Shown: piece by piece, positions 1 to 64,000 of the stretch | Position numbering within the stretch: position 1 is the stretch's first letter | Layout: every line of letters starts with the position of its first letter | NCBI RefSeq assembly: GCF_010731895.1 | Contig: NZ_AP022596.1 | Location: 2,418,001 to 2,482,000 of the forward strand | Direction: 5' to 3' | Source of the DNA: Mycolicibacterium helvum | GTDB lineage: Bacteria > Actinomycetota > Actinomycetes > Mycobacteriales > Mycobacteriaceae | DNA: 64,000 nt | The notes under the pieces: generated by a model | The model's input: the letters and a program-made list of their open reading frames with translations, nothing else | Told to the model about the DNA's origin: nothing | The model's database searches: none | Position numbers and translations under genes: made by a program

Positions 1-1
1 C

Positions 2-52
2 TCGGATGCCACGGTGCAGCTGGCGCTGGAGTACTACGGCCAGCGGAGCTGA
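2..52 (+). CDS. 3' end of an upstream gene (partial)
   Basis: An open frame enters from the left edge and ends at TGA 50-52. The visible residues read SDATVQLALEYYGQRS. The piece is too short to identify. It lies upstream of rpsF on the same strand with about 110 bp between them, so it may be the gene preceding the ribosomal-protein operon. Confidence 0.5.
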   Translation, partial: SDATVQLALEYYGQRS

Positions 53-113
53 TTTCGCTGATCAGCGTGGGCTCCGGTAGCCTGTGCAGGTTGCCGACGC
101 AGGCGACTCTCCT

Positions 114-132
114 GCCACGGATCGACCGTGGC
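114..132 (+). promoter_or_regulatory. Leader hairpin upstream of rpsF
   Basis: A perfect 7-bp inverted repeat, GCCACGG / CCGTGGC, encloses the 5-nt loop ATCGA. It lies 13 nt before the AGGAGG ribosome-binding site of rpsF. In many bacteria the rpsF leader carries an RNA element bound by the S6:S18 complex that contains a conserved CCG. This hairpin is in the right place, but the match to that family is inferred and not tested. Confidence 0.35.
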
Positions 133-163
133 CGTTACGACCATAGGAGGTGATGAGGTTCCC

Positions 164-454
164 ATGCGTCCATACGAAATCATGGTCATCCTTGACCCCA
201 CTCTCGACGAGCGCACCGTAGCTCCGTCTCTGGATACGTTCTTGAACGTCGTCCGCACTGACGGCGGTTCGGTGGACAAGGTCGACATCTGGGGTCGGCG
301 CCGCCTGGCGTACGAGATCGCCAAGCATGCCGAGGGCATTTACGCCGTCGTCGATGTGAAGGCCGAACCGGCCACCGTGTCCGAGCTCGACCGTCAGCTC
401 AACCTGAACGAGTCGGTGCTGCGGACCAAGGTGATGCGGACCGATAAGCACTAG
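164..454 (+). CDS. rpsF: 30S ribosomal protein S6
   Basis: The product is a 96-residue S6 protein that binds S18 and sits on the platform of the 30S subunit. The start is the ATG at 164 ([12 protein letters not shown]), the N-terminus known for mycobacterial S6. An in-frame GTG at 128 would add 12 unrelated residues and would run through the leader hairpin, so I reject it. AGGAGG lies at 145-150, somewhat far from the ATG, with a nearer weaker GAGG at 155. The protein ends TKVMRTDKH as in M. tuberculosis. It is the first gene of the rpsF-ssb-rpsR-rplI cluster. Confidence 0.97.
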
Positions 455-539
455 TCACGCCAGTGGATAAAGCTCGCCGCGCGTCGGAGCTAGTAACTAG
501 GCTCGCGGTGAATCTATCCGCCTATGCCAGGAGGACCTT

Positions 540-1058
540 GTGGCCGGTGACACGACCATCACCGTCGTCGGAAATCTGACCGCCGACCCCGAACTGCGGT
601 TCACCCCGTCCGGTGCAGCCGTCGCCAATTTCACGGTGGCGTCTACACCGCGGACGTTCGACCGCCAGAGCGGGGAGTGGAAGGACGGCGAAGCGCTGTT
701 CCTGCGCTGCAATATCTGGCGTGAGGCGGCCGAGAACGTGGCCGAAAGCCTCACCCGGGGGTCCCGGGTCATCGTCACCGGCCGACTCAAGCAGCGGTCC
801 TTCGAAACCCGTGAGGGTGAGAAGCGCACTGTCATGGAGGTCGAGGTCGACGAGATCGGCCCGTCGCTGCGCTACGCCACCGCCAAGGTCAACAAGGCCT
901 CGCGCAGTGGTGGCGGGGGCGGCGGCTTCGGCGGCGGCAGTGGCGGCGGCGGGGGTTCCCGTCCGGCGGCGTCCAACGATGCGCCGGCCGACGATCCGTG
1001 GGGCAGCGCCCCGGCGTCGGGCTCGTTCGCCGGTGGCGACGACGAACCGCCTTTCTGA
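540..1058 (+). CDS. ssb: Single-stranded DNA-binding protein
   Basis: A 172-residue SSB that coats single-stranded DNA during replication and repair. The OB-fold spans about residues 1-120 ([20 protein letters not shown]). A glycine-rich flexible linker follows at about 123-140. The acidic tip ends DDEPPF, the usual docking peptide for partner proteins. It starts with GTG 540, with AGGAGG at 529-534 giving ideal spacing. It lies between rpsF and rpsR on the same strand, the normal mycobacterial order. The length is typical for the genus. Confidence 0.97.
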
Positions 1059-1113
1059 CACAAAACCTTTGCGCGCCCCGGCGCGCCATCTGAAGAACGA
1101 AAGAGATTGACCC

Positions 1114-1368
1114 ATGGCCAAAACCAATAAGCGGCGTCCGGCACCGGAAAAGCCGGTCAAGACCCGCAAGTGCGTGTTCTGCTCGAAGAAGGGGCAGGAC
1201 ATCGATTACAAGGACACCCAGCTGCTGCGTACCTACATCAGTGAGCGCGGCAAGATCCGCGCTCGCCGGGTGACCGGTAACTGCGTGCAGCACCAGCGCG
1301 ACATCGCGATCGCCGTCAAGAACGCGCGTGAGGTTGCCCTGCTGCCGTTCACGTCGGCGGCTCGGTAG
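1114..1368 (+). CDS. rpsR: 30S ribosomal protein S18, zinc-binding (C+) form
   Basis: The product is an 84-residue S18, partner of S6 in the 30S platform. Cysteines at 20 and 23 (CVFC) and at 57 (NCVQH) mark the C+ type, which is thought to bind zinc. Mycobacteria often carry a second, cysteine-free S18 in a zinc-starvation operon elsewhere. The protein corresponds to RpsR1 of M. tuberculosis. The ribosome-binding site is weak (AAAGAG about 10 nt before the ATG). It lies 55 bp after ssb and 16 bp before rplI, consistent with one transcript. Confidence 0.97.
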
Positions 1369-1384
1369 AGAACGGAATATCGAC

Positions 1385-1843
1385 ATGAAGCTGATCCTGA
1401 CCGCTGAGGTCGAACACCTCGGCGTTGCCGGTGACACCGTTGAGGTGAAGGACGGGTACGGACGCAACTATCTGCTGCCGCGCGGCTTGGCCATCACGGC
1501 CTCGCGTGGTGCGCAGAAGCAGGCCGACGAAATCCGTCGGGCCCGCGAGACCAAGACCGTGCGCGATCGTGAGCACGCCGATGAGATCAAGGCCGCTATC
1601 ACGGCCCTGGGCTCGGTCCAGCTGCCGGTGAAGACCGCTGCGGATTCGGGCAAGTTGTTCGGTTCGGTGACCGCCAACGACATCGTCGCGGCGATCAAGA
1701 AGGCCGGCGGCCCGAACTTGGACAAGCGCACCGTGCAGTTGCCCAAGGCTCACATCAAGGCCACCGGCGCCCACACCGTCGGCGTGCATCTGCACCCCGA
1801 GGTGAACGTCGACCTGACCGTCGACGTCGTCGCACAAAGTTAG
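1385..1843 (+). CDS. rplI: 50S ribosomal protein L9
   Basis: The product is a 152-residue L9. The N-terminal rRNA-binding domain reads [13 protein letters not shown] and continues with [15 protein letters not shown] long central helix (about 50-80) connects to the C-terminal domain. The start at ATG 1385 matches the family N-terminus; longer in-frame extensions overlap rpsR and are rejected. It is the last gene of the ribosomal-protein run, followed by a hairpin and then the long dnaB leader. Confidence 0.97.
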
Positions 1844-1854
1844 CCATCCGCGTC

Positions 1855-1897
1855 AATTCCCCGAGTGGCGGCCGTTCGCGGTTGCTCTCGGGGAATT
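1855..1897 (+). terminator. Hairpin behind rplI
   Basis: An 11-bp perfect inverted repeat, AATTCCCCGAG at 1855-1865 and CTCGGGGAATT at 1887-1897, begins 12 nt after the rplI stop. There is no U-tract, as is common for mycobacterial terminators. It probably ends the ribosomal-protein transcript. Confidence 0.55.
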
Positions 1898-2027
1898 GCT
1901 GCATTCTGGCGAACACATTCTGGCGGGACCGGCGCAGCTAATCTAACCAGCCGTTAACCTTGCGCATAACCTCCGGCAACACAACACGCCCGAGATTGCA
2001 ACCGGGGCCGACACGCCGGTGAACTTG

Positions 2028-2145
2028 CCATCCACAACACACACCAGGGACTACTCTGCCCTCAACTGGGCAAATGGCACAAAATTAGTCCGTGATCCAC
2101 AGGTTCTCCCCAACACCTCAACACCACTTTCCCCAGCTATCCACA
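2028..2145 (+). promoter_or_regulatory. Cluster of DnaA-box-like sequences upstream of dnaB
   Basis: Three 9-mers close to the DnaA box TTATCCACA lie in the AT-richer stretch before dnaB: CCATCCACA (2028-2036), TGATCCACA (2093-2101) and CTATCCACA (2137-2145). Each keeps the ATCCACA core. The leader between rplI and dnaB is nearly 500 bp and no other gene is seen in it. DnaA control of dnaB is plausible but inferred. Confidence 0.4.
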
Positions 2146-2326
2146 AACCACTAACAGGTTGATGAACAGGTCCGGTTTGCGAGGGCTCCAGCAACGTCTA
2201 GCGTGAGCCGTCGGCGGAACCGGTCAGCACCGTCGCGACGAGAACTTGTCGGGGGCGTCGGGTAAACCTCCGAATGATGCATCGAATGGCATTCGACAGG
2301 CTTTAGGTGGAGGTGGGGATAACCCG

Positions 2327-3706
2327 ATGGCGGTCGTTGACGATCTCGGTCAGCCCGGAATGGGCAGTCCTCCTCCGTCCGAGGACTTCGGTCGCCAGCC
2401 TCCCCAGGATCTTGCTGCTGAGCAGTCGGTGTTGGGCGGCATGCTGTTGTCCAAGGACGCCATCGCTGACGTGCTGGAGCGGCTGCGTCCGGGCGACTTC
2501 TACCGCCCCGCCCATCAGAACGTCTACGACGCGATCCTGGACCTCTACGGCCGCGGTGAGCCCGCGGACGCGGTCACTGTGGCGGCCGAGCTGGACCGCC
2601 GCGGACTGCTGCGCCGTGTGGGCGGTGCCCCATACGTGCACACCCTGATTTCGACGGTGCCGACGGCGGCCAACGCCGGCTACTACGCGGGCATCGTGGC
2701 CGAGAAGGCGTTGTTGCGGCGGCTGGTGGAGGCCGGCACCCGGGTGGTGCAGTACGGCTATGCCGGTGCCGAGGGTGCCGACGTCAACGAGATCGTGGAC
2801 CGCGCGCAGGCCGAGATCTACGACGTCACCGAGCGGCGGACCGCGGAGGACTTCCTTCCGCTGGAGGATCTGCTGCAGCCGACGATGGACGAGATCGACG
2901 CCATCGCGTCCAACGGCGGTATGTCCAAGGGCGTGCCGACGGGCTTCACCGAACTCGACGAGCTCACCAACGGACTGCATCCGGGTCAGATGATCGTGGT
3001 GGCGGCCAGGCCCGGTATGGGCAAATCGACCCTGGGACTGGATTTTTTGCGGTCCTGCTCGATCAAGCACAGGTTTCCGAGCATCGTGTTCTCGCTGGAA
3101 ATGAGCAAGTCCGAGATTGTGATGCGACTGCTCTCGGCCGAAGCGAAGATCAAGCTCGCCGATATGCGGTCGGGCCGGATGACCGATGACGACTGGACGC
3201 GGCTGGCGCGCCGGATGAGTGAAATCAGTGAAGCGCCTTTGTATATCGATGATTCGCCGAACCTCACGATGATGGAGATCCGGGCGAAGGCTCGCCGGCT
3301 GCATCAGAAGGCCGGATTGCGACTCATCGTGCTCGACTACCTGCAGCTGATGACGTCCGGTAAGAAGGTCGAGTCCCGTCAGCAAGAGGTGTCCGAGTTC
3401 TCTAGGCAGATCAAGCTTTTGGCCAAGGAACTGGAGGTTCCGGTGGTCGCGATGAGCCAGCTGAACCGCGGTCCCGAGCAGCGCACCGACAAGAAGCCGA
3501 TGCTGGCCGACCTTCGCGAATCGGGCTCCATCGAGCAGGATGCCGACATGGTGATCCTGCTGCATCGCCCCGACGCCTTCGAAACGGATGATCCGCGCGG
3601 CGGCGAAGCCGATCTGATTGTCGCGAAGCACCGTGCGGGACCGACCCGTACGGTGACCGTGGCGCACCAGCTGCATTTGTCGCGGTTCACCAACATGGCG
3701 CGATAA
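2327..3706 (+). CDS. dnaB: Replicative DNA helicase DnaB
   Basis: A 459-residue hexameric 5'-3' helicase that unwinds DNA at the replication fork. The N-terminal DnaB domain runs about 25-125 and the RecA-like core from about 195 to the end. Walker A is ARPGMGKST (about 227-235) and Walker B is LIVLDYLQL. The start at ATG 2327 (MAVVDDLGQPG) matches the M. tuberculosis protein and has GGAGG at 2309-2313; the 27-residue upstream extension is rejected. No intein is present, unlike M. tuberculosis DnaB, so the helicase is encoded in one uninterrupted frame. The accessory element begins about 70 bp after the stop. Confidence 0.97.
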   Translation: MAVVDDLGQPGMGSPPPSEDFGRQPPQDLAAEQSVLGGMLLSKDAIADVLERLRPGDFYRPAHQNVYDAILDLYGRGEPADAVTVAAELDRRGLLRRVGGAPYVHTLISTVPTAANAGYYAGIVAEKALLRRLVEAGTRVVQYGYAGAEGADVNEIVDRAQAEIYDVTERRTAEDFLPLEDLLQPTMDEIDAIASNGGMSKGVPTGFTELDELTNGLHPGQMIVVAARPGMGKSTLGLDFLRSCSIKHRFPSIVFSLEMSKSEIVMRLLSAEAKIKLADMRSGRMTDDDWTRLARRMSEISEAPLYIDDSPNLTMMEIRAKARRLHQKAGLRLIVLDYLQLMTSGKKVESRQQEVSEFSRQIKLLAKELEVPVVAMSQLNRGPEQRTDKKPMLADLRESGSIEQDADMVILLHRPDAFETDDPRGGEADLIVAKHRAGPTRTVTVAHQLHLSRFTNMAR

Positions 3707-3716
3707 GGGACCTCGG

Positions 3717-3750
3717 TTGTAGCTTCTCGAATCCGACTGCACTTTCTCAC
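3717..3750 (+). repeat. Degenerate extra copy of the element end
   Basis: Eleven bases after the dnaB stop the sequence TTGTAGCTTCTCGAA resembles the inverted-repeat core TTGTGGCTTCTCAAG that starts 60 bp further on. It is followed by a TTTCTCAC, like the second repeat unit. It may be a worn remnant of an earlier insertion at the same place. Confidence 0.4.
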
Positions 3751-3776
3751 GCTCCGCTGCATCAGCACCGGACTTG

Positions 3777-3854
3777 TTGTGGCTTCTCAAGTTTGATGTC
3801 CAATTCTCAACTCAAATGTCCACTCGATGTCCAATTGGACATTTCGGTGAGAAC
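3777..3854 (+). repeat. Left end of element 1 (inverted repeat with subterminal units)
   Basis: The terminal copy at 3777-3802 has the core TGTGGCTTCTCAAG and ends TGATGTCCA. A second unit, TTCTCA...AATGTCCA, lies at 3804-3822, exactly 20 bp inward. A third unit in the opposite orientation, TGGACA...TGAGAA, lies at 3836-3854. The same two-unit, 20-bp arrangement recurs at 17380-17418. Confidence 0.65.
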
Positions 3855-4100
3855 GCCCAGTCTGTGGAGTCACGATTGTGGGTGGGGGAAGGTCCGTCGG
3901 CGCCGGAGCGCAGGCCGCTGGCCTGCCCGCCGAAGGCAGTGCTTCCCCATGCGTGCACTTTCTGCGGTGGTTGTGGCTGGACGGCCTGCGAGTTTGCCGC
4001 GCATTCCGTCGCCGCTGATCGGGCGGGAAGGGCACACGATCTCTGCGCTCCCCCCGGCCGCCCCGGTGTTTCAGTTCCGCCACCACAGACAGCGCACATT
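3855..4100. other. Non-coding interval inside the left end of element 1
   Basis: About 245 bp between the left-end repeats and the first cassette-type site. Frames are open on both strands, but none has a convincing start, ribosome-binding site or recognisable product. This is where an integron would carry its integrase and attI, but nothing of that size fits here. Confidence 0.5.
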
Positions 4101-4205
4101 AGAGACACGCGATGTGAGACAAGAAATGAGACGCGTTGACCAGCGGTTACAGGATCGGGCAGTGGCCGATTAGAGGGTGTCTCTTCTCTCTAGTAATGAG
4201 ACAGG
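4101..4205 (+). repeat. Composite first copy of the 41-bp site
   Basis: A left half (GAGACAAGAAATGAGAC from 4116) is separated by an insertion from a right half (TTCTCTCTAG then TGAGAC, about 4184-4202). An 8-bp perfect inverted repeat, AGAGACAC at 4101-4108 and GTGTCTCT at 4177-4184, lets the whole region fold. It is the leftmost and most divergent copy, lying 82 bp before the first module gene. Confidence 0.5.
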
Positions 4206-4286
4206 TCGGCGCCACATGGCCTGGCCCCTGTGAATGGCGCTGACCGATAACAGATGCCAGCGAGTTGCGATTGGTAGATTGCCGTC

Positions 4287-4757
4287 GTGGTCAGCCGTGC
4301 TCTGTTGTTCCTGGACGTGGACGGCACGCTATTGCCCAACTATGGAGAAAAGCTCGATGCGACACTGGTCGATTGGCAGGAATGGCAGACTCACCGCAAC
4401 CCACGGCTGCCGCGGATCGATCGCTCGCTTGGTCAACGTCTGCAGGGTCTTGCCTGCGATTTGGTTTGGGCCACGGCCTGGATGCACGATCTGCCCGAAG
4501 CGCCGCTGGTGGATCCGATTGGCACCGTGGGCTGGAAGACGGCGGCGCTGGTCGCAGCTGCTGAGGGACGTCGCTTTGTTTGGCTTGACGACGAGATTTC
4601 TGACATCGATCGCGCATGGGTGAGCACACATCACGAAGGGGTAGCTTTGCTCCATTGCGTCGATTCGAGGTCGGGGTTGACCGAAGCCGATCTCACTACA
4701 GTTGGCGAGTGGCTCGATTTCTCGGAAAGCGAGACCGGGCAGGTGTCAGAGAGTTAA
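4287..4757 (+). CDS. HAD-superfamily phosphatase-like protein
   Basis: A 156-residue single-domain HAD protein without a cap insertion. Motif I is FLDVDGTLLP with the predicted nucleophile D10 and acid/base D12. Motif II is T63 (WATAW), motif III is K84 (GWKTAAL) and motif IV is D101/D102 (WLDDE). All catalytic residues are present, so phosphatase activity is likely; the substrate cannot be read from sequence. It starts with GTG 4287 and has no strong ribosome-binding site. It is the first module of the array, lying between the composite site and the site at 5001. The 243 bp after its stop hold no recognisable gene. Confidence 0.8.
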   Translation: MVSRALLFLDVDGTLLPNYGEKLDATLVDWQEWQTHRNPRLPRIDRSLGQRLQGLACDLVWATAWMHDLPEAPLVDPIGTVGWKTAALVAAAEGRRFVWLDDEISDIDRAWVSTHHEGVALLHCVDSRSGLTEADLTTVGEWLDFSESETGQVSES

Positions 4758-5000
4758 GCGGAAAGTGTGTCGCTGGCCGAATTCGATGAACCCCAACCGC
4801 TGTCATCCACAATGGCCTTGAGGATAAAGATCAATCGGCGCAGGAGTTTTGATCGGGCTTCCCGTTGACCGATTCGAGGGCACGCGCGGGTGAACGTCGA
4901 ATCCGGTTCGCCAAGCGCGGGATCGTGGCTCCGACTAAATCGACGGGAGTAACGAGGTATCGCCTACCCTCGACGAGGTTCTGTGAGGCGGCCCTGGTCT

Positions 5001-5043
5001 GAGACAGGAAGTGATCAGTCCCGTTTCTCTAGACCTCCGATGT
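5001..5043 (+). repeat. 41-bp cassette-type site, copy 2
   Basis: Starts GAGACAGGAAGTGATCAG and continues through TTTCTCTAGA to CCTCCGATGT. The right-hand GAGAC is replaced by CCGAT, as in the copy at 15260, with which it shares 22 identical bases at the right end. The stop codon of the minus-strand GrpB-GNAT gene lies just beyond it. Confidence 0.65.
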
Positions 5044-5045
5044 GA

Positions 5046-6059
5046 TTAAGAGTCAAGGGCTCGACGGCTTGCAAGGTAGGGATATGCCTCCAAGCGCACG
5101 CGGAAGCGTTCGACCCCCGGATATTTCTCGCCAAGGGAAGTGACGACGTAGCCGTTTGCTGCGTAAAAGCTGACGGCGTCTTCATCGGTTTCACCCACGA
5201 TCGGCAACGCAGATGGTCGGTCTCGATCTACTGCGGCGAGCAGCTGGCTGCCGACTCCGGTCCGCCGAACATGCGGGGTGATGGCGATGTGCAGCAGGGT
5301 TACCTCAGAAGTGCCCACTCTGTATCCGACGACGCCGACCGTTTCGTGGTCGATCACAGCACTCAGGAGCTTCGCCGTTGGGTCGTCGAAATATAGCTGG
5401 AGCGCGTCTCGGACGCGCTGCTGACCACCGCCTGCGGCCAGCGCAATCAAGCTGACGACGGCCTCACCCGCAACGGGGGGATGCTCAGCGACAAATGTAA
5501 TCTGGCGGTCGTCACCAGACAGATCCATTGCGGCAGTCCGCTGCCGAGCCTGCTGCAGGATCTCCTGTATGAGACCTCGTTTGCCCTCGGTGTATCTCTT
5601 CCGATTGGCGGCCAGGTGAACAGCTAACTCGTACTTGACATTTCCGTACCGCTTGGCGTCTTCTGGATGGCCCCGTAGGTGATCGCGAAAATCGATGTGA
5701 TCACGGTGGGCGATGGAGTCCGAAACGACGAGATACAGGTGGTGGTAGGGCCAATCCGGCGGATTCTCAAACGCTTGGCGGCCTGCGATGCCGAGATCGC
5801 CCTGGTGTCGGTAGCGTGCCCGGCAGAGGGCCGCCGTTGCTCGTGAGACCCATGCTGCCGTGGGAACCACAACGTCGACGTCGATCACTGGTTTCGCGCA
5901 AAGCCCGGGGACTGCAGTACTGCCAACATGTTCGACGCGGTGCTCAACGTTGCATAGTGCCGATGTGAGGCGATCCCGCAGTGCGGCGAACTGGAGCGGC
6001 CACGAAGTGTCATATGGGACTACCGAATCAGCCACCATGCCAGATCCTCGCACCGTCAT
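5046..6059 (-). CDS. GrpB (UPF0157)-GNAT fusion protein
   Basis: A 337-residue two-domain protein. Residues about 10-175 match the GrpB/UPF0157 nucleotidyltransferase-like family, with HVGSTAVPGL, the acidic pair in KPVIDVDV, and RDHLRGHP. Residues about 185-325 form a GNAT acetyltransferase with the acetyl-CoA loop VRRTGVGSQLL and a typical FYAANGYV near the end. The two families are usually separate, so the fusion suggests a shared small-molecule substrate, perhaps detoxification; this is inference. It ends 3 bp from the copy-2 site and is followed upstream by the P-loop kinase in the same direction. No frameshift is visible. Confidence 0.82.
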   Translation of the reverse strand: MTVRGSGMVADSVVPYDTSWPLQFAALRDRLTSALCNVEHRVEHVGSTAVPGLCAKPVIDVDVVVPTAAWVSRATAALCRARYRHQGDLGIAGRQAFENPPDWPYHHLYLVVSDSIAHRDHIDFRDHLRGHPEDAKRYGNVKYELAVHLAANRKRYTEGKRGLIQEILQQARQRTAAMDLSGDDRQITFVAEHPPVAGEAVVSLIALAAGGGQQRVRDALQLYFDDPTAKLLSAVIDHETVGVVGYRVGTSEVTLLHIAITPHVRRTGVGSQLLAAVDRDRPSALPIVGETDEDAVSFYAANGYVVTSLGEKYPGVERFRVRLEAYPYLASRRALDS

Positions 6060-6107
6060 CTCGCCCTGGGGTTGCTGCGTCCTCAGGGAAATTCTCCAGC
6101 ATAAGTC

Positions 6108-6635
6108 TCACGACGCTTCTCTAAGCCAGCTTGTTAGGGCGATGACGTCTGCGGCGATATCGCAGACCACACGATCATCGGTGGGGACCCGGTGTACCCA
6201 CTCTGCGGTGCTGTCGGCCAGCAGGCCAGCCTTTTCCCCGCTGGACTCAAGGTGTTGGTCGAGAGTCGAGCCAATTTCGCGCCGGCTAAGGCGTCGTCGC
6301 GCAGTGATGTCCGTGCATGTCAGCAGAATGGCGATGACCTTTGGGTCATCACCCATCGCGTCAGTCAACTGTGCGATCACGTCGGGAAGTACGCTCACCG
6401 TGCTGGTGTAGATCATGCGTCGGTAACCCAGCGCGCGATAGTTGCCCCACATCGCGGCGAGGTTGCGTTCAGCGAGCTCATGCTCCCATGGCGCCGGGTA
6501 GGCCATGTCGAGATAGTCACCATCGATCAGGCAGTGCGAGATACCAGCAGCACTGAGGCTGGCATGGACCTCGAAGGCAACACTGGTCTTGCCTACGCCG
6601 GATCGCCCCCCGATGAACACCGCCTCACTGGTCAC
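6108..6635 (-). CDS. P-loop kinase/ATPase
   Basis: The product is a small P-loop protein, 175 residues from the preferred GTG start at 6635 (VTSEAVFIGGRSGVGKTS). A longer form from ATG 6713 would add 26 residues rich in Ser/His/Cys that look non-native. Walker A is GGRSGVGKTS near the N-terminus. DGDYLD is a likely phosphoacceptor-binding acidic motif, and an Arg-rich lid follows (RRRLSRREIG). It resembles small-molecule kinases such as adenylylsulfate or resistance kinases, but the substrate is unknown. The stop codon overlaps a GTGAGAC motif, like cassette-type sites elsewhere in the array. The IS110-family element abuts its upstream side. Confidence 0.75.
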   Translation of the reverse strand: MTSEAVFIGGRSGVGKTSVAFEVHASLSAAGISHCLIDGDYLDMAYPAPWEHELAERNLAAMWGNYRALGYRRMIYTSTVSVLPDVIAQLTDAMGDDPKVIAILLTCTDITARRRLSRREIGSTLDQHLESSGEKAGLLADSTAEWVHRVPTDDRVVCDIAADVIALTSWLREAS

Positions 6636-6715
6636 CCTAGAAGTGTGGCTGCACAGAGGTGTTACGCGCGAGTCCTTTTCGCAGGCAGTCGGCGACCGAT
6701 GTGGGAGATCCATAT

Positions 6716-7948
6716 CTAGGCCACGGCCGCGCCCGGACGCGAGAATGCCCTGTCCTCGTTGAACAGCACTTGCTGTTGCAGGCAGTAGTGGAGTTGACCG
6801 ATGAGCTTGTTCAATAGGTGTCGGCTGGCCGCCGAGTGTCGGTCGCCGTGTTCTCTTCGTCGTCGGTAGTGCTCACCGGCAGGTCGGCAGTGAGTGGCAG
6901 CACCGAAGGCCCAGATCCACCCGGCCGCGGCGAGCCGGTCGTTCTTAATGCGCCGGTGGGTGATGGAGATGGACTTTCCGGAGGCTCTAGTGATGGGCGC
7001 GGATCCGGCGTAGGCCTTCAACGCACGGGCATCGACGAATCGGCTTCGGTCATCACCGATCTCGGCGAGCACGCGGGCACCGGTCGAGTCACCCAGCCCG
7101 GGAAAGCTGGTGATGATCGCGTAGTCCGAGTGGGTTTGAAACAGCTCGGCACAGGCCTGGCCCAGGTCGTCGACGCTGACGCATGCGGTGTCCAGCGCCG
7201 CGAGCAGCGCCGAGGTTTGCTTGCCCATCGTGGCCTCCACTTGAGCGAGGTGGCGCATCTGAGGCTCGCGCAGGGCTGTCTTGATCTCGGCGGCCGCGCC
7301 ATCGATGCCGCGACTGCGCCCGGCCCGGCGCAGCGCAGCGGTGATCCGGTTCGTCGAGAGCTTGGCGGCCGCACCGGGGGTGGGGGCAATGGCCAAGACG
7401 GCCCTGGCCTCGGAGCTGGCGATCCCGAGCGGGAATCGTCTGGTGAACGTGGCCAGAAAGGTCGGGAAGAACTCGCGCAGCATCGAACGTAACTCGTTGT
7501 GCGCCTTGATGCGTCGCCAGGTCGCATCCTGATGAGCGCGAGCCAGCACTGCGATCGCTTGGCACAACTCAGTATCGGCGGGCAAGCGCCGGTGCAGGTG
7601 AGCATCTACCCGGAGAATGTTGGCCAGGGTCATGGCGTCGGCGTGATCGGACTTCGCCCGTGCCACCGAGTGCCGTTCCCGGTAGCGGGCGACCGCGAGC
7701 GGGTTGATCGAATAGATGGCCCGTCCGGTTGCCCGCAGCGAGGCCACCAACAGACCGCGCGGCGTCTCGATGGCCACCGGGATCGGATCCGCGGCGCAAT
7801 CGCCGACCCCGGCGAACAGCTCGACCAACTGGGCCAGACCGGTGGGGTCATCGGCGATGCGCTTCTTGGCGACCAGCTGGCCGTTCTCGTCGACGATGGC
7901 GACGTCGTGGTGGGCTTCGGCCCAGTCGATGCCGCAGAAGAGTTTCAT
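6716..7948 (-). CDS. IS110-family transposase
   Basis: A 410-residue DEDD recombinase. The N-terminal RuvC-like domain has the tetrad D8 (GIDWA), E61 (AIETPRG), D101 and D104 (KSDHADA). The C-terminal Transposase_20 domain contains FPGLGDSTGARVLAEIGD and AYAGSAPITRASGKS, which carries the candidate catalytic serine. The length is normal and the frame is intact, so it may be active. The ATG at 7948 has AGGAGG upstream (GGAGGAACGACACC before ATG). Its TAG stop is formed at the CTAG junction with flanking DNA. Confidence 0.92.
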   Translation of the reverse strand: MKLFCGIDWAEAHHDVAIVDENGQLVAKKRIADDPTGLAQLVELFAGVGDCAADPIPVAIETPRGLLVASLRATGRAIYSINPLAVARYRERHSVARAKSDHADAMTLANILRVDAHLHRRLPADTELCQAIAVLARAHQDATWRRIKAHNELRSMLREFFPTFLATFTRRFPLGIASSEARAVLAIAPTPGAAAKLSTNRITAALRRAGRSRGIDGAAAEIKTALREPQMRHLAQVEATMGKQTSALLAALDTACVSVDDLGQACAELFQTHSDYAIITSFPGLGDSTGARVLAEIGDDRSRFVDARALKAYAGSAPITRASGKSISITHRRIKNDRLAAAGWIWAFGAATHCRPAGEHYRRRREHGDRHSAASRHLLNKLIGQLHYCLQQQVLFNEDRAFSRPGAAVA

Positions 7949-8206
7949 GGTGTCGTTCCTCCTATCAGTGGTCGGTTGAGGTGCGGCTCAACACCCCGAA
8001 TTGGGACGCGCAGCGCTCTACTTACGAGGCTCGATGGCCTTCCCTCCGATGAGCTGTTCGCGATCCCAGCGAACCCGCACGGCGCCCGTCTATGAGAGAG
8101 CTCTCGGCTCGAGAACGTCGAGGCGTTGAATCCGTGCGGGCGGGCAAGAACCACGGGCTAATCCCACTGAACACATCCCTTGCGACGCCGCCGCGACACG
8201 CACGGT
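7949..8206 (-). ncRNA. Candidate bridge (seek) RNA region of the IS110 element
   Basis: In IS110-group elements a structured guide RNA is encoded in the non-coding left end upstream of the transposase. This 258-bp segment is in that position and direction. It contains a 6-bp hairpin GTTGAG/CTCAAC (7975-7992), a 9-bp perfect inverted repeat CCCGCACGG/CCGTGCGGG (8074-8082 and 8132-8140), and between them the palindrome GAGAGCTCTC. The RNA identity is inferred from position and pairing only. Confidence 0.45.
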
Positions 8207-8245
8207 CTAGAGAAAGGACTCCAGGTCCGGAAACGAGATAGGCGT
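8206..8245 (-). repeat. Partial cassette-type site in inverted orientation
   Basis: On the minus strand the sequence reads AGTCC then TTTCTCTAGA, the right half of the 41-bp site with two bases missing. The left GAGACA half is not recognisable. It is interrupted at CTAG by the IS110-family element. The 120 bp between here and the next partial site hold no gene. Confidence 0.4.
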
Positions 8246-8365
8246 TTGCCGACGACCGGGGCCGCAAGGGTGAACCACCACCAGCATCATCAGGACGCCG
8301 GCCTCAAGGGAGGCCTCCACAACCCGATTGGTCACAGGCCGTCGCGAGGACACCAGCAGTGGTTC

Positions 8366-8388
8366 GGAACTAAGTAGATGTGAGACAT
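8366..8388 (+). repeat. Partial cassette-type site
   Basis: GGAACTAAG is followed by TAGATGTGAGAC, matching the right half of the copy at 10828 (TAGATGTGAGAC). A left-half-like stretch, GCGACAAGATCC, follows at about 8458. The site appears broken into two pieces around 70 bp of non-coding DNA. Confidence 0.4.
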
Positions 8389-8482
8389 GCAGTTACGACG
8401 TCGTACTGGCAGTGCTGCATCTGTGCAACAAATTAAGACGCCTGAAGTGAATTCGCAGCGACAAGATCCGGTCTCACCTCGC

Positions 8483-9368
8483 TCAGCCGGGAACGTGCTC
8501 GTGAGCGAAGCTGCGGATATAGGCGACGACGTCGCTTACGGCCTCACACGGCAACATGTGTCGCTTCCGGCCATAAGCGATGCCCCCACGTCGGCGCGAC
8601 GCGACGTATCCGGTCGATTCCCTTCGCAGAGTCGTGAATAGTGTTTCCTGCCAACAGAACTTGCACCGGGACATCGACTGAGTGCAGCAGGGGATCAGGT
8701 ATGTACCGGGGAAATGGCGTGCCGAAAGAAGCGAAGGCGGAACCGGCAGCCATCACCAACTCCATCACGCTGTCGAGGAGGCTGCCCGGTGCTGGGTGGC
8801 CGAGGATCTCGGCCACGGTGCACTGCTTACGCTCAGCACCTGGAAGCAACAGCAAGGCTCCGGTACGCCAGAACCGCGCAGACAATCGAGCGACTGTGTT
8901 GACGGGCTCGATGAGCGTCACTGACGCGAGTCGATCTGGAATTCGTGCCGCGGTTTGAGCGGCCGTCCATCCTCCATAGGAATGTCCGACGAGGTGCACG
9001 CCCGCCAAGCCAAGTCCCCCGAGTACCTGGTCAAGACAGCAGGCGCAGTCCCGCGCCGATTTCATCGACCGCGACTGCACGCTGGCGCCGGGTTGTCCGA
9101 GTAGATCAACGGTATAAACAGTGAAATCGCTTGTCAGAGCCGACACGTGCTCTGCCCACATTGCCGAGGTCGCCCAGAAGCAGTGCAGCAACACCACGGG
9201 AATCCCGCCGTCAGACCCGTGCTGATACACGCGCACGAGACCGAACTCGGTTGGCACATCATGCACGGCATCCGGTCTTGGACTCAGCGCCCGCACACGG
9301 TCGTAGACCGCGAGATAGCGCTGCCGTGACTCCACGCTGCGAAAACCCGACTTTTCCGACACTGCCAC
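8483..9368 (-). pseudogene. Alpha/beta hydrolase with a 3' frameshift
   Basis: The uninterrupted frame 8544-9368 encodes 274 residues of an alpha/beta hydrolase. It has VVLLHCFWAT (oxyanion region), the nucleophile elbow GHSYGG, and the catalytic-His region PEATH just before a premature stop. In the next frame the DNA continues LPCEAVSDVVAYIRSFAHE and stops at 8483. That is exactly the amphipathic C-terminal helix expected after the histidine. Removing one base near 8556 joins the two frames. The triad may still be complete, so residual activity is possible; a sequencing error is the alternative. The gene lies reversed between two cassette-type sites. Confidence 0.75.
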
Positions 9369-9496
9369 TACCTCCTACCCACAGGATTCCACGGATCGCG
9401 ATCGGACCGGACCTCCTGTTAGAGCAAAGGATCTGACCGGAGCCCCGTCCCAGGGGACCGGTCAGTGCCAGGTGCTTCGGAATCCGCACCGCATCT

Positions 9497-9537
9497 GAAA
9501 CAGGATCTGATCGGTCTCGTTTCTTTAGATCCGAGAC
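9497..9537 (+). repeat. 41-bp cassette-type site, complete copy
   Basis: Runs from GAAACAGGATCTGATC through GGTCTCG and TTTCTTTAGATCC to GAGAC. GGATCT and AGATCC form an internal inverted repeat, and GGTCTCG can pair with CGAGAC. A further GAGACAG occurs 10 bp to the right. It separates the reversed hydrolase gene from the Eis-like gene. Confidence 0.7.
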
Positions 9538-9604
9538 AGCGAACGTCTGCGAGACAGCCCAAATGAGAATGCGGTTCCCTGCTGTTCTGTGAAAGCGTCC
9601 GTGC

Positions 9605-10813
9605 ATGACTAGTACGACGCAACTGCCGGCGGGTGTCACGGTTCGCAGCGCGACTGATGCTGATTGGCCCGCCTTGAAGCTGCTGGCCGCGACGTGCTTC
9701 GGGTCGTTTCGAGACTCAGAGGTCACCGCCATGTGGCGGTCCATGATGCCGACCGATGGGGTGGTGGTGGCCAGCGTCGGCTCAAAGATCGTGGGCATGG
9801 CGATGTATCTGGATCTACGACTGACGGTGCCCGGCGGGGCTGTCCTGCCAGCGGCTGGGGTGACCTGGGTGGCCGTCTCGCCCACGCACCGCCGTCGGGG
9901 AATCCTGCGCGTCATGCTCGACGAGCTGCACCATCGCATCATCCACAGCGGGTATCCGATCGCCGCCCTGATGGCCAGCGAGGGCGGCATCTACGGCCGA
10001 TTCGGGTACGGACCTGCCGTCATAGAGCAGCGGCTACGGGTGCAGCGGCGCTGGGCTCGGTTTCATTCAGAGGTGCTCGACTCTGGGAATGTCGATGTCG
10101 TCTGCGCGGCCGAGCACGCGGAAGAGCTAGCGGCCATCGACGAACGCTGGCGTGAGCGCACACCGGGCGGACTGCACACTCCGCCCGCCATGTGGGCAGA
10201 AATGTTGGCCGACCGAGAATCCGCCCGGCACGGCGGCGGTCCGCTGTTCACGTTGCTCCATCCCGACGGATATGCGATGTACCGCGTGCATGCGGACACC
10301 GATTCCGTCGAGGTCACCCGGTTCGTCGCTGCCACCGCCGGCGCGCACCCCGCACTGTGGCGGGTGCTGCTCGGTTTGGACCTCATCGAGACGATCGCCG
10401 TTCACACCTACTCAGCAGACCCGTTGCCGTACCTGCTCACCGATGCGCGGCAGGTGGAAACCCTCGGTTCCCGAGACTCGTTGTGGTTGAGCATCATTGA
10501 CATCCCTGCCGCGTTGCGGGCACGCACCTACCAGGCCGATGTATCGGCGGTGATGGACGTCCGGGGTCCCGGTCTCGCCGAATCGCGGTTCACCGTAACC
10601 ATTCGCGACGGCAACGCTCACGTCGCGCCTACCGACAATCCCCCCGACTTCTACACTGACTTGTCGGTGCTGAGCAGCATCTACCTCGGGGCGCACCGGC
10701 CATCGGCCTTCGCATTGGCAAATCGGCTGCGCTGCCACGACGACCGCCTTCTCCGGCAGCTCGATCTGGCGTTCGCCAGCAACGTACCCGCCCAGGTCGG
10801 CTACGACTTCTGA
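9605..10813 (+). CDS. Eis-family N-acetyltransferase
   Basis: A 402-residue protein, the same length as M. tuberculosis Eis and collinear with it as I recall that sequence. Shared blocks are MYLDLRLTVPGG, the acetyl-CoA loop VAVSPTHRRRGILR, GGIYGRFGYGPA, DGYAMYRV, and the C-terminal SCP-like domain ending in the free phenylalanine carboxylate that acts as base. Eis enzymes acetylate amines of aminoglycosides at several positions, or host protein lysines, and form hexamers. Here the gene is a single module between sites at 9497 and 10828, so it was probably acquired. Drug range cannot be predicted. Confidence 0.9.
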   Translation: MTSTTQLPAGVTVRSATDADWPALKLLAATCFGSFRDSEVTAMWRSMMPTDGVVVASVGSKIVGMAMYLDLRLTVPGGAVLPAAGVTWVAVSPTHRRRGILRVMLDELHHRIIHSGYPIAALMASEGGIYGRFGYGPAVIEQRLRVQRRWARFHSEVLDSGNVDVVCAAEHAEELAAIDERWRERTPGGLHTPPAMWAEMLADRESARHGGGPLFTLLHPDGYAMYRVHADTDSVEVTRFVAATAGAHPALWRVLLGLDLIETIAVHTYSADPLPYLLTDARQVETLGSRDSLWLSIIDIPAALRARTYQADVSAVMDVRGPGLAESRFTVTIRDGNAHVAPTDNPPDFYTDLSVLSSIYLGAHRPSAFALANRLRCHDDRLLRQLDLAFASNVPAQVGYDF

Positions 10814-10827
10814 TCCTGCAAGCGACC

Positions 10828-10868
10828 GAGACAAGATCCGAGCCGTCCAACTTCTCTAGATGTGAGAC
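10828..10868 (+). repeat. 41-bp cassette-type site, complete copy
   Basis: Starts GAGACAAGATCCGAGCCG and ends TTCTCTAGATGTGAGAC. It begins 14 bp after the stop of the Eis-like gene, where an integron attC would stand relative to its cassette gene. Confidence 0.7.
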
Positions 10869-10933
10869 GGGGATCTGTTATCGCATAGTCGGTACTATCG
10901 ACTACGCGATGTAGTAGTGCTTCACTAGAAACT

Positions 10934-11338
10934 ATGGGCTCGAACGATGGTGGTCGACGAGGGCTTCAGGCAACCCTCGCTGTGCTTTCGGTAATCCCGT
11001 TTCTCTCCGGATTGTCAGGAATGCTGCTCGGCGTGAAGAGCCTGCCGAGTGACAACAGCCAGCTAGATGCGAGCGCTGACAGCGAATACCGGTTTGTCAA
11101 CGCATTCTGGTTCGCCACGGCACCAGCGATCTGGGCCGTCATCCCGCGCATCGAAGAACACACCGGATTCATGAGGCGCTTGACCGCCGTCGTCTTCATC
11201 GGCGGACTGGCCCGACTCGTCTCATGGCGAACCTCGGGTCGGCCGCATCCGGCCTTTGTCGCTGCGACAGCATTGGAACTTGTCGGTGTCCCCGCCGTGA
11301 TGGTGTGGCAGTCCCGCGTTGCGCGAGACAGGAACTGA
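10934..11338 (+). CDS. DUF4345-like small membrane protein
   Basis: A 134-residue protein with about four predicted transmembrane segments: residues about 13-33 ([20 protein letters not shown]), 55-70 ([16 protein letters not shown]), 82-97 and 105-123. The pattern ([15 protein letters not shown], then GGLARLVSW) fits the DUF4345 family, whose function is unknown. The last codons and the stop lie inside the 41-bp site at 11325-11365, so the site supplies the C-terminus (RDRN). It forms a one-gene module. Confidence 0.7.
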
Positions 11339-11365
11339 GCCGTCCAAATTCTCTAGTAGTGAGAC
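11325..11365 (+). repeat. 41-bp cassette-type site, complete copy
   Basis: Starts GAGACAGGAACTGAGCCG and ends TTCTCTAGTAGTGAGAC. It overlaps the stop codon of the DUF4345-like gene. It shares GAGCCGTCCAA with the copy at 10828. Confidence 0.7.
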
Positions 11366-11498
11366 AGCAGCGGAGTGTTTTGCGCCGACGAACTTATGCT
11401 GTGGCCCCGTCGTTTTGTGACTGGTGTCTGCCCCGGGTGAGGCGGTGCCGTCTGGTCGCGGCTAGCACGGGAATGCTGGACTTTGAGGGGGCGGCAGC

Positions 11499-12515
11499 TC
11501 ATGTGCCGGTGGTGCGGGGCGTGGCGTTGATCAGGCGTCCGTGGGTGACGAGGGACGTCGACTGCTTGAGCTGCTCGGTGCGAACGCTGATGTCGTAGGT
11601 AGCAAGGTGTCGAACTGCGGCGAAGCGGCCGGCGAGGTAGCGGTAGAGGTCTTCCTCGTCACGGCAGATGACGACGGCCATGAGGTTGCTACGTCCGGTG
11701 ATGGCTGCGACGAAGGCGACCTCATCGTGGGTGGCGAGCTGGTTTCCCACGGCGTGGGTATGTTCCGGGGGAAGGGTCAGCCACAGGATCGCGTTGACGT
11801 GGTAGCCCATCTGCTCGGGCAGAATGTCGACGTCGTAGAGCAAGGTACCCGACCTTTCCAAGGCGGTGAGGTGCCGCGCCACCCGCGGCACCGACCACCC
11901 GGTCGCTCGGGCCAGTTCGGCGTGGGACGCCCGTCCATCGCGTGCCAGTTCTACGAGCAGGGGCGCGTCGTCGCCGGTGGGGGCGGTCGGTGCGCCGTCT
12001 GCTGGTTCTTCGTGGCGGTACCTGCCTTCGACGACTTGGCGGGCTTGGGTACTGGTGAGCTTTTCGCCGTAGGCGGTCCAGACCGTCGTCGTTGCGTCAC
12101 CGAAGGAGTGCAGCATCAGGTCGACGCTGATGTCGAGGACGGCGGCGGACCGCGGAAGTTGTTGCAAGAGAGTCGGGTTACGTCCGGCAGTCTTGGGCGC
12201 CCGGATGATGCAGAGCAGTTCGGCCCCGCCTGACTGAATGCTGGTGTAGCCGATGTCGGGTCGGCGTATCAGCGCGTCGGCCAACTGTGCGACGCGGTCG
12301 GGTTTCACCCGGATGCGCGCGACCCACTGAGCAGCGCCGAGCACGCGGGGGTTGACCATGCCGGCGACCCGCAGCACCCCGTCCCGGCGCAGCTGGTGGT
12401 AGCGACGAGACACGGTCTGTTCGGACAATCCGGTGACCTCGGCGATGCGCCGGAAGGACACCCGAGGATACAGCTGCAGTGCGTGCAGTATCAGTCCATC
12501 GCCGGGGTGGCCCAT
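11499..12515 (-). CDS. Lrp/AsnC-family transcriptional regulator, double-HTH
   Basis: A 338-residue regulator with two AsnC-type units. The first HTH is at about 10-50 (VSFRRIAEVTGLSEQTVSRR) and the second at about 190-235 (SHAELARATGWSVPRVARHL). Each is followed by a ligand-sensing RAM-like domain. It is divergent from the hydrolase-amidohydrolase-SDR genes with 169 bp between the starts, so it probably controls them in response to a small metabolite. It belongs to the module between sites 11325 and 15260, the largest in the array. Confidence 0.85.
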   Translation of the reverse strand: MGHPGDGLILHALQLYPRVSFRRIAEVTGLSEQTVSRRYHQLRRDGVLRVAGMVNPRVLGAAQWVARIRVKPDRVAQLADALIRRPDIGYTSIQSGGAELLCIIRAPKTAGRNPTLLQQLPRSAAVLDISVDLMLHSFGDATTTVWTAYGEKLTSTQARQVVEGRYRHEEPADGAPTAPTGDDAPLLVELARDGRASHAELARATGWSVPRVARHLTALERSGTLLYDVDILPEQMGYHVNAILWLTLPPEHTHAVGNQLATHDEVAFVAAITGRSNLMAVVICRDEEDLYRYLAGRFAAVRHLATYDISVRTEQLKQSTSLVTHGRLINATPRTTGT

Positions 12516-12684
12516 GGAGGAAAGTATCCACGAAAGGCCATTCGAGCGGTGAAATCACCACACAATCGGTTCAGCGCGTGCCGAAACGATTCGAAGTCTG
12601 TGACGCTGATGGTGCTCTGCGAACGGCCACCAGATGCCGTGATGTGCACCGACGCAATGACTTCGACGATAGGAGGTGGCACAT

Positions 12685-13416
12685 ATGCCGCTACCCGACA
12701 GCACCCAGCTCCGCCCCGCTCTACTCCTGGTCCACGGTGCATGGCATGGCCCGTGGTGCTGGGAAGACCTCCTTCCCATCTTGTCGCGCCGCGGCTGGCG
12801 CTCTCACACGGTGGACTTGCCCTCAGGCCTCACTCCAGGCTCGCCGGCGCCGATGGCGGTGCCCGGCCTGTACGACGACGCAGCGGCCATCGCCGGCAAG
12901 CTCGCCGAGATCGCGGAGCCTGCCGTCGTCGTCGCACACTCCTACGGCGGCGCCCCGGTCACCGAAGCGTGCGCCCAGGTCGACAACGTCGCCCACCTGA
13001 TCTACCTGGCTGCGTTCCAACTCGACGTCGGTGAAAGCGTGCGCACATCGATGGGCGGCGACCCCACCCACGCGATCCCCGATGCTGGTTACTCACCACC
13101 GATGCACGCGGCGGACCTCTACTCCGACGTCCCGCACGACATCGCTGAACGTGCGACGCGGCGGCTACGCCTGCAATCCGATCCCAGCCGCGCTCAACCG
13201 ATCAGGACGGCCGGGTGGCGCACCATCGGATCGAGCTACGTCGTCTGCGACGACGACAAGGCAATCCCCCCGTCACGCCAGCTTCGGTTCGCCGCCCGCG
13301 CCGACGCGACCCACCATCTGCCCACAGGACACTCTCCGTTCTACTCCGCACCCGTCGAACTAGCCGACCTGCTGGACCTGATCGTCTCCAACGCAACCCG
13401 AAGCACTGCGCGATGA
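12685..13416 (+). CDS. Alpha/beta hydrolase (esterase-like)
   Basis: A 243-residue hydrolase. The oxyanion motif is LLVHGAWHGPWCW and the nucleophile elbow is AHSYGG. The C-terminal HLPTGHSPFYSAPVELADLL supplies the histidine. This resembles the EstC/salicylate-esterase-like group of plant and bacterial hydrolases. ATG 12685 is chosen because AGGAGG at 12671-12676 is properly spaced; a GTG at 12676 lies inside that ribosome-binding site. The stop overlaps the next start (ATGA), showing translational coupling with the amidohydrolase. Confidence 0.85.
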   Translation: MPLPDSTQLRPALLLVHGAWHGPWCWEDLLPILSRRGWRSHTVDLPSGLTPGSPAPMAVPGLYDDAAAIAGKLAEIAEPAVVVAHSYGGAPVTEACAQVDNVAHLIYLAAFQLDVGESVRTSMGGDPTHAIPDAGYSPPMHAADLYSDVPHDIAERATRRLRLQSDPSRAQPIRTAGWRTIGSSYVVCDDDKAIPPSRQLRFAARADATHHLPTGHSPFYSAPVELADLLDLIVSNATRSTAR

Positions 13417-14414
13417 GCCGCGAAGCGATGCGCGTCATCGCCATCGAAGAGCACTACGCCGACCCAGAACTCCTCGCCGCCAACGGGTTCGACGTCTCCC
13501 GGCTCCCTGCGTCACGCCGCGCCGGGCTGACCGATCACCGGGTCCGCCTGGCCGACATGGACCGCGCAGGCATCGACCTACAGGTGCTCTCAGCGCTGCC
13601 GCCCGGAATGCAACACATCCCTGGCACACGCGCGGCGATCGAGGCCCGCGCCGCCAACCGCCGACTCCACGAGCAAGCACTCACTGTCTGGCCCCATCGC
13701 TTCGCCGCGTTCGCCACGCTACCGCTGACCGATCCCGACGCCTCGGCAGCCGAACTCAACTATGCAGTACGCGAACTCGGCTTCCTCGGAGCCATGATTC
13801 ACGGCATGGCCGGAAACCGGTTCCTCGATCACCCCGACTTCGCGCCAATCCTGGATGCCGCCGCCGAACTGGGGGTCCCGCTCTACCTACATCCCGGCTT
13901 CCCACCGCTAGCGGTGATCGAGGCCTACTACTCGGGTTTGTCGCCGGTGACCGGGCATGCGTTGGCCACCCACGCCTACGGCTGGCACTACGAGACATCG
14001 CTGCACGCGCTTCGGCTGATCGCCGCCGGCGTGTTCGATAGGCTGCCCACGCTGCAAATCATCCTGGGTCACCTCGGGGAGGGATTGCCCTTCCACCTGC
14101 CGCGCATCGAACGGATGCTCGCCGAAGCCGCGCCGCATCTGGCCCACCCGGTCAGCAGCTACGTGCGGAACAACTTCTGGATCACCACAAGCGGCTACTT
14201 CGACGACGAGCCTCTCCAGCTCGCGCGCCACATCTTCGGCGACGCCAGGATCATGTTCTCCGTCGACTACCCCTTCAGCGACAACACGACCGCTACCGAC
14301 TGGCTTCATGGGCTCGGGCTCGGGCTCGATACACGGCACGCGTTCGCCCACCGCAACGCCGAACAACTGCTCGGACTCACATCCCCCGTCGATGCGCCCG
14401 GAGCAACCCTGTGA
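13413..14414 (+). CDS. Amidohydrolase-family decarboxylase/hydrolase
   Basis: A 333-residue TIM-barrel amidohydrolase of the ACMSD/gamma-resorcylate decarboxylase type. The N-terminus RVIAIEEHYA carries the metal-binding E-x-H variant. Further ligands are H in LYLHPGFPP, H in ILGHLGEG, and D in FSVDYPFSDN. Members decarboxylate aromatic acids or hydrolyse related rings. With the esterase before it and an SDR after it, a short aromatic or ester breakdown pathway is plausible but unproven. The start at 13413 overlaps the previous stop, and the end overlaps the GTG of the SDR. Confidence 0.85.
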   Translation: MSREAMRVIAIEEHYADPELLAANGFDVSRLPASRRAGLTDHRVRLADMDRAGIDLQVLSALPPGMQHIPGTRAAIEARAANRRLHEQALTVWPHRFAAFATLPLTDPDASAAELNYAVRELGFLGAMIHGMAGNRFLDHPDFAPILDAAAELGVPLYLHPGFPPLAVIEAYYSGLSPVTGHALATHAYGWHYETSLHALRLIAAGVFDRLPTLQIILGHLGEGLPFHLPRIERMLAEAAPHLAHPVSSYVRNNFWITTSGYFDDEPLQLARHIFGDARIMFSVDYPFSDNTTATDWLHGLGLGLDTRHAFAHRNAEQLLGLTSPVDAPGATL

Positions 14415-15187
14415 CCGCGACCCTGCCACTGGCCACTAAGAGCGCACTGGTCACCGGTGCGAGTAGGGGCATCGGCGCGGCGATTGCGCGACGGCTCGCC
14501 TCGCAGGGAGCCGCCGTGGCGATCACATACCGGACTGACTGCCAGGCCGCCCACCGTCTCGTTGAGGAACTTAGGCAGGTGGGCTGCCGAACAGCGGCAT
14601 TTCACGCCGACATCAGTGACCACGCACAGATCCATCACCTCATCGACGAGGTCGCCGCGGAGTTCGGTGCTGTTGACCTGCTGGCCAGCAACGCTGGTGT
14701 CGAGCATTTCGGAGCTCTGAATACCCTCACGCCCGAGGAATTCGACCACGTGTTTCACACCAACGTCGCCGGCCAACTCTTCCTCACCCAAGCCGCCATC
14801 ACTGCGATGCCGCCCAACGGACGCATCGTCCTCACGTCTTCGGTCAGCGCGCGCGTCGCGTCCTACCATCACGCCTTGTATGCCTCCAGCAAGGCTGCCG
14901 TTAACGCGCTTGTTCTCAGCTTGGCGCCGGAATTGGCCGAACTCGGAATTGCTATCAACGCGGTCGCACCCGGACCCACCAACACCGACATGGGCAGAGA
15001 GCACGCACAGTCCTACATCCACCCAGCGATGCGCGATGTTCCTCCCGCCGTACTGATCGCCTCAATGAACGCCCTAGGCCGATCAGCTCAGCCCCAAGAA
15101 ATCGCCGCGGCCGTCACGTTCCTGCTATCGCAAGATGCAAGACACATCACCGGAACCACGCTCGATGTATCCGGCGGCTGGATGTGA
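14411..15187 (+). CDS. SDR-family oxidoreductase
   Basis: A 258-residue classical short-chain dehydrogenase/reductase. The cofactor motif is TGASRGIG and the NAG motif is SNAGVEH. The catalytic set is Ser in LTSSVS with Tyr/Lys in YASSK. An Arg-rich turn after the second strand (TYRTD) hints at NADP(H). GTG 14411 overlaps the preceding TGA, so it is the third gene of a coupled operon. The substrate is unknown; it probably acts on the product of the neighbouring hydrolases. Confidence 0.88.
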   Translation: MTATLPLATKSALVTGASRGIGAAIARRLASQGAAVAITYRTDCQAAHRLVEELRQVGCRTAAFHADISDHAQIHHLIDEVAAEFGAVDLLASNAGVEHFGALNTLTPEEFDHVFHTNVAGQLFLTQAAITAMPPNGRIVLTSSVSARVASYHHALYASSKAAVNALVLSLAPELAELGIAINAVAPGPTNTDMGREHAQSYIHPAMRDVPPAVLIASMNALGRSAQPQEIAAAVTFLLSQDARHITGTTLDVSGGWM

Positions 15188-15259
15188 CGCACAAGGCGAC
15201 CAGCAAGTAACGGGGTCCTCCGCGACGACCTTCGAGCGTGGCGTCAAGTGCGAAGGTGC

Positions 15260-15302
15260 GAGACAAGATCTGATCACTCTCGTTTCTCTAGACCTCCGAT
15301 GT
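15260..15302 (+). repeat. 41-bp cassette-type site, right end variant
   Basis: Starts GAGACAAGATCTGATCAC and continues TCTCGTTTCTCTAGA to CCTCCGATGT, identical to copy 2 over the last 22 bases. It lies 72 bp after the SDR stop. The 130 bp from here to the HIT gene contain nothing recognisable. Confidence 0.65.
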
Positions 15303-15439
15303 TTTTAGTTGTCAACTTTCCCTACATGGTTGGCGGCCCGTGGCCTGTCGATCGTGCCGGTGTCTACTGATTTGGGGGTGCGAACCACAACTGGAGACGG
15401 ACCGACTTCGAGGCAGTTTGCTGCCGCCCGTTGGTCTTG

Positions 15440-15901
15440 TCAGACTGCGCGTCCATCCTGTCGGTCGATGGCGGCGGAGAGCCGATCGCCAAGAGCCGCA
15501 ATGAGGTTCATGTCACCCCGAATCCCTGGCTGCCAGGGCAGCACCAAGTGATCTTTGGTCTTGTCGACGTACCGTGGAATCACGTGCAGGTGGAAGTGGA
15601 ATACCGTCTGCCAGGCATCGGCACCGCAGCAGTTCAGCAGATTGACCCCATCGGCGTCGAGCTCGGAAACGACGGCTCTGGCGAGGCGTTGCGCTGCGCA
15701 GCTGACAGCGGCGAGGTCGTCGGCCGGAATGTCCAGCAGGTCTCGGCTATGCCGTTTGGGAATGACGAGAAGGTGTCCGTATGAGCCGGGATGGATATCC
15801 ATGAACGCACACGTGGTGTGGTCTTCGGCGACCTTCACGCACGGAACGGCCCCAGCCACGATGCCGCAGAACACATGGCGAGTTCCCGATACTGAGTCCA
15901 C
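15440..15901 (-). CDS. HIT-family protein
   Basis: A histidine-triad nucleotide hydrolase/transferase of up to 153 residues. The N-terminal pattern FCGIVAGAVPC, PGSYGHLLVIPKRH and the triad HFHLHVIP are all present, so AMP-lysine or nucleotide-hydrolase type activity is likely. The longest frame begins with a GTG at 15901 that lies inside the left end of the IS3-family element. The native start may be further in (GTG before FCGIVAG) or may have been replaced by the insertion. It is the last gene module of element 1, in reverse orientation. Confidence 0.8.
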   Translation of the reverse strand: MDSVSGTRHVFCGIVAGAVPCVKVAEDHTTCAFMDIHPGSYGHLLVIPKRHSRDLLDIPADDLAAVSCAAQRLARAVVSELDADGVNLLNCCGADAWQTVFHFHLHVIPRYVDKTKDHLVLPWQPGIRGDMNLIAALGDRLSAAIDRQDGRAV

Positions 15902-15934
15902 CCGGTTCTCGAGTCGGGTTGGTTTGATCCGTTC

Positions 15935-16768
15935 TCAGTTGATGCTGCAGGCCACCGGGGTGTGGGTGCACCTGCACGCCGCAGCGTACTCGGCCGGCGT
16001 CAAGTACCCCAGGGCCTAGTGGCGGTGTCGGTGGTTGTGCTCGTGCTTGAAGTCGCCGATGACCACGCGGGCCTCGAACAGGGTGTTCCAGTAGTTGCGG
16101 TTGAGGCACTCCTTACGCAGTCGGTTGTTGAACGATTCGATGTAGCCGTTGTCCCACGGGCAGCCCGGCGGGATGTACACCATGCCGGTCTTGTTCTTGC
16201 AGAACCGTTGCAGCGCTGCCGAAACCATCTCCGGTCCGTTGTCCATGCGCAGCACCTTCGGTGGGCCACCATGGGCGGCGAACACCTCCGTGAGCTCCTC
16301 GACCAGGCGTTCGCCGGTGATCGAGCGCTCCACCAGGTTCAGCAGCGACTCGCGGGTGTGTTCGTCAACCATCGAGGCGATCTTGATGGCCTTCCCGTCG
16401 ATGGTGGAGTCGAACTGGAAGTCGATCGCCCACACCACCTTCGGCGCATCGGCGAGGACCGGCGGTACCGAGGAGACCCCGGCCCGCTTGCGGGGGCTGT
16501 GCACCCGCACCTGCAGACCTTCCTCGCGCCACAGGCGGTGGATCTCCTTCTTGTTGACCTCACGGCGCTCGTTGTAGCGCAGCGCCGCCCAGGCTCGCCG
16601 GAACCCGTGGCAGGGGTGTTTGGTGGCATAGGCGCGCAGCCAGGCCCGCATGTCGGCGTCCGGATCATCAGGGGTCTGCCCGAGCGGCAGGCGGCGGTAG
16701 GTGGAGCGGGCCAGCCCAACAGCCTTGCACGCCAACCGTTCCGACATGCTCAAGGTGTCCTTGAGCAT
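15935..16768 (-). pseudogene. IS3-family transposase OrfB with an in-frame amber stop
   Basis: The frame reads from 16768 (MLKDTLSMSERLACK) to a TAG at 16016-16018. It contains an HTH_21-type region and the DDE integrase core: D in WAIDFQFDS, D in RMDNGPEM, E in NGYIESFNNRLR. After HNHRHRH the TAG replaces the Ser of the usual RHRHSALGYLTPAEY. The same frame then continues ALGYLTPAEYAAACR to a natural TGA at 15935. The catalytic triad is intact, but about 27 C-terminal residues are lost unless the stop is suppressed. OrfB is normally made by frameshifting from OrfA. Confidence 0.85.
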
Positions 16769-16797
16769 GTCGACGGCGCGGCGCTTGGCAGCTGGGC

Positions 16798-17088
16798 TCA
16801 GAATTTTCCCTTCGCGACCTCCCGCAACGCGTCCTTCTCAAGCTCGGCCTCGGCCAGCAGCCGCTTGAGCCGGGAGTTCTGCTCGCGCAGCTCCTTGAGC
16901 TCCTTGGCGGCGTCGGTGTCCATCCCGCCGTAGGTGCGCCGCCAGTTGTACAGCGTGGCCGGCGAGACCTGCAGCTCGGCCGCGATCTCCTCGCCAGTCT
17001 TGCCCTCAGCAGCCAGCTCATCCGCCCGGCGCAACTTGCGCACGATGTCCTCCGCGGAATTCCGCTTCCGACCAGCCATGTGTCCCAT
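16798..17088 (-). CDS. IS3-family transposase OrfA
   Basis: A 96-residue OrfA from ATG 17088 (MGHMAGRKRNS), which has GAAGGGA just upstream. The helix-turn-helix reads IAAELQVSPATLYNWRRTYGG, and a leucine-zipper-like coiled coil follows (ELKELREQNSRLKRLLAEAE). It binds the element ends and donates the N-terminus of the OrfAB fusion. A longer frame back to 17142 would start inside the inverted repeat and is not preferred. Confidence 0.88.
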   Translation of the reverse strand: MGHMAGRKRNSAEDIVRKLRRADELAAEGKTGEEIAAELQVSPATLYNWRRTYGGMDTDAAKELKELREQNSRLKRLLAEAELEKDALREVAKGKF

Positions 17089-17181
17089 CGTCCCTTCTGG
17101 CCCGACATCGGGCCACAGGACTCTAAAACTGGTTGGATTCATTCAGCGGGAACACGCCACCCGTTTTGTCCCCGTCCCCAC

Positions 17182-17222
17182 GAGACAGGAAGTGATTAGT
17201 CCCGAATCTCTACAAACGAGAC
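17182..17222 (+). repeat. 41-bp cassette-type site, last complete copy
   Basis: Starts GAGACAGGAAGTGATTAG, continues TCCCGAATCTCTAC and ends GAGAC. It is the last copy and lies only 30 bp from the right-end repeats of element 1. The array therefore fills the element from end to end. Confidence 0.68.
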
Positions 17223-17251
17223 AACATGGTTGGCCCTAAACGATGGCCGAG

Positions 17252-17354
17252 TGGACACGAAAGTGAGAACTCGTGGGGTGGACATCACCTGAGAACGGCG
17301 CTATCCGAGTAGCTCAGCGAACGGCAGGTGGACATGAAACTTGAGAAGCCACAC
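17252..17354 (+). repeat. Right end of element 1
   Basis: Three units in one orientation: TGGACACGAAAGTGAGAA (17252), TGGACATCACCTGAGAA (17279), and the terminal TGGACATGAAACTTGAG (17329) ending GAAGCCACAC. The spacings are 27 and 50 bp. Exactly the same spacings occur in the right end of element 2. Confidence 0.7.
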
Positions 17355-17372
17355 GGCGGCGGCGGAGGACGG

Positions 17373-17418
17373 GTGTGGCTTCTCAAGTTTGATGTCCATT
17401 TCTCATCTCGAATGTCCA
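17373..17418 (+). repeat. Left end of element 2
   Basis: The terminal unit GTGTGGCTTCTCAAG...GATGTCCA (17373-17398) is followed by a second TTCTCA...AATGTCCA unit (17400-17418), 20 bp inward. A degraded third unit follows. This repeats the layout of the left end at 3777. From here to the TetR gene (17586) nothing else is recognised. Confidence 0.68.
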
Positions 17419-17585
17419 TTAGATGTCACTTTTCGGGAAGAGTTGATCGCGTCGAGATCGTCCCGCTGGCCGGCGGCGCGGGCCAGGACTCCGATGCGAG
17501 TGCGACGAAGGCGAGAAGCCGGTTGAGTGCGGATTGAGCCCGACTTCCGTTCAGCGGGCTCGACGGCGACTCCGTGGACTGCCGT

Positions 17586-18179
17586 CTACGTGCGGAACCG
17601 TCGTGGACTGCTGGCCCGGGTGATGGTCGCCAGCGTGGCGTTCACCGCGTCATCCACCGTTTCCTGAGGCGTCTCGGTAAGACCGGTCGCCGCGCGCAGA
17701 TAAGGTTCCAGTAGGAGCCAGCCGACCTGCAGGGCAACGGCATTGGCGGCGGCGAGGCGCGCTTCGAGCTCGGTGTCGAACGCGTCGGACAGCTCGTCGA
17801 TGAGGATGTCGACGCCCGGAAAGCGGGTCTGCAACTTGTCGGCGGGAAACCCGTCCAGCAGGGCGCGAGCGACTACCACCGCGTGGGTGTTGACCGCCGT
17901 GTCGAAATCCTCGCCGCGCTGGCGATCGTTGATCAGCTCGAGCAGGCGATCGCCGAGGTGGTCGAGGACCGCGGCGATGAGATTCTCCTTGGTGCCGAAG
18001 TGCCGAAAGACCAGACCGTAGGTCACGCCCGCCTCGGTGGCGACATCGCGCAGTGAGGTTCTTGCAGGCCCGCGTTCGGCGAAGAGGGTGGCTGCGGCAT
18101 CGAGTACGGCCGGCACGACGGCATCGCCTGCGGGGCGAACCGCGGGTGACGTAGGCGAAGTTGCACGAGTTGTAGCCAT
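17586..18179 (-). CDS. TetR-family transcriptional repressor
   Basis: A 197-residue TetR regulator. The N-terminal HTH reads TSLRDVATEAGVTYGLVFRHF with the usual FGTKENLIAAVLDHL continuation. The C-terminal ligand domain is all-helical. The start codon lies within an 18-bp perfect palindrome, and a second copy lies between the gene and the divergent hydrolase operon. It therefore very likely represses both itself and that operon, releasing DNA when a hydrophobic ligand binds. The ligand is unknown. Confidence 0.92.
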   Translation of the reverse strand: MATTRATSPTSPAVRPAGDAVVPAVLDAAATLFAERGPARTSLRDVATEAGVTYGLVFRHFGTKENLIAAVLDHLGDRLLELINDRQRGEDFDTAVNTHAVVVARALLDGFPADKLQTRFPGVDILIDELSDAFDTELEARLAAANAVALQVGWLLLEPYLRAATGLTETPQETVDDAVNATLATITRASSPRRFRT

Positions 18180-18188
18180 GTGGCTACA
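18171..18188. promoter_or_regulatory. TetR operator 1
   Basis: TGTAGCCATGTGGCTACA: 8-bp perfect arms with a 2-bp centre. It covers the start codon of the TetR gene. Confidence 0.85.
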
Positions 18189-18203
18189 TTAGCCTGCGGG
18201 AAC

Positions 18204-18221
18204 TGTAGCCAAATGGCTACA
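18204..18221. promoter_or_regulatory. TetR operator 2
   Basis: TGTAGCCAAATGGCTACA has the same 8-bp arms as operator 1. The centres are 33 bp apart, about three helical turns, which would allow binding on the same face of the DNA. It lies 28 bp before the hydrolase start. Confidence 0.85.
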
Positions 18222-18248
18222 GACGGCGGTCATGGTGAGAGGCGCTAC

Positions 18249-19646
18249 ATGTCACACAACGCTCCTCAATCGGCCAGGCGTGCCGGGGACGTTCGATCGG
18301 TCTCCATGGATGGCCCGATCGGTGCTGACGCTGGGCGACTGCACTCGGCATCGATCGTCGATCTCGATACCTACGGCTACACCGAGCATGAATACTTCGT
18401 CTCCGGGGACGCCTGCACATTCATTCCGGCGCCAGGGACGACCCTGGGCCCCGACGGACGCTGGGACGTCGTCGCCGGCGACGACACGCCCTTCACCACC
18501 AGGATCCTGGTGCGGCGCCCCCCGGCGGCCCGCTTCAACGGGACCGTCGTCGTGGAATTCATGCAGGAATACTTCAACAGCGAACGCGACACTAACTACC
18601 GGTGGAACGCCGAAACGTTGTTGCGAGAAGGGTTTGCCTGGGTCGGCGCATCACTGCACCACGAAGGCATCGACACCAACGCCGAGGAAGAGATCACCCT
18701 CGGAACCATGACAGTGCCAGTAGGGCCCAGCCTGCTGCAATGGGATGCTGCACGGTACGGCCGACTTTCCTTCCCCCACTCCGATCTGTGCTACGACGTA
18801 CTGTCCCAGATCGGCGCGGCGGTCGGACCGACCCGCGACCCGTCTGGTGCCGATCCCCTTGCCGGCCTGCCGGTTCAGCGCGTATTGGCCGTCGGAAACA
18901 CGATTGCCGCGGCGCGTCTTCTGCATTACGTCAATGCCGTGCACCCGCTGCACCGGGTATTCGACGGCTTCTTCCTGCAGGACCTCACGGAGGCCGGCGT
19001 CACACTGTCCGAAGGCGTGCACACGCCCACCGAGGCCTGGCTGCGTATCGATGTCGCTTCGCCGACCATCGTGCTCAACACGATGACGGCCGCCGTGCAG
19101 GCCGTCGCCCAGCCCGAGGGTGAGCTGCTGCGATTCTGGGAACCGGCCGGCAGTTCTCACACCACGGGACCCTACATGGTCCGCGTGGCCGAAGCGACGA
19201 GGCGTGACTTCGGCGTCGAGAGCGACATCTGTCCGCCGGAGTATGCCAACACCTTTCCCGTGCAGTACATCTCGGGGGCTGCACTCGTTGCGTTGGACCG
19301 ATGGACGGCCGGCGGTCCCGCGGCGCCGAGCTTTCCCCGACTATCGCGAAGCGGTGAGCCGTCCACGGCGCGTGAGGACGTCGATGAGCACGGCAACGCG
19401 GCCGGGGGCCTGCGTACGCCGTGGGTCGACGTCCCGATCGCCCGCTACGACTGGCGCGGCGACTGCCTTGGCGGGGCGGGACGCACGTATCCCTTCACCG
19501 CTCAACAGCTCACCGATATCTACGGAGCACCATCGAACTATCGGCGAAGCTTCGCCGCGGCGGTGAGCGAAGCGCAATCGCGCGGGGTGCTTCTGGCCGA
19601 AGACGGACGAGAGGCGGTTACAGCCGCCGGAAAGATCACCTGGTGA
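18249..19646 (+). CDS. Alpha/beta hydrolase domain protein (Abhydrolase_10-like)
   Basis: A 465-residue protein with the layout of the Abhydrolase_10 family: FNGTVVVEFMQ, then WVGASLHHEGI, then VNAVHPLHRVFDGFFLQ, and a C-terminal RTPWVDVPIARYDW. In relatives the nucleophile elbow reads like G-E-S-Q-S followed by A-x-R-L. Here the equivalent stretch is VGNTIAAARL, with Thr where the serine nucleophile is expected. Either Thr serves or the protein has lost hydrolase activity. The start ATG 18249 follows GAGAGGCGC. It is the first gene of the TetR-regulated operon and overlaps the SDR by 4 bp. Confidence 0.78.
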   Translation: MSHNAPQSARRAGDVRSVSMDGPIGADAGRLHSASIVDLDTYGYTEHEYFVSGDACTFIPAPGTTLGPDGRWDVVAGDDTPFTTRILVRRPPAARFNGTVVVEFMQEYFNSERDTNYRWNAETLLREGFAWVGASLHHEGIDTNAEEEITLGTMTVPVGPSLLQWDAARYGRLSFPHSDLCYDVLSQIGAAVGPTRDPSGADPLAGLPVQRVLAVGNTIAAARLLHYVNAVHPLHRVFDGFFLQDLTEAGVTLSEGVHTPTEAWLRIDVASPTIVLNTMTAAVQAVAQPEGELLRFWEPAGSSHTTGPYMVRVAEATRRDFGVESDICPPEYANTFPVQYISGAALVALDRWTAGGPAAPSFPRLSRSGEPSTAREDVDEHGNAAGGLRTPWVDVPIARYDWRGDCLGGAGRTYPFTAQQLTDIYGAPSNYRRSFAAAVSEAQSRGVLLAEDGREAVTAAGKITW

Positions 19647-20365
19647 CCAACATGAGAATGCAAGGCAAGCGAGTCTTCATCACCGGAGCTGCCTCCGGAA
19701 TCGGCGCCGCAGCGCTACGACTGTTCACCGACGAGGGGGCCCAGGTGGTCGGTGCAGACATTACAGACGCCGATGGCCTGGTGAAATGCGATGTCACCGA
19801 ACCGACTTCAGTCCAGGAAGCCATTGCCCGAGCGGTAGATGCGCTCGGCGGCTTGGACACCGTCGTCAACGTTGCCGGCATCGGCGGCATGCAGCCATTG
19901 GGCACGATGCCGCTGGAACAGTGGAATCACATCATGGCCGTCAATGCCACAGGTCCAATGCTCGTGACACAAGCCGCACTGCCACACCTCATCGACAGTA
20001 GCGGCACCGTCGTCAGCGTCGCCTCCATCTCGGGGCTGCAGGGCCAGCCCTACATGTCAGCGTACTGCGCCTCCAAGGCAGCGCTCTTGCACTTCATGAA
20101 GTCGATTGCGGTTGAGCTTGCCCCACAACATGTTCGGATCAATTGCGTATGCCCAGGTGGAATAGGCACGTTGCCCGACGCCGCCCAAGCGCAGAACATG
20201 GTGCCGGCTGGCGTTGATCCCATGATGTTCACCCGGCTCAACCCCGTGCTACCTGGCGTCATCGAACCCGGCGACATTGCCGACGCATTGGTCTACCTCG
20301 CGTCGGACAGTGCACGCTCGATCACCGGGGCCACCCTGTTGGTGGACCGCGGAACGCTCTGGTAG
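19643..20365 (+). CDS. SDR-family oxidoreductase
   Basis: A 240-residue classical SDR. The cofactor motif is TGAASGIG, the NAG variant is NVAGIGG, and the catalytic residues are Ser in VSVASISG and Tyr/Lys in YCASK. Asp in GADITDAD after the second strand suggests NAD(H). The GTG start at 19643 overlaps the previous stop; an ATG at 19652 is an alternative. The final codon is followed directly by the MFS start. The relatives I recall act on steroid-type or cyclic alcohols, but the substrate here is not readable. Confidence 0.87.
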   Translation: MTNMRMQGKRVFITGAASGIGAAALRLFTDEGAQVVGADITDADGLVKCDVTEPTSVQEAIARAVDALGGLDTVVNVAGIGGMQPLGTMPLEQWNHIMAVNATGPMLVTQAALPHLIDSSGTVVSVASISGLQGQPYMSAYCASKAALLHFMKSIAVELAPQHVRINCVCPGGIGTLPDAAQAQNMVPAGVDPMMFTRLNPVLPGVIEPGDIADALVYLASDSARSITGATLLVDRGTLW

Positions 20366-21640
20366 ATGAGTCAATCGTCGGCCGAAGCAGTCGACAGAAC
20401 CGACGCCCCGCTGAATAGACGACTGATCATTGGGATCGCGGCAGGCCAGTTCGGAACTGCCATCAACACGGTGTCGCTGGTACTGGTTGCCTGGCCGCTC
20501 GCCGCGGCGGCGATCAGCCCATCGAGCAAACAGTGGGTATTGGGCCTACTGGCGGGAGTGCATGCCTTCGTATTGATGGTCGTCGCCCCGACATGCGGTG
20601 TGTTGAGTGACCGATGTACATCCCCCTTTGGCATGCGCAGACCCTTCATCCTGGCGGGGGCGGCCCTGGGTACCGTGGCGATGTTCGTCATGGGAATGGC
20701 CACGGAGCTGCCCGGTCTGATCATCGGTGACGTCATGCACGCCATGGGCACGGGCATCTTCGTGGGCGGCTTTGCGGCCGTGGTACCCGACCACATCCCC
20801 GCGTCCTACCGCGGGAGAGTGCTCGGCGTCGTCGCCGCGATGACCATCCTCGCGGGTGTGGTGGCATCGATCGCCCTGCCACGAATGACCGATCAGTGGC
20901 TCATGTTCGCCGTACCAGGCGTCATCGGCGGGATATGTTCACTCGGGCTGGCGGCAATACTGCCCGACCGCCGCCTGGGCGCGACGCCCAAGGGCGACGA
21001 AGCCCTTGCTCTGCTACCCGGGTTCGTCGATCGATTCCGGGTGAGCCCGCGGCTGGCCCCCGACTTCAGCTGGGCATGGCTCACCAAATTCTTGATGACA
21101 CTGGCCAGTGCGTTCACCACGACGTATGGCATCTACTTCCTGACCGACCAGATTGCGGTCCCGGCAGCTGATCTCTCCGGCCTCATCACCGCCACCGGCC
21201 TGATCGGCCTGCTCACCGCCGTGGTCGGCGCCGGGGTCGGGTCATGGGTCAGTGACCGGTTTCAGATTCGAAAGACCCTCATCCTGTTCAGCTCGCTGGT
21301 GATCGCAGCCGGAGCGACGATCATTGCGTTCGCCCCGGGGACGGGCACGTACTTGGTCGGCATGGCCGTGGCCGGTCTGGCCACCGGAATCCTGATGCCA
21401 GTCGAGGGCGCGTTGATCATCGACGTCCTGCCAGGCGAAGGACGAGAATCGGGAAAGTACATGGCCGTGGCTGGTCTGGCCGATTCGATTCCCCGCTCGA
21501 TCGGACCCATGTTGGCACCAGCGGTCATCGCAATCGGAGGGCTGACCGCACTGGGCGGGTACCCCGTGCTCTACCTCGTCGGGGCTGCGCTGGCCGCCAT
21601 TGCGGCCCTGTTGATTCCGCTGATCAAGGGCAGCTGCTGA
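20366..21640 (+). CDS. Major facilitator superfamily transporter
   Basis: A 424-residue inner-membrane protein with about 12 hydrophobic segments. It has MFS signatures such as GVLSDRCTSPFGMRRPFI in the loop between segments 2 and 3 and GSWVSDRFQIRKTLI in the equivalent second-half loop. Its ATG follows the SDR stop with no gap, so it is the third gene of the TetR operon. It is probably the uptake or efflux partner for the compound handled by the hydrolase and SDR. The next 257 bp hold no recognised gene. Confidence 0.9.
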   Translation: MSQSSAEAVDRTDAPLNRRLIIGIAAGQFGTAINTVSLVLVAWPLAAAAISPSSKQWVLGLLAGVHAFVLMVVAPTCGVLSDRCTSPFGMRRPFILAGAALGTVAMFVMGMATELPGLIIGDVMHAMGTGIFVGGFAAVVPDHIPASYRGRVLGVVAAMTILAGVVASIALPRMTDQWLMFAVPGVIGGICSLGLAAILPDRRLGATPKGDEALALLPGFVDRFRVSPRLAPDFSWAWLTKFLMTLASAFTTTYGIYFLTDQIAVPAADLSGLITATGLIGLLTAVVGAGVGSWVSDRFQIRKTLILFSSLVIAAGATIIAFAPGTGTYLVGMAVAGLATGILMPVEGALIIDVLPGEGRESGKYMAVAGLADSIPRSIGPMLAPAVIAIGGLTALGGYPVLYLVGAALAAIAALLIPLIKGSC

Positions 21641-21897
21641 GCGCTCCGCGAGCGATGAAGAACTCGCTGACGCTGCCCACGGGCTGAGCGACGAGGAGCT
21701 GGACAGTCTGGTCGTTGACGCTCCCCGAGATCAGGGGTTGCCGAAACTGGATGTCTTGTGCGGACGCTTCGCTGGCGGCGGCGTCAACAATTTATGGAGA
21801 CCGACTTCGAGTCGGCCACTCCGAGACGCCCGGCCGGAGCCAACTCGGGCCGGCACAGCCAGCAAGGTGGAGTGCGTTGCCGGTAGCGTTCTTGCCC

Positions 21898-22422
21898 ATG
21901 ATCGTCTGGATCAACGGAACTCACGGCGTAGGCAAAACGACGGCCAGCGCGCTGGTCCAGGAACTGCTCCCGGAGTCACGGGTCTTCGATGCCGAGAAGG
22001 TCGGGGAAATGCTGATGGACATCACTCCGGGCCTGCCAGAGACCGACAACTTCCAGCACTGGCCGCCGTGGCGGTCGCTGGTGGTCGAGACCGCACGCCA
22101 AGTCTTGGACTTCACTGGGGGCACGTTGGTGGTGCCCATGACGGTGCTGGTGCAGCAGTACTGGCAGGAAATCAGCTCTGGACTGCACCACTACGGAATT
22201 CCGCTGCGGCACTTCGTCCTTCACGCCGACCAGGCGACGTTGCGCGCCCGGATAGACCACGACACCGTCATGGGGCCGTCCTCATTCCGCCGGGCCTACT
22301 TGCAGGACTACGACGATGCAGCACGCAACTGGCTGCACAGCCAGGCGGAAGTCATCGACACTGTCGGTATTGCTCCGCAACGTGTGGCCCGCACGATCGT
22401 GGATGCGGTGAGGACCATCTGA
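21898..22422 (+). CDS. TmrB-like P-loop protein
   Basis: A 174-residue ATP-binding protein. It begins MIVWINGTHGVGKTT, matching the N-terminus of the TmrB/tunicamycin-resistance-like family. It continues with FDAEKVGEMLMDITPGLP, NFQHWPPWRSLVVE and HFVLHADQATLRARI, blocks I recall from actinobacterial members. TmrB in Bacillus gives tunicamycin resistance; the role of this subgroup is unproven. ATG 21898 is the only start giving the family N-terminus, and upstream in-frame sequence looks non-coding. It stands alone in element 2 and could be a resistance gene. Confidence 0.8.
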   Translation: MIVWINGTHGVGKTTASALVQELLPESRVFDAEKVGEMLMDITPGLPETDNFQHWPPWRSLVVETARQVLDFTGGTLVVPMTVLVQQYWQEISSGLHHYGIPLRHFVLHADQATLRARIDHDTVMGPSSFRRAYLQDYDDAARNWLHSQAEVIDTVGIAPQRVARTIVDAVRTI

Positions 22423-22710
22423 GTCAGCCGGGAGTAGGCCAAACGCGTCGGCGCCGTTGCGTCCAGCATTCCGCGGGGGGACTGACGGCGACCGGTCGAC
22501 CTGCCCGAGTTGCGAAGCAGTGAAGGCGATTCGGTTAACCCATGAGAGTGGACGACGTCGACGCGGCGGTCGTCGCCTTTGGATCGGGCGCTGGCGGCCG
22601 GTCGGCACTGTGTCCGAGACTTTCGGCGGTTGAGCGACGGAGAGCCGTTCGACTCTCACCGTGGGTGTGGTCACACTTTCGATGTGTCAGCGGACGCCCA
22701 CGATGCCCGG
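22423..22710. other. Degraded interval
   Basis: Apparently non-coding DNA between the TmrB-like gene and the pdxS remnant. I see no gene, repeat or site in it. Confidence 0.4.
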
Positions 22711-22827
22711 ACCGGAACAGCTCGCGTGAAGCGCGGGATGGCCGAGATGCTCAAGGACGGCGTCATCATGGATGTCGTCACCCCGAGCAGGCGCGCATCG
22801 CCGAGGCTGCCGGCGCCGTGGTCATGT
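22711..22827 (+). pseudogene. pdxS: Remnant of pdxS (PLP synthase lyase subunit)
   Basis: One frame encodes [20 protein letters not shown] and DVVTP, the highly conserved N-terminus of PdxS. After the loss of one base at about 22790 the next frame continues [15 protein letters not shown]. After that the similarity ends, so most of the roughly 300-residue enzyme is missing. PdxS makes pyridoxal phosphate with PdxT; this fragment cannot. It is likely debris carried or created by rearrangement in element 2. The following 160 bp contain nothing clear. Confidence 0.85.
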
Positions 22828-22985
22828 CTGATCGGGAGGGAAGCGCACGAGACTCGGGGAATGCTCGACCTCGTCGATTCCGCGAATATGTTGCGGGGAA
22901 ACAACTTCCGATCGCAACAGTTTTCGGTCAGGCAAACGGGAGACATCCGCGGGAAGTTCGTCATGCCGATGTGACCGGCAGCTGG

Positions 22986-23798
22986 CTAGGCGAGGTCGAC
23001 CACCTCGTCGAAGTGCTGTCGTCGGTTGACCGTGCCGGTGAACCGCGCCGTGGCGACGCGCGGCAGCACGCGACCAAGCCACGTAACAGCACGGTACTGG
23101 CGGCCGCCGGGGTAGGACGCCACCCGGCCCTTGGCGAAGTCGTCCAGCGTTCGCGCTGCAATCCGCTGTGGTGCATCGGCATTGGGTTGCATGGTGGCTG
23201 TGGTGCCGTCGAAGAAGCCGGTGTCGATCGGGCCGGGGTGGCAGGCCATGACGCGCACGCCGCTGCCTCGCAACTCCTCGGCCAAAGATTCGCTGAAGGA
23301 CAACACGAACGCCTTGCTCGCCGCGTAGGTCGCCTGAAACGGCATCGGCTGAAACCCCGCGACCGACGAGACGTTGATGATGCCGCCGGAGCCGCGGGCG
23401 ATCAGCTCGCCACCGATGGCGTGGGTGAGCGAAAGCAGAGCATTGACATTGAGTTCGACACTGCGGAGTTGGCCATCGAGTGGTCGGCGCAGGAATGCGC
23501 CCGCCCCACCGGCGCCGGCGTTGTTGACCAAGAGGTCGACGGTCAGGCCGCGGTCGTGCAGTTCGGCGAGGATCCGTTGCGGACCCCCGGGAGCGATCAG
23601 GTCACCGACGATCACCTCGGTGTCCTGGTTGCCGTACCGCTGCCGAATCTCGGTCGCAACCTCGCCCAACTGGGCTGCCGATCGGGCCACCAGGATCAGT
23701 CGGGCTCCGCGCCGCGCCAGCTCCAGCGCGAGCGCCTTGCCCAGCCCCTTGGATGAGCCCGTCACGAGTGCGGTGACTCCGCGGTAGTCGGATGCCAT
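22986..23798 (-). CDS. SDR-family NAD(P)-dependent oxidoreductase
   Basis: A 270-residue SDR with TGSSKGLG (cofactor loop), LLVNNAGAGG (NAG), Ser in NVSSVAG, and Tyr/Lys in YAASK. The C-terminal extension (FTGTVNRRQHF) is common in actinobacterial members that act on lipophilic ketones or alcohols. The start at ATG 23798 has GGAGGA about 7 nt upstream. It is divergent from a MarR gene with an 81-bp shared promoter region and is probably controlled by it. Confidence 0.88.
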   Translation of the reverse strand: MASDYRGVTALVTGSSKGLGKALALELARRGARLILVARSAAQLGEVATEIRQRYGNQDTEVIVGDLIAPGGPQRILAELHDRGLTVDLLVNNAGAGGAGAFLRRPLDGQLRSVELNVNALLSLTHAIGGELIARGSGGIINVSSVAGFQPMPFQATYAASKAFVLSFSESLAEELRGSGVRVMACHPGPIDTGFFDGTTATMQPNADAPQRIAARTLDDFAKGRVASYPGGRQYRAVTWLGRVLPRVATARFTGTVNRRQHFDEVVDLA

Positions 23799-23847
23799 CC
23801 GTTCCTCCATTTGATTCGAGACTTGAAGTATCGACCGTAACAGATTC

Positions 23848-23860
23848 TTCGATTCTCGAA
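23848..23860. promoter_or_regulatory. Likely MarR operator
   Basis: TTCGATTCTCGAA: 5-bp arms around a 3-bp centre, in the divergent promoter region between the SDR and MarR genes. A related ATTCGAGA half lies near 23815. Confidence 0.5.
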
Positions 23861-23879
23861 AGATCGGTAGGCTGGCGGA

Positions 23880-24305
23880 ATGGTCGCATCCGAACTCCCG
23901 GCGGTGGTCGCGGCAATCCACCTCATCTGGATGCGCACGAATCACCTGCTCAGCGAGGCGCTGGCCGAATACGGTCTCACAACAGCGACCTTTCAGGCGC
24001 TCTGGGCGCTGGACCCCGACGCGCCGCCGCCGTCGATGAAGGTGATGGCCGAACGCATCTACTGCAACGCCCCCAATCTGTCGTTCATCACCGATCAGCT
24101 TGCCGCGCGGGGTTTCGTCGAGCGGTCCGTCGATCCCGCCGACCGCCGCTCCCGTGTCCTCGTCTTGACCGAGAAGGGTCGGAAAGCGCGGGAAGACCTC
24201 GTACACACGGCGACGGAGAAGACTCCGCTGGGGGTGCTCGGCGACGACGAGTTGCGGCAACTGCTGGCCTTGCTGCACCGCGCTGCGCCGACCCCGCCTG
24301 ACTGA
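23880..24305 (+). CDS. MarR-family transcriptional regulator
   Basis: A 141-residue winged-helix regulator. The recognition-helix region reads VMAERIYCNAPNLSFITDQL, and the wing is marked by DPADRRSRVLVLTEKGRK, the usual MarR D-x-R-D/R-x-x-x-V-x-L-T signature. It is divergent from the SDR and likely autoregulated through the palindrome at 23848. The ligand is unknown. Confidence 0.9.
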   Translation: MVASELPAVVAAIHLIWMRTNHLLSEALAEYGLTTATFQALWALDPDAPPPSMKVMAERIYCNAPNLSFITDQLAARGFVERSVDPADRRSRVLVLTEKGRKAREDLVHTATEKTPLGVLGDDELRQLLALLHRAAPTPPD

Positions 24306-24329
24306 TCCGGCCGCAGCGCGGCCGAGAGC

Positions 24330-24487
24330 TCAGATCCGGGCGGACGGAATGTGGTGCAACACGCGCAATGCGAGGTGCAAACCCAGCCGCACGTCGGGGT
24401 CGGTGAGATCGACGCTCAACACTGACTGGATCCGCTCCACGCGGTTGTAGAGCGACTGGCGCTCCAGGTATAGGGCGTGTGGCGCTC
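24330..24487 (-). pseudogene. 3' fragment of a PucR-type regulator
   Basis: About 52 codons ending at TGA 24330-24332 read ALYLERQSLYNRVERIQSVL followed by DLTDPDVRLGLHLALRVL. This is the C-terminal HTH_30 domain of PucR/CdaR-family activators. Directly upstream in the frame there is a TGA, and the rest of the gene is absent. It marks an old deletion or junction next to the MarR gene. Confidence 0.75.
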
Positions 24488-24834
24488 AGTCGTGGCTGAT
24501 TCTGGTGCAAGTCGAATCGGCCTATCGCCAAGGGGTTTAAGCTTCGCGAGACAGTAGGTCGATATGGCGATCTTGCCATTGATGGGCGTCATCAGGCTGG
24601 CACCACTGCATGGCAGCCGTACTCATGGCTGCGTTCGCGAAGCCCGAAGCTCGATACTAGGGCGGATGGCAATTGTTCGGGGCCGAGCATCCTCGAAAGC
24701 TCTTGCAGTTGAACAAGTATGCTGACCGGCCGATCCTGCGTTGCGCGTCACGTCACATGACGAAAGCCGGCGTGCGGCATTGATCCGGCAAGAAAAAGAT
24801 CGCGGCGTCGCGTCAATTCACGTCTCTGGGCGAG
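24488..24834. other. Gene-free interval
   Basis: About 350 bp that look less GC-rich than the surroundings and contain no convincing coding frame. The only notable sequence is GCGAGACAG near 24547, which matches the start of the 41-bp site but is not followed by the rest. Confidence 0.5.
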
Positions 24835-24937
24835 TGGACACGAAAGTGAGATTCCGCGGTATGGACATCTCGTGAGAACGCTGTGGTCGCCGCAGCTCAG
24901 AGCAACGTGGGTGGACATCAAGCTTCAGAAGTCACAC
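24835..24937 (+). repeat. Right end of element 2
   Basis: Three units in one orientation: TGGACACGAAAGTGAGA (24835), TGGACATCTCGTGAGAA (24862), and the terminal TGGACATCAAGCTTCAG (24912) ending GAAGTCACAC. The spacings of 27 and 50 bp equal those of the right end at 17252-17354. Confidence 0.7.
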
Positions 24938-25133
24938 GGACGACCATCGCCGACGCGCTGGGCGTTCCGGAGGTCGGCCCGTCGGCACTCTCGCCGCCCC
25001 ATCCGTAGAGGACGGTGCGCATGTCGTCACCGGCGGGTACGGTGAACAGAGCCTCGATCCGAAGATATCCGGCGTCCGGACTTCTAAAATCCGGTCCGAG
25101 GGAATCTGTTGTGCCATTGGGCGATTCAGCCGA
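24918..25133 (-). pseudogene. Reading-frame remnant cut by the right end of element 2
   Basis: A minus-strand frame with coding-like composition (YLRIEALFTVPAGDDMRTVL, then YGWGGESADG) begins right after the TAG of the next gene and has no clear start codon of its own. It runs into the inverted repeat, which supplies the last residues and the stop. I infer a gene whose 3' part was replaced by the insertion, but this could also be a chance frame. Confidence 0.35.
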
Positions 25134-25496
25134 CTACGCCTCACCCAAACTCGGCCGGTAATCAGCCGCCTCGGCCTCGGCGGCAAGCAATGCGCCCAGC
25201 TCACCCTCCTGCTGGGCAACAAATACGCCGATCACCTGCCGGCATACTTCCGGCACGCTCACCCCACGCATATCCGCAATACGTTTCAGCCCGACCAGCA
25301 TTGACGTAGACACATGAAACTGCACAGCGAACTGGCCGCACGAACCATCCTCAGGCGGCAACCCCGGACCCACGACCACAGGTTCATCCACCCCGTACTC
25401 GCCCACCTCGGCACCCCGAGCTCGCTCAACAACCCCACCACCACCACCAACGCCGTCGGCCGGATCCGGGAACTCTTCATGACTGAACAAACCCAT
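25134..25496 (-). CDS. Ribbon-helix-helix-like small protein
   Basis: A 120-residue protein from ATG 25496 (MGLFSHEEFPDPADG). The first half is Gly/Val/acidic and unfamiliar. Residues about 70-115 read FAVQFHVSTSMLVGLKRIAD followed by MRGVSVPEVCRQVIGVFVAQ. This strand-helix-helix pattern is that of Arc/MetJ-type DNA-binding domains, as in antitoxins or plasmid regulators. A toxin partner is not obvious. It lies just outside element 2. The DNA-binding call is inference from pattern only. Confidence 0.55.
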   Translation of the reverse strand: MGLFSHEEFPDPADGVGGGGGVVERARGAEVGEYGVDEPVVVGPGLPPEDGSCGQFAVQFHVSTSMLVGLKRIADMRGVSVPEVCRQVIGVFVAQQEGELGALLAAEAEAADYRPSLGEA

Positions 25497-25659
25497 TCCG
25501 CCCACGCTAGACCTCGCAGAATTCCCAGGTCGCCAACTAAGCGACGCCGTTCGCAAGAGACCTAGGTGTGCTAACGCCGCTGATGGCGTAGAGAAACCAC
25601 GGGCAGCACGGCGTGCAGGTGGTGGCGCTGGTGAAAAAGCAATTTAAGGGCGGGTCTAG

Positions 25660-27300
<1,641 letters not shown>

Positions 27301-27355
27301 CCCGCACGTGAGGAACGGTCGTCCATATGACCCACCACGCCCCCACATTGGGGTG

Positions 27356-27661
27356 ATGGGGACGGATCAACGGTGGCGGGCGCGGACAGGTTTGGCACTC
27401 ATATCCCTGGCGGCCCTGATCGTGGGGTGCGTGAGCACCGGACCCATCGCAGGGGCAGACGAGCCGACAGCCGGGCAAGCAATTCTCGTCGACCTCGGTG
27501 ATCCCAACGCGGTAGCCACCTGGACAACGGTGAACGACCCCGTCATGGGTGGCCGGTCCTCATCGACGGTGACATTCGGGGACGGTGGCCTGGTGTTCTC
27601 GGGCGACATCTCGCTGGACAACAACGGCGGATTCGCCATCAGTGCCATCACCTCACGGTGA
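27356..27661 (+). pseudogene. Truncated CIA30-like lipoprotein
   Basis: A 101-residue frame with an N-terminal signal and lipobox (LAALIVGC). The start of a CIA30-type beta domain follows: TWTTVNDPVMGGRSSS, then FSGDISLDNNGGFAISA. The family continues for about 100 residues after this GGF motif, but here the frame ends at once (ITSR). It therefore looks 3'-truncated. The next gene begins 30 bp later. It could still produce a short secreted lipoprotein. Confidence 0.6.
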
Positions 27662-27690
27662 GGTGTCCGCCGGCCACCTAAACTCGTTCC

Positions 27691-28125
27691 ATGCCAAGAA
27701 AACTCAGTGATGAAGAAGTCGAGGCCTATCTTGATAGCCACCCGGGCTGGGCGGTGCTGAGCACCATCGACAAGGACGGATTTCCGCATTCGGTACCCCT
27801 TGGATACTTTCGCCTTGGCCGCGACATCATCATGGGTGTGCGAGATGGGACTCGCAAAGTTGCCAACATCGAAAGCAACCCGCATGCCAGTGTCTTGCTC
27901 GAAGACGGCTCTACCATGGCCGATATCCGGGGAGTGCTGCTCCAAGGTCTCGCCCGTATCGTTCGCGAATCAAGCGAAGCACTTGAGCTCGCGCGGGAAG
28001 GTGCTCGGGCGCGGGGCGTGCCGGAGGCCGACTGGCCCACCGAGCCCAGACCGGGTGCCACCTACATCCGCATGACGCCCGTCAGAACACTGTCATGGGA
28101 TTACGGAGCCTCGCCGTCGGACTAG
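27691..28125 (+). CDS. PPOX-fold flavin/F420-binding protein
   Basis: A 144-residue split-barrel protein of the pyridoxamine 5'-phosphate oxidase-like superfamily. Motifs are WAVLSTIDKDGFPHSVPLGY at the N-terminus, RKVANIESNPHASVLLE in the middle and YIRMTPVRTLSW at the end. Mycobacterial members bind FMN, F420 or heme and reduce small molecules; which cofactor is used here cannot be told. It starts at ATG 27691 and stands alone. Confidence 0.85.
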   Translation: MPRKLSDEEVEAYLDSHPGWAVLSTIDKDGFPHSVPLGYFRLGRDIIMGVRDGTRKVANIESNPHASVLLEDGSTMADIRGVLLQGLARIVRESSEALELAREGARARGVPEADWPTEPRPGATYIRMTPVRTLSWDYGASPSD

Positions 28126-28167
28126 GCCGCCAAGGCGAGACGGCGAAAGCTGTTGATCGACAGCACA

Positions 28168-29352
28168 CTACGGACCGGCCACCTCATTGGTGGGCAGCGG
28201 GGGAAGCAGTGCGGGGATCACCAACTGACGACGCAACCGTCCCTTGGACGACCGGAAGAGGCAACCCATCGCGGCCAGGGTGCCGTGGATGTCGTCGCGG
28301 GCGGTGAGGTAGGTCCAGCGGTGCGCCTCGGGCAGGGTGAAGAACTGCTCGAAGAACGCGGGCAGATCTGCTGGCGGCATTCGCAGTAACGCCTCCAGGC
28401 CGATCCGTCGCACCCGGTGCACAGCCCGCGCCCCGACCGGCCACACCGTCTCCCGGGCTTCGGCCAGGGCCCGCTTCGGCCCGTCGGCCAGATGTGTGGC
28501 GACGGCGGTGGCGACTCTCGGGGCCAGGTGGAGCGAGGCGGCGATGCTGAATCCGGTGGCCGGATGGATCAACGGCGCGGCGGCACCGAAGCCGAGCACC
28601 CCCGCTCCCCGGTGCCGTGGATGGTCCACGCGAAACGAAACCTTCTCGCTGCGCGCCTCGTCGGGTAGTCGGACACCGTGATGGGCGAGCCGGGCATGCA
28701 ACCGCCGACGCAGTGTCGACAGGGGCAGCCCGGGCCGGCGTGCCAGCGAGGTCTCCTCGAGCAGCGTCCGGCCTTCACCGAGCGGAACGGCATAGAGAAA
28801 GGTCGCCCACCCGTCCTCTCCGTGGTCGCGGCGCCAATCCATGAACAGTGCCTCGCCGGGACCGGTAAACGGTGCGGCAGTCTCCTCGTCGACGACCAAC
28901 CCGTACGCCGTCTGTTCGGCGGGGGTCCCGTATCGCGCGGCCGGGTCCAACGGCCGGGCGCGACCCCCGGCGTCGACGACGACCGACGCGCGCAACCAGG
29001 AGCCGTCGGCTAGGGCAACGACCCCGGCCTCCGGGGATCCGACCGCCCGTCCGGAGTGGATGCGCACCCCGGCCAGTTGACCGGCGAGGTGGGTCTGCAG
29101 TGCGGGGACGTCGAGTACGGCGTACTCCCATCCCAGCCGGTGCTCCGTAACCGCGATCGCCCGTCCAGCGGCTCGGGCGGCAACCACAGATTCCGGCAGG
29201 TCGTCGGGCAGCTCCCGGCTCCACATGCCATAGGTCGCCGTCCACGGCTGTGCCGGCGATGGGTCGAGCAGACCGGTGACCAGCCCCCGCCGAGCGCAGG
29301 CGCCGGCGAGCGCCGACCCGGCCGGTCCGCCGCCGACTACCAAGACATCCAT
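28168..29352 (-). CDS. Lycopene cyclase (CrtY/CrtL type)
   Basis: A 394-residue FAD-dependent cyclase that would close the ionone rings of lycopene to make carotenes. The dinucleotide-binding N-terminus is MDVLVVGGGPAGSALAGACA. The family blocks ALFMDWRRDH, TFLYAVPLGEGRTLLEETSL and PLIHPATGFSIAASL are all present. No other carotenoid gene (crtE, crtB, crtI) is in the window, so it is either part of a scattered pathway or the edge of a cluster that has been broken up. ATG 29352 gives the family start; ATGs a few codons upstream are alternatives. Confidence 0.88.
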   Translation of the reverse strand: MDVLVVGGGPAGSALAGACARRGLVTGLLDPSPAQPWTATYGMWSRELPDDLPESVVAARAAGRAIAVTEHRLGWEYAVLDVPALQTHLAGQLAGVRIHSGRAVGSPEAGVVALADGSWLRASVVVDAGGRARPLDPAARYGTPAEQTAYGLVVDEETAAPFTGPGEALFMDWRRDHGEDGWATFLYAVPLGEGRTLLEETSLARRPGLPLSTLRRRLHARLAHHGVRLPDEARSEKVSFRVDHPRHRGAGVLGFGAAAPLIHPATGFSIAASLHLAPRVATAVATHLADGPKRALAEARETVWPVGARAVHRVRRIGLEALLRMPPADLPAFFEQFFTLPEAHRWTYLTARDDIHGTLAAMGCLFRSSKGRLRRQLVIPALLPPLPTNEVAGP

Positions 29353-29466
29353 CGGCATCATCGTGCACGACGGTCGTGACGACGTCACCGGTTGAGGTGC
29401 CAGACCGCCAGCGCGCCGCGGTCATCGGCGATCGGTCCGCTGCGCCACACCAGCCAGGCCGCCACT

Positions 29467-29521
29467 GCCATCTGGCTACCGCCCCACCCCGCACCAACTG
29501 ACAACGGGCGTTGCCAGATGG
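29467..29521. promoter_or_regulatory. Inverted repeat upstream of the MpaB-family gene
   Basis: GCCATCTGGC (29467-29476) and GCCAGATGG (29513-29521) are inverted copies 36 bp apart, in the divergent region between the lycopene cyclase and oxygenase genes. It could be a pair of regulator half-sites or a hairpin ending 25 bp before the start. Confidence 0.35.
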
Positions 29522-29545
29522 TCCCGCCCGCGATAACGTCGCTTC

Positions 29546-30934
29546 ATGACGGTGACCGGCCAGCGTCCGCAGTTACTTCTTGAGGATGTTGACTTCAATC
29601 GGCGTGACCACCCCGACCGGCCGTTGCGGCCCATCCCGCCGGGTCGTGACCACTTCGCCGACCAGTGGCGTCACATGCGCGAGTTCATCTTCGGCGAGTG
29701 GATCGACATCGACAAGGAGCTCGAACCCAGCGACCTCACCCGCATTCGTGACGACTATTTCTGGCAACGCGACGAACTCATGATCGGCGCGGTCGAGGCA
29801 TTCGAGCGCCTTGGTTATGAGCAGGGCCGCGCACTGTTCGAGCAGGCGTTGACCCAGGGCATCGAGACGCTCGAGGATCCGCCACGCGAATTCGTCGAGC
29901 TCTTCGATCATGTGGATCAGCTGCCCGCCCAGTTCGATCTTGTCGCCGCCGAGCGAGGCCGGATGCTGGCGATGTCGAGCACGTGGGCCGCCACAACGAT
30001 CATCCGCGGATGGGCGTTCTACGAGACCGCGATGACCGGGGATATTTCCGCGGCCACCGGCGCGACAGGCCGCTTCGCCGACGACGGCCCGCGACGCTTC
30101 ATCGAAACAGCCCGGGTATTCGCCGAATTCACTCTGCCCGACATCTTCGACCGCCAATCGGATGCGTTCCAAGATGTGGTGCGGGTGCGGTTGATGCACG
30201 CACTGGCCAGCCGCGGACTGCGGCGGAAGTGGGGTGACGACGTCTATCTCAAGTTCGGCGAACCGATTCCCACGACGTCGCTGCTGGGATTCGGCAGTGG
30301 CATGTTGCTCGGACGTCTCGTCGACCATGCCTTCGGGCGCAAGCTGACCCCGCAACAGCTCGAGGATCTCGCCGAATATTCGTCCTTCTCCGGGCGGTTG
30401 TGGGGAGCCCCCGAACCGCTCCACTCGCCCACCGGCATCGAGCTGATCAAATCGCTGAATTATGTTCTCGCCAGGGGCGGCAACCCGTCCCCGTGGCGTG
30501 CCGAACTCGTCGATGCCATTGCCGGTCCCGCGCACGTGACGACCTTGACCGAGGCGCTTCCCGGCTTGGCCAAGAAGGTGGCCGCCCGCTACGCCAACCA
30601 GATCACCGCGAGCATCGCCCTGACGCCGGCAGGCGTCGTGTTCGGGTACAAGCAGATCGAGGCCATGGTGGCGGACACCCTGTTCGAGTCGTTGGGCTAC
30701 AACTTCGAACGCCGCGTTCGCATCTTTACCAACCTCACGAAGCTCAACGTCGGTATCGCGATGGTGACCGACAGGCTGCCGTGGTCTAACCCCATCCGTG
30801 AGCGCAGGAAGAAGAGCGGTGCCGCCGCGCGCGAGCGGATCGCCATGCTGAGCAAGATCGCCCGCGGCAAGCACATCCCGCTGACCTTCAGCCACCACGA
30901 TCGGTCGACCGCGGGTGAGGGTTTCACCGGATAG
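29546..30934 (+). CDS. MpaB/rubber-oxygenase (DUF2236) family protein
   Basis: A 462-residue, mostly helical protein of the DUF2236 family, which includes heme-binding latex-clearing oxygenases and fungal MpaB. Diagnostic stretches are STWAATTIIRGWAFYETAMT and VVRVRLMHALASRG, with the heme-ligand-region histidine in LMHA. The start is ATG 29546. The reaction is unknown; oxidative cleavage of isoprenoid chains is a family theme, and the divergent lycopene cyclase is an isoprenoid enzyme. That link is inference. Confidence 0.82.
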   Translation: MTVTGQRPQLLLEDVDFNRRDHPDRPLRPIPPGRDHFADQWRHMREFIFGEWIDIDKELEPSDLTRIRDDYFWQRDELMIGAVEAFERLGYEQGRALFEQALTQGIETLEDPPREFVELFDHVDQLPAQFDLVAAERGRMLAMSSTWAATTIIRGWAFYETAMTGDISAATGATGRFADDGPRRFIETARVFAEFTLPDIFDRQSDAFQDVVRVRLMHALASRGLRRKWGDDVYLKFGEPIPTTSLLGFGSGMLLGRLVDHAFGRKLTPQQLEDLAEYSSFSGRLWGAPEPLHSPTGIELIKSLNYVLARGGNPSPWRAELVDAIAGPAHVTTLTEALPGLAKKVAARYANQITASIALTPAGVVFGYKQIEAMVADTLFESLGYNFERRVRIFTNLTKLNVGIAMVTDRLPWSNPIRERRKKSGAAARERIAMLSKIARGKHIPLTFSHHDRSTAGEGFTG

Positions 30935-31170
30935 TCCGCCGACGTGACGCCCGCCATTCCTCGGCATGGTGTTCGCCCAGCTAGCGTTCGTCGCCGCGTT
31001 GGGTCTCTCCGTGTCCCTCAGGACCGACGCCTCCGGGTGCTCGACCAGCTCGCGCCTTGGTTGGGATCGCGGTGAGCGGTCGAGCTATGTTGCACCCCAA
31101 CGGTTCTCGAAGTCGAGTCTGCGCATGCCACCGGGTGTGTCGTCAGGCAGGCCGGTAGAAGCGTATTGGG
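30935..31170. other. Degraded interval
   Basis: Short open frames only, none with a start and product I can support. Together with the hydrolase remnant that follows, it looks like decayed coding DNA. Confidence 0.4.
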
Positions 31171-31641
31171 ATGGGCATCGGGTCGCTGGTGAGGAATGGG
31201 GACGCTGGGCATCGGAGTGTTGCGTTCGACCTGCCCAGCCATAACGAATCCGATTCATGTGCGCTCGCCCCGGGGCGCACCACAGCGACCGGGTGTGCCG
31301 ACGTGATTGCGGCCATGATCGAGACTCATGGGCCCGCCGATGCGGTGGTCGCCCACTCACTCGGCGCGAACGCGACTGCGTTGGCGGCGGGGCAGGGCGC
31401 ACCGGTTGGGCGCTTGGTCTTCTTCGCGTCCATGGCCGATTTTCCGCTCTATCTAGACCTGTTCGCCGCACGCCATGGCTTCGGCCGGCTGGCCCATTAT
31501 CGAGTCCTGCGCCACCGCCCTGCTCTCAGCGCCGGGGTGGAGTTCATCGGGGACCGAGCTGATTGCCGACGGGCCGGCTGCGGGCCAACTAGACATCGAA
31601 GGGCCCCGTTCGTAGCCTGTCGAAGGCCGGTACGGCCGTAG
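31171..31641 (+). pseudogene. Alpha/beta hydrolase remnant
   Basis: Codons 31201-31486 encode GHRSVAFDLPSHNESD and AVVAHSLGANATALAAG, then GRLVFFASMADFPLYLD. These are the strand-5/nucleophile-elbow region of an alpha/beta hydrolase of the kind that begins with an H-G-W-G-G oxyanion motif. That N-terminal part is missing, and after ARHGFG the frame loses similarity and becomes arginine-rich. No third triad member is seen. I treat it as a broken gene. Confidence 0.7.
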
Positions 31642-31666
31642 CAGACCCCTACAGCGAAGGATCGCG

Positions 31667-32731
31667 GTGCGCCACACACTTCGGCGAACAGCGGTCAGTG
31701 TGGCGACCGGGGCCGCCGTGCTAGCTGCGTCGATAGTGCAGAACGTCTGGGCGGACCCAGCGTCTGACGCGCTGGCCGAGCTCAACAAGCTGTCCCGTGA
31801 GGCGGTGCAGACGCGCGAGGCCGTCAGCGCTGCTCAGCGCGATGTCGACGGTAGGCTGGCCGACCAGACGGCGGCCGAGGAGCGCCATCTGGCGGACCTG
31901 GCCGCCGTCGGTGCTGCGAACGCTGAGCTTGAGCCGTATCAAGCCGCGGTCGATCGGCTCGCGGCGATCACGTACATGAGTGGAGGCACTGGCCAGTTCG
32001 TGGCGGTGCTGACCGCAACCTCTCCGCAAGATCTGATCGACCGGCTGTCATTACACAATGCGATCGCCGGTATGACGGCCGATCAGATGAGGGCCCTGCG
32101 CGCAGCCAGGGATCGTGCCGCTGCCGCTGCTAACGCGTCAGAGGTATCGGCCGCCGAGGCGCGTGCCGCAGCCGAGCGGGCCGCATCGGTGCGCGCAGAT
32201 CTACAGGCGAAATGGAGTGACCTGCAGCGTCAGATCCTGGCCGCCGAGGCACAATATGCGGCGCTGACACCACGGCAGCAGGCGATGGTCGATATCGCGG
32301 CGGCAGCTCTACCGGCGGCACAATCGCCCGGCGACGTAGCCGGTCCTCCTCTCGCGGCGATGCCCGTCGACGTCCCGGAGGCGTTGCCGATCGGAGTCGC
32401 GAATGAGGCGGGGCTACAGGCCAACACCGTCATCGCGGCTCGTGCCATCAGTGCGCAGTTCCCCCAGATCGCCGAGATCGACGGCGTCCGCCCCGATCCG
32501 AAGCCGTGGCATCCAAGGGGCCTGGCGATCGATGTGATGATCCCCAATGCCGGGACCCCAGAAGGCATCGCGCTCGGGGATGCGATTCTCGCGTTCGTCA
32601 TGAGCAACGCGGGCAGATTCGGCTTGCAGGATGCGATCTGGCGCGGCACGTACTACACGCCGGGCGGACCCGCGGGATCGGGCTATGGACACTTCGACCA
32701 CGTACACGTCACCACGACGCCACGGGGCTGA
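31667..32731 (+). CDS. Secreted coiled-coil protein with a C-terminal peptidase-like domain
   Basis: A 354-residue protein. The signal peptide is RTAVSVATGAAVLAASIVQN with cleavage near WADPA. A long Ala/Arg/Glu-rich coiled coil follows (about 32-200), as in mycobacterial RipA/RipD-like cell-wall hydrolases. A linker leads to a C-terminal domain with HPRGLAIDVMIP and YGHFDHVHVTT. The H-x6-D and H-x-x-H-x-H pattern resembles M15-type zinc peptidases. Likely role: binding or cutting peptidoglycan outside the membrane. It starts at GTG 31667. Confidence 0.78.
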   Translation: MRHTLRRTAVSVATGAAVLAASIVQNVWADPASDALAELNKLSREAVQTREAVSAAQRDVDGRLADQTAAEERHLADLAAVGAANAELEPYQAAVDRLAAITYMSGGTGQFVAVLTATSPQDLIDRLSLHNAIAGMTADQMRALRAARDRAAAAANASEVSAAEARAAAERAASVRADLQAKWSDLQRQILAAEAQYAALTPRQQAMVDIAAAALPAAQSPGDVAGPPLAAMPVDVPEALPIGVANEAGLQANTVIAARAISAQFPQIAEIDGVRPDPKPWHPRGLAIDVMIPNAGTPEGIALGDAILAFVMSNAGRFGLQDAIWRGTYYTPGGPAGSGYGHFDHVHVTTTPRG

Positions 32732-32757
32732 CCGGCCGACCGGCAGCAGACCCAAAT

Positions 32758-34287
32758 TCACAAATCGCGAAGCCGCCGGTACAGCGGCGCGATAATCGAA
32801 TGCCGCAGCGGCCACAGCGCCACCGACTCGAGGAGCGTGAAGGCGCTCTGCGCGATGGACGGCGGCACATGGTCGGGATCCATCAGGTCATTTTCCGCAA
32901 ACGGGCTCGCGTCCTTGGCCACCATCGTCTCGGTCAGCGTCCGCAGTGAACGGCCGGTGCCTCGCAACGCTTCGACAGCGTGCAGGAAGGTCCCACTAGG
33001 ACCCATCTGATCGCGGAATTCCTCGACGGACACCCCTAGGTGCTCGGAGACGAGCCTGTCTCGCGTCCAAAGGATTTCGCGGTGGACCGCAGCAGAACCC
33101 GTCTGCGCGGGCCCAGCTTCGATCGCCACATCGCATTCACTGTCGAAGCCCAGCGACCTGTTGTTGAAGTTGGACGAGCCGATGCGAAGCAGCCGGTCAT
33201 CGATCACCATGACCTTCGAGTGCACGTAGACCGACACCCCGCCACCCGCGACAGGCCAGTAGACGCCCAGCCGCCCATGCGCGTCTGCTTCCTTGAGTAT
33301 TCGGAAGAGCCGCTCTCGGGCGCTGTCCATCGATTCCTGCTCCAGCCGGCTCTCGGAGCTCCGTGGCAGAATGATCACGACTTCAGGACCGTCCGGCTCG
33401 CGCAGCCGCTCGGCAAGAGCCTCGGCGATTCCGCGGGCCGCGAAGTATTGGTTCTCTAGGTAGATGACATCGCGCGCGGCGGCAATTCCTGCGAGATCGA
33501 GTGACTCGACCTCGCGTACTTCGCTGCGCTCGGGCAGCGCGGGAAGGGTACGTGCGACCCCCACCTCGACGTTGCGCAGGCCAGGCGAAAGCCCGTCGGG
33601 CCAAGCCGGCGGTGGATCACCGAGTGGCGGCAGTGCTCGCCCAGTTGCCGCCTCCCACCGGTCGCACGCTTGCATGGCAAGCACTTTCGCGGCCGCACCG
33701 TCTACCGCAGCAGCGACCTCGTGCCGAGGTCCATATGCGTCCCCTGGCCCGTTCCTGCAAGGGTCGGTTGGCAGATGCTCAGAGCTATCCCAACGCCCGA
33801 GCGTCAAGTCCAGGCCACCGCAGAACGCCATGGTGTCGTCGATGACCACGATCTTCTGGTGGTGCACCGCACCGGTCGGGTGCGCGCCGTCGACGGCGAA
33901 ATGCAAGCGAGCCGAAGTGAATTGGTTGAGCAGACGCACCGGCGCAACACCGAACCAGAAACCGTCGAAAGCAGGCAGGAGGCGAAGATTGGACTTCAAG
34001 AGGTACACCTCCAACCCGCCGCGCTTCCACAACAGCCAATGCAGCAACAGGCCGAGTTGATTAGGGCCGTCCAGCGTCTGCTCGCCACGTTCGAAGGCGG
34101 TGCGGTAATCCAGGTCCCAGCCGATGATGATGATCCGCTGGTGAGCCCCCAGCATCGCGGCCTTCACATGCCGCAGGTAGTCGGCACCGTCGATGATGGC
34201 CGCGAATCGGTCTGCTTCCGCCGAACGCCAGCAGGTGTCTCCTGGCACCAGCAGCGGCGTCTCGGCCGCTGACTCGTCGGTACCCAC
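32758..34287 (-). CDS. Phospholipase D-family protein
   Basis: A 509-residue protein with two complete HKD motifs, HHQKIVVIDD in the first half and VHSKVMVIDD in the second, each followed by GGLD or GSSNFNNRS. That is the pseudo-two-fold active site of phospholipase D. Extra features are IIIIGWDLDYR before the first motif and SLGFDSECDVAI after the second, typical of cytosolic PLD/cardiolipin-synthase-like enzymes. No signal peptide is seen. It converges on the coiled-coil gene with 26 bp between the stops. Confidence 0.9.
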   Translation of the reverse strand: MGTDESAAETPLLVPGDTCWRSAEADRFAAIIDGADYLRHVKAAMLGAHQRIIIIGWDLDYRTAFERGEQTLDGPNQLGLLLHWLLWKRGGLEVYLLKSNLRLLPAFDGFWFGVAPVRLLNQFTSARLHFAVDGAHPTGAVHHQKIVVIDDTMAFCGGLDLTLGRWDSSEHLPTDPCRNGPGDAYGPRHEVAAAVDGAAAKVLAMQACDRWEAATGRALPPLGDPPPAWPDGLSPGLRNVEVGVARTLPALPERSEVREVESLDLAGIAAARDVIYLENQYFAARGIAEALAERLREPDGPEVVIILPRSSESRLEQESMDSARERLFRILKEADAHGRLGVYWPVAGGGVSVYVHSKVMVIDDRLLRIGSSNFNNRSLGFDSECDVAIEAGPAQTGSAAVHREILWTRDRLVSEHLGVSVEEFRDQMGPSGTFLHAVEALRGTGRSLRTLTETMVAKDASPFAENDLMDPDHVPPSIAQSAFTLLESVALWPLRHSIIAPLYRRLRDL

Positions 34288-34401
34288 GGACCCGATCTTT
34301 CCCCATGGTGGGGCAATCGGGGCTGTCGTTGAACGTCATCCCAGACGGCTGATATGCGGCAACGCAGTAACGCGTGCCCAACGGCCTGCGACAATGCGGG
34401 T

Positions 34402-34734
34402 ATGACTAAAAGATCTGCAGCGATCCTGTTGAGCGTGGCTGCCCTGTCGGCAATCCCCGCGGCGATCGCCCCGATGGCGCACGCCGACGTCTGTGGCGAC
34501 GTCGGGGGTCGGCACGTGACCGTCGGTGGTTGCACCCCGGGCATCGCCGGCGACGCTGCGGACGCTGCGGTGGCCGGTGCTGCGGTGGCGGGGGCATCCG
34601 ACTGGGCTCGCTACGGCTTCCCGGAGAGCTACGCGTATTCGCTGGTCCCCGCATTTCCCGGAGAGGCGCCCTGTATCTCCCCGACCGGCCTGCCCTACTA
34701 CACCCCCGCCGATGCCCCTTGCTTCGTCGGGTAG
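34402..34734 (+). CDS. Small secreted cysteine-containing protein
   Basis: A 110-residue protein with a clear signal peptide (AAILLSVAALSAIPAAIAPM, then AHA before DVCGD). The mature part has four cysteines (VCGDVG, GGCTPG, APCISP, APCFVG), probably forming two disulfides, with an Ala-rich stretch between. I do not recognise the family; similar short exported proteins are common in mycobacteria. ATG 34402 is the start that gives the signal peptide. Confidence 0.75.
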   Translation: MTKRSAAILLSVAALSAIPAAIAPMAHADVCGDVGGRHVTVGGCTPGIAGDAADAAVAGAAVAGASDWARYGFPESYAYSLVPAFPGEAPCISPTGLPYYTPADAPCFVG

Positions 34735-34792
34735 CTCCTGGCAGTGGACTCCCGTGTGCGTCGTCCCGGCCGAGCCCCAATAGTCTCGAGGC

Positions 34793-35671
34793 ATGACTAC
34801 CGCAGCCCATGAGCAGCCCGTCGTCGTCGGTATTGACGGATCGGATACCGCCCTCGGCGCTGCCCGGTGGGCCGCAGAGTTCGCGACCAAACATGCTCTT
34901 CCGCTGACATTGCTGCACGCGATCCCGCGGTTGGACTGGCATTTCGCCAGCGCTGCTGACGCAGCCGCCGGCCTTGAGGGAAACGGCGACGCGGCACTTG
35001 CCGCGGCCGAGGCAGTCGTGCGGTCGGCGTATCCCGGTCTTGCGATCCGCACGGCGACGGTCAAGGGCGCGGTCGCGACGACGCTCGCTGATGCCTCACA
35101 ATCTGCCCGCCTGTTGGCGGTGGGCACCGGTGCGTCGGACCATCGCGCGTTGGGCGGACACGTCGTGCGAACTGTCCATCGGTCCCACTGCCCCGTCGTG
35201 GTCTGGCGAGCCCCCGTCGCCAGGCGGACCGGCAAGCCGTTGCCCGTCGTTGTCGGTGTCGATGAGTCCGAGGCGTCTGGCCGCGCGCTCGCGGAGGCAT
35301 TCGAGATCGCCCGGGCGTTGCACGCGCAGCTGACGGTGGTGCACATGTGGGAGATCGACGCGGCGGTTGGCATGGGCGATCTCGGCGGCCTGGGCAACAT
35401 GGACTGGCCGTTACTCGACATGTTGCAGACCCAGCAACGCCAGCGGATCGACGAGCTGGTTGAACCGCTGGCCGCGAAGTACCCAAACGCCCACGTGATC
35501 AAGGTCTTTCAGGACATCAGCCCGGCGAAAGGGCTCACCGATCTGTCGCGGGAGGCTCAGCTGGTGGTGGTGGGCAGCCACGGCCGCGGAAGACTCGCCG
35601 ACTCGTTCCTCGGCTCAGTCGGCCAGAACCTGATTCATCACGCCGAGTGCCCGGTGCTCGTGGTCCGGTAG
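34793..35671 (+). CDS. Universal stress protein, tandem Usp domains
   Basis: A 292-residue protein of two Usp domains. The first starts VVVGIDGSDTALGAARWA and the second VVVGVDESEASGRALAEA. The second domain has the full nucleotide-binding signature GSHGRGRLADSFLGSVGQNL. The first has a weaker form (GTGASDHRALGGHVVRTV). Such proteins bind ATP and respond to hypoxia or stress in mycobacteria. It starts at ATG 34793. Confidence 0.92.
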   Translation: MTTAAHEQPVVVGIDGSDTALGAARWAAEFATKHALPLTLLHAIPRLDWHFASAADAAAGLEGNGDAALAAAEAVVRSAYPGLAIRTATVKGAVATTLADASQSARLLAVGTGASDHRALGGHVVRTVHRSHCPVVVWRAPVARRTGKPLPVVVGVDESEASGRALAEAFEIARALHAQLTVVHMWEIDAAVGMGDLGGLGNMDWPLLDMLQTQQRQRIDELVEPLAAKYPNAHVIKVFQDISPAKGLTDLSREAQLVVVGSHGRGRLADSFLGSVGQNLIHHAECPVLVVR

Positions 35672-35761
35672 TTCCCCGCGGTTGGACTCCCTCCGCACCG
35701 TTTGGCAACCGCCCCGGCACCCGTTTTCCAGTGTTGTGGAGTACGGTCCCGTGTCGTACTG

Positions 35762-35774
35762 TCAACTAGGTTGA
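35762..35774. promoter_or_regulatory. Palindrome upstream of mmpS-mmpL
   Basis: TCAACTAGGTTGA: 5-bp arms around TAG, 49 bp before the mmpS start. MmpS/MmpL operons are often repressed by TetR-type regulators binding such palindromes. No regulator gene adjoins. Confidence 0.4.
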
Positions 35775-35822
35775 TTAGCCACCCTATAGAAGTGTCGTTG
35801 CCGTCAGCGCCTCTCGCCGCTC

Positions 35823-36284
35823 ATGAAAGGGTCACGGATGCAGCGGGTTTCGATCGGTCGCCGATTGAGCAAACGCTGGATGCTGCTGGTCGCGGTGGTC
35901 GTCGTCGCGGTGGCCGGCTTCGCGGTGTACCGCCTGCACGGCATCTTCGGCTCCCAAGACGTCACGTCCACCCCCAGCGGCGCGGGCAACGACATCGTCG
36001 CGTTCAACCCCAAGCACGTGGTCATGGAGGTTTTCGGTCCGCCGGGCACCGTCGCGACCGTCACCTACACCGACGTCAACGCCCAACCACAGCGCGCTGA
36101 CAACGTCACGCTGCCCTGGGCCTACGACACCACCACCACCCAGCCGGCGGTCTTCGTCAACGTCACCGCCCAGGGCGACAGCGCCTCGCTCGGCTGCCGC
36201 ATCAAGATCGACGACGTCGTCAAAGACGAGCGGACCGTCAACACCCTGAACGCCTTCACCTACTGCCTGGACAAGTCCGGATGA
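35823..36284 (+). CDS. MmpS-family membrane protein
   Basis: A 153-residue accessory protein for an MmpL transporter. One N-terminal membrane anchor (WMLLVAVVVVAVAGFAVY) is followed by a periplasmic beta-rich domain with HVVMEVFGPPGTVATVTYTD and a cysteine pair (LGCRIKIDD, TYCLDKSG). The stop overlaps the mmpL ATG (ATGA), so the two are coupled. A start at 35838 (MQRVSIG) is an alternative. I do not assign a number because MmpS subfamilies cannot be separated by eye. Confidence 0.92.
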   Translation: MKGSRMQRVSIGRRLSKRWMLLVAVVVVAVAGFAVYRLHGIFGSQDVTSTPSGAGNDIVAFNPKHVVMEVFGPPGTVATVTYTDVNAQPQRADNVTLPWAYDTTTTQPAVFVNVTAQGDSASLGCRIKIDDVVKDERTVNTLNAFTYCLDKSG

Positions 36285-39157
36285 GTCACCGGATTCCGGA
36301 CTTCATCCGGCGGTTCTCGGTGGTGATCGCGTTGTTCTGGCTGGGTTTGGCGGTGGTGACGAACGTCTTCGTTCCCCAGCTGGAGACCGTCGCCGAAAAA
36401 CACAACGTGTCGCTGAGCCCGCAGGATTCGCCGTCGTTGCAGGCCGCCAAGCGGATCGGCAAGGTGTTCGGCGAGTTCGACTCCGACAGCTCGGCGATGA
36501 TCGTCCTGGAAGGTGACCAGCCGCTCGGTGCCGACGCCCACCACTACTACGACGGCCTGATCAAGAAGCTCGAGCAGGACACCAAACACGTCCAGCACAT
36601 CCAGGACTTCTGGGGAGATCCGCTCACGGCCGCGGGCTCGCAGAGCGCGGACGGCAAGGCGGCACTGGTGCAGCTGTATCTCGCCGGCAATCAGGGCGAG
36701 TCGTTGGCCAATGAGTCCGTCGACTCGGTGCGCGCCATCGTCAACAACAGTCCGCCGCCACCCGGCCTCCGGGCGTACGTCACCGGCGCCGCACCCCTGG
36801 TCACCGACCAGTTCGAGGTCGGGCGTCACGGCACACTGAAAACCACCCTGATCACGCTCGGGGTCATCGCGGTGATGCTGTTCTGGCTCTACCGCCGCCT
36901 CACCACGGTGTTCTTCGTGATCTTCACCGTGATGATCGAGCTGACCGCCTCCCGCGGATCGGTTGCCGTGCTCGCCAACGCCGGCATCATCGAGCTGTCG
37001 ACGTACTCCACCAATCTGTTGACGCTGTTGGTGATCGCGGCCGGAACCGACTACGCGATATTCCTTCTCGGCCGCTTCCACGAAGCCCGGTACGCCGGGC
37101 AGGACCGCGTCACGGCGTTCAACACGATGTACCACGGCACCGCGCACATCATCCTGGGCTCAGGTCTGACGATCGCCGGCGCGGTGATGTGTCTGATGTT
37201 CACCCGGCTGCCGTATTTCAACAGCCTCGGCGTGCCGGCCGGCATCGGCGTGCTCATCGCCGTGATCGCGGCACTGACCCTCGCGCCCGCCCTGCTGGTC
37301 ATCGGCCGCCACTTCGGCTTGTTCGAACCCGCCCGCCCGATGCGCACCCAGGGTTGGCGACGGATCGGCACCGCCATCGTCCGCTGGCCCGGCCCCATCC
37401 TGGTGGTGACGGTCGGCATCGCCCTCATCGGTCTGATCGCCCTGCCGAACTACAAGACCAGTTACGACGCCCGTGGCTACATGCCGGCCAGCGCACCGGC
37501 CAATGTGGGCTACACCGCCGCTGAACGCCATTTCACGCAGGCCCGGCTCAACCCCGAACTGCTGATGATCGAAGCCGACCACGATCTGCGCAACTCCACC
37601 GACATGATCCTGCTCGAGCGGGTCGCCAAAGCGGTCTTCCACACCGCGGGCATTGCGCAGGTGCAGGCGATCACCCGCCCGCTGGGCACGCCCCTGGACC
37701 ATACGTCGATCCCGTTCCAGGTCAGCGCGGGCAGCCTGGGGCAGATCAACAACCTGCCGTTCCAGCAGGCCCGCAGCGCCGACCTGCTCAAGCAGGTGGG
37801 CGTGATCAACAACTCGATCGACATTCTGCGTCAGCAGTACGCGCTGCAGCAGCAGTCCGGTGAAGTCACCGACGAGCAGACCAAGGCATTCCAGGACACC
37901 GTCACCACGGCCCAGGACCTGCGCAACAAGATCGCCAACTTCGACGACTTCTTCCGGCCGCTGCGCAACTACTTCTACTGGGAGCCGCACTGTTACGACA
38001 TCCCGGCCTGCGCGGCGCTGCGCTCGCTGTTCGACGCGCTCGACGGCATTGACGCGCTGACCGATCAGCTCGGCAATGTCGCTGGCAGCATTGCGAAACT
38101 CGATGCGCTGCAACCGAAGCTGCTCGCGCTGATCCCGCCGCAGATCCAGACCCAAGAGACCAACCGCGATCTGACCCTGACCAACTACGCCACCAACTCG
38201 GGCATCAACGACCAGGCGCAGGCGGCGCTGCAGAACTCGACGGCCCTGGGCCAGGCGTATGACGCCTCGAAGACCGACGACACGTTCTATCTGCCGCCCG
38301 AAGCGTTCACCAACCCCGAATTCCAGCGCGGCATGAAGTTGTTCATGTCACCGGACGGCAAGGCCGCCAGGATGATCATCACCCACGACGGGGATCCCGC
38401 TACACCCGAAGGCATTTCGCACATCGATTCGATTCGCAACGCCGCCCAGGAAGCCGTCAAGGGCACACCGCTGGCCGGGTCCAAGATTTTCATCGCCGGC
38501 ACCGCGGCCACCTACAAGGACATCCAGGACGGCGCCAAATACGATCTGATGATCGCCGGGATTGCGGCGCTGAGCCTGATCCTGCTCGTCATGATGTTCA
38601 TCACTCGAAGCATCGTCGCCGCATTCGTCATCGTGGGCACCGTGGCGCTGTCATTGGGTGCCTCGTTCGGGTTGTCGGTGTTGATCTGGCAGGACATCTT
38701 TGGGATCCACCTGTTCTGGATCGTGTTGGCGCTGGCCATCATCCTGCTGTTGGCAGTGGGTTCGGACTACAACCTGCTCTTGATCTCCCGGTTCCAAGAA
38801 GAGATACATGCGGGGCTGAATACCGGCATCATCCGGGCGATGGCCGGCTCGGGCGCGGTAGTGACGGCGGCCGGTCTGGTGTTCGCGGCGACCATGGCGT
38901 CGTTCATCTTTGCCGACTTACGAATTCTCGGTCAGATCGGTACGACGATCGCTCTCGGGCTGCTGTTCGACACTCTGATCGTGCGGTCCTTCATGACCCC
39001 GTCCGTCGCGGCCCTGCTTGGCCGTTGGTTCTGGTGGCCGTTGAAGGTGCGTCCGCGCCCCGCCAGCCGGATGCTGCAGCCGTACGGAACCCGTCAATCG
39101 GTCCGTCAGTTACTGCTGTGGGAAGACGGCGACCCCATCGGTAAAGCGCAGAAGTGA
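36281..39157 (+). CDS. MmpL-family RND transporter
   Basis: A 958-residue inner-membrane transporter with the MMPL domain duplicated. An N-terminal membrane helix (VVIALFWLGLAVVTNVFVPQ) precedes a periplasmic domain and a helix bundle with [17 protein letters not shown] second periplasmic domain with a long coiled stretch follows, then a second bundle with [16 protein letters not shown]. The paired Asp-Tyr motifs carry the protons. MmpL4/5-type pairs export siderophores or glycolipids; the cargo here is unknown. A close paralogue lies at the right edge of the window. Confidence 0.95.
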   Translation: MSHRIPDFIRRFSVVIALFWLGLAVVTNVFVPQLETVAEKHNVSLSPQDSPSLQAAKRIGKVFGEFDSDSSAMIVLEGDQPLGADAHHYYDGLIKKLEQDTKHVQHIQDFWGDPLTAAGSQSADGKAALVQLYLAGNQGESLANESVDSVRAIVNNSPPPPGLRAYVTGAAPLVTDQFEVGRHGTLKTTLITLGVIAVMLFWLYRRLTTVFFVIFTVMIELTASRGSVAVLANAGIIELSTYSTNLLTLLVIAAGTDYAIFLLGRFHEARYAGQDRVTAFNTMYHGTAHIILGSGLTIAGAVMCLMFTRLPYFNSLGVPAGIGVLIAVIAALTLAPALLVIGRHFGLFEPARPMRTQGWRRIGTAIVRWPGPILVVTVGIALIGLIALPNYKTSYDARGYMPASAPANVGYTAAERHFTQARLNPELLMIEADHDLRNSTDMILLERVAKAVFHTAGIAQVQAITRPLGTPLDHTSIPFQVSAGSLGQINNLPFQQARSADLLKQVGVINNSIDILRQQYALQQQSGEVTDEQTKAFQDTVTTAQDLRNKIANFDDFFRPLRNYFYWEPHCYDIPACAALRSLFDALDGIDALTDQLGNVAGSIAKLDALQPKLLALIPPQIQTQETNRDLTLTNYATNSGINDQAQAALQNSTALGQAYDASKTDDTFYLPPEAFTNPEFQRGMKLFMSPDGKAARMIITHDGDPATPEGISHIDSIRNAAQEAVKGTPLAGSKIFIAGTAATYKDIQDGAKYDLMIAGIAALSLILLVMMFITRSIVAAFVIVGTVALSLGASFGLSVLIWQDIFGIHLFWIVLALAIILLLAVGSDYNLLLISRFQEEIHAGLNTGIIRAMAGSGAVVTAAGLVFAATMASFIFADLRILGQIGTTIALGLLFDTLIVRSFMTPSVAALLGRWFWWPLKVRPRPASRMLQPYGTRQSVRQLLLWEDGDPIGKAQK

Positions 39158-39163
39158 CGAAAG

Positions 39164-39643
39164 TCAGGCGCTGCCAACGCTAGTGAGCTCATCGGCCGGC
39201 TCGGACGCCAGCACCGGGATATCGGCCAGCTTGCGCTTCATTCCGGCGACTCGGCGAAGCTGAGCGGCGATATTCATCGAGGTCAGCATCGGGATGCCGC
39301 CGATGAATGTCCGGAACGACGGATGGCCGCCGTCGAGGTGCAACATGAACAAGCAGCCGACCACATAGAAGAATCCCGTGGTGAACAGTGCGGCGGGGAT
39401 AGCGTAGGCCAGTGGGGACCGCGCATCGGCGACCAGCTCGGACGCATAGTCGAATTCGTCTTGCGTCAGCGGCTCGCGCTTGCGGATTTTGGCGAGCACC
39501 GCCTTGTGCGCACCCACTTGATCACCCATCGGATGGGAGGTCCGCCGCTCCAGCCGGCCGATGTAGACGAACACACACGTGGCAAAGACGACGGCCATGA
39601 CGGCGGCAAGGATGGTGAGGTCACCCCACGGGCCGAGATTCAC
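39164..39643 (-). CDS. Small membrane protein of unknown function
   Basis: A 159-residue protein with an N-terminal membrane helix (LTILAAVMAVVFATCVFVYI), a charged cytoplasmic segment, and a second hydrophobic region (IPAALFTTGFFYVVGCLFML). It ends ADELTSVGSA. It converges on mmpL with a 6-bp gap. I do not recognise the family. Confidence 0.7.
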   Translation of the reverse strand: MNLGPWGDLTILAAVMAVVFATCVFVYIGRLERRTSHPMGDQVGAHKAVLAKIRKREPLTQDEFDYASELVADARSPLAYAIPAALFTTGFFYVVGCLFMLHLDGGHPSFRTFIGGIPMLTSMNIAAQLRRVAGMKRKLADIPVLASEPADELTSVGSA

Positions 39644-39737
39644 GTGGTCGCTCCTTCGATCGGCATGCTTTCCCCCTAAAACGCTACCTGATCTAAGTAA
39701 TCTTCCCGGACCTCACAGAAACCTGACAGGTTCGCGG

Positions 39738-41846
39738 TTAACGCCGGCTGCTCCGCTTCTCGTAGAGGGCTCGGTAGGCGCTATCGAGCACGGAGTCGAT
39801 CGAGCGCCCGTCGCCCGGGTGGTGCACGGCGCAGCCGATCGTCAGTCCGACCGTTACCTGGGTGCGGTGACCGAGCGGGATCGGTGTGCAGTCCAGATCA
39901 TCGGTGATCTGCTCGGCCAGGAGCGCCAACGCCGACTCATCGACAGAGTCGGTGATCACCAGGAACTCGTCGTCACCCCAGCGGGCGACCGTGTCGCGGT
40001 CTGATACGGCCTCGCGCAGGCGGCCGGCGACTTCGACCAGCAAGCGATCACCGGTGCGGTGCCCGTGTTGAGCGTTGACAGCCTTGAACCTTTCGATGTC
40101 GCAGAGCAGAACGCCGTAGCCAGACTCGCTCGCCTGGAGCCGCTCCAGGCGGTTCCAGCCGGCCGACCGATTGGCGAGCGCAGTAAGCGGATCGGTGGCG
40201 GCTTGGCGAGCCAGCTCCGCCTCCCGGATGCGCTCGGCTGTCACATCTACTATTTGAGATACGAAGTAGCGCGGGCGATCTCGGGAGGCATGCACGAGCA
40301 CGACGGTGAGGGCACCCCACACGATGCGACCGTCGGATGCGATGTAGCGCTTGTCGATACGGTAGGAACGCCTGCGCCCCTCCAGGCAATCGTTGAGCAA
40401 GGACACGTCGGCGTCCAGATCGTCTGGGTGGGTGATCTCTTGGAAAGTGAGCTCGGCCAGCTCCCATTTGCTGTATCCGAGCATGACGCGCAGGGCCCGA
40501 TTGGTGCGCAGGAACGTCCCGTCCAAACCGACCACAGCCATACCGATGGGCGAATGTGCAAGTGCCAGTCCGAATCGCCGCTCGCCGAGCAGGTCGACCT
40601 CCGCGTGAAGCAGGTCTGCTGGCTCCGCGGTCACCTCGGCAGGCTCAAAACCATGACCGATGGGCCTTGGCCGGCTGAGGTAAAAGCCCTGCGCCGCAGT
40701 GATACCGACGGCGGCGACGGCATCGAGTTCGCCTTGGTTCTCGACACCTTCGGCGATCACAGTGGCGCCCATCTGTCCGGCGAGCTCGGCGATCGCGTGA
40801 GCCAGTCGTCGCCGGGCATCGTCGGCGTCGATGTGGCGGGTGATCGACTGGTCGATCTTGACGAACTCTGGGCTCAACTCCAGGACATGGGAGAACGAGG
40901 AGAACCCGGCGCCGACATCGTCGACCGCGATCTGGACGCCTCGTGATCGGCACGGCTCCAATGCTTCTTCAAGCGCGCCGTAATCCAGGACGGCATCATG
41001 TTCGGTCAGTTCCAGCACAATCCGCGACGGATCGACACCGGCGAGCATCTGAGCCCACGGAACCACCAGCGTCGCTCCCGGTGAGATATTGACCGCCACA
41101 AAAACCTCTTGGGGCAACTGCGGCACCATGGAGATAACGCGGGCCAGGATCGCCGTCTCCAATTCGATCCCCAGCCCCAGCAGCGCCGCCTGAGCGAGAA
41201 AGGCGTCCGGGCGAAACGGTGCGTGGGGGAAGCGGGCCAGCGCCTCCACGCCCACCACCTTGCCGGAGGTCACGTCATGGACGGGCTGGAAAACTACCTC
41301 GAAGTCGCGCTGGTACACCACCTTTCGGACTGCCGCGCGCTGGGCAGCGGTAGTGTCCGGACCCTTATTCGGGGATTCGAGCAGCGTCCCGATGAGTTCG
41401 GCGATCTGCTTGACGACTCTCAGGTCGATATCGGCGAGGTGGGGCCGGGCTTGCCGGCTGACCGCGCACACCATCCCGATCGTCGCGCCGGCGGGGCTGA
41501 GTACCGGCACACCGACGTAGGCGCCGAGATTCCATTCTCCGGTGATTGGCAATGCGGCGGTCGTCTGATTGGCCGCCGTGTCCGGGATGATCGCCGGAAG
41601 CCGCCCGTCGATAACCCGCACGCAATACGAATCGGACAGCGAAGCCCGGTCGCCCGCCGAAATGTTGATCGCGGTGGTATCGCCCTCGAGCACCTCCATT
41701 GTCTGCATTCCGTCGTGGAACGAGGACAGCCACGCGGTGTCCAGGCCGAGCCGGGTTCGCAGCAGCCCCAGCAAGGTACGGACCAGTTCGACGGGGAGCT
41801 CTGGCCCCTCGTCTGAGAGAGGCTCGCCGTCCCCCTCGAACCGCAT
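39738..41846 (-). CDS. Cyclic-di-GMP signalling protein, GAF-EAL-PAS-GGDEF
   Basis: A 702-residue protein. The GAF domain lies at about 20-165. The EAL domain lies at about 185-420 with VEALARF, VNISPG, DDVGAGFSSF and KIDQSI, so the phosphodiesterase residues look present. PAS/PAC is at about 440-560. The GGDEF domain is at about 570-695, with its signature reading WGDDEF instead of GGDEF. The usual order puts GGDEF before EAL, so this arrangement is uncommon. The start ATG 41846 is chosen because longer frames run antisense through the MFS gene. It probably hydrolyses, and perhaps weakly makes, c-di-GMP. Confidence 0.88.
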   Translation of the reverse strand: MRFEGDGEPLSDEGPELPVELVRTLLGLLRTRLGLDTAWLSSFHDGMQTMEVLEGDTTAINISAGDRASLSDSYCVRVIDGRLPAIIPDTAANQTTAALPITGEWNLGAYVGVPVLSPAGATIGMVCAVSRQARPHLADIDLRVVKQIAELIGTLLESPNKGPDTTAAQRAAVRKVVYQRDFEVVFQPVHDVTSGKVVGVEALARFPHAPFRPDAFLAQAALLGLGIELETAILARVISMVPQLPQEVFVAVNISPGATLVVPWAQMLAGVDPSRIVLELTEHDAVLDYGALEEALEPCRSRGVQIAVDDVGAGFSSFSHVLELSPEFVKIDQSITRHIDADDARRRLAHAIAELAGQMGATVIAEGVENQGELDAVAAVGITAAQGFYLSRPRPIGHGFEPAEVTAEPADLLHAEVDLLGERRFGLALAHSPIGMAVVGLDGTFLRTNRALRVMLGYSKWELAELTFQEITHPDDLDADVSLLNDCLEGRRRSYRIDKRYIASDGRIVWGALTVVLVHASRDRPRYFVSQIVDVTAERIREAELARQAATDPLTALANRSAGWNRLERLQASESGYGVLLCDIERFKAVNAQHGHRTGDRLLVEVAGRLREAVSDRDTVARWGDDEFLVITDSVDESALALLAEQITDDLDCTPIPLGHRTQVTVGLTIGCAVHHPGDGRSIDSVLDSAYRALYEKRSSRR

Positions 41847-41951
41847 AGCCACCAGTGAACCCCACCACCAGCAGATCTGCACTGGAATGCCGGGGTCGGC
41901 ACGGGCGTTGCCGGGGTAGCAACTTGTCGCCGACTGGGGAGGCCACGATCT

Positions 41952-43184
41952 ATGGGGCGTGCACACGGCCAGCGGCCGACGCCGGCGCGGACCGTGATGC
42001 CTGCGATATTGGCGGTGCTGTTCGCCACCGGCTGGGCCGCCAACCACTTCACGGCGCTCTTGCCGGTGTTGGCTCACCGCGAGGGATTGGGCAGGACGGC
42101 AATTGACGGCGCGTTCGGTATCTACGCGGTCGGGTTGCTGCCAGGTCTGCTGGGTGGCGGAACATTGTCCGACCGGTGGGGCCGTCGGCCGCTGCTGCTG
42201 ACCGGTGCCGCGGTGGCGGGCCTGGGTAACCTCGCGCTGCTGTGCTGGCACGACCAGACGGGAGTCTTCGTCGGTCGGCTCATCGTGGGAGCGGGTGTCG
42301 GGGTGGCGATGAGCGCAGGTACCGCGTGGAGCGCCGATATCGGCGGCGGGTCGGGTTCGGTGCTGGCTGGTGTGTCGCTGACCGCCGGATTCGGTTGTGG
42401 CCCGGTTACTTCCGCGCTGCTCGCCCAGTTCACGGCGGCGCCGGTCGATGTGCCGTTCGCGGTCTCGGTCGGCTTGTCGGCGGTAGCCGTGCTGATCGGC
42501 GCGCTGCTGGCCCGCACCGCGGACGCGTCCGGGCGTGCGGCATCCGACCGGGACGTTTCTCCTGACGCTGGCAGTGGGCAGGGTGTGGCGGCGGCGCTGG
42601 GGGCGGCGCTGCCGTTGGCGGTGTGGGTCTTCGCCAGCGCGACGGTATCGATGGTGACCATGGTTGAGCGGATGCATTACCGCTTCAGCGGGCCGCTGCT
42701 ACCCGGTATGGCCGCAGCGTTGACGCTGACGTCCGGTGTCGCCATTCAAATGGTTGCCCGACGCAGGGGATGGGGTCCCAGCGCCGGCGCTGCCGGGGCG
42801 TTGGCCGCCGCAATCGGATTCGGCGCCGTCGCCGCTGCCGGGGCGACACCGCCACTTGCGGTCTTCGTCGCCGTCGCGCTCGTGCTGGGTATCGCATATG
42901 GTTTGTGCCTGCGGCAGGGCCTGGTCGACGTGGAAACCTTGTCGCCTCCCCGGTTACGCGGAACGTTGACCGGTATTTTCTGGGCCGTCACCTATCTGGG
43001 TTTCGGTCTGCCCGTGCTTCTGGTGACGATCGAGCCGGCGGTCGGCATCACCACGCCGATGATGGTGCTCAGCGTGGTTGCAGCTGCCATCGTGGTATTG
43101 CGCGCTCTGCGCGTGTCGTCGGCGAAACGCCCTGCTGCACATGCTGTTCGGGACGAAGCCGTGCGCAACGCGTCAAACTTCTGA
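41952..43184 (+). CDS. Major facilitator superfamily transporter
   Basis: A 410-residue membrane protein with about 12 segments and the MFS loop motif GGGTLSDRWGRRPLLLTG between segments 2 and 3. It starts at ATG 41952. It is divergent from the c-di-GMP gene (105 bp between starts) and followed 31 bp later by a Usp gene. The substrate is unknown; the sequence resembles drug or sugar exporters. Confidence 0.88.
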   Translation: MGRAHGQRPTPARTVMPAILAVLFATGWAANHFTALLPVLAHREGLGRTAIDGAFGIYAVGLLPGLLGGGTLSDRWGRRPLLLTGAAVAGLGNLALLCWHDQTGVFVGRLIVGAGVGVAMSAGTAWSADIGGGSGSVLAGVSLTAGFGCGPVTSALLAQFTAAPVDVPFAVSVGLSAVAVLIGALLARTADASGRAASDRDVSPDAGSGQGVAAALGAALPLAVWVFASATVSMVTMVERMHYRFSGPLLPGMAAALTLTSGVAIQMVARRRGWGPSAGAAGALAAAIGFGAVAAAGATPPLAVFVAVALVLGIAYGLCLRQGLVDVETLSPPRLRGTLTGIFWAVTYLGFGLPVLLVTIEPAVGITTPMMVLSVVAAAIVVLRALRVSSAKRPAAHAVRDEAVRNASNF

Positions 43185-43215
43185 ATATTTTCGGCGCTTC
43201 AGCTAATTTGACCCG

Positions 43216-44070
43216 GTGAGACTGCTCATCGGATACCTGGCCACGCCTGGCGGCGCCGACGCATTAGCCCTTGGTGTGCGGTTGGCCCGAACGTTCGGCG
43301 CTGAACTGGACATCTGCGCGGTGCTTCCCGTTCCGATTCCCCTCAACATGGAATACCAGGGTGAGCTTGCCGACCAAGCCGAGCAGTGGCTCGATGCAGC
43401 GCTGAAGTCCGTGCCCGGCGATGTCACCGCGCACACCCACGTGAGCTTCCACGAGTCCTTTGCCGAGGGAATCAGCGAGGAGGCCGAGCGGTTGGGCGCC
43501 GCGGCGATTGTCGTCGGCGGCGCCGGCGGTGGCCTGGCCGGGGGATTCTCGCTGGGCTCGGTGGTCAATGAACTCTTGCACTCGGCTCCGGTCCCCGTCG
43601 TCGTCGCGCCGCGGGGTATCCGGCACTCGGACGTCGAGCGGGTCCGCAGTGTCACCTGCGCCGTCGGTATGCGACCGGGTGCCCAGCATCTCCTCGACAT
43701 CGCGGTCCAGGTGAGCACCGCGGCGGGCACCCCACTGCGATTGGTGTCGCTCGTTCCACTCGATCAGTACGGCTCGAGGCATGAGGTCGGTCCCGAGGCG
43801 CTCCGGCAACAAGCGCTCGACCATGCCGCCCACACCTTGGCGACCGCGAGGGCTTCGCTGCCCGAGGGGTTTCCCGTCTCGGTGATGGTGGCTGACGGCG
43901 ACACGGTGGAGGCGGCGGTGGAGAAACTCGACTGGCGCGACGGTGATCTCATCATGGTCGGCTCCAGCAGGCTGGCCCAGCCCAGGCGGCTGTTCCTTGG
44001 CTCGACGGCAGCGAAGATGCTGCGGGTCTTGCACGTCCCACTCGTGGTTGTTCCCCGTCAGGAAGGGTAA
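43216..44070 (+). CDS. Universal stress protein, tandem Usp domains
   Basis: A 284-residue two-domain Usp protein. The second domain carries GSSRLAQPRRLFLGSTAAKM, close to the nucleotide-binding signature. The first has a diverged GGAGGGLAGGFSLGSVVNEL. The start is GTG 43216. Its stop is only 5 bp before the APC permease, so the pair is probably co-transcribed. It may modulate the transporter, as Usp domains do in several transporter operons; this is inference. Confidence 0.88.
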   Translation: MRLLIGYLATPGGADALALGVRLARTFGAELDICAVLPVPIPLNMEYQGELADQAEQWLDAALKSVPGDVTAHTHVSFHESFAEGISEEAERLGAAAIVVGGAGGGLAGGFSLGSVVNELLHSAPVPVVVAPRGIRHSDVERVRSVTCAVGMRPGAQHLLDIAVQVSTAAGTPLRLVSLVPLDQYGSRHEVGPEALRQQALDHAAHTLATARASLPEGFPVSVMVADGDTVEAAVEKLDWRDGDLIMVGSSRLAQPRRLFLGSTAAKMLRVLHVPLVVVPRQEG

Positions 44071-44075
44071 ACCCC

Positions 44076-45479
44076 ATGTCTGCGAGCACGTCCCCGCCGA
44101 AGTCACACCTGTCGAGGTCTCTGGGGCTGTGGGCCATTGTCGGCCTGGGTTTGGGATACATGACCCCCATGACGGTCTTCGATACGTTCGGGATCGTCTC
44201 GGGGGAGACCGACGGGGTGGTGCCGCTGGCCTACCTTGTCGCCCTGGTCGCGATGGTGTTTACCGCGATCAGCTACGGCCGGATGACACGCGTGTATCCG
44301 TCGGCAGGCTCGGCATACACCTACGCCTCGGAGACGATCCATCCGAACTTCGGATTCGTGGTCGGCTGGTCCTCCCTGTTGGATTATCTGTTGCTACCGA
44401 TGGTGAATGCGGTCATCGCACGCATCTACTTCGAATCCTTCTTCCCGTCGGCGCCGGCATGGATTTTCGTCGTCGCCTACGTCGCCGGCATCACGGCCCT
44501 GAATTACCTGAGCATGAAGGGCACGTCGCGGGTCAACGGCATCCTGGTGGTCTTCCAGGTGGTGCTCATCGGGGCGTTTCTGGTGCTGGCATCGGTGGCG
44601 CTGAGCAAGGGCGTCGGCCACGGCACGATCTTCACCCTCGACCCGCTCGTTCACGAGGGCGTCCAGATGCAGGCGGTGATCGCTGGGGCGACCGTGGTGT
44701 GCTTCTCGTTCATCGGCTTTGACGCGATCACGATGTACGCGGAGGAAGCCAAATCGCCCGATGTCGTGCCCAGGGCCATCGTGCTGGCATTGCTCATCGG
44801 CGGCGCCATCTTCTTCGCGGCCGCGTGGTTCAGTCAGTCGGTGTTCCCGACCCTCGATGGTTTCGAAATCACCGACGACACGCTGCCGGAGATGGCGCTG
44901 AAGGTCGGCGGCATGCTGTTCAAGGTCTTCTTCGTGTCAGCGGCTCTGGCAGCGGTCGTCGCGTCGAGCCTCGCCTCGCATGCCAGCGTGGCGCGGATGA
45001 TTTACGTGATGGGCCGCAACGGCAAGGGCCGATTCGGCCGGTTCCTGTCCTACATCCACCCGAGCTTCCTCACCCCGACCCATGCCGTCCTCATCGTCGG
45101 CGTCGTGTCACTGCTGGCGGTGAAATTCACCCTCGAGTTCGCATCATCGATGATCAACTTTGGTGCGCTCATCGCCTTCACCGTGGTGAACCTGACCATC
45201 ATCGTGTTTTTCGCCTTCCGGCTGAAACGACGGCACACGCCGAAGGAGATCTTCACCAACATCGTCCTTCCGGCGATCGGCATGGTGCTGACCGGGGCGC
45301 TGTGGGTCAACCTGCATTTCGATGCGCTGTTGTACGGCGGGATCTGGCTGGGCATCGGGATCATCGTGCTGGTGTATCTGACCAAGGGCTTCCGCGAGCA
45401 GCTGACCATGCGTATCGAGGAAGAGACGCTCGCCGAGGAAGGCACGCCGGTCACCCACATCAAGCACGGGCGGGAGTGA
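44076..45479 (+). CDS. APC-family amino acid/polyamine permease
   Basis: A 467-residue permease with about 12 membrane segments. Features are GLGLGYMTPMTVFDTFG in segment 1, YPSAGSAYTYASETIHPNFG and FSFIGFDAITMYAEEAKSP, typical of the APC superfamily and most like putrescine/amino-acid importers of the PuuP type. It is coupled to the Usp gene upstream. The short C-terminal tail is charged and cytoplasmic. Confidence 0.9.
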   Translation: MSASTSPPKSHLSRSLGLWAIVGLGLGYMTPMTVFDTFGIVSGETDGVVPLAYLVALVAMVFTAISYGRMTRVYPSAGSAYTYASETIHPNFGFVVGWSSLLDYLLLPMVNAVIARIYFESFFPSAPAWIFVVAYVAGITALNYLSMKGTSRVNGILVVFQVVLIGAFLVLASVALSKGVGHGTIFTLDPLVHEGVQMQAVIAGATVVCFSFIGFDAITMYAEEAKSPDVVPRAIVLALLIGGAIFFAAAWFSQSVFPTLDGFEITDDTLPEMALKVGGMLFKVFFVSAALAAVVASSLASHASVARMIYVMGRNGKGRFGRFLSYIHPSFLTPTHAVLIVGVVSLLAVKFTLEFASSMINFGALIAFTVVNLTIIVFFAFRLKRRHTPKEIFTNIVLPAIGMVLTGALWVNLHFDALLYGGIWLGIGIIVLVYLTKGFREQLTMRIEEETLAEEGTPVTHIKHGRE

Positions 45480-45494
45480 CGTTGGCGCCGCCTC

Positions 45495-46526
45495 TCAGCG
45501 GAACCGCACGCCCATCGTCGCTAGCCCAAAGATTTTGCGCCCGCCGGACTTTGCGCCGACAAGCACCACACCCGAACGGGTTTCAGGATCCAGCGATTTG
45601 ATCTTGCCGCTGAACTCGATGTCGGCGCCCTCCTTGGCAGAGACGACAGCGGGCTGGGACAGCCGCACCGCAAAGCGGGTCACCGCACCGGGGTCACCCG
45701 ACCACGTGGAGTGAAAACCCGCACCCAAGCCCATGGTGAGCATGCCGTGGGCGATCACATCGGGCAGCCCGGCCAGCTTGGCGATCTCCTCGTCCCAGTG
45801 AATCGGATTGGCGTCGCCGGCCACCCCGGCGTAATTCACCAAATCGCCGCGCGAGAGCCGGGTGTGGTGCACCGTCAACTCGTCGCCGACGTTGACGGCG
45901 TCGAAAGACGGTGTCCCCGGCGTGCGGGTCAACCCACCCTGCGAGATCCGAATCTCGCCGGCCGGCCGCACCTCTTTCTCGTATGCGCCATCCGATCCGG
46001 GAATGTCGAGGATGTTCATGTCGTGCATCATCGCCTTCTGCACGGCCGCCTTGACCCCGGCGTCGATGTCCTCGCCGGTCACGCCGACGACCGTCGTGTG
46101 CAGGGTGTGCACCCGCTCACCGTCGGCGTCGGTGAAGGTGTTCGTGACGGTGATGAAATCTCGGCCCGCGGTCCGGCGGACGGAGGTCAGCTCGACGTCG
46201 ATGACCAGTTCGTCACCGGCCACGATCGGGCGGTGTTGCTCGAAAACCTCTTCGGTCTGCAGATAGGTGTCGTAACCGACGACGATCTCTTCGAACATGC
46301 GGCGATTGCATTGCATGCCCGGCGCCGAGGTGAACGTCAGGGGCGCGATGACGTCCGAATAGCCCAGCTCAGCAGCGGCGGCAACATCCCAGTGCGCGGG
46401 GTGGTAGTCCTGCACCGCGCGGGCGTATTCGCGCAGCTTCTCGCGGCCGACCAGGTAGGTGCCGTCCATCTGGTAGTAGTGGCCGACCCGAGCTTCAAGC
46501 GGCGACGTATCTGCTGGTGCAGTCAT
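45495..46526 (-). CDS. Fused HadA/HadB-type (3R)-hydroxyacyl dehydratase
   Basis: A 343-residue double hot-dog protein. The N-terminal half (about 10-165, AVQDYHPAHWDVAAAAELGY) resembles HadA, and the C-terminal half (about 195-343) carries the hydratase-2/MaoC motif YAGVAGDANPIHWDEE. It would dehydrate 3-hydroxyacyl thioesters in fatty or mycolic acid synthesis. ATG 46526 (MTAPADTSPLEARVG) is preferred to an upstream start at 46571. It converges on the APC permease. Confidence 0.88.
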   Translation of the reverse strand: MTAPADTSPLEARVGHYYQMDGTYLVGREKLREYARAVQDYHPAHWDVAAAAELGYSDVIAPLTFTSAPGMQCNRRMFEEIVVGYDTYLQTEEVFEQHRPIVAGDELVIDVELTSVRRTAGRDFITVTNTFTDADGERVHTLHTTVVGVTGEDIDAGVKAAVQKAMMHDMNILDIPGSDGAYEKEVRPAGEIRISQGGLTRTPGTPSFDAVNVGDELTVHHTRLSRGDLVNYAGVAGDANPIHWDEEIAKLAGLPDVIAHGMLTMGLGAGFHSTWSGDPGAVTRFAVRLSQPAVVSAKEGADIEFSGKIKSLDPETRSGVVLVGAKSGGRKIFGLATMGVRFR

Positions 46527-46660
46527 GTATTGCTCAACTTCTCTTTTCACTGGTTCGCTGAAGCCGACCAAAGCACACTAACGCGCTCACGCCAGGGCAA
46601 TACACGCCGATACGATTCGTCCATCTAAGCGAACCGAGCTTACGGCGGTTGGGGTGAGCG

Positions 46661-47551
46661 ATGACCGGAGCGCCGACGGCCTGCCCTTATTGCGGGGCTG
46701 ACCTCGACGGCACTGGCACGTGCGCGCGTTGCGGAGGGGTGACGACGCCTCTTGCTTTGACCGGATGGCGCCCGGATCCGACTGCCCGCCACGAAGGGCG
46801 GTATTACGTCGCGGGTCGGCCGACTCAGCGAGTACGCAACGGTCGGGCCGAATCCAGTGACCCCACCGGTGGGCAGATGCTGCCCGCCTACGTCGAAGTG
46901 CCGGCCGCGCGATCGAGTATTCGATCGACCTGGCTGGCGACCGGTGTGACGACCGCGGTGATCGTGATGGTGGGCGCGGTGATCGGCGCGCTGCTGTGGG
47001 CACGACACCGGCCAGCGACGCCGCCCGACACTGACTACATCCAGGCACTGGAAACCGCGGGACTGATGAATCAATTCAATTCCGAGGCCAATGCCGTCGC
47101 CCATGGGCATGACGTATGCACTCAGCTGGAACATGGCGGGCCGCAACAGGGACTGCTGGCCGACAAGATCGCCGTCGACGCGTTCTGCCCGCAATTCAAC
47201 CAGGGTTTCCGCATTCTCGACTCAGCCAAGATCTCGGGGGTTTTCGTCCTCACGGACAGCCTCGGCACCGGTTCGATCGAAGCCGACGGACAAACGTGCC
47301 ACGGAACGGACGGGTACGCCGACATCGGCCGCACCACTGCGGTGACGGTCAAGAACGGCAAGGGCGAAGTCCTCACGTCGACATCGCTTGGCCCCGGGAC
47401 GGGGAACAGTGCGACGTGCACGTTCTCGTTCACCTTCCCCATCACCGAGGGTCAAGACCGCTACGTCGTATCCGTCGGCCGCCGAGGCGAATTCAGCTAC
47501 AGCTTCGAGCAACTGCGGTCCCACGGCGTTCAGATACGGCTTGGTCGCTAG
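46661..47551 (+). CDS. Zinc-ribbon membrane protein with DUF2510/DUF732-like regions
   Basis: A 296-residue protein built of small modules. A zinc ribbon (CPYCG ... CARCGG, residues 8-26) is followed by a DUF2510-like GWRPDPTARHEGRYYVAG, a membrane helix (about 90-112, VTTAVIVMVGAVIGALLWA) and a DUF732-like DTDYIQALETAGL with a cysteine (DVCTQLEHG). A C-terminal extracellular domain contains further cysteines. It is probably a membrane-anchored envelope protein. The function is unknown. A strong terminator follows 38 bp after the stop. Confidence 0.75.
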   Translation: MTGAPTACPYCGADLDGTGTCARCGGVTTPLALTGWRPDPTARHEGRYYVAGRPTQRVRNGRAESSDPTGGQMLPAYVEVPAARSSIRSTWLATGVTTAVIVMVGAVIGALLWARHRPATPPDTDYIQALETAGLMNQFNSEANAVAHGHDVCTQLEHGGPQQGLLADKIAVDAFCPQFNQGFRILDSAKISGVFVLTDSLGTGSIEADGQTCHGTDGYADIGRTTAVTVKNGKGEVLTSTSLGPGTGNSATCTFSFTFPITEGQDRYVVSVGRRGEFSYSFEQLRSHGVQIRLGR

Positions 47552-47588
47552 GCGACTGCTGGAAAGGGTCGTTTGCAAGTCGGCGCCC

Positions 47589-47624
47589 AGGAGGCTGGGT
47601 CTGGCGGAATTAACCCAGCCTCCT
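47589..47624 (+). terminator. Intrinsic-type terminator
   Basis: A 12-bp perfect stem (AGGAGGCTGGGT / ACCCAGCCTCCT) has a 12-nt loop and is followed by TTTAGGGTT. It separates the zinc-ribbon gene from the SDR gene. Confidence 0.8.
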
Positions 47625-47665
47625 TTAGGGTTGTCGCCACCAGGACTCGGAAAAGGGAGACTTCG

Positions 47666-48343
47666 ATGACACAACAGATCACCGCACTGGTAACCGGTGC
47701 CAATCGTGGATTAGGACGACAGCTGGCCGCCGAGCTGCTGTCGCGGGGAGCGAAGGTCTACGCGGCGGCCCGCCGGCCAGAGACTGTGGACCTACCCGGC
47801 GTGGTGCCGATCCAGCTCGACATCACCGACCTGGCTTCGGTGCGCGCCGCGGCGGCCATCGCCGGCGACGTCACGGTGCTGCTGAACAACGCCGGCGTCT
47901 CGACCCAGGCGGATCTTCTCACCGGACCGATCGAGGACATCCGCTTGGAGATGGAGACGCACTACTTCGGAACGCTGAACGTGATCCGAGAGTTCGTGCC
48001 GATCATCGAGAAGAACGGTGGCGGTGCTGTCCTGGACGTGTTGTCGGTGCTGTCGTGGTACCACGTGCCCGCATTCGGTGCCTACTCGGCGGCGAAGGCC
48101 GCCGGTTGGGCGATGACCGACGCGTTGCGAACTGAGTTGGCGCCCAAAGGAATTACCGTCTCAGCGCTGCACGTCGGCTTCATGGACACCGATATGGCCA
48201 GTTTTGTCCCCGATGACCAGAAGACCGCCCCCGCACTGGTCGCCAAGCAGGCCGTCGAGGGACTGCTGGCCGGCCAGGCCGAGATTCTGGCCGACGACTT
48301 GACTCGGCAGGTGAAGGCGGGGCTCTCCTCCGCGAACAACTAG
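47666..48343 (+). CDS. SDR-family oxidoreductase
   Basis: A 225-residue SDR. The cofactor motif is VTGANRGLG, the NAG motif is LNNAGVST, and the active site is Ser (DVLSVLSW) with Tyr/Lys (YSAAK). It starts at ATG 47666 with AAAGGGAGA upstream; a longer frame into the terminator is rejected. It converges on prfC. The substrate is unknown. Confidence 0.88.
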   Translation: MTQQITALVTGANRGLGRQLAAELLSRGAKVYAAARRPETVDLPGVVPIQLDITDLASVRAAAAIAGDVTVLLNNAGVSTQADLLTGPIEDIRLEMETHYFGTLNVIREFVPIIEKNGGGAVLDVLSVLSWYHVPAFGAYSAAKAAGWAMTDALRTELAPKGITVSALHVGFMDTDMASFVPDDQKTAPALVAKQAVEGLLAGQAEILADDLTRQVKAGLSSANN

Positions 48344-48380
48344 GACGCCCAACTCTGACCAGGGTCGGCCGGGAAAAGTC

Positions 48381-50027
48381 TCAGTCGTCCCCGGCGGCGA
48401 CCAGCGGACGTAATTTCACCGACGGATTGTCCTCTTGGAACCCCTGCAGTCGCCACTTTGTGGTGAACAACGCCAGCATGACGCCATCGGTGCGGGTGAG
48501 GACTTCCATCGACACCTGCTTCTCGACGAACTCGGCGTCATCGGGGTCGACGGCGCGGGCGACGGTGTAGGGCAGACCCTCCAGCGAGATAGGTGCGTTG
48601 AACTCGGTGGCCATCCGGTGGCTGGTGACCTCGAACTGCAGGGGACCGACGGCGGCGAGCACGGGTGCCTGATCGCCGCGCCGGTTGGAGCGCAGAACCT
48701 GCACAACGCCCTCCTGCTCCAGCTGTTCGATGCCCTTGCGGAATTGCTTGTGCTTGCTCGGGTCGGTGCCACGGGCGACGGAGAAATGCTCGGGGGAGAA
48801 GCTCGGTATTGGCGGGAACTGCACGGGAATGTCCCGGAACAGGGTGTCTCCCGGACGTAACGCGGCGGCGTTGGCCAAACCGATCACGTCGCCGGGCCAC
48901 GCGTTGTCCAATGTCGAGCGCTGCTGACCGAACACCGACTGCGCGTACTTGGTCACGAACGGTTTGCCCGTGGCGGCATGGGTGAGGACGTCGCCGCGTT
49001 CGAATGTGCCCGAGCACACCCGGGCGTAGGCAATACGGTCGCGGTGGGCGGAGTCCATACCGGCTTGAACCTTGAAGACGAACGCGCTGAATGGCGAGTC
49101 GACCGGGCGCACATCGCCGTTCACGTCGGCCTGCCCGCTGGGCGCGGGTGCCAGCCGGACCAAGTTGTCCAGCAGCTGATTCACCCCGAAGTTCAGTGCG
49201 GCCGAGGTGAACAGGACGGGAGTCGTCACGCCCTGCAGAAAGAGCTCCTGGTCGTGATCCCCGTCGTCGGCGGCGATCAGTTCACATTCTTCGACCGCGT
49301 TGTCCCAGTCGATACCGGCGGCGTCGTGGGCCCGGTCCGGTGCGATGTGCTCTTCAGGTGCCGCGGTGGCGCCGCCGGCGGTGCGGGTGAACCGAATGAA
49401 ATTGCCGGTGCGGCGATCCAGAACGCCCTTGAAGTCGCCCGCGATGCCGACCGGCCACGTCAGCGGGGTGGGTTTGAGTCCGATGCGCTCCTGGATCTCG
49501 TCGAGCAGCTCCAGCGCGTGGCGACCGGGGCGGTCCCACTTGTTGATCACGGTGAGGATCGGAAGGCCGCGGTGCTTGCACACCTGAAACAGCTTGAGGG
49601 TCTGCGGCTCCAGGCCCTTGGCGGCGTCGATCAGCATGACGGCACAATCGACGGCGGACAGCACCCGGTAGGTGTCTTCGGAAAAGTCCGCGTGCCCCGG
49701 GGTGTCGAGCAGGTTGATGACGCAGTCCTGCCCATCCGGCGAGAGGTAGGGGAACTGCAGTGCCGTCGAGGTGATGGAAATGCCCCTGGCCTGCTCCATT
49801 TCCATCCAGTCCGACACCGTGGCGCGTCGCCCGGCTTTGCCGTGGATGGCGCCCGCTTGCGTGATCACCCTGGCGTGCAGGACCAGCGCCTCGGTCAGTG
49901 TCGACTTACCGGCGTCTGGGTGGCTGATGACGGCGAAGGTGCGCCGGCGGCCGGCTTCAGCCACCAGTCGGTTTGCCGCAGCCGTCCCGGTAGGGGCTGT
50001 CTGAATATCCAGGTCGTGATCACTCAT
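48381..50027 (-). CDS. prfC: Peptide chain release factor 3
   Basis: A 548-residue translational GTPase that recycles RF1/RF2 after termination. G1 is SHPDAGKST, the switch/G2 region is ARGISITSTALQF, G3 is DTPGHADF and G4 is NKWD. The C-terminal RF3-specific domain (FRKGIEQLEQEGVVQVL, GPLQFEV) is complete. The start is ATG 50027. Confidence 0.95.
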   Translation of the reverse strand: MSDHDLDIQTAPTGTAAANRLVAEAGRRRTFAVISHPDAGKSTLTEALVLHARVITQAGAIHGKAGRRATVSDWMEMEQARGISITSTALQFPYLSPDGQDCVINLLDTPGHADFSEDTYRVLSAVDCAVMLIDAAKGLEPQTLKLFQVCKHRGLPILTVINKWDRPGRHALELLDEIQERIGLKPTPLTWPVGIAGDFKGVLDRRTGNFIRFTRTAGGATAAPEEHIAPDRAHDAAGIDWDNAVEECELIAADDGDHDQELFLQGVTTPVLFTSAALNFGVNQLLDNLVRLAPAPSGQADVNGDVRPVDSPFSAFVFKVQAGMDSAHRDRIAYARVCSGTFERGDVLTHAATGKPFVTKYAQSVFGQQRSTLDNAWPGDVIGLANAAALRPGDTLFRDIPVQFPPIPSFSPEHFSVARGTDPSKHKQFRKGIEQLEQEGVVQVLRSNRRGDQAPVLAAVGPLQFEVTSHRMATEFNAPISLEGLPYTVARAVDPDDAEFVEKQVSMEVLTRTDGVMLALFTTKWRLQGFQEDNPSVKLRPLVAAGDD

Positions 50028-50082
50028 TGCGCAGTCGATCGTATTTGCCGACGACGCAAAACCTGTAATCGTGCAGTGCTGC

Positions 50083-51273
50083 TCAGGCCGCGATCGTGGC
50101 TTCTGCGGCAGGAGTGACGTAGGCGGTGATGGTCTGGTAGTCGTTTGCCGCCCAGGCGCTCATGAACACGTCCAACTTGACGGCCATCCCCTGGCCCTTG
50201 GTCAGGAAGGCACTGTCGTTGACGTACACGATGTCGTTGACCGTGTCGATGCCCAAGACGGTGATGGCGTGATTGGCCGTGACGGCTCCGCCCGGTGCGG
50301 CGCGCCCCCAGGCGATGTTGGCATTGACGGTCACGATGACCGATTCTCCAGCGGTCAGCGCGCCTTTGACGTTGTCGAGCGCGGCAGTGCCCTGGCCCTT
50401 GGAGAACTGGGTCGAGGTCGCGGTGATTCCGTGGTTCTCCAGCAGTGCCAGGGCGTCGGCGTACGCGACGTAGGTGTCTTTGACCGGGTCGTAGATCATC
50501 TTGCCGGGCGTCACGGTGCTCGGGGTGGTGGCCGCCTCGTCGGTGATCTGCTGTGCGGTTGGCATGTTGTCGATGCCCTTGAGTTGCCCGATCACCATGG
50601 CGGTGGACATCAGGACGCACCGGTTGGTATTGCCCTGGGGGACGAAGTAGACCTCTTTGGCGGCGGGATTACCGATGAGGCCGGGCGTATCCCCCGCCGG
50701 GATGTCCGGCTGCTGCGGCTGCCGGTTGGGGCCAATGATGGCCTCGAGGTCGTAGCGCAGGGTGGTCAGATTGTCCTGGATGCCCTCGATCTGGTGCTTG
50801 ACGAGTAGCTCGATGTTGCGGCGCAGGGTGTCGAGGTCCCGGCGCGCGGCGTCCAAGCCCGCCACGATCGCTTGCTGAACCTCAGCCGGGGTGGGAAGAC
50901 GTTGGGCCCGAGTTTGTTTGGCAGATGCGCCAGGCGTGGAGATGTCGCTGGCGGCCGGGGTTGCCGCGGCCAGCGCACTCGCCGCGACCGGCGTGCGCTT
51001 GCTGGTGGGCAGCTGCACCACGGGTGCCGAATAGTCGCTGCGGGTGCTGACTGTGCGGGCTGGCTTGGGCCTGCCCGCTGTGCTGGTCGAGGGGCGAGCC
51101 GATCGGGCCGACGACGATGAACTGCTCGACGCCGAGGAGCTGCTGGGCGAGTGTCCGGAATTGTCGGGAGCGGCCGAGGCTACCGCCGCGCCGGCGCCGG
51201 AGGCGATCAGCAAACCGGCGCCGACCGCGAACCCGAGTGTCGTGATTCGCCCAGCCCGCTTAGTGGAAGTCAC
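50083..51273 (-). CDS. Secreted C39-peptidase-like paralogue 1 (Cys form)
   Basis: A 396-residue exported protein from GTG 51273 (VTSTKRAGRITTLGF). The signal peptide ends near AVASAAP. A Ser/Ala-rich linker leads to a conserved YSAPVVQL, then a helical region (about 125-185) and a C-terminal papain-like domain. The predicted nucleophile is Cys about 219 (NRCVLMSTAMVIGQL), with His in ANHAITVLGID and Asp in VYVNDSAF. This layout resembles C39-type peptidases. The substrate is unknown. It is the last of four tandem copies in transcription order. Confidence 0.78.
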   Translation of the reverse strand: MTSTKRAGRITTLGFAVGAGLLIASGAGAAVASAAPDNSGHSPSSSSASSSSSSSARSARPSTSTAGRPKPARTVSTRSDYSAPVVQLPTSKRTPVAASALAAATPAASDISTPGASAKQTRAQRLPTPAEVQQAIVAGLDAARRDLDTLRRNIELLVKHQIEGIQDNLTTLRYDLEAIIGPNRQPQQPDIPAGDTPGLIGNPAAKEVYFVPQGNTNRCVLMSTAMVIGQLKGIDNMPTAQQITDEAATTPSTVTPGKMIYDPVKDTYVAYADALALLENHGITATSTQFSKGQGTAALDNVKGALTAGESVIVTVNANIAWGRAAPGGAVTANHAITVLGIDTVNDIVYVNDSAFLTKGQGMAVKLDVFMSAWAANDYQTITAYVTPAAEATIAA

Positions 51274-51305
51274 GTCGGCCCCCGCCCGTAGCACCGTGAA
51301 TGAGA
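51271..51305 (-). repeat. Conserved leader of paralogue 1
   Basis: Contains the block GGCCCCCGCC then CACCGTGAATGA (plus-strand reading), shared with the starts of the other three copies. It carries the G-rich ribosome-binding site of the minus-strand gene. Confidence 0.55.
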
Positions 51306-51360
51306 GTTGATAGCCGAGACGTGGTGCCCCGATGCGTCCGGTTCACAACGCAGGGGGCGG

Positions 51361-52512
51361 TCATACGGAGATGCTTTCACGCGCCGACGGTGACGTGGCT
51401 TGTGCTGTGGCGGGGGCCAATTCGGCGATGATGGCCGTGTAGCGGCTGGCCTGCCAGGCATCGAGGAAGTCTTCGAGCGACATCGTCAGGTTCTGGCCCG
51501 CAGGATTGGCGCCGTCGTTGAGGTAGACGAGGTTCTTGGTGATGTTGATCCCGAGCAGCACCGCCTGGTGCTCGGTCGTCCACACTTCCTGATTGCTGGT
51601 GTTGCTGGAGATGACCTTGCCGTCGATACTCACAATCACCGACTTGCCTTGCGACAACGCGGTTTCGATAGTGTCCAGCGCGCGTTGCTCCTGGCTCTTG
51701 GTGTAGTAGACAGTCGTCACCTTGATCCCGTGGGTTTCCATCAGCTGGACCGCATCGGTGGCCCACACCCAGTCGTAGGTATCGGTGCCCAGGTACATGG
51801 CCCGGCCCGGGCGAGCGACACTATCGGTGTTCATCGCTTCGGTGATGATGTCCTGCGCAGTCACGGTTTCACCCTTGAGCGCACTGATGACCATCGCCGC
51901 GGCCATCAGGTTCGAGGTCTGGGCGCCCCCGGCCGCCCAGTACTGGGCGTTGGCCAGGTTGCCGTAGATGATCTGCTTGTTGGGGTTGAAGACGCGCTCG
52001 AGGTCGATCCGCAGTACGACCAAGTTGTTCTGGAAGCCGATGATCTGGTTTTGGACGAGCGTTTCGATCTTCTGGCGAAGCTCATCGAGGTTCTGCCGCA
52101 CGGTGCTGAGCCCTGCGACGACGGCCTGCTGGAATTCGGCTGGAGTGGGAAGTGCGGGACTGCGTTTCGGTGCGGCCAGTTTGGCCGACGCCGTGGGGAC
52201 GGCCGCGATCTCGTCGGCTGCCGCAGCGCTGGCCGCGACCGGTGTGCGCTTGCCGGCCTGCAGCTGGACGACGGGTGCCGAGTATTCGCTACGAGTGCTG
52301 ACCGTTCGGGCCGGCGTGGGCTTGGCCGCCGTGCGGGCCGAGCGGGCCGACGATGTGTGCCCTGATGCCGATGAGCTGTTACTCGCTGACTGCCCGGACC
52401 CGTCGGGTGCGGCTGCGGCCACCGCTGCGTCGGCGCCAGAGGCGATCAGCAAACCGGCTCCGACGGCGAATCCGAACGTCGTGATTCGCCCAGCTCGCTT
52501 GATGGATGTCAC
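51361..52512 (-). CDS. Secreted C39-peptidase-like paralogue 2 (Ser form)
   Basis: A 383-residue paralogue from GTG 52512 (VTSIKRAGRITTFGF) with the same signal peptide, linker, YSAPVVQL motif and C-terminal domain. At the nucleophile position it has Ser (AQTSNLMAAAMVISAL) where copies 1 and 3 have Cys. His (TEHQAVLLGIN) and Asp (VYLNDG) are kept. It may be a serine variant or a non-catalytic partner. It most resembles copy 4. Confidence 0.78.
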   Translation of the reverse strand: MTSIKRAGRITTFGFAVGAGLLIASGADAAVAAAAPDGSGQSASNSSSASGHTSSARSARTAAKPTPARTVSTRSEYSAPVVQLQAGKRTPVAASAAAADEIAAVPTASAKLAAPKRSPALPTPAEFQQAVVAGLSTVRQNLDELRQKIETLVQNQIIGFQNNLVVLRIDLERVFNPNKQIIYGNLANAQYWAAGGAQTSNLMAAAMVISALKGETVTAQDIITEAMNTDSVARPGRAMYLGTDTYDWVWATDAVQLMETHGIKVTTVYYTKSQEQRALDTIETALSQGKSVIVSIDGKVISSNTSNQEVWTTEHQAVLLGINITKNLVYLNDGANPAGQNLTMSLEDFLDAWQASRYTAIIAELAPATAQATSPSARESISV

Positions 52513-52543
52513 GCTGGCCCCCGCCTACATCACCGCGAATGAG
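52510..52543 (-). repeat. Conserved leader of paralogue 2
   Basis: GGCCCCCGCC, then CATCACCGCGAATGA (plus-strand reading), as in the other copies. Confidence 0.55.
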
Positions 52544-52638
52544 AAATATCGATGCTGACAGTAGCGGGTCGCATCCAATGCCGCTCCGCTTTCCTTCGGT
52601 AGCTGCTCAGTCCGGCATCGCCGCGCTGGTGAACATGC

Positions 52639-53829
52639 TCAGGCCGCGAGCGCGGTTTGCGAGGTTGCGGCGGCCACGGCGGTGATGGTCAAGTACGAGT
52701 CTGCCGCCCACGCGCTCATGAACCTGTTCATGGGGATCGCGATGCCCATGCCTTCTTCTTGCTCGAAGGCGCTGTCATTGACGTAGACGACGTTCTTGTT
52801 GGTGTCGATGCCCAGCACGGTGATCAGATGGTCACCCTTGTATGCCGTCTCGGGCGCTGCACGTCCCCAGATGACCTCGGCTTTGACCGACACGGCGACT
52901 GCGTCACCTTGAGTCAGCGCCGCCTTGAGGCTCGAAACAGCGAGATCGCTTTGACCCCTGGTGTACTGGGTGATTTTTGCGTTCACCCCGTGGGTCTGCA
53001 GCAACTGGACCACATCGGTGGTACTCACGAAGGTGTCTTTCACGCGGTCGTAGACCATCTGGCCGGGTTTTGAGAAGCTCGGCGTTTTGGCCGCTTCGTC
53101 GACGATCTGCTCCCAGGTCGGCATCGTGTCGCGGCCGTACAGTTGGCCGATCAACATCGCGGCCGTTGACAGGGCGCAGGTATTGGTAGCGCCCTGGTAG
53201 ATGAAGTAACCCTCCCTGCTTTTCGGTGTGCCGATGACTCCCGGTGTTTCATCCGCCGGGATATCGGGATTGGTCGGCCGTCGGGCCGGAGCGATGATCG
53301 CGGCGAGGTCGTAGCGCAGCGCGGTCAGGTTGTCGCGCAAGTCGTCGATCTGGTGCCGGATCAGGAGCTCGATATTGCGGCGAATGGTGTTGAGATCGCG
53401 GACCACGTCCAAGGCCGCCTGTGGCACCCGAGCCGGCGTGGGAAGCCGTTGGGCCGAGGCTTGTTTGATCGACGGGGTGGGCGCCGAGACGAGCTCCTCG
53501 GCCGCCGGGGTGGATGTCGGCGCGGTTGCCGCGGCGACGGCGGACGTGCGGTTGCGGGTGTGCAGCTGCACCACGGGGGCCGAGTAGTCGCTGCTCGCGC
53601 TGACCTTGTTCGTCGGTTTGGCTTTGGCCGGCGCACCGGTCGAGGGTCGGGCTGAGCGGGCCGATGACGATGCGCTGCTCGATGCCGAGGAATTCGTGGT
53701 CGATGCGTGACCGGACTCGTCGGGCGCGGCACTCGCGACCGCGGCACCAGCACCCGCGGCGATCAGCAAGCCTGCGCCGACCGCGAACCCGAAGGTGGTG
53801 ATTCGTCCCGCGCGATTAATCGATGTCAT
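52639..53829 (-). CDS. Secreted C39-peptidase-like paralogue 3 (Cys form)
   Basis: A 396-residue paralogue from ATG 53829 (MTSINRAGRITTFGF). The signal peptide ends near AVASAAP. The nucleophile position is Cys (TNTCALSTAAMLIGQL), His is in KGDHLITVLGID and Asp in VYVNDSAF. It aligns best with copy 1 (shared DIPADETPG / DIPAGDTPG linker and length), so copies 1 and 3 form one subtype. Confidence 0.78.
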   Translation of the reverse strand: MTSINRAGRITTFGFAVGAGLLIAAGAGAAVASAAPDESGHASTTNSSASSSASSSARSARPSTGAPAKAKPTNKVSASSDYSAPVVQLHTRNRTSAVAAATAPTSTPAAEELVSAPTPSIKQASAQRLPTPARVPQAALDVVRDLNTIRRNIELLIRHQIDDLRDNLTALRYDLAAIIAPARRPTNPDIPADETPGVIGTPKSREGYFIYQGATNTCALSTAAMLIGQLYGRDTMPTWEQIVDEAAKTPSFSKPGQMVYDRVKDTFVSTTDVVQLLQTHGVNAKITQYTRGQSDLAVSSLKAALTQGDAVAVSVKAEVIWGRAAPETAYKGDHLITVLGIDTNKNVVYVNDSAFEQEEGMGIAIPMNRFMSAWAADSYLTITAVAAATSQTALAA

Positions 53830-53860
53830 CGTGGCCCCCGCCCGCATCACCGTGAATGAG
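53827..53860 (-). repeat. Conserved leader of paralogue 3
   Basis: GGCCCCCGCC, then CATCACCGTGAATGA (plus-strand reading), as in the other copies. Confidence 0.55.
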
Positions 53861-53886
53861 AATTATTGAGGCTGCTGAAGTGGCGA

Positions 53887-55053
53887 TCATGCGGCGCTGG
53901 CCGCGGTCTCAGAGCGCTCGGTTTGCGCTGGGGCAGGGGCCAACTCGGCGACAGTAGCGCTGAAGTTGGAGGCTCGCCAGTTGTCGATGAAATCGTCGAT
54001 CGACATCGTCATCTTCTGCCCGCTCTGTGGCAATGTGCCGTCGTTCAGGTAGACCACGTTGTTGGTGACATCGATCCCGAGCAGCACCACCGGGTGCCCC
54101 ATTGATTGCTGGAGGTTGGGGTAGAAGACCGAGGTGATCGGGCCATTGATTGTCACGATCACCGACTTACCTTGTGCCAGTGCCTTTTCAATGCCGGTAA
54201 ACGCCTGAAATCCCTGGTTGGAGCCGTAGTTCGTGGTGGTCACCTTGATGCCGTGATTCTCCATCAGCGCAAACGCATCGGCGGGATACACGAAGTCGAA
54301 GACGCTCGGGCCCAGATACATCTTGCGGCCAGATTGAACGGTGCTGTTGGTCGCCATCGCCTCGTCCACGATGGAATCTGCAGTCACTGTCTCGCCGGTG
54401 AGCCGAGTGATCACCATGGCCGCTGCCATCAGGTACGAGGTCTCTATCCCCTGGGCGGCCCAAAACTGGGAGTTGGCGGGATTGCCGTAGATGAGGGGTT
54501 TGTTGCTGAACAGGCGCTGCAGGTCGATGCGCAGGTCCAGCAGGCTGTTATTCAAGCCGATGATCTGGTTTTGGACGAGCGTCTCGATCTTCTCGCGCAG
54601 GTCATCGAGGTTGCGCCGCACGGTGCCGAGGCTGTCGGTGATTGTCCGCAGTGCCTGGTCCGGAGTGGGAAGTGCGGGGACACGTTTCGATGCGGCCTGT
54701 TTGGCCGACGCTGTGGGGGCCGCGGTGATGTCATCCGTCGCCGAGACGGCGGGCGCGGTCACCGCAGCCGCCGTCGGCTTGGTGTGAAGCTGGACCACCG
54801 GCGCGGAGTAGTCGCCGCGGGTGCTGACAGCACGGGCCGGCTTGGCCTTGGCCGTCGTGCCTTTGGCGGGTCGGGCCGAGCGAGCCGATGGCGATGCGCT
54901 GCCCGATGCCGAGGAACTGGCGGTCGAAGTGTGTCCGGAGTCGTCAGGCGCGGCGGCCGCTACTGCTGCGCCGGCGCCGGAGGCGATAAGCAAACCCGCG
55001 CCGACGGCGAATCCAAATGCCGTGATTCGCCCAGCGCGTTTGATGGATGTCAC
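53887..55053 (-). CDS. Secreted C39-peptidase-like paralogue 4 (Ser form)
   Basis: A 388-residue paralogue from GTG 55053 (VTSIKRAGRITAFGF); a longer frame upstream crosses the conserved leader and is rejected. It has Ser at the nucleophile position (IETSYLMAAAMVITRL), with His (MGHPVVLLGID) and Asp (VYLNDG) kept. It pairs with copy 2 (shared IYGNPANSQ / IYGNLANAQ). It is the first gene of the array in transcription order. Confidence 0.78.
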   Translation of the reverse strand: MTSIKRAGRITAFGFAVGAGLLIASGAGAAVAAAAPDDSGHTSTASSSASGSASPSARSARPAKGTTAKAKPARAVSTRGDYSAPVVQLHTKPTAAAVTAPAVSATDDITAAPTASAKQAASKRVPALPTPDQALRTITDSLGTVRRNLDDLREKIETLVQNQIIGLNNSLLDLRIDLQRLFSNKPLIYGNPANSQFWAAQGIETSYLMAAAMVITRLTGETVTADSIVDEAMATNSTVQSGRKMYLGPSVFDFVYPADAFALMENHGIKVTTTNYGSNQGFQAFTGIEKALAQGKSVIVTINGPITSVFYPNLQQSMGHPVVLLGIDVTNNVVYLNDGTLPQSGQKMTMSIDDFIDNWRASNFSATVAELAPAPAQTERSETAASAA

Positions 55054-55083
55054 GTCGGCCCCCGCCCACATCACCGCGAATGA
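55051..55083 (-). repeat. Conserved leader of paralogue 4
   Basis: GGCCCCCGCC, then CATCACCGCGAATGA (plus-strand reading), the outermost of the four copies. It may include the main promoter side of the array. Confidence 0.55.
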
Positions 55084-55202
55084 ATTTGTCGGCGCTGACA
55101 ATAGCGACTCACAGCGTGAGTAGTCCAGCTTTCTTTCGGTAGCCACCCGGCGCTGCCACCCGCCGCATGTCGTGTTGTCGACGACGTCGCGGCATCCTCC
55201 GG

Positions 55203-55745
55203 CTACCAGAGATCGCCGACGCGCCAATCACAGATCAAGGGTGATGATCCGCAGAGTTGCTGACGGGTCCCGGCCGTCGGCAGGACGAAGATCCGATCGT
55301 CCGGGTGGTAGGTGTCGACCAGCCCGTCGGGGGTGTCGGCTTGAGTGTGCCCGGCCCACGGTTGCCAGCCCCGGGCAGCGTAGAACGGTGCTGCGCTCTC
55401 GACCGCGTTGAGAGCACCGAGCTGATGCCGGGCCCGGATGATCGCTTCGGCGTGATCCATTACCAGCCGCCCCAGACCGCGGCCTTGCTGGTCGATGTCA
55501 ACGGCGACGCTTTCCACGTAGCCGGTGGTGAGGGACGCACTGCCGTAACGCAGGGTGCGAGTCACCACCGATGCGTGCGCGAGTAGGTCAGCGTTCTCGG
55601 TGATCAGCACGTGCACCCCGTCAACGCCGTGCAGCCAGTCATGGGCGCGGAAACTGTCTCCAAATGCCGCTCGGACCAACGCCTCAGCGGCAGCCATATC
55701 GCGTGCCGTCAACTCGCCGGCCTCGGCGATCACAACGTCCATCAT
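55203..55745 (-). CDS. aac(2')-I: Aminoglycoside 2'-N-acetyltransferase
   Basis: A 180-residue GNAT enzyme collinear with mycobacterial AAC(2')-I as I recall it. Shared features are DWLHGVDGVHVLI, LRYGSASLTTGYVESVAV, the acetyl-CoA loop IDQQGRGLGRLV, and the diagnostic C-terminus CDWRVGDLW. It acetylates the 2'-amine of aminoglycosides such as gentamicin or tobramycin; intrinsic copies occur across the genus. The start is taken at ATG 55745, with the next ATG at 55742 also possible. It lies between the C39-like array and a large regulator gene. Confidence 0.9.
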   Translation of the reverse strand: MMDVVIAEAGELTARDMAAAEALVRAAFGDSFRAHDWLHGVDGVHVLITENADLLAHASVVTRTLRYGSASLTTGYVESVAVDIDQQGRGLGRLVMDHAEAIIRARHQLGALNAVESAAPFYAARGWQPWAGHTQADTPDGLVDTYHPDDRIFVLPTAGTRQQLCGSSPLICDWRVGDLW

Positions 55746-55843
55746 TGAGCCAGAATGCCAGGCCGGCAACACGACTCCCACATCGACGCGCGGCAGCGAG
55801 CAGCCCCAATTTATCGAGACTCAGGCCCGCCGGAAACCTCGCA

Positions 55844-58800
55844 CTAGGCGTGGCGGGCGGCTTCCTGTACCAATTGCACGCGGGAGGACACGGCGAGTTT
55901 GGTGTAGACGTGCGTGAGATGTGACTGAACGGTGCGTGGCGAGATGAACAGGCGCGTCGCAATGTCTTTGTTCGACAGGCCTTCACTGACGAGTCGAACG
56001 ACGTCGAGTTCACTGCGTGTCAACGATTCCCAACCACTGGTCGGCCTCCCTCGGGCACCACGGCCACGCTGCGCGTAACCGATCGCCTCTGCGGTTGACA
56101 GCCCGGCTCCTTCTGACCACGCAGAATCAAACTCGTTCTCGTTCAGCGCATGCCGCGCGGCCGACAGTCCGACGTCATAGGCGGCCTGAACGTACGGAAA
56201 GCGCGCGGCGCCGTGCCGTCGCCGCATACTGTCGGCGGCGCCGAAAAGGCGGACAGCGTGTGCGGGATTGGCGCTGGCGGCCAGAGCTCCCAGGCATTCG
56301 AGGGTTTCCGACAACCGAAGATGCCCGCCGGTACGCTCGGCGACGGCGATGGCTTCGTGGAGATCGCTTTCCGCCTGTTGTGGCTCGCCCTGGGCGATGG
56401 CGACCCGGGCGCGGGCGTTCAGCGCCAGCACCTGGTAACACCCTGGCACGGCCGCGACGGTGTCATCCGCCCAGCGGCGCGCAGCGACGAGATCACCACC
56501 GGCCAGGGCGGCCTCAGCCATCGGCGTCAGGCTCCTGACGAACAGTTCTTTCAACGACGTCCTATGCCGCCAGGCGTCCTCGCACGCTTGCCTGGCCGCT
56601 TCGGCGTCGCCGGCGGCCAGCGCGGCGGTCGCCACGGCAACATACGCAGTGTCCTCATGAAAGCCACCGAGGGTTGCCCCGACGTCCAAGGCAGACTGGG
56701 CCGCCGCGCGGGCCGCCGCGGCATCGCCGGAGAGTGAAAGCGCTTGCGCCCAGGCCATCAGGCCGAAGACCTCCATCGGCCGGTCATCGCCCGCCCGTGC
56801 CTCCTCGACCAGCCGGCGGCCGACCGCGAGGCTTTCGGCCAGCTTGCCCTGCATCGACAGTGCACCGGTCAGGAACGTTCGGCTGTAACGGGACATGAAT
56901 TTGTCGCCGAGCGCATCGGCGAGATCTCGTCCCTGCTCACCAGCCGCCTGCGAAGCGCGTGGATCGCCGACGACGTTGGTGGCGAAACATTGGTAGCTGT
57001 AGACGTGATACAGCGCGGCATGGTCGCCCGTTGCCCGCGCCAGCTGCGCCGCTTCGGTGAAATATTGCGCTGCGAGCTCGGCCTCGTTCAAGGCCAACAG
57101 GCCACACGTCAGCAGCGTGTGGACGACGAGGGCTTGATCGTTGAGCTCGCGTGCCGCGGCGAGCGCTTCTTGCGCGCGTTGCAGGGTGGCCGGCACCGAG
57201 AACCAGACGGCCAAGAGCTCGGCGTTGGCCACTGCCCGTATCCACACTGCGGGAGCAACACTCTGGTCGCGGAAGCGCTCGTCGCCGAGCACAGCGTCAA
57301 ACCCGGCCACACCTTCCCGGAACCGGCCCCGTGTCACCCAAAGCCGTTGCAGCGCCGACACCAACCGCAGCGCAGGCTCGAACGCCGCGCTGTCGCAACT
57401 CCAGGTGTGCGCCGCGCGAAGGTTGTCCATCTCGAGTTCAGCCCAGGGAATCAGCGGCGTTCCGTCGCCACCTGTCTGTGCTTCCAGTGCAGTGGCAGCG
57501 TTGGTGTAGTGGTTTCGGTGGCGGTTGCGTACGGTCTCGGCCTCGCCTGATTCGGCCAGCTTCTCCAGACCGTACTGGCGAACGGTTTCCAATAGCCGAT
57601 ACCGCATCATGCCCTGGACTTCCTCGGCAACCACCAGGGACTTGTCGACAAGAAGTCCGAGTAGGTCGATGAGCTGATAGTGCTCGACGTCTGCGTCAGC
57701 GCCGACGGAGTCAGCGGCGTCCAGATCGAATCCGCCCATGAACACCGCCAGGCGCCGGAACAGTACCCGCTCCGGCTCGGTGAGCATGGTGTGCGACCAG
57801 TCGATTGACGCGCGCAATGTCTGCTGACGACGAACCGCGGTGCGCGCTCCGCCGGCGAGCAACCGGAAGCTGTGGTGCAGGCCGTCGACGATCTGGGTGA
57901 GTGACAGTGTGCGTATTCGCGCCGCGGCCAGCTCGACTGCGAGCGGCATGCCATCGAGCCGGCGGCAGATCTCGGCGATGGTAGACGAATTCTCTTCTGT
58001 GAGGCGAAAATCCGGTCTCGTGCGACGGGCGCGGTCGGCAAACAAATCGACAGCCTCGTCGTTGACCGACAGTGAAGGTACCCGCCAGATCAGCTCGCCG
58101 GCAATGCCGATCGGCTCGCGGCTGGTCGCCAGCACGGTGACACCGGGCCCGGCGTCGAGAAGCTCGACCACGATCTCCGCGCAGGCGTCCAGGAGGTGCT
58201 CGCAATTGTCGAGCACCAGCAGTATCTGGCGGGTTCGGACGAACTTCGACACGGCCTCGATGGTCGAGCGCCCGGGTTGATCGCTCAGACCCAACGTACG
58301 TGCCAGTACGACCGGTACGACAAGGGGATTGGTCACTGGAGCAAGGTCGACGAACCAGGCGCCACCGGTGAAGCCGTCTGCCGCCCGATCTGCGACCCGT
58401 ACCGCCAACCGGGTCTTTCCGACACCGCCGGAGCCGGTCAGGGTGACCAACCTGTTCTCGTTCAGGATCTGCTCGACTTCGCCGATCTGGGAATCGCGAC
58501 CCACGAAACTTGTCAACTGGGCCGGAAGATGGCGTCCGGCAAGCTCGTTGGTGACCCGCAAGGGCGGGAAGTCGCTGCGCAGGTCGGGGTGATTCAGTTG
58601 CACGACCCGTTCCGGGCGCGGTAGGTCGCGCAGCGGGTGCACGCCCAAGTCAGACAACCACACGTCCGGGGGCAGCCGGTCAACGACCAGTTGCTCAGTG
58701 GCGCCGGACAGAACCGTTTGGCCGCCGTGTGCCAAGTCGCGAAGCCGTGCGGCGCGGTTGATGGTGGGTCCCATGTAGTTACCCGTATCGCGCAGCTGCA

Positions 58801-59146
58801 CTTCCCCGGTGTGCAGCCCGATGCGGACGCGGATCGGCAACAACTCAGCCAACTGCAACTGCAAAGCGCACGCGATGGCGTCGCTGGCGCGGGCGAACGC
58901 GACGACGAAGCTGTCGCCCTCGCCCTGCTCGATGGGGCGCACACCACCGTGCGCGGCCACCACATCGTTGACGGTGAGATTGAGCCGTTCCAGTGCGTCC
59001 GACATGGAATCCGATTGGGTTTCCCAAAGCCGGGTCGAGCCTTCGACATCGGCAAGGAGCAGCGTCACGGTTCCGGTTGGAAGTTCCCCCACGCTCTGCT
59101 CGCTCCACGTCAGCAGCGTTTCCGCCGGCAGATCAATTGCGCTCAT
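55844..59146 (-). CDS. Adenylate cyclase-ATPase-LuxR regulator
   Basis: A 1100-residue multidomain regulator. The N-terminal class III cyclase domain has LLLADVEGSTRLWE and GEGDSFVVAF, so both metal aspartates are present. A STAND-type ATPase follows with Walker A TGSGGVGKTRLA and LLVLDNCEHLLD. A long TPR-like helical region then leads to a C-terminal LuxR HTH (TRSELDVVRLVSEGLSNKDI, SPRTVQSHLTHVYTKL). M. tuberculosis has several such proteins (Rv0386-like). ATG 59146 (MSAIDLPAE) is preferred to 59158. Target genes are unknown. Confidence 0.92.
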   Translation of the reverse strand: MSAIDLPAETLLTWSEQSVGELPTGTVTLLLADVEGSTRLWETQSDSMSDALERLNLTVNDVVAAHGGVRPIEQGEGDSFVVAFARASDAIACALQLQLAELLPIRVRIGLHTGEVQLRDTGNYMGPTINRAARLRDLAHGGQTVLSGATEQLVVDRLPPDVWLSDLGVHPLRDLPRPERVVQLNHPDLRSDFPPLRVTNELAGRHLPAQLTSFVGRDSQIGEVEQILNENRLVTLTGSGGVGKTRLAVRVADRAADGFTGGAWFVDLAPVTNPLVVPVVLARTLGLSDQPGRSTIEAVSKFVRTRQILLVLDNCEHLLDACAEIVVELLDAGPGVTVLATSREPIGIAGELIWRVPSLSVNDEAVDLFADRARRTRPDFRLTEENSSTIAEICRRLDGMPLAVELAAARIRTLSLTQIVDGLHHSFRLLAGGARTAVRRQQTLRASIDWSHTMLTEPERVLFRRLAVFMGGFDLDAADSVGADADVEHYQLIDLLGLLVDKSLVVAEEVQGMMRYRLLETVRQYGLEKLAESGEAETVRNRHRNHYTNAATALEAQTGGDGTPLIPWAELEMDNLRAAHTWSCDSAAFEPALRLVSALQRLWVTRGRFREGVAGFDAVLGDERFRDQSVAPAVWIRAVANAELLAVWFSVPATLQRAQEALAAARELNDQALVVHTLLTCGLLALNEAELAAQYFTEAAQLARATGDHAALYHVYSYQCFATNVVGDPRASQAAGEQGRDLADALGDKFMSRYSRTFLTGALSMQGKLAESLAVGRRLVEEARAGDDRPMEVFGLMAWAQALSLSGDAAAARAAAQSALDVGATLGGFHEDTAYVAVATAALAAGDAEAARQACEDAWRHRTSLKELFVRSLTPMAEAALAGGDLVAARRWADDTVAAVPGCYQVLALNARARVAIAQGEPQQAESDLHEAIAVAERTGGHLRLSETLECLGALAASANPAHAVRLFGAADSMRRRHGAARFPYVQAAYDVGLSAARHALNENEFDSAWSEGAGLSTAEAIGYAQRGRGARGRPTSGWESLTRSELDVVRLVSEGLSNKDIATRLFISPRTVQSHLTHVYTKLAVSSRVQLVQEAARHA

Positions 59147-59320
59147 GGTAGCCAGCATCCCGGCGTACCGACTGGCAAAACATCAGCACAAATGCGTAGA
59201 ACACCAACCTGAACCCGCGGATCTACGACCCCTCAACGCCGTTTTCTGCGCATGCTGGCCGATGGTCTGGGCCGGCCCCGCCCCGATAGTCGAGCGATAC
59301 CGACCAAAAGGGAGGCCACC

Positions 59321-60556
59321 ATGACCATCCAGCCCGTCCGCTCGTGCATCAATGTCTTCGACGCGGGCCTGCCCAGCCTGGCCTATGACCATCTGCGCGA
59401 TCCTGATGAAGCGCACCGCGCCATTGCCGAGGCCCGCCGGCAGGCACACATCGCGTTGGGTCCGCACGGGCCGGAAGTCCTGAGCTACGAGCTGGTACGG
59501 ACCGTGTTACGCGACCCGCGCTTCGTCACCGCCACGGGGCTCGGACTCGACGTTCAGGGCATTACCTCTGGCCCGCTGTGGGATAGGGCCACGCAGAACA
59601 TCCTGGGTTTGGACGGCGCCGAGCATCATCGGCTCCGCCGACTGGTCTCCAAGGCTTTCGCACCGCGCAGTGCCGAACGACTGCGTGACGCGATCACCGA
59701 CGCCATCACTGACCTGATCGAGCCGCTCACCCAGGTCGGTCATTGCGACGTTGTGCCCGATATCGCTCGCCGATACCCGACACCGATCATCTGCGCGCTG
59801 CTGGGTGCCCCGCGGCGGGACTGGGAGTTGTTCTCTGACTGGACTGACGAGATCAAGAAGCTCTTCGACTGGAACCTCGCAAACGACGGACCGGCCGTCC
59901 TGGCCGCCTGGCAGGAGCTCGATGCCTACCTGGAGGGCATGCTTGCCGAGCGCCGGCACAATCTGACCGACGATCTGATCTCGGATCTCATCCGCGCCGA
60001 GGATGACGGTGACTGCCTGACGCATAGTGAGCTGCTGATGCTTGCTGCCGCGCTGCTGGTCGCCGGCACCGATACCACTCGCAACCAACTCGCGGCCGCG
60101 GTGCACGCCCTCGGTGACCACCCCGACCAGTGGGAGTTACTGGCCGAGCATCCTGAACTTGCGCTGAACGCGGTGCATGAGGTGATGCGTTACTACCCAG
60201 TCGTCCTGGCCACCATCCGAAGAGCCGCCGAAACGGTTGAACTCGACGGGATCACGATCCCGGCCGGCACGCTGGTGGTCGCCAATTCCGCTGCGGCAAA
60301 CCGAGATCCGGACATGTACGACAATCCGCACCGACTCGACATCGCCCGCGGTGATGCGCCGGCGACGCTGACCTTCGGTGGCGGCGTGCACTACTGCCTG
60401 GGTGCGCATCTCGCGCGCATCGAGCTGGCCGAGGCGCTGCGGGTGATCACCCGGCGGATGCCCAACCCCGTTCTTGGTGGGCCAGTGCGGTGGAACCCCA
60501 TGTCTGGTATCACCGGGCCCGCGGAACTGCGCATGGAATTCACGCCGGGGCACTGA
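59321..60556 (+). CDS. Cytochrome P450
   Basis: A 411-residue soluble P450. The I-helix oxygen-activation motif is AGTDTTRNQ and the K-helix E-x-x-R is HEVMR. The heme loop FGGGVHYCLGAHLAR carries the thiolate cysteine. ATG 59321 has GGAGG 10 nt upstream; longer frames are rejected. Divergent from the LuxR-type regulator with 174 bp between the starts, so it could be one of its targets. The substrate is unknown. Confidence 0.93.
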   Translation: MTIQPVRSCINVFDAGLPSLAYDHLRDPDEAHRAIAEARRQAHIALGPHGPEVLSYELVRTVLRDPRFVTATGLGLDVQGITSGPLWDRATQNILGLDGAEHHRLRRLVSKAFAPRSAERLRDAITDAITDLIEPLTQVGHCDVVPDIARRYPTPIICALLGAPRRDWELFSDWTDEIKKLFDWNLANDGPAVLAAWQELDAYLEGMLAERRHNLTDDLISDLIRAEDDGDCLTHSELLMLAAALLVAGTDTTRNQLAAAVHALGDHPDQWELLAEHPELALNAVHEVMRYYPVVLATIRRAAETVELDGITIPAGTLVVANSAAANRDPDMYDNPHRLDIARGDAPATLTFGGGVHYCLGAHLARIELAEALRVITRRMPNPVLGGPVRWNPMSGITGPAELRMEFTPGH

Positions 60557-60566
60557 TCAGCGCCGC

Positions 60567-61037
60567 TTACAGTGCGATTTTCTGTCTGCTCGCGGTCGGC
60601 AGTTGAGCGACTTTGATTGCCGCAGGACGGGATCGATGCGCCTGTCGACGGTCGTGACGCTGAATCCTGCGGCCGAGGATGCGCAGGTCGCGGTCGGTCA
60701 ACGAGCGATTCCGGTGGACCAGCTGATCGAGCTGTTGCCAGCTCAGCCCGTCGAGGTCGCCGTCGGCGTCGTGGGTGGCGACGACGATGCACCCGGGCAG
60801 CAGAGGCACTGACTTCGCCGTGAAGTTCGTTGTTGCCAAGAACAATTCAGTGGCGCGCTCATTCACCCGGCTCGGACATCCCGGTCGTGACGGGCTGAAC
60901 CAGAAGTCGAACTGGCGGTCGGTACTGGTCAGGCAGTGCAGCTGGTGATCTTGGACGAGTCGATCGATATCGGCCTTGGTGTAGGCACGGGTTTCATAAA
61001 CGGTGCCGCGGGTGCTGAAGTAAAGGACTGTGTTCAT
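60567..61037 (-). CDS. Protein of unknown function
   Basis: A 156-residue protein from ATG 61037 (MNTVLYFSTRGTVYETRAYT). It has a mixed alpha/beta N-terminal half with HCLTSTDRQFDFWFSPS and ELFLATTNFTAK, and an Arg-rich tail (LRILGRRIQRHDRRQAHR). No membrane segment or known motif is visible. I do not recognise the family. It converges on the P450 gene. Confidence 0.6.
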   Translation of the reverse strand: MNTVLYFSTRGTVYETRAYTKADIDRLVQDHQLHCLTSTDRQFDFWFSPSRPGCPSRVNERATELFLATTNFTAKSVPLLPGCIVVATHDADGDLDGLSWQQLDQLVHRNRSLTDRDLRILGRRIQRHDRRQAHRSRPAAIKVAQLPTASRQKIAL

Positions 61038-61174
61038 GGTGGTAATCCATTCGGCTCTTTCTCCGCTGGTCAGGAAGGTGTCGAACCATCGGCACCTGTT
61101 ACTAAAGTTACCCATGTTGCGGATGGGATAAACCGTGATATCGGTATGGAAACGATGTGTTGTGGCTGACAGTC

Positions 61175-64000
61175 CTACTGCCGTGCCTCGTCGTCTTCCC
61201 ATAGCAGCAGTTGGCGCACGGATTCGCGGGTGCCATAGGGCCGCAGCATCGAGCTCGCCGGGCGTGGCCGCACCCGCAGCGGCCACCAGAACCACCGGCC
61301 CAGCAGCGCGGCGATCGACGGGGTCATGAACGACCGCACAATCAGGGTGTCGAACAGCAGACCCAGGCCGATCGTCGTGCCGATCTGGCCCAGCACCAGC
61401 AGGTCGCTGAAGATGAAGGACGCCATCGTGAAGGCGAAGACCAGGCCTGCGGCGGTGACGACACCACCGGTACTAGCCATCGCACGGATGATGCCGGTAT
61501 TGAGGCCGGCGCCGATCTCTTCCTTGAACCGCGATATCAGTAGCAGGTTGTAGTCCGACCCCACCGCAAGCAGCAGGATCACGGCCAACGCCAACACGAC
61601 CCAGTACAGCGGCATGCCGAATAGGTACTGCCACACCAATACTGAGAGCCCGAATGAGGCGCCCAGGGACAGCGCCACCGTGCCGACGATGACCACCGCG
61701 GCGACAATGCTACGGGTGATGAACATCATGATCAGCAGAATCAGGCTGAGCGCGGCGATCCCGGCGATCACCAGGTCGTACTTGGCCATGTCCGAAATGT
61801 CTTTATAGGTTGACGCCGTGCCACCGATATAGATGCTCGATCCGGCCAGCGGGGTTCCCTTGATCGCCTCCTGCGCCGAGTGCCGGATCGCGTCGATATG
61901 CGAAAGGCCTTCGGGTGTCGCCGGATCCACGTCGTGGGTGATGATCATCCTGGCGGCCTTGCCGTCAGGGGAGAGGAACAGCTTGAGCCCTCGCTGGAAC
62001 TCGGAGTTACTGAAGGCCTCCGGCGGGACGTAGAACGAGTCGTCGGTCTTGGCGGCGTCAAATGCCTGACCGAGAGCCGTCGCGTTCTGCAGTGCGGCCG
62101 CCGACTGGTCGTAGAGGCCGGACTGGGTGGCGTAGTTCGTCATCGTCAGGTCGCGGTTGGCTTGTTGGGTGTCGATGTTCTGCGGAATCAGAGACAACAG
62201 CTTCGGCTGCAGCGCATCCAGCTTGTCCAAACTCGCTGTGACATTGGCTAATTGATCGGTGAGCGCGTCGATCCCGTCCAGCGCGTCGAAGACCGACCGA
62301 AAGGCGGCACAAATCGGGATGTCGAAGCAGTGCGGCTCCCAGTAGAAGTAGTTGCGCAACGGTCGGAAGAAGTCGTCGAAGTTGGCGATCTTGTTGCGCA
62401 GGTCCTGGGCCACCTCCACGGTCCTGTGGAACGCCTCGACCTGTTCGTGGGTGGCGTCAGAACTCTGCTGCTGCAAGGTGTACTGCTGGCGCAGGATATT
62501 GATCGACTTGTCGATCTCGCTCACTTGCTTGATCAGGTCGGAGGCTCGAGCCTGCTGGAACGGCAGGTTGTTGATCTGTCCGAGGCTGCCTGCGCTGATC
62601 TGAAATGCCAGCGAGGTGTGGTCCAACGGTGTTCCCAGTGGGCGCGTGATGGACTGGACCATCGCAATACCGGGCGTGTGGAAGACGGCCTTGGCGACTC
62701 TCTCCAACAGGATCATGTCGGTGGGATTTCGCAGATCGTGATCGGTCTCGATCATCAGCAGCTCGGGATTGAGCCGGGCCTTGGAGAAATGCCGCTCGGC
62801 GGCCGTGTAGCCGACGTTGGAGGGGGCGTCGCCGGGCATGTAGGCGCCGACGTCGTAACTGGTCTTGTAGCCGGGAAGCGCCAGCAGACCGATCAGGGCG
62901 ATCGCAAGGGAGACAACGAGGATCGGTCCGGGCCAGCGCACGATGGCCGTGCCGATGCGCCGCCAGCCGCGGGTCTTCGCGCGGCGTTTGGGATCCATCA
63001 GCCCGAAGTGGCTGCCGATCGTCAGCACGGCGGGAGCCAAGGTCAGTGCGGCGATCAGCGCGATGAAAACCCCGATCGCGGCCGGGATGCCGAGGCTCTG
63101 AAAGTAGGGATTCCGGGTGAAATTCAAGCAGTAGACCGCGCCGATGATTGTCAGGCCCGAACCCAGAATGACGTGTGAGGTGCCGCGGTAGGTGTCGTAG
63201 AACGCGGTCTGCCGGTCGACTCCCGCCGACCGCTCTTCGTGATAGCGGCCGACGAGGAATATCGCGTAGTCCGTGCCCGCGGCGATCACCAGAAGCGTGA
63301 GAATGTTGGTCGAGTACGTCGAGAGTCCGATGAGTCCAGAATTGGCCAGCCACGCCACTATCCCTCGGGCCGCAGACATCTCGATGATGACGGTGATCAG
63401 CATCAAGATCATGGTGACCAGCGAGCGGTAGACGATCAGCAACATGATCGCGATCACCCCGATGGTCAACAGGGTCACCTTCGTGGTGTCCTTGTCGCCC
63501 GTCTCGAATTGGTCGGCCACCTGTGCGGCCGCGCCGGTGACGTATGCCTTGATGCCGGGCGGCGCCGGTGTGTGGTCGACGATGTTGCGGACGGCGTCGA
63601 CGGAAGCCAATGACAGCGCTTCGCCTTGGTTGCCGGACAGGAATACCTGAACGTAGGCGGCCTTGCCGTCGGGACTTTGTGCTCCCGCCGCAGTCAGGGG
63701 ATCTCCCCAGAAGTCCTGGACGTGCTGGACGTGCTTGTGGTCGGCTTCGACGCGCCGGATCAGGTCGTCGTAGTACCGATGTGCATCGGCTCCGAGCGGC
63801 TGGTCGCCCTCCAGCACGATCATCGCCGCGCTGTCGGAATCGAACTCACCGAAGACCTTCCCGATGCGCTGGAACGCCTGCAGCGACGGCGCGTCGGGTG
63901 AGCTCAGTGCCACGTTGTGGGCTTCACCGACGACTTCGAGCTGTGGAACGAGCGCGTTGGTGAGGGCGGCGACGGCGAGCCAGACCAACAGAATCGGCGC
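61175..64000 (-). CDS. MmpL-family RND transporter (5' end beyond window)
   Basis: At least 941 residues are visible; the frame is open to the window edge, and by comparison with the paralogue at 36281 about 15 N-terminal residues are missing. The two share long stretches ([35 protein letters not shown] segments, [16 protein letters not shown]) and the same C-terminal layout ending [18 protein letters not shown]. An mmpS gene would be expected just upstream, outside the window. The exported lipid or siderophore is unknown. Confidence 0.94.

Follow-up and report, generated by a model that had tools for sequence, protein, structure and literature searches.

The window analysed here, a stretch of 64,000 nt from Mycolicibacterium helvum (GCF_010731895.1, NZ_AP022596.1 2,418,001–2,482,000, forward strand), carries what we read, with a probability of roughly 0.83, as an orphan array belonging to an integron-like system, which has a small serine recombinase as its basis and consists of a platform and of cassettes ending in an attC-like site. 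A wider reading, in which the system is a second, independent mycobacterial integron whose serine platform derives from a plasmid resolvase, and which captures, stores and shuffles cassettes through double-stranded sites, between plasmids and chromosomes in the genera Mycobacterium and Mycolicibacterium and with orphan arrays as the stores, is considered likely, if with somewhat less assurance.

All six of the 41-bp copies that a first-pass annotation had proposed from the letters of the window are present at their positions (sites 1–6, Table 1), in a single orientation. Sites 2, 3, 4 and 6 close, as had been noted, with another GAGAC at a distance of 36 bp from the first, whereas sites 1 and 5 continue into ACCTCCGATG instead. 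The placing of sites 3 and 4 at the 3′ end of genes also agrees with the ORFs, which end at 10813 and at 11338, the latter within the site. With a 43-bp profile trained on 118 sites, all from outside the M. helvum genome, exactly these six rank top in the window, scoring 44.3 to 64.5 bits; the best non-site match, at 4161 and in overlap with the attI-like core, reaches −1.3, and a Markov control of 10 sequences of 64 kb peaks at 5.4. A stricter consensus pattern gives 3 matches vs 0.00 expected from shuffles. Across the M. helvum genome, 11 attC-like sites fall into three clusters (≤3 mismatches), the reversed-pattern control giving 0. The ‘partial copies’ suggested at 8206 and 8366 are absent from the window's top 14 profile matches, and on visual inspection they are no more than remnants of half-sites around the IS110 element. 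Known RNA families did not reach their gathering scores anywhere in window 3500–18000.

Table 1. Features of the array and of the unit that encloses it (window coordinates).
Feature	Coordinates	Strand	Remark
Left terminal inverted repeat of array-enclosing unit	3778..3802	+	pair I7, 96%
attI-like accessory part, three direct GAGAC motifs	4102..4133	+	2 mismatches to pattern
attI-like palindromic core	4179..4202	+	4 mismatches to GTCTCGTTTCTCTAGAAACGAGAC; 77 bp from accessory-part start
Cassette 1, HAD-like protein (PF18143)	4287..4757	+	two-piece relative in another array, L047
attC-like site 1	5001..5041	+	right half = ACCTCCGATG; profile match
Cassette gene, GrpB-GNAT fusion	5046..6059	-	43% relative, L061:7108-8118, array of another genome
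Cassette gene, P-loop kinase-like	6108..6713	-	62% relative in array L055:9987-10514
IS110-family transposase within array	6716..7948	-	
Cassette gene, alpha/beta hydrolase	8544..9368	-	57% relative in array L057:14313-14891
attC-like site 2	9497..9537	+	profile match
Cassette gene, GNAT + SCP2-like protein, 402 aa	9605..10813	+	
attC-like site 3	10828..10868	+	profile match
Cassette gene, DUF4345	10934..11338	+	
attC-like site 4	11325..11365	+	profile match
Lrp/AsnC-type regulator	11499..12515	-	
Hydrolase, amidohydrolase, SDR genes	12676..15187 (12676-13416, 13215-14414, 14411-15187)	+	
attC-like site 5	15260..15300	+	right half = ACCTCCGATG; profile match
Cassette gene, HIT protein	15440..15901	-	74% relative in array L053:7670-8098
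IS3-type transposase pair	16016..17142	-	
attC-like site 6, array's last	17182..17222	+	profile match
Right terminal inverted repeat of array-enclosing unit	17329..17353	-	pair I7

A third supposed partial copy, at 4101, proved to be an attI-like complex (4102–4202), which is a platform site and no partial cassette site. Such a complex spans ~100 bp and comprises accessory GAGAC motifs followed by a 24-bp 11-2-11 palindrome, the starts of these two parts lying ~77 bp apart, and this spacing is kept at 76–79 bp in 62 of 65 loci. Window positions 4090–4215, which include the complex, have matches in 35 plasmid records under the names Mycobacterium, Mycolicibacterium or Mycobacteroides; one attI region searched for phage matches gave none. 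Among 73 non-identical attI, the left flank is common in 2,214 pairs and the right flank too in only 24, counts that, like the other pair counts and the Fisher values, are indicative only, as related genomes and plasmids are not independent.

The co-occurring recombinase that the first-pass annotation had proposed to look for is a small serine recombinase adjoining the attI-like complex. A divergent attI accessory part lies at 35–46 bp from 48 of the 52 recombinase genes of the clade and likewise from 4 partial matches, and at none of the other 68 lower-scoring matches. The attI is found in 37/37 genomes with the clade recombinase; at the pattern threshold, no attI is seen in 17 of the 45 genomes with sites, which may partly be due to draft assemblies. 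Full-length clade recombinases measure 188–219 aa, both proteins scanned contain PF00239 and HTH_7, and the best PDB matches are a DNA-invertase, followed by gamma-delta and Tn3 resolvase. The active serine is invariant in 8/8 alignment rows, two of which, as cut, lack the C-terminal part (the L098 recombinase, with an internal stop, was excluded from alignment A3). The M. helvum genome contains no serine recombinase of the clade, and the window array is an orphan in that sense; further movement of its cassettes would therefore need a recombinase in trans. Two window segments tried against plasmid DNA gave no match.

In many genomes, copies of the site separate different genes, and it is no fixed intergenic sequence of one species. 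Among 198 genomes of the genus, 45 contain strict attC-like sites, with 0 matches of the control pattern in every row, and the 5 of 298 genomes of the order that match all belong to the same genus (one control match fell in another genome). The fetched loci hold 128 non-identical attC-type sites, whose form is distinguished from attI by one extra outer arm and by the lack of an accessory region. Neighbouring sites (≥40 bits, <6 kb apart; nine loci left out as copies) lie on one strand in 60/60 pairs. At recombinase loci, array sites are present in 17 of 80 cases, and 34/34 such sites read away from the recombinase gene, like attI.

The neighbours of cassettes change between arrays, with junctions mostly within the site. 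A two-cassette block of 4,012 bp is shared with zero mismatches by a contig of Mycolicibacterium sp. CR10 and by M. intracellulare pMi27; it is preceded by attI in one and by attC in the other, its right neighbours differ from the first base past TCTCTAGA, and the recombinase–attI regions of the two are only 78.6% alike. The same attC is followed by three right flanks (CR10, pMi27 and M. poriferae pJCM12603) that diverge 0 or 1 base past TCTCTAGA. Two further cassettes stand after attI in one genome and after attC in another (L108 vs L060, 88% over 197 bp; L155 vs L172, 89% over 886 bp). Of 783 homology ends, 71 coincide with a site in both partners, compared with a mean of 0.04 and a maximum of 1 over 300 rounds of random placement; pairs judged copies of one contig were left out here and in the cassette-neighbour comparisons. 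Among ten left-same pairs, those of L163 with L045/L046, which are a single case that appears twice, and that of L179 with L036 differ already within the left part of the site. In the set of 12 right-same pairs, the reverse holds for L014 and L044, which come from one genome. These breakpoints outside the core imply that a second exchange point, or conversion, may exist near the outer arm of attC. By such comparisons, cassettes have moved, mostly with junctions at the sites, presumably by recombination there. With the site between different genes, changing neighbours and a co-occurring recombinase, the earlier proposal of a cassette system with a site unlike attC largely holds.

The recombinase is located on MobF plasmids in 8/8 fetched records (23–44 kb), and mercury, cadmium and chromate genes are present on plasmids with it; the platform alone is also seen on Mycobacteroides plasmids. 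At 63 of the 80 recombinase loci, no array site is present in the flank searched (up to 10 kb, often less), so that the recombinase may mainly serve plasmid resolution, and on small MobF plasmids the recombinase–attI pair probably also resolves multimers. That multimer resolution is the only function of the recombinase and its res-like complex, with the array sites being decayed res sites left by plasmid integration and the breakpoints arising by homologous recombination, would fit the plasmid context, the loci without arrays and the breakpoints outside the core. We nevertheless judge it improbable, as the attC-type form is conserved and unlike attI in 128 non-identical copies, and as the junctions of the mismatch-free 4-kb block lie within a ~8–9 bp word common to otherwise different flanks, a word too short for ordinary homologous recombination.

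In the integron-like reading, a complete copy of the system would consist of an invertase/resolvase-type recombinase gene divergent from the attI-like complex, followed by cassettes that each end in a 41-bp attC-like site. Dimers of the recombinase would attach to the core palindrome in attI and in attC, cleave TCT-CT-AGA at its two central bases or close to them, and exchange strands; attI × attC recombination would insert a cassette circle beside attI, and attC × attC recombination would excise or swap cassettes. The comparisons show directly that the site is conserved, that the geometry is constant, that the recombinase is linked to attI, that orientation is uniform and that cassettes stand in differing surroundings with their junctions on the sites; we infer how the reaction proceeds chemically, where precisely the cut falls, that the intermediate is circular and in which direction insertion takes place.

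IS110 and IS3 transposases lie within the array and terminal inverted repeats enclose it, which would suit a transposon or insertion sequence that spread copies and has the sites as its ends. Neighbouring sites are, however, never inverse in the 60 pairs and have different genes between them, and the Tn3 transposase PF01526, searched genome-wide for the Tn3 family in 38 genomes (37 with the recombinase, and M. helvum), occurs in only 3, on contigs other than that of the recombinase. A Tn3 transposon was rejected on its absence from the other 35, nothing was seen that points to the site as an insertion-sequence end, as the first-pass annotation had allowed, and transposon ends are a very improbable explanation. 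The unit bounded by terminal inverted repeats is possibly a carrier of the whole array, outside the site system. A two-gene element (about 390 aa + 594 aa), whose proteins match no Pfam family above cut-off, was the first recombinase candidate from an all-against-all comparison; it adjoins three arrays (L013, L044, L057), upstream of the first site and oriented as the sites. It is found in only 15–16 of 198 genomes, however. We abandoned it since, when 13 more loci of the element were fetched, 12 had no site, and since its conserved end forms a separate hairpin element; that it supplies the recombinase is highly doubtful.

An ordinary integron whose integrase and attC have diverged would share the layout of platform, attI, one-way array and small cassettes, and tyrosine recombinases that weakly match the integron model occur in 45/45 array genomes, as they do in 14/14 controls. 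We give this explanation almost no credence: the integron integrase model TIGR02249 is above cut-off in 0 of the 45 array genomes, in line with the earlier remark that no integrase is present, the enzyme at attI is a PF00239 + HTH_7 protein, and 10 of the 11 stretches folded show no advantage over shuffled sequence (z above −2). The two core arms do pair in the best structure of 7/11 stretches, but z is ≤−2 in only 1/11 (range −2.10 to 1.58), and we rejected a folded attC. The GTTRRRY core of attC, which had been reported missing, is not among the site counts.

The likeness to integrons lies in a platform recombinase that stands divergently to an attachment site, a one-way array whose mostly small cassettes are each ended by a site, and cassettes common to different species in new orders. 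Integrons employ the tyrosine recombinase IntI, whereas a small serine recombinase is found here; the site here is conserved by sequence rather than by fold, the attachment complex is similar to the res site of a resolvase and, unlike in typical integrons, gene orientation is mixed (29 cassette genes with the site, 21 against). An attachment site beside a recombinase that starts a one-way array was found as a functional analogue, most recombinase loci being without an array, and exact cassette junctions in the site were found comparatively, with the exceptions of the L163, L179 and L014 pairs. Tn3/gamma-delta and Sin resolvase–res systems and Gin-type invertases act between two like sites, resolving or inverting; they share the protein family, the palindromic core with accessory motifs and the divergent gene, but in the present system a single platform site goes with arrays of another and simpler site, placed between genes. 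SCC elements encode their own Ccr proteins, which are large serine recombinases. These also add gene blocks at one place, whereas the recombinase here, at 188–219 aa, is small; NCBIfam CcrB matches the clade recombinase weakly, at 25 vs a cut-off of 900 bits. As reported for Acinetobacter plasmids (PMC6449649, PMC7399989), pdif (dif) modules resemble the present system in having genes between recombination sites on plasmids and a moving enzyme that is not module-borne. They differ in using chromosomal XerC/XerD tyrosine recombinases, which belong to another superfamily, where a dedicated serine recombinase stands beside a platform site here.

Because integron, Tn3 and SCC each fail a tested defining feature, the system is set apart as a new kind, although it would fall within a kind defined broadly as ‘site-specific cassette systems’. 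The titles and abstract openings searched, a scope outside which preprints and most subscription journals lie, contain no description of it. To our knowledge, gene-cassette capture has hitherto been tied to tyrosine recombinases (integrons, Xer modules). If the reading is true, a serine-recombinase version would imply more than one origin of the integron lifestyle, and would provide an extra route of gene capture in mycobacteria, including plasmids with mercury, cadmium and chromate genes, as well as a new recombination tool with defined sites. It would also make testable the evolutionary question of how a plasmid resolution system becomes a gene-capture platform.

Finally, cassettes mostly contain one or two genes, and certain intervals hold several or none (the interval listing omits L045, which overlaps its duplicate in L046). 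The cargo was surveyed in 124 cassette proteins, being the 133 listed, minus ten (short, uncertain or near copy), plus window gene 12676–13416. Members match 10 PADLOC families, and defence genes were rejected as the main cargo; the cargo is diverse, with 121 Pfam families having members among the 124 proteins.

The window derives from a mycobacterial chromosome in a single contig (6.40 Mb), and six 41-bp attC-like sites, all in the same orientation, lie 3′ of dnaB. A profile built from 118 sites, all of other genomes, retrieves exactly these six in the window (44–64 bits; next-best position −1.3; maximum of 5.4 bits across ten Markov sequences), bearing out the six close copies proposed in the first-pass annotation. 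The whole genome holds 11 sites in three clusters (≤3 mismatches; reversed control 0). The consensus from base counts is YGAGACARGATCTGATCGACCTCGAATCTCTAGAAACGAGAC. In its right part, two imperfectly palindromic arms of 11 bases flank a two-base centre (11-2-11; GTCTCGTTTCT-CT-AGAAACGAGAC when ideal), and the outer arm GAGACARGA is present on the left side only.

At the head of arrays the palindromic core lacks the outer arm, and a conserved accessory block resembling GAGACACGCGGTGTGAGACAAGAAATGAGACA stands before it; the supposed partial copy of the site at 4101 is instead such an attI-like complex. Across 198 genomes of the genus, 54 contain such accessory blocks (84 in all), and 37 contain genes that a recombinase profile scores above 260 bits (52 in all); each of these 37 has attI. 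The recombinase belongs to the small serine recombinase family (PF00239 and HTH_7; among solved structures, closest to a DNA-invertase and to gamma-delta resolvase), and in 48 of the 52 genes the accessory block is divergent, 35–46 bp from the gene start; the search for a co-occurring recombinase gene that had been suggested thus leads to this enzyme beside attI. Lower-scoring matches have a divergent block in 4 of 72 cases, all four partial matches. Both attI and site occur in 28 genomes, attI only in 26, site only in 17 and neither in 127 (Fisher p ∼1e-8, indicative only, the genomes being related); as many genomes are drafts, platforms missing in some may sit on other contigs. A strict site lies on the same contig within 25 kb of 28 of the 84 blocks; all such sites are on the attI strand and all but a few downstream (upstream ones in genomes G142, G151 and G152). 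Of 80 recombinase loci that have an organism title, 65 carry the accessory block, and 62 of these also have the core at 76–79 bp. Array sites (≥30 bits) occur at 17 loci (two without recognised attI, one without core), and 34/34 point away from the recombinase gene.

The clearest case of cassette movement is a two-cassette block (FAD oxidoreductase with MerR regulator, and a chromate pair) that shows zero mismatches over 4,012 bp between pMi27 (M. intracellulare) and a contig of Mycolicibacterium sp. CR10 (fetched locus L145, the same as L058 in the opposite reading direction), their recombinase–attI regions being 78.6% alike. The block directly follows attI in pMi27 and is separated from it by an extra cassette of ∼1.3 kb in CR10; the copy on M. 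poriferae pJCM12603 is 99% identical, and the right flanks of all three differ from 0 or 1 base past TCTCTAGA. Further cassettes stand after attI in one genome and after attC in another. Ten site pairs share the left side at ≥80%, and in three of them 200 bp of flank are 98–99% identical and the right flanks differ. Divergence sets in directly after TCTCTAGA in two of the three; in the third both neighbours start with the same half-site and diverge a few bases on. For 73 non-identical attI, 2,214 pairs have a common left flank, the right flank also being common in 24. Of 783 internal homology ends across the fetched loci, 71 fall ≤25 bp from a site in both partners (55 attI-type in both, 14 attC-type in both), against a mean of 0.04 and a maximum of 1 on random placement (n = 300; pairs not independent). 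The CR10, pMi27 and pJCM12603 blocks and these ends agree with the expectation of junctions in the site. Three cases speak against the simple picture, with breaks in the left part of the site instead of its core: two of the older left-same ones, L163 versus L045/L046 and L179 versus L036, and the right-same pair L014 versus L044 from one genome.

As judged from sequence comparison, the arrays most likely work as a serine-recombinase system with attI- and attC-like sites. Small serine recombinases cut both strands at the palindrome centre with a two-base stagger; the asymmetric CT centre would give the sites direction and may thereby produce one-way arrays. The accessory motifs of attI, which seem similar to the regulatory portion of res sites, would tell platform from cassette site; cassettes would insert beside attI and be excised between attC sites, presumably via a circular intermediate. 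The recombinase–attI pair probably also resolves multimers on MobF plasmids (8/8 fetched records, 23–44 kb). In five fetched loci (L214, L215, L217, L220, L221) the pair belongs to M. intracellulare and M. abscessus plasmids of 23–27 kb, which carry mobF and chromate, mercury, cadmium or tellurium genes; such metal genes follow attI in the first four, and L221 has its tellurium genes on the opposite side. On the M. abscessus plasmids of this set, no attC-like site reaches 12 bits.

The system is integron-like in its working but is not an integron by the features tested; its enzyme belongs to another superfamily. In agreement with the initial reading of a site unlike attC and no integrase, 0/45 array genomes match the integron integrase model above cut-off; weak matches to other tyrosine recombinases occur in 45/45 of these and 14/14 controls. 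Folding gives z above −2 relative to shuffles in 10 of 11 stretches, the core arms pairing in 7. A Tn3 transposon was rejected, as a search of 38 genomes found Tn3 transposase in 3, never on the recombinase contig. SCC elements and pdif modules are the nearest functional parallels, with different enzymes; a literature search over titles and abstract openings found no description of this cassette system.

The site is found in 45/198 genomes of the genus (pattern search, ≤2 mismatches), between different genes, as had been anticipated. An order-wide sample gives matches in 5/298 genomes, all of the same genus, and one control match in another genome; this reversed-control match, in a genome without true sites (G320), calls for caution with single weak pattern matches. 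Neighbouring sites (≥40 bits, <6 kb apart) share a strand in 60/60 pairs. Over 81 intervals, sites stand a median of 1,247 bp apart, with one called gene in 37 intervals, two in 17, none in 13 and three or more in 14 (codon-based calls made within this analysis for the fetched loci). Cargo is diverse, with 121 Pfam families represented among 124 proteins (e.g. DinB-like proteins, mycothiol transferases, GrpB, acetyltransferases, hydrolases, methyltransferases), and five window genes (HAD, GrpB-GNAT, kinase-like, hydrolase, HIT) have protein relatives at 43–76% identity within arrays of other genomes.

Window 4090–4215 matches 35 plasmid records, all Mycobacterium, Mycolicibacterium or Mycobacteroides. 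As tblastn with nine recombinases finds no relative in the window, and the best profile match of the genome is a paralogue (222.8 bits), the window array is an orphan.

Coordinates of features in the window and in fetched loci of other genomes and plasmids (L numbers)
Feature	Position	Remark
dnaB	window 2246-3706	upstream of site array
attI-like complex	window 4102-4202	accessory block and core
Terminal-repeat unit 1	window 3778-17353	encloses whole array
Terminal-repeat unit 2	window 17373-24937	follows unit 1
Motif like ACCTCCGATNNNNNTAAGWGTCAA	window 5030, 15288; L061:7089; L062:9392; L162:9939; L093:7634	
IS110 elements	window 6716-7948; L044:8785-10214; L062:12748-13986	
Two-gene element	L013:9943-14586; L044:12347-18027; L057:2006-5754	

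Unit 1 has 25-bp terminal inverted repeats (TGTGGCTTCTCAAGTTTGATGTCCA, 96%) and unit 2 similar ones (88%); a genome search with one repeat end gives three matches, all at these units, and no transposases were seen in unit 1 besides those of IS110 and IS3 type within the array. In three genomes, related IS110 elements (proteins 71–76% identical) lie beside or near sites, a situation similar to that of IS1111-type elements, which target integron attC. In sites of both types (attI and attC) from several genomes, GAGACAAG, GAGACGAG or TCTCTAG is followed by a motif like ACCTCCGATNNNNNTAAGWGTCAA, which looks like the end of an element inserting there. A two-gene element encodes proteins of ∼390 aa and 594 aa with, by eye, a tyrosine-recombinase and a DDE-transposase look, respectively; those tested gave no Pfam family above cut-off and no NCBIfam, PHROG or PDB match. 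This element ends in a conserved hairpin and is present in 15–16 of 198 genomes.
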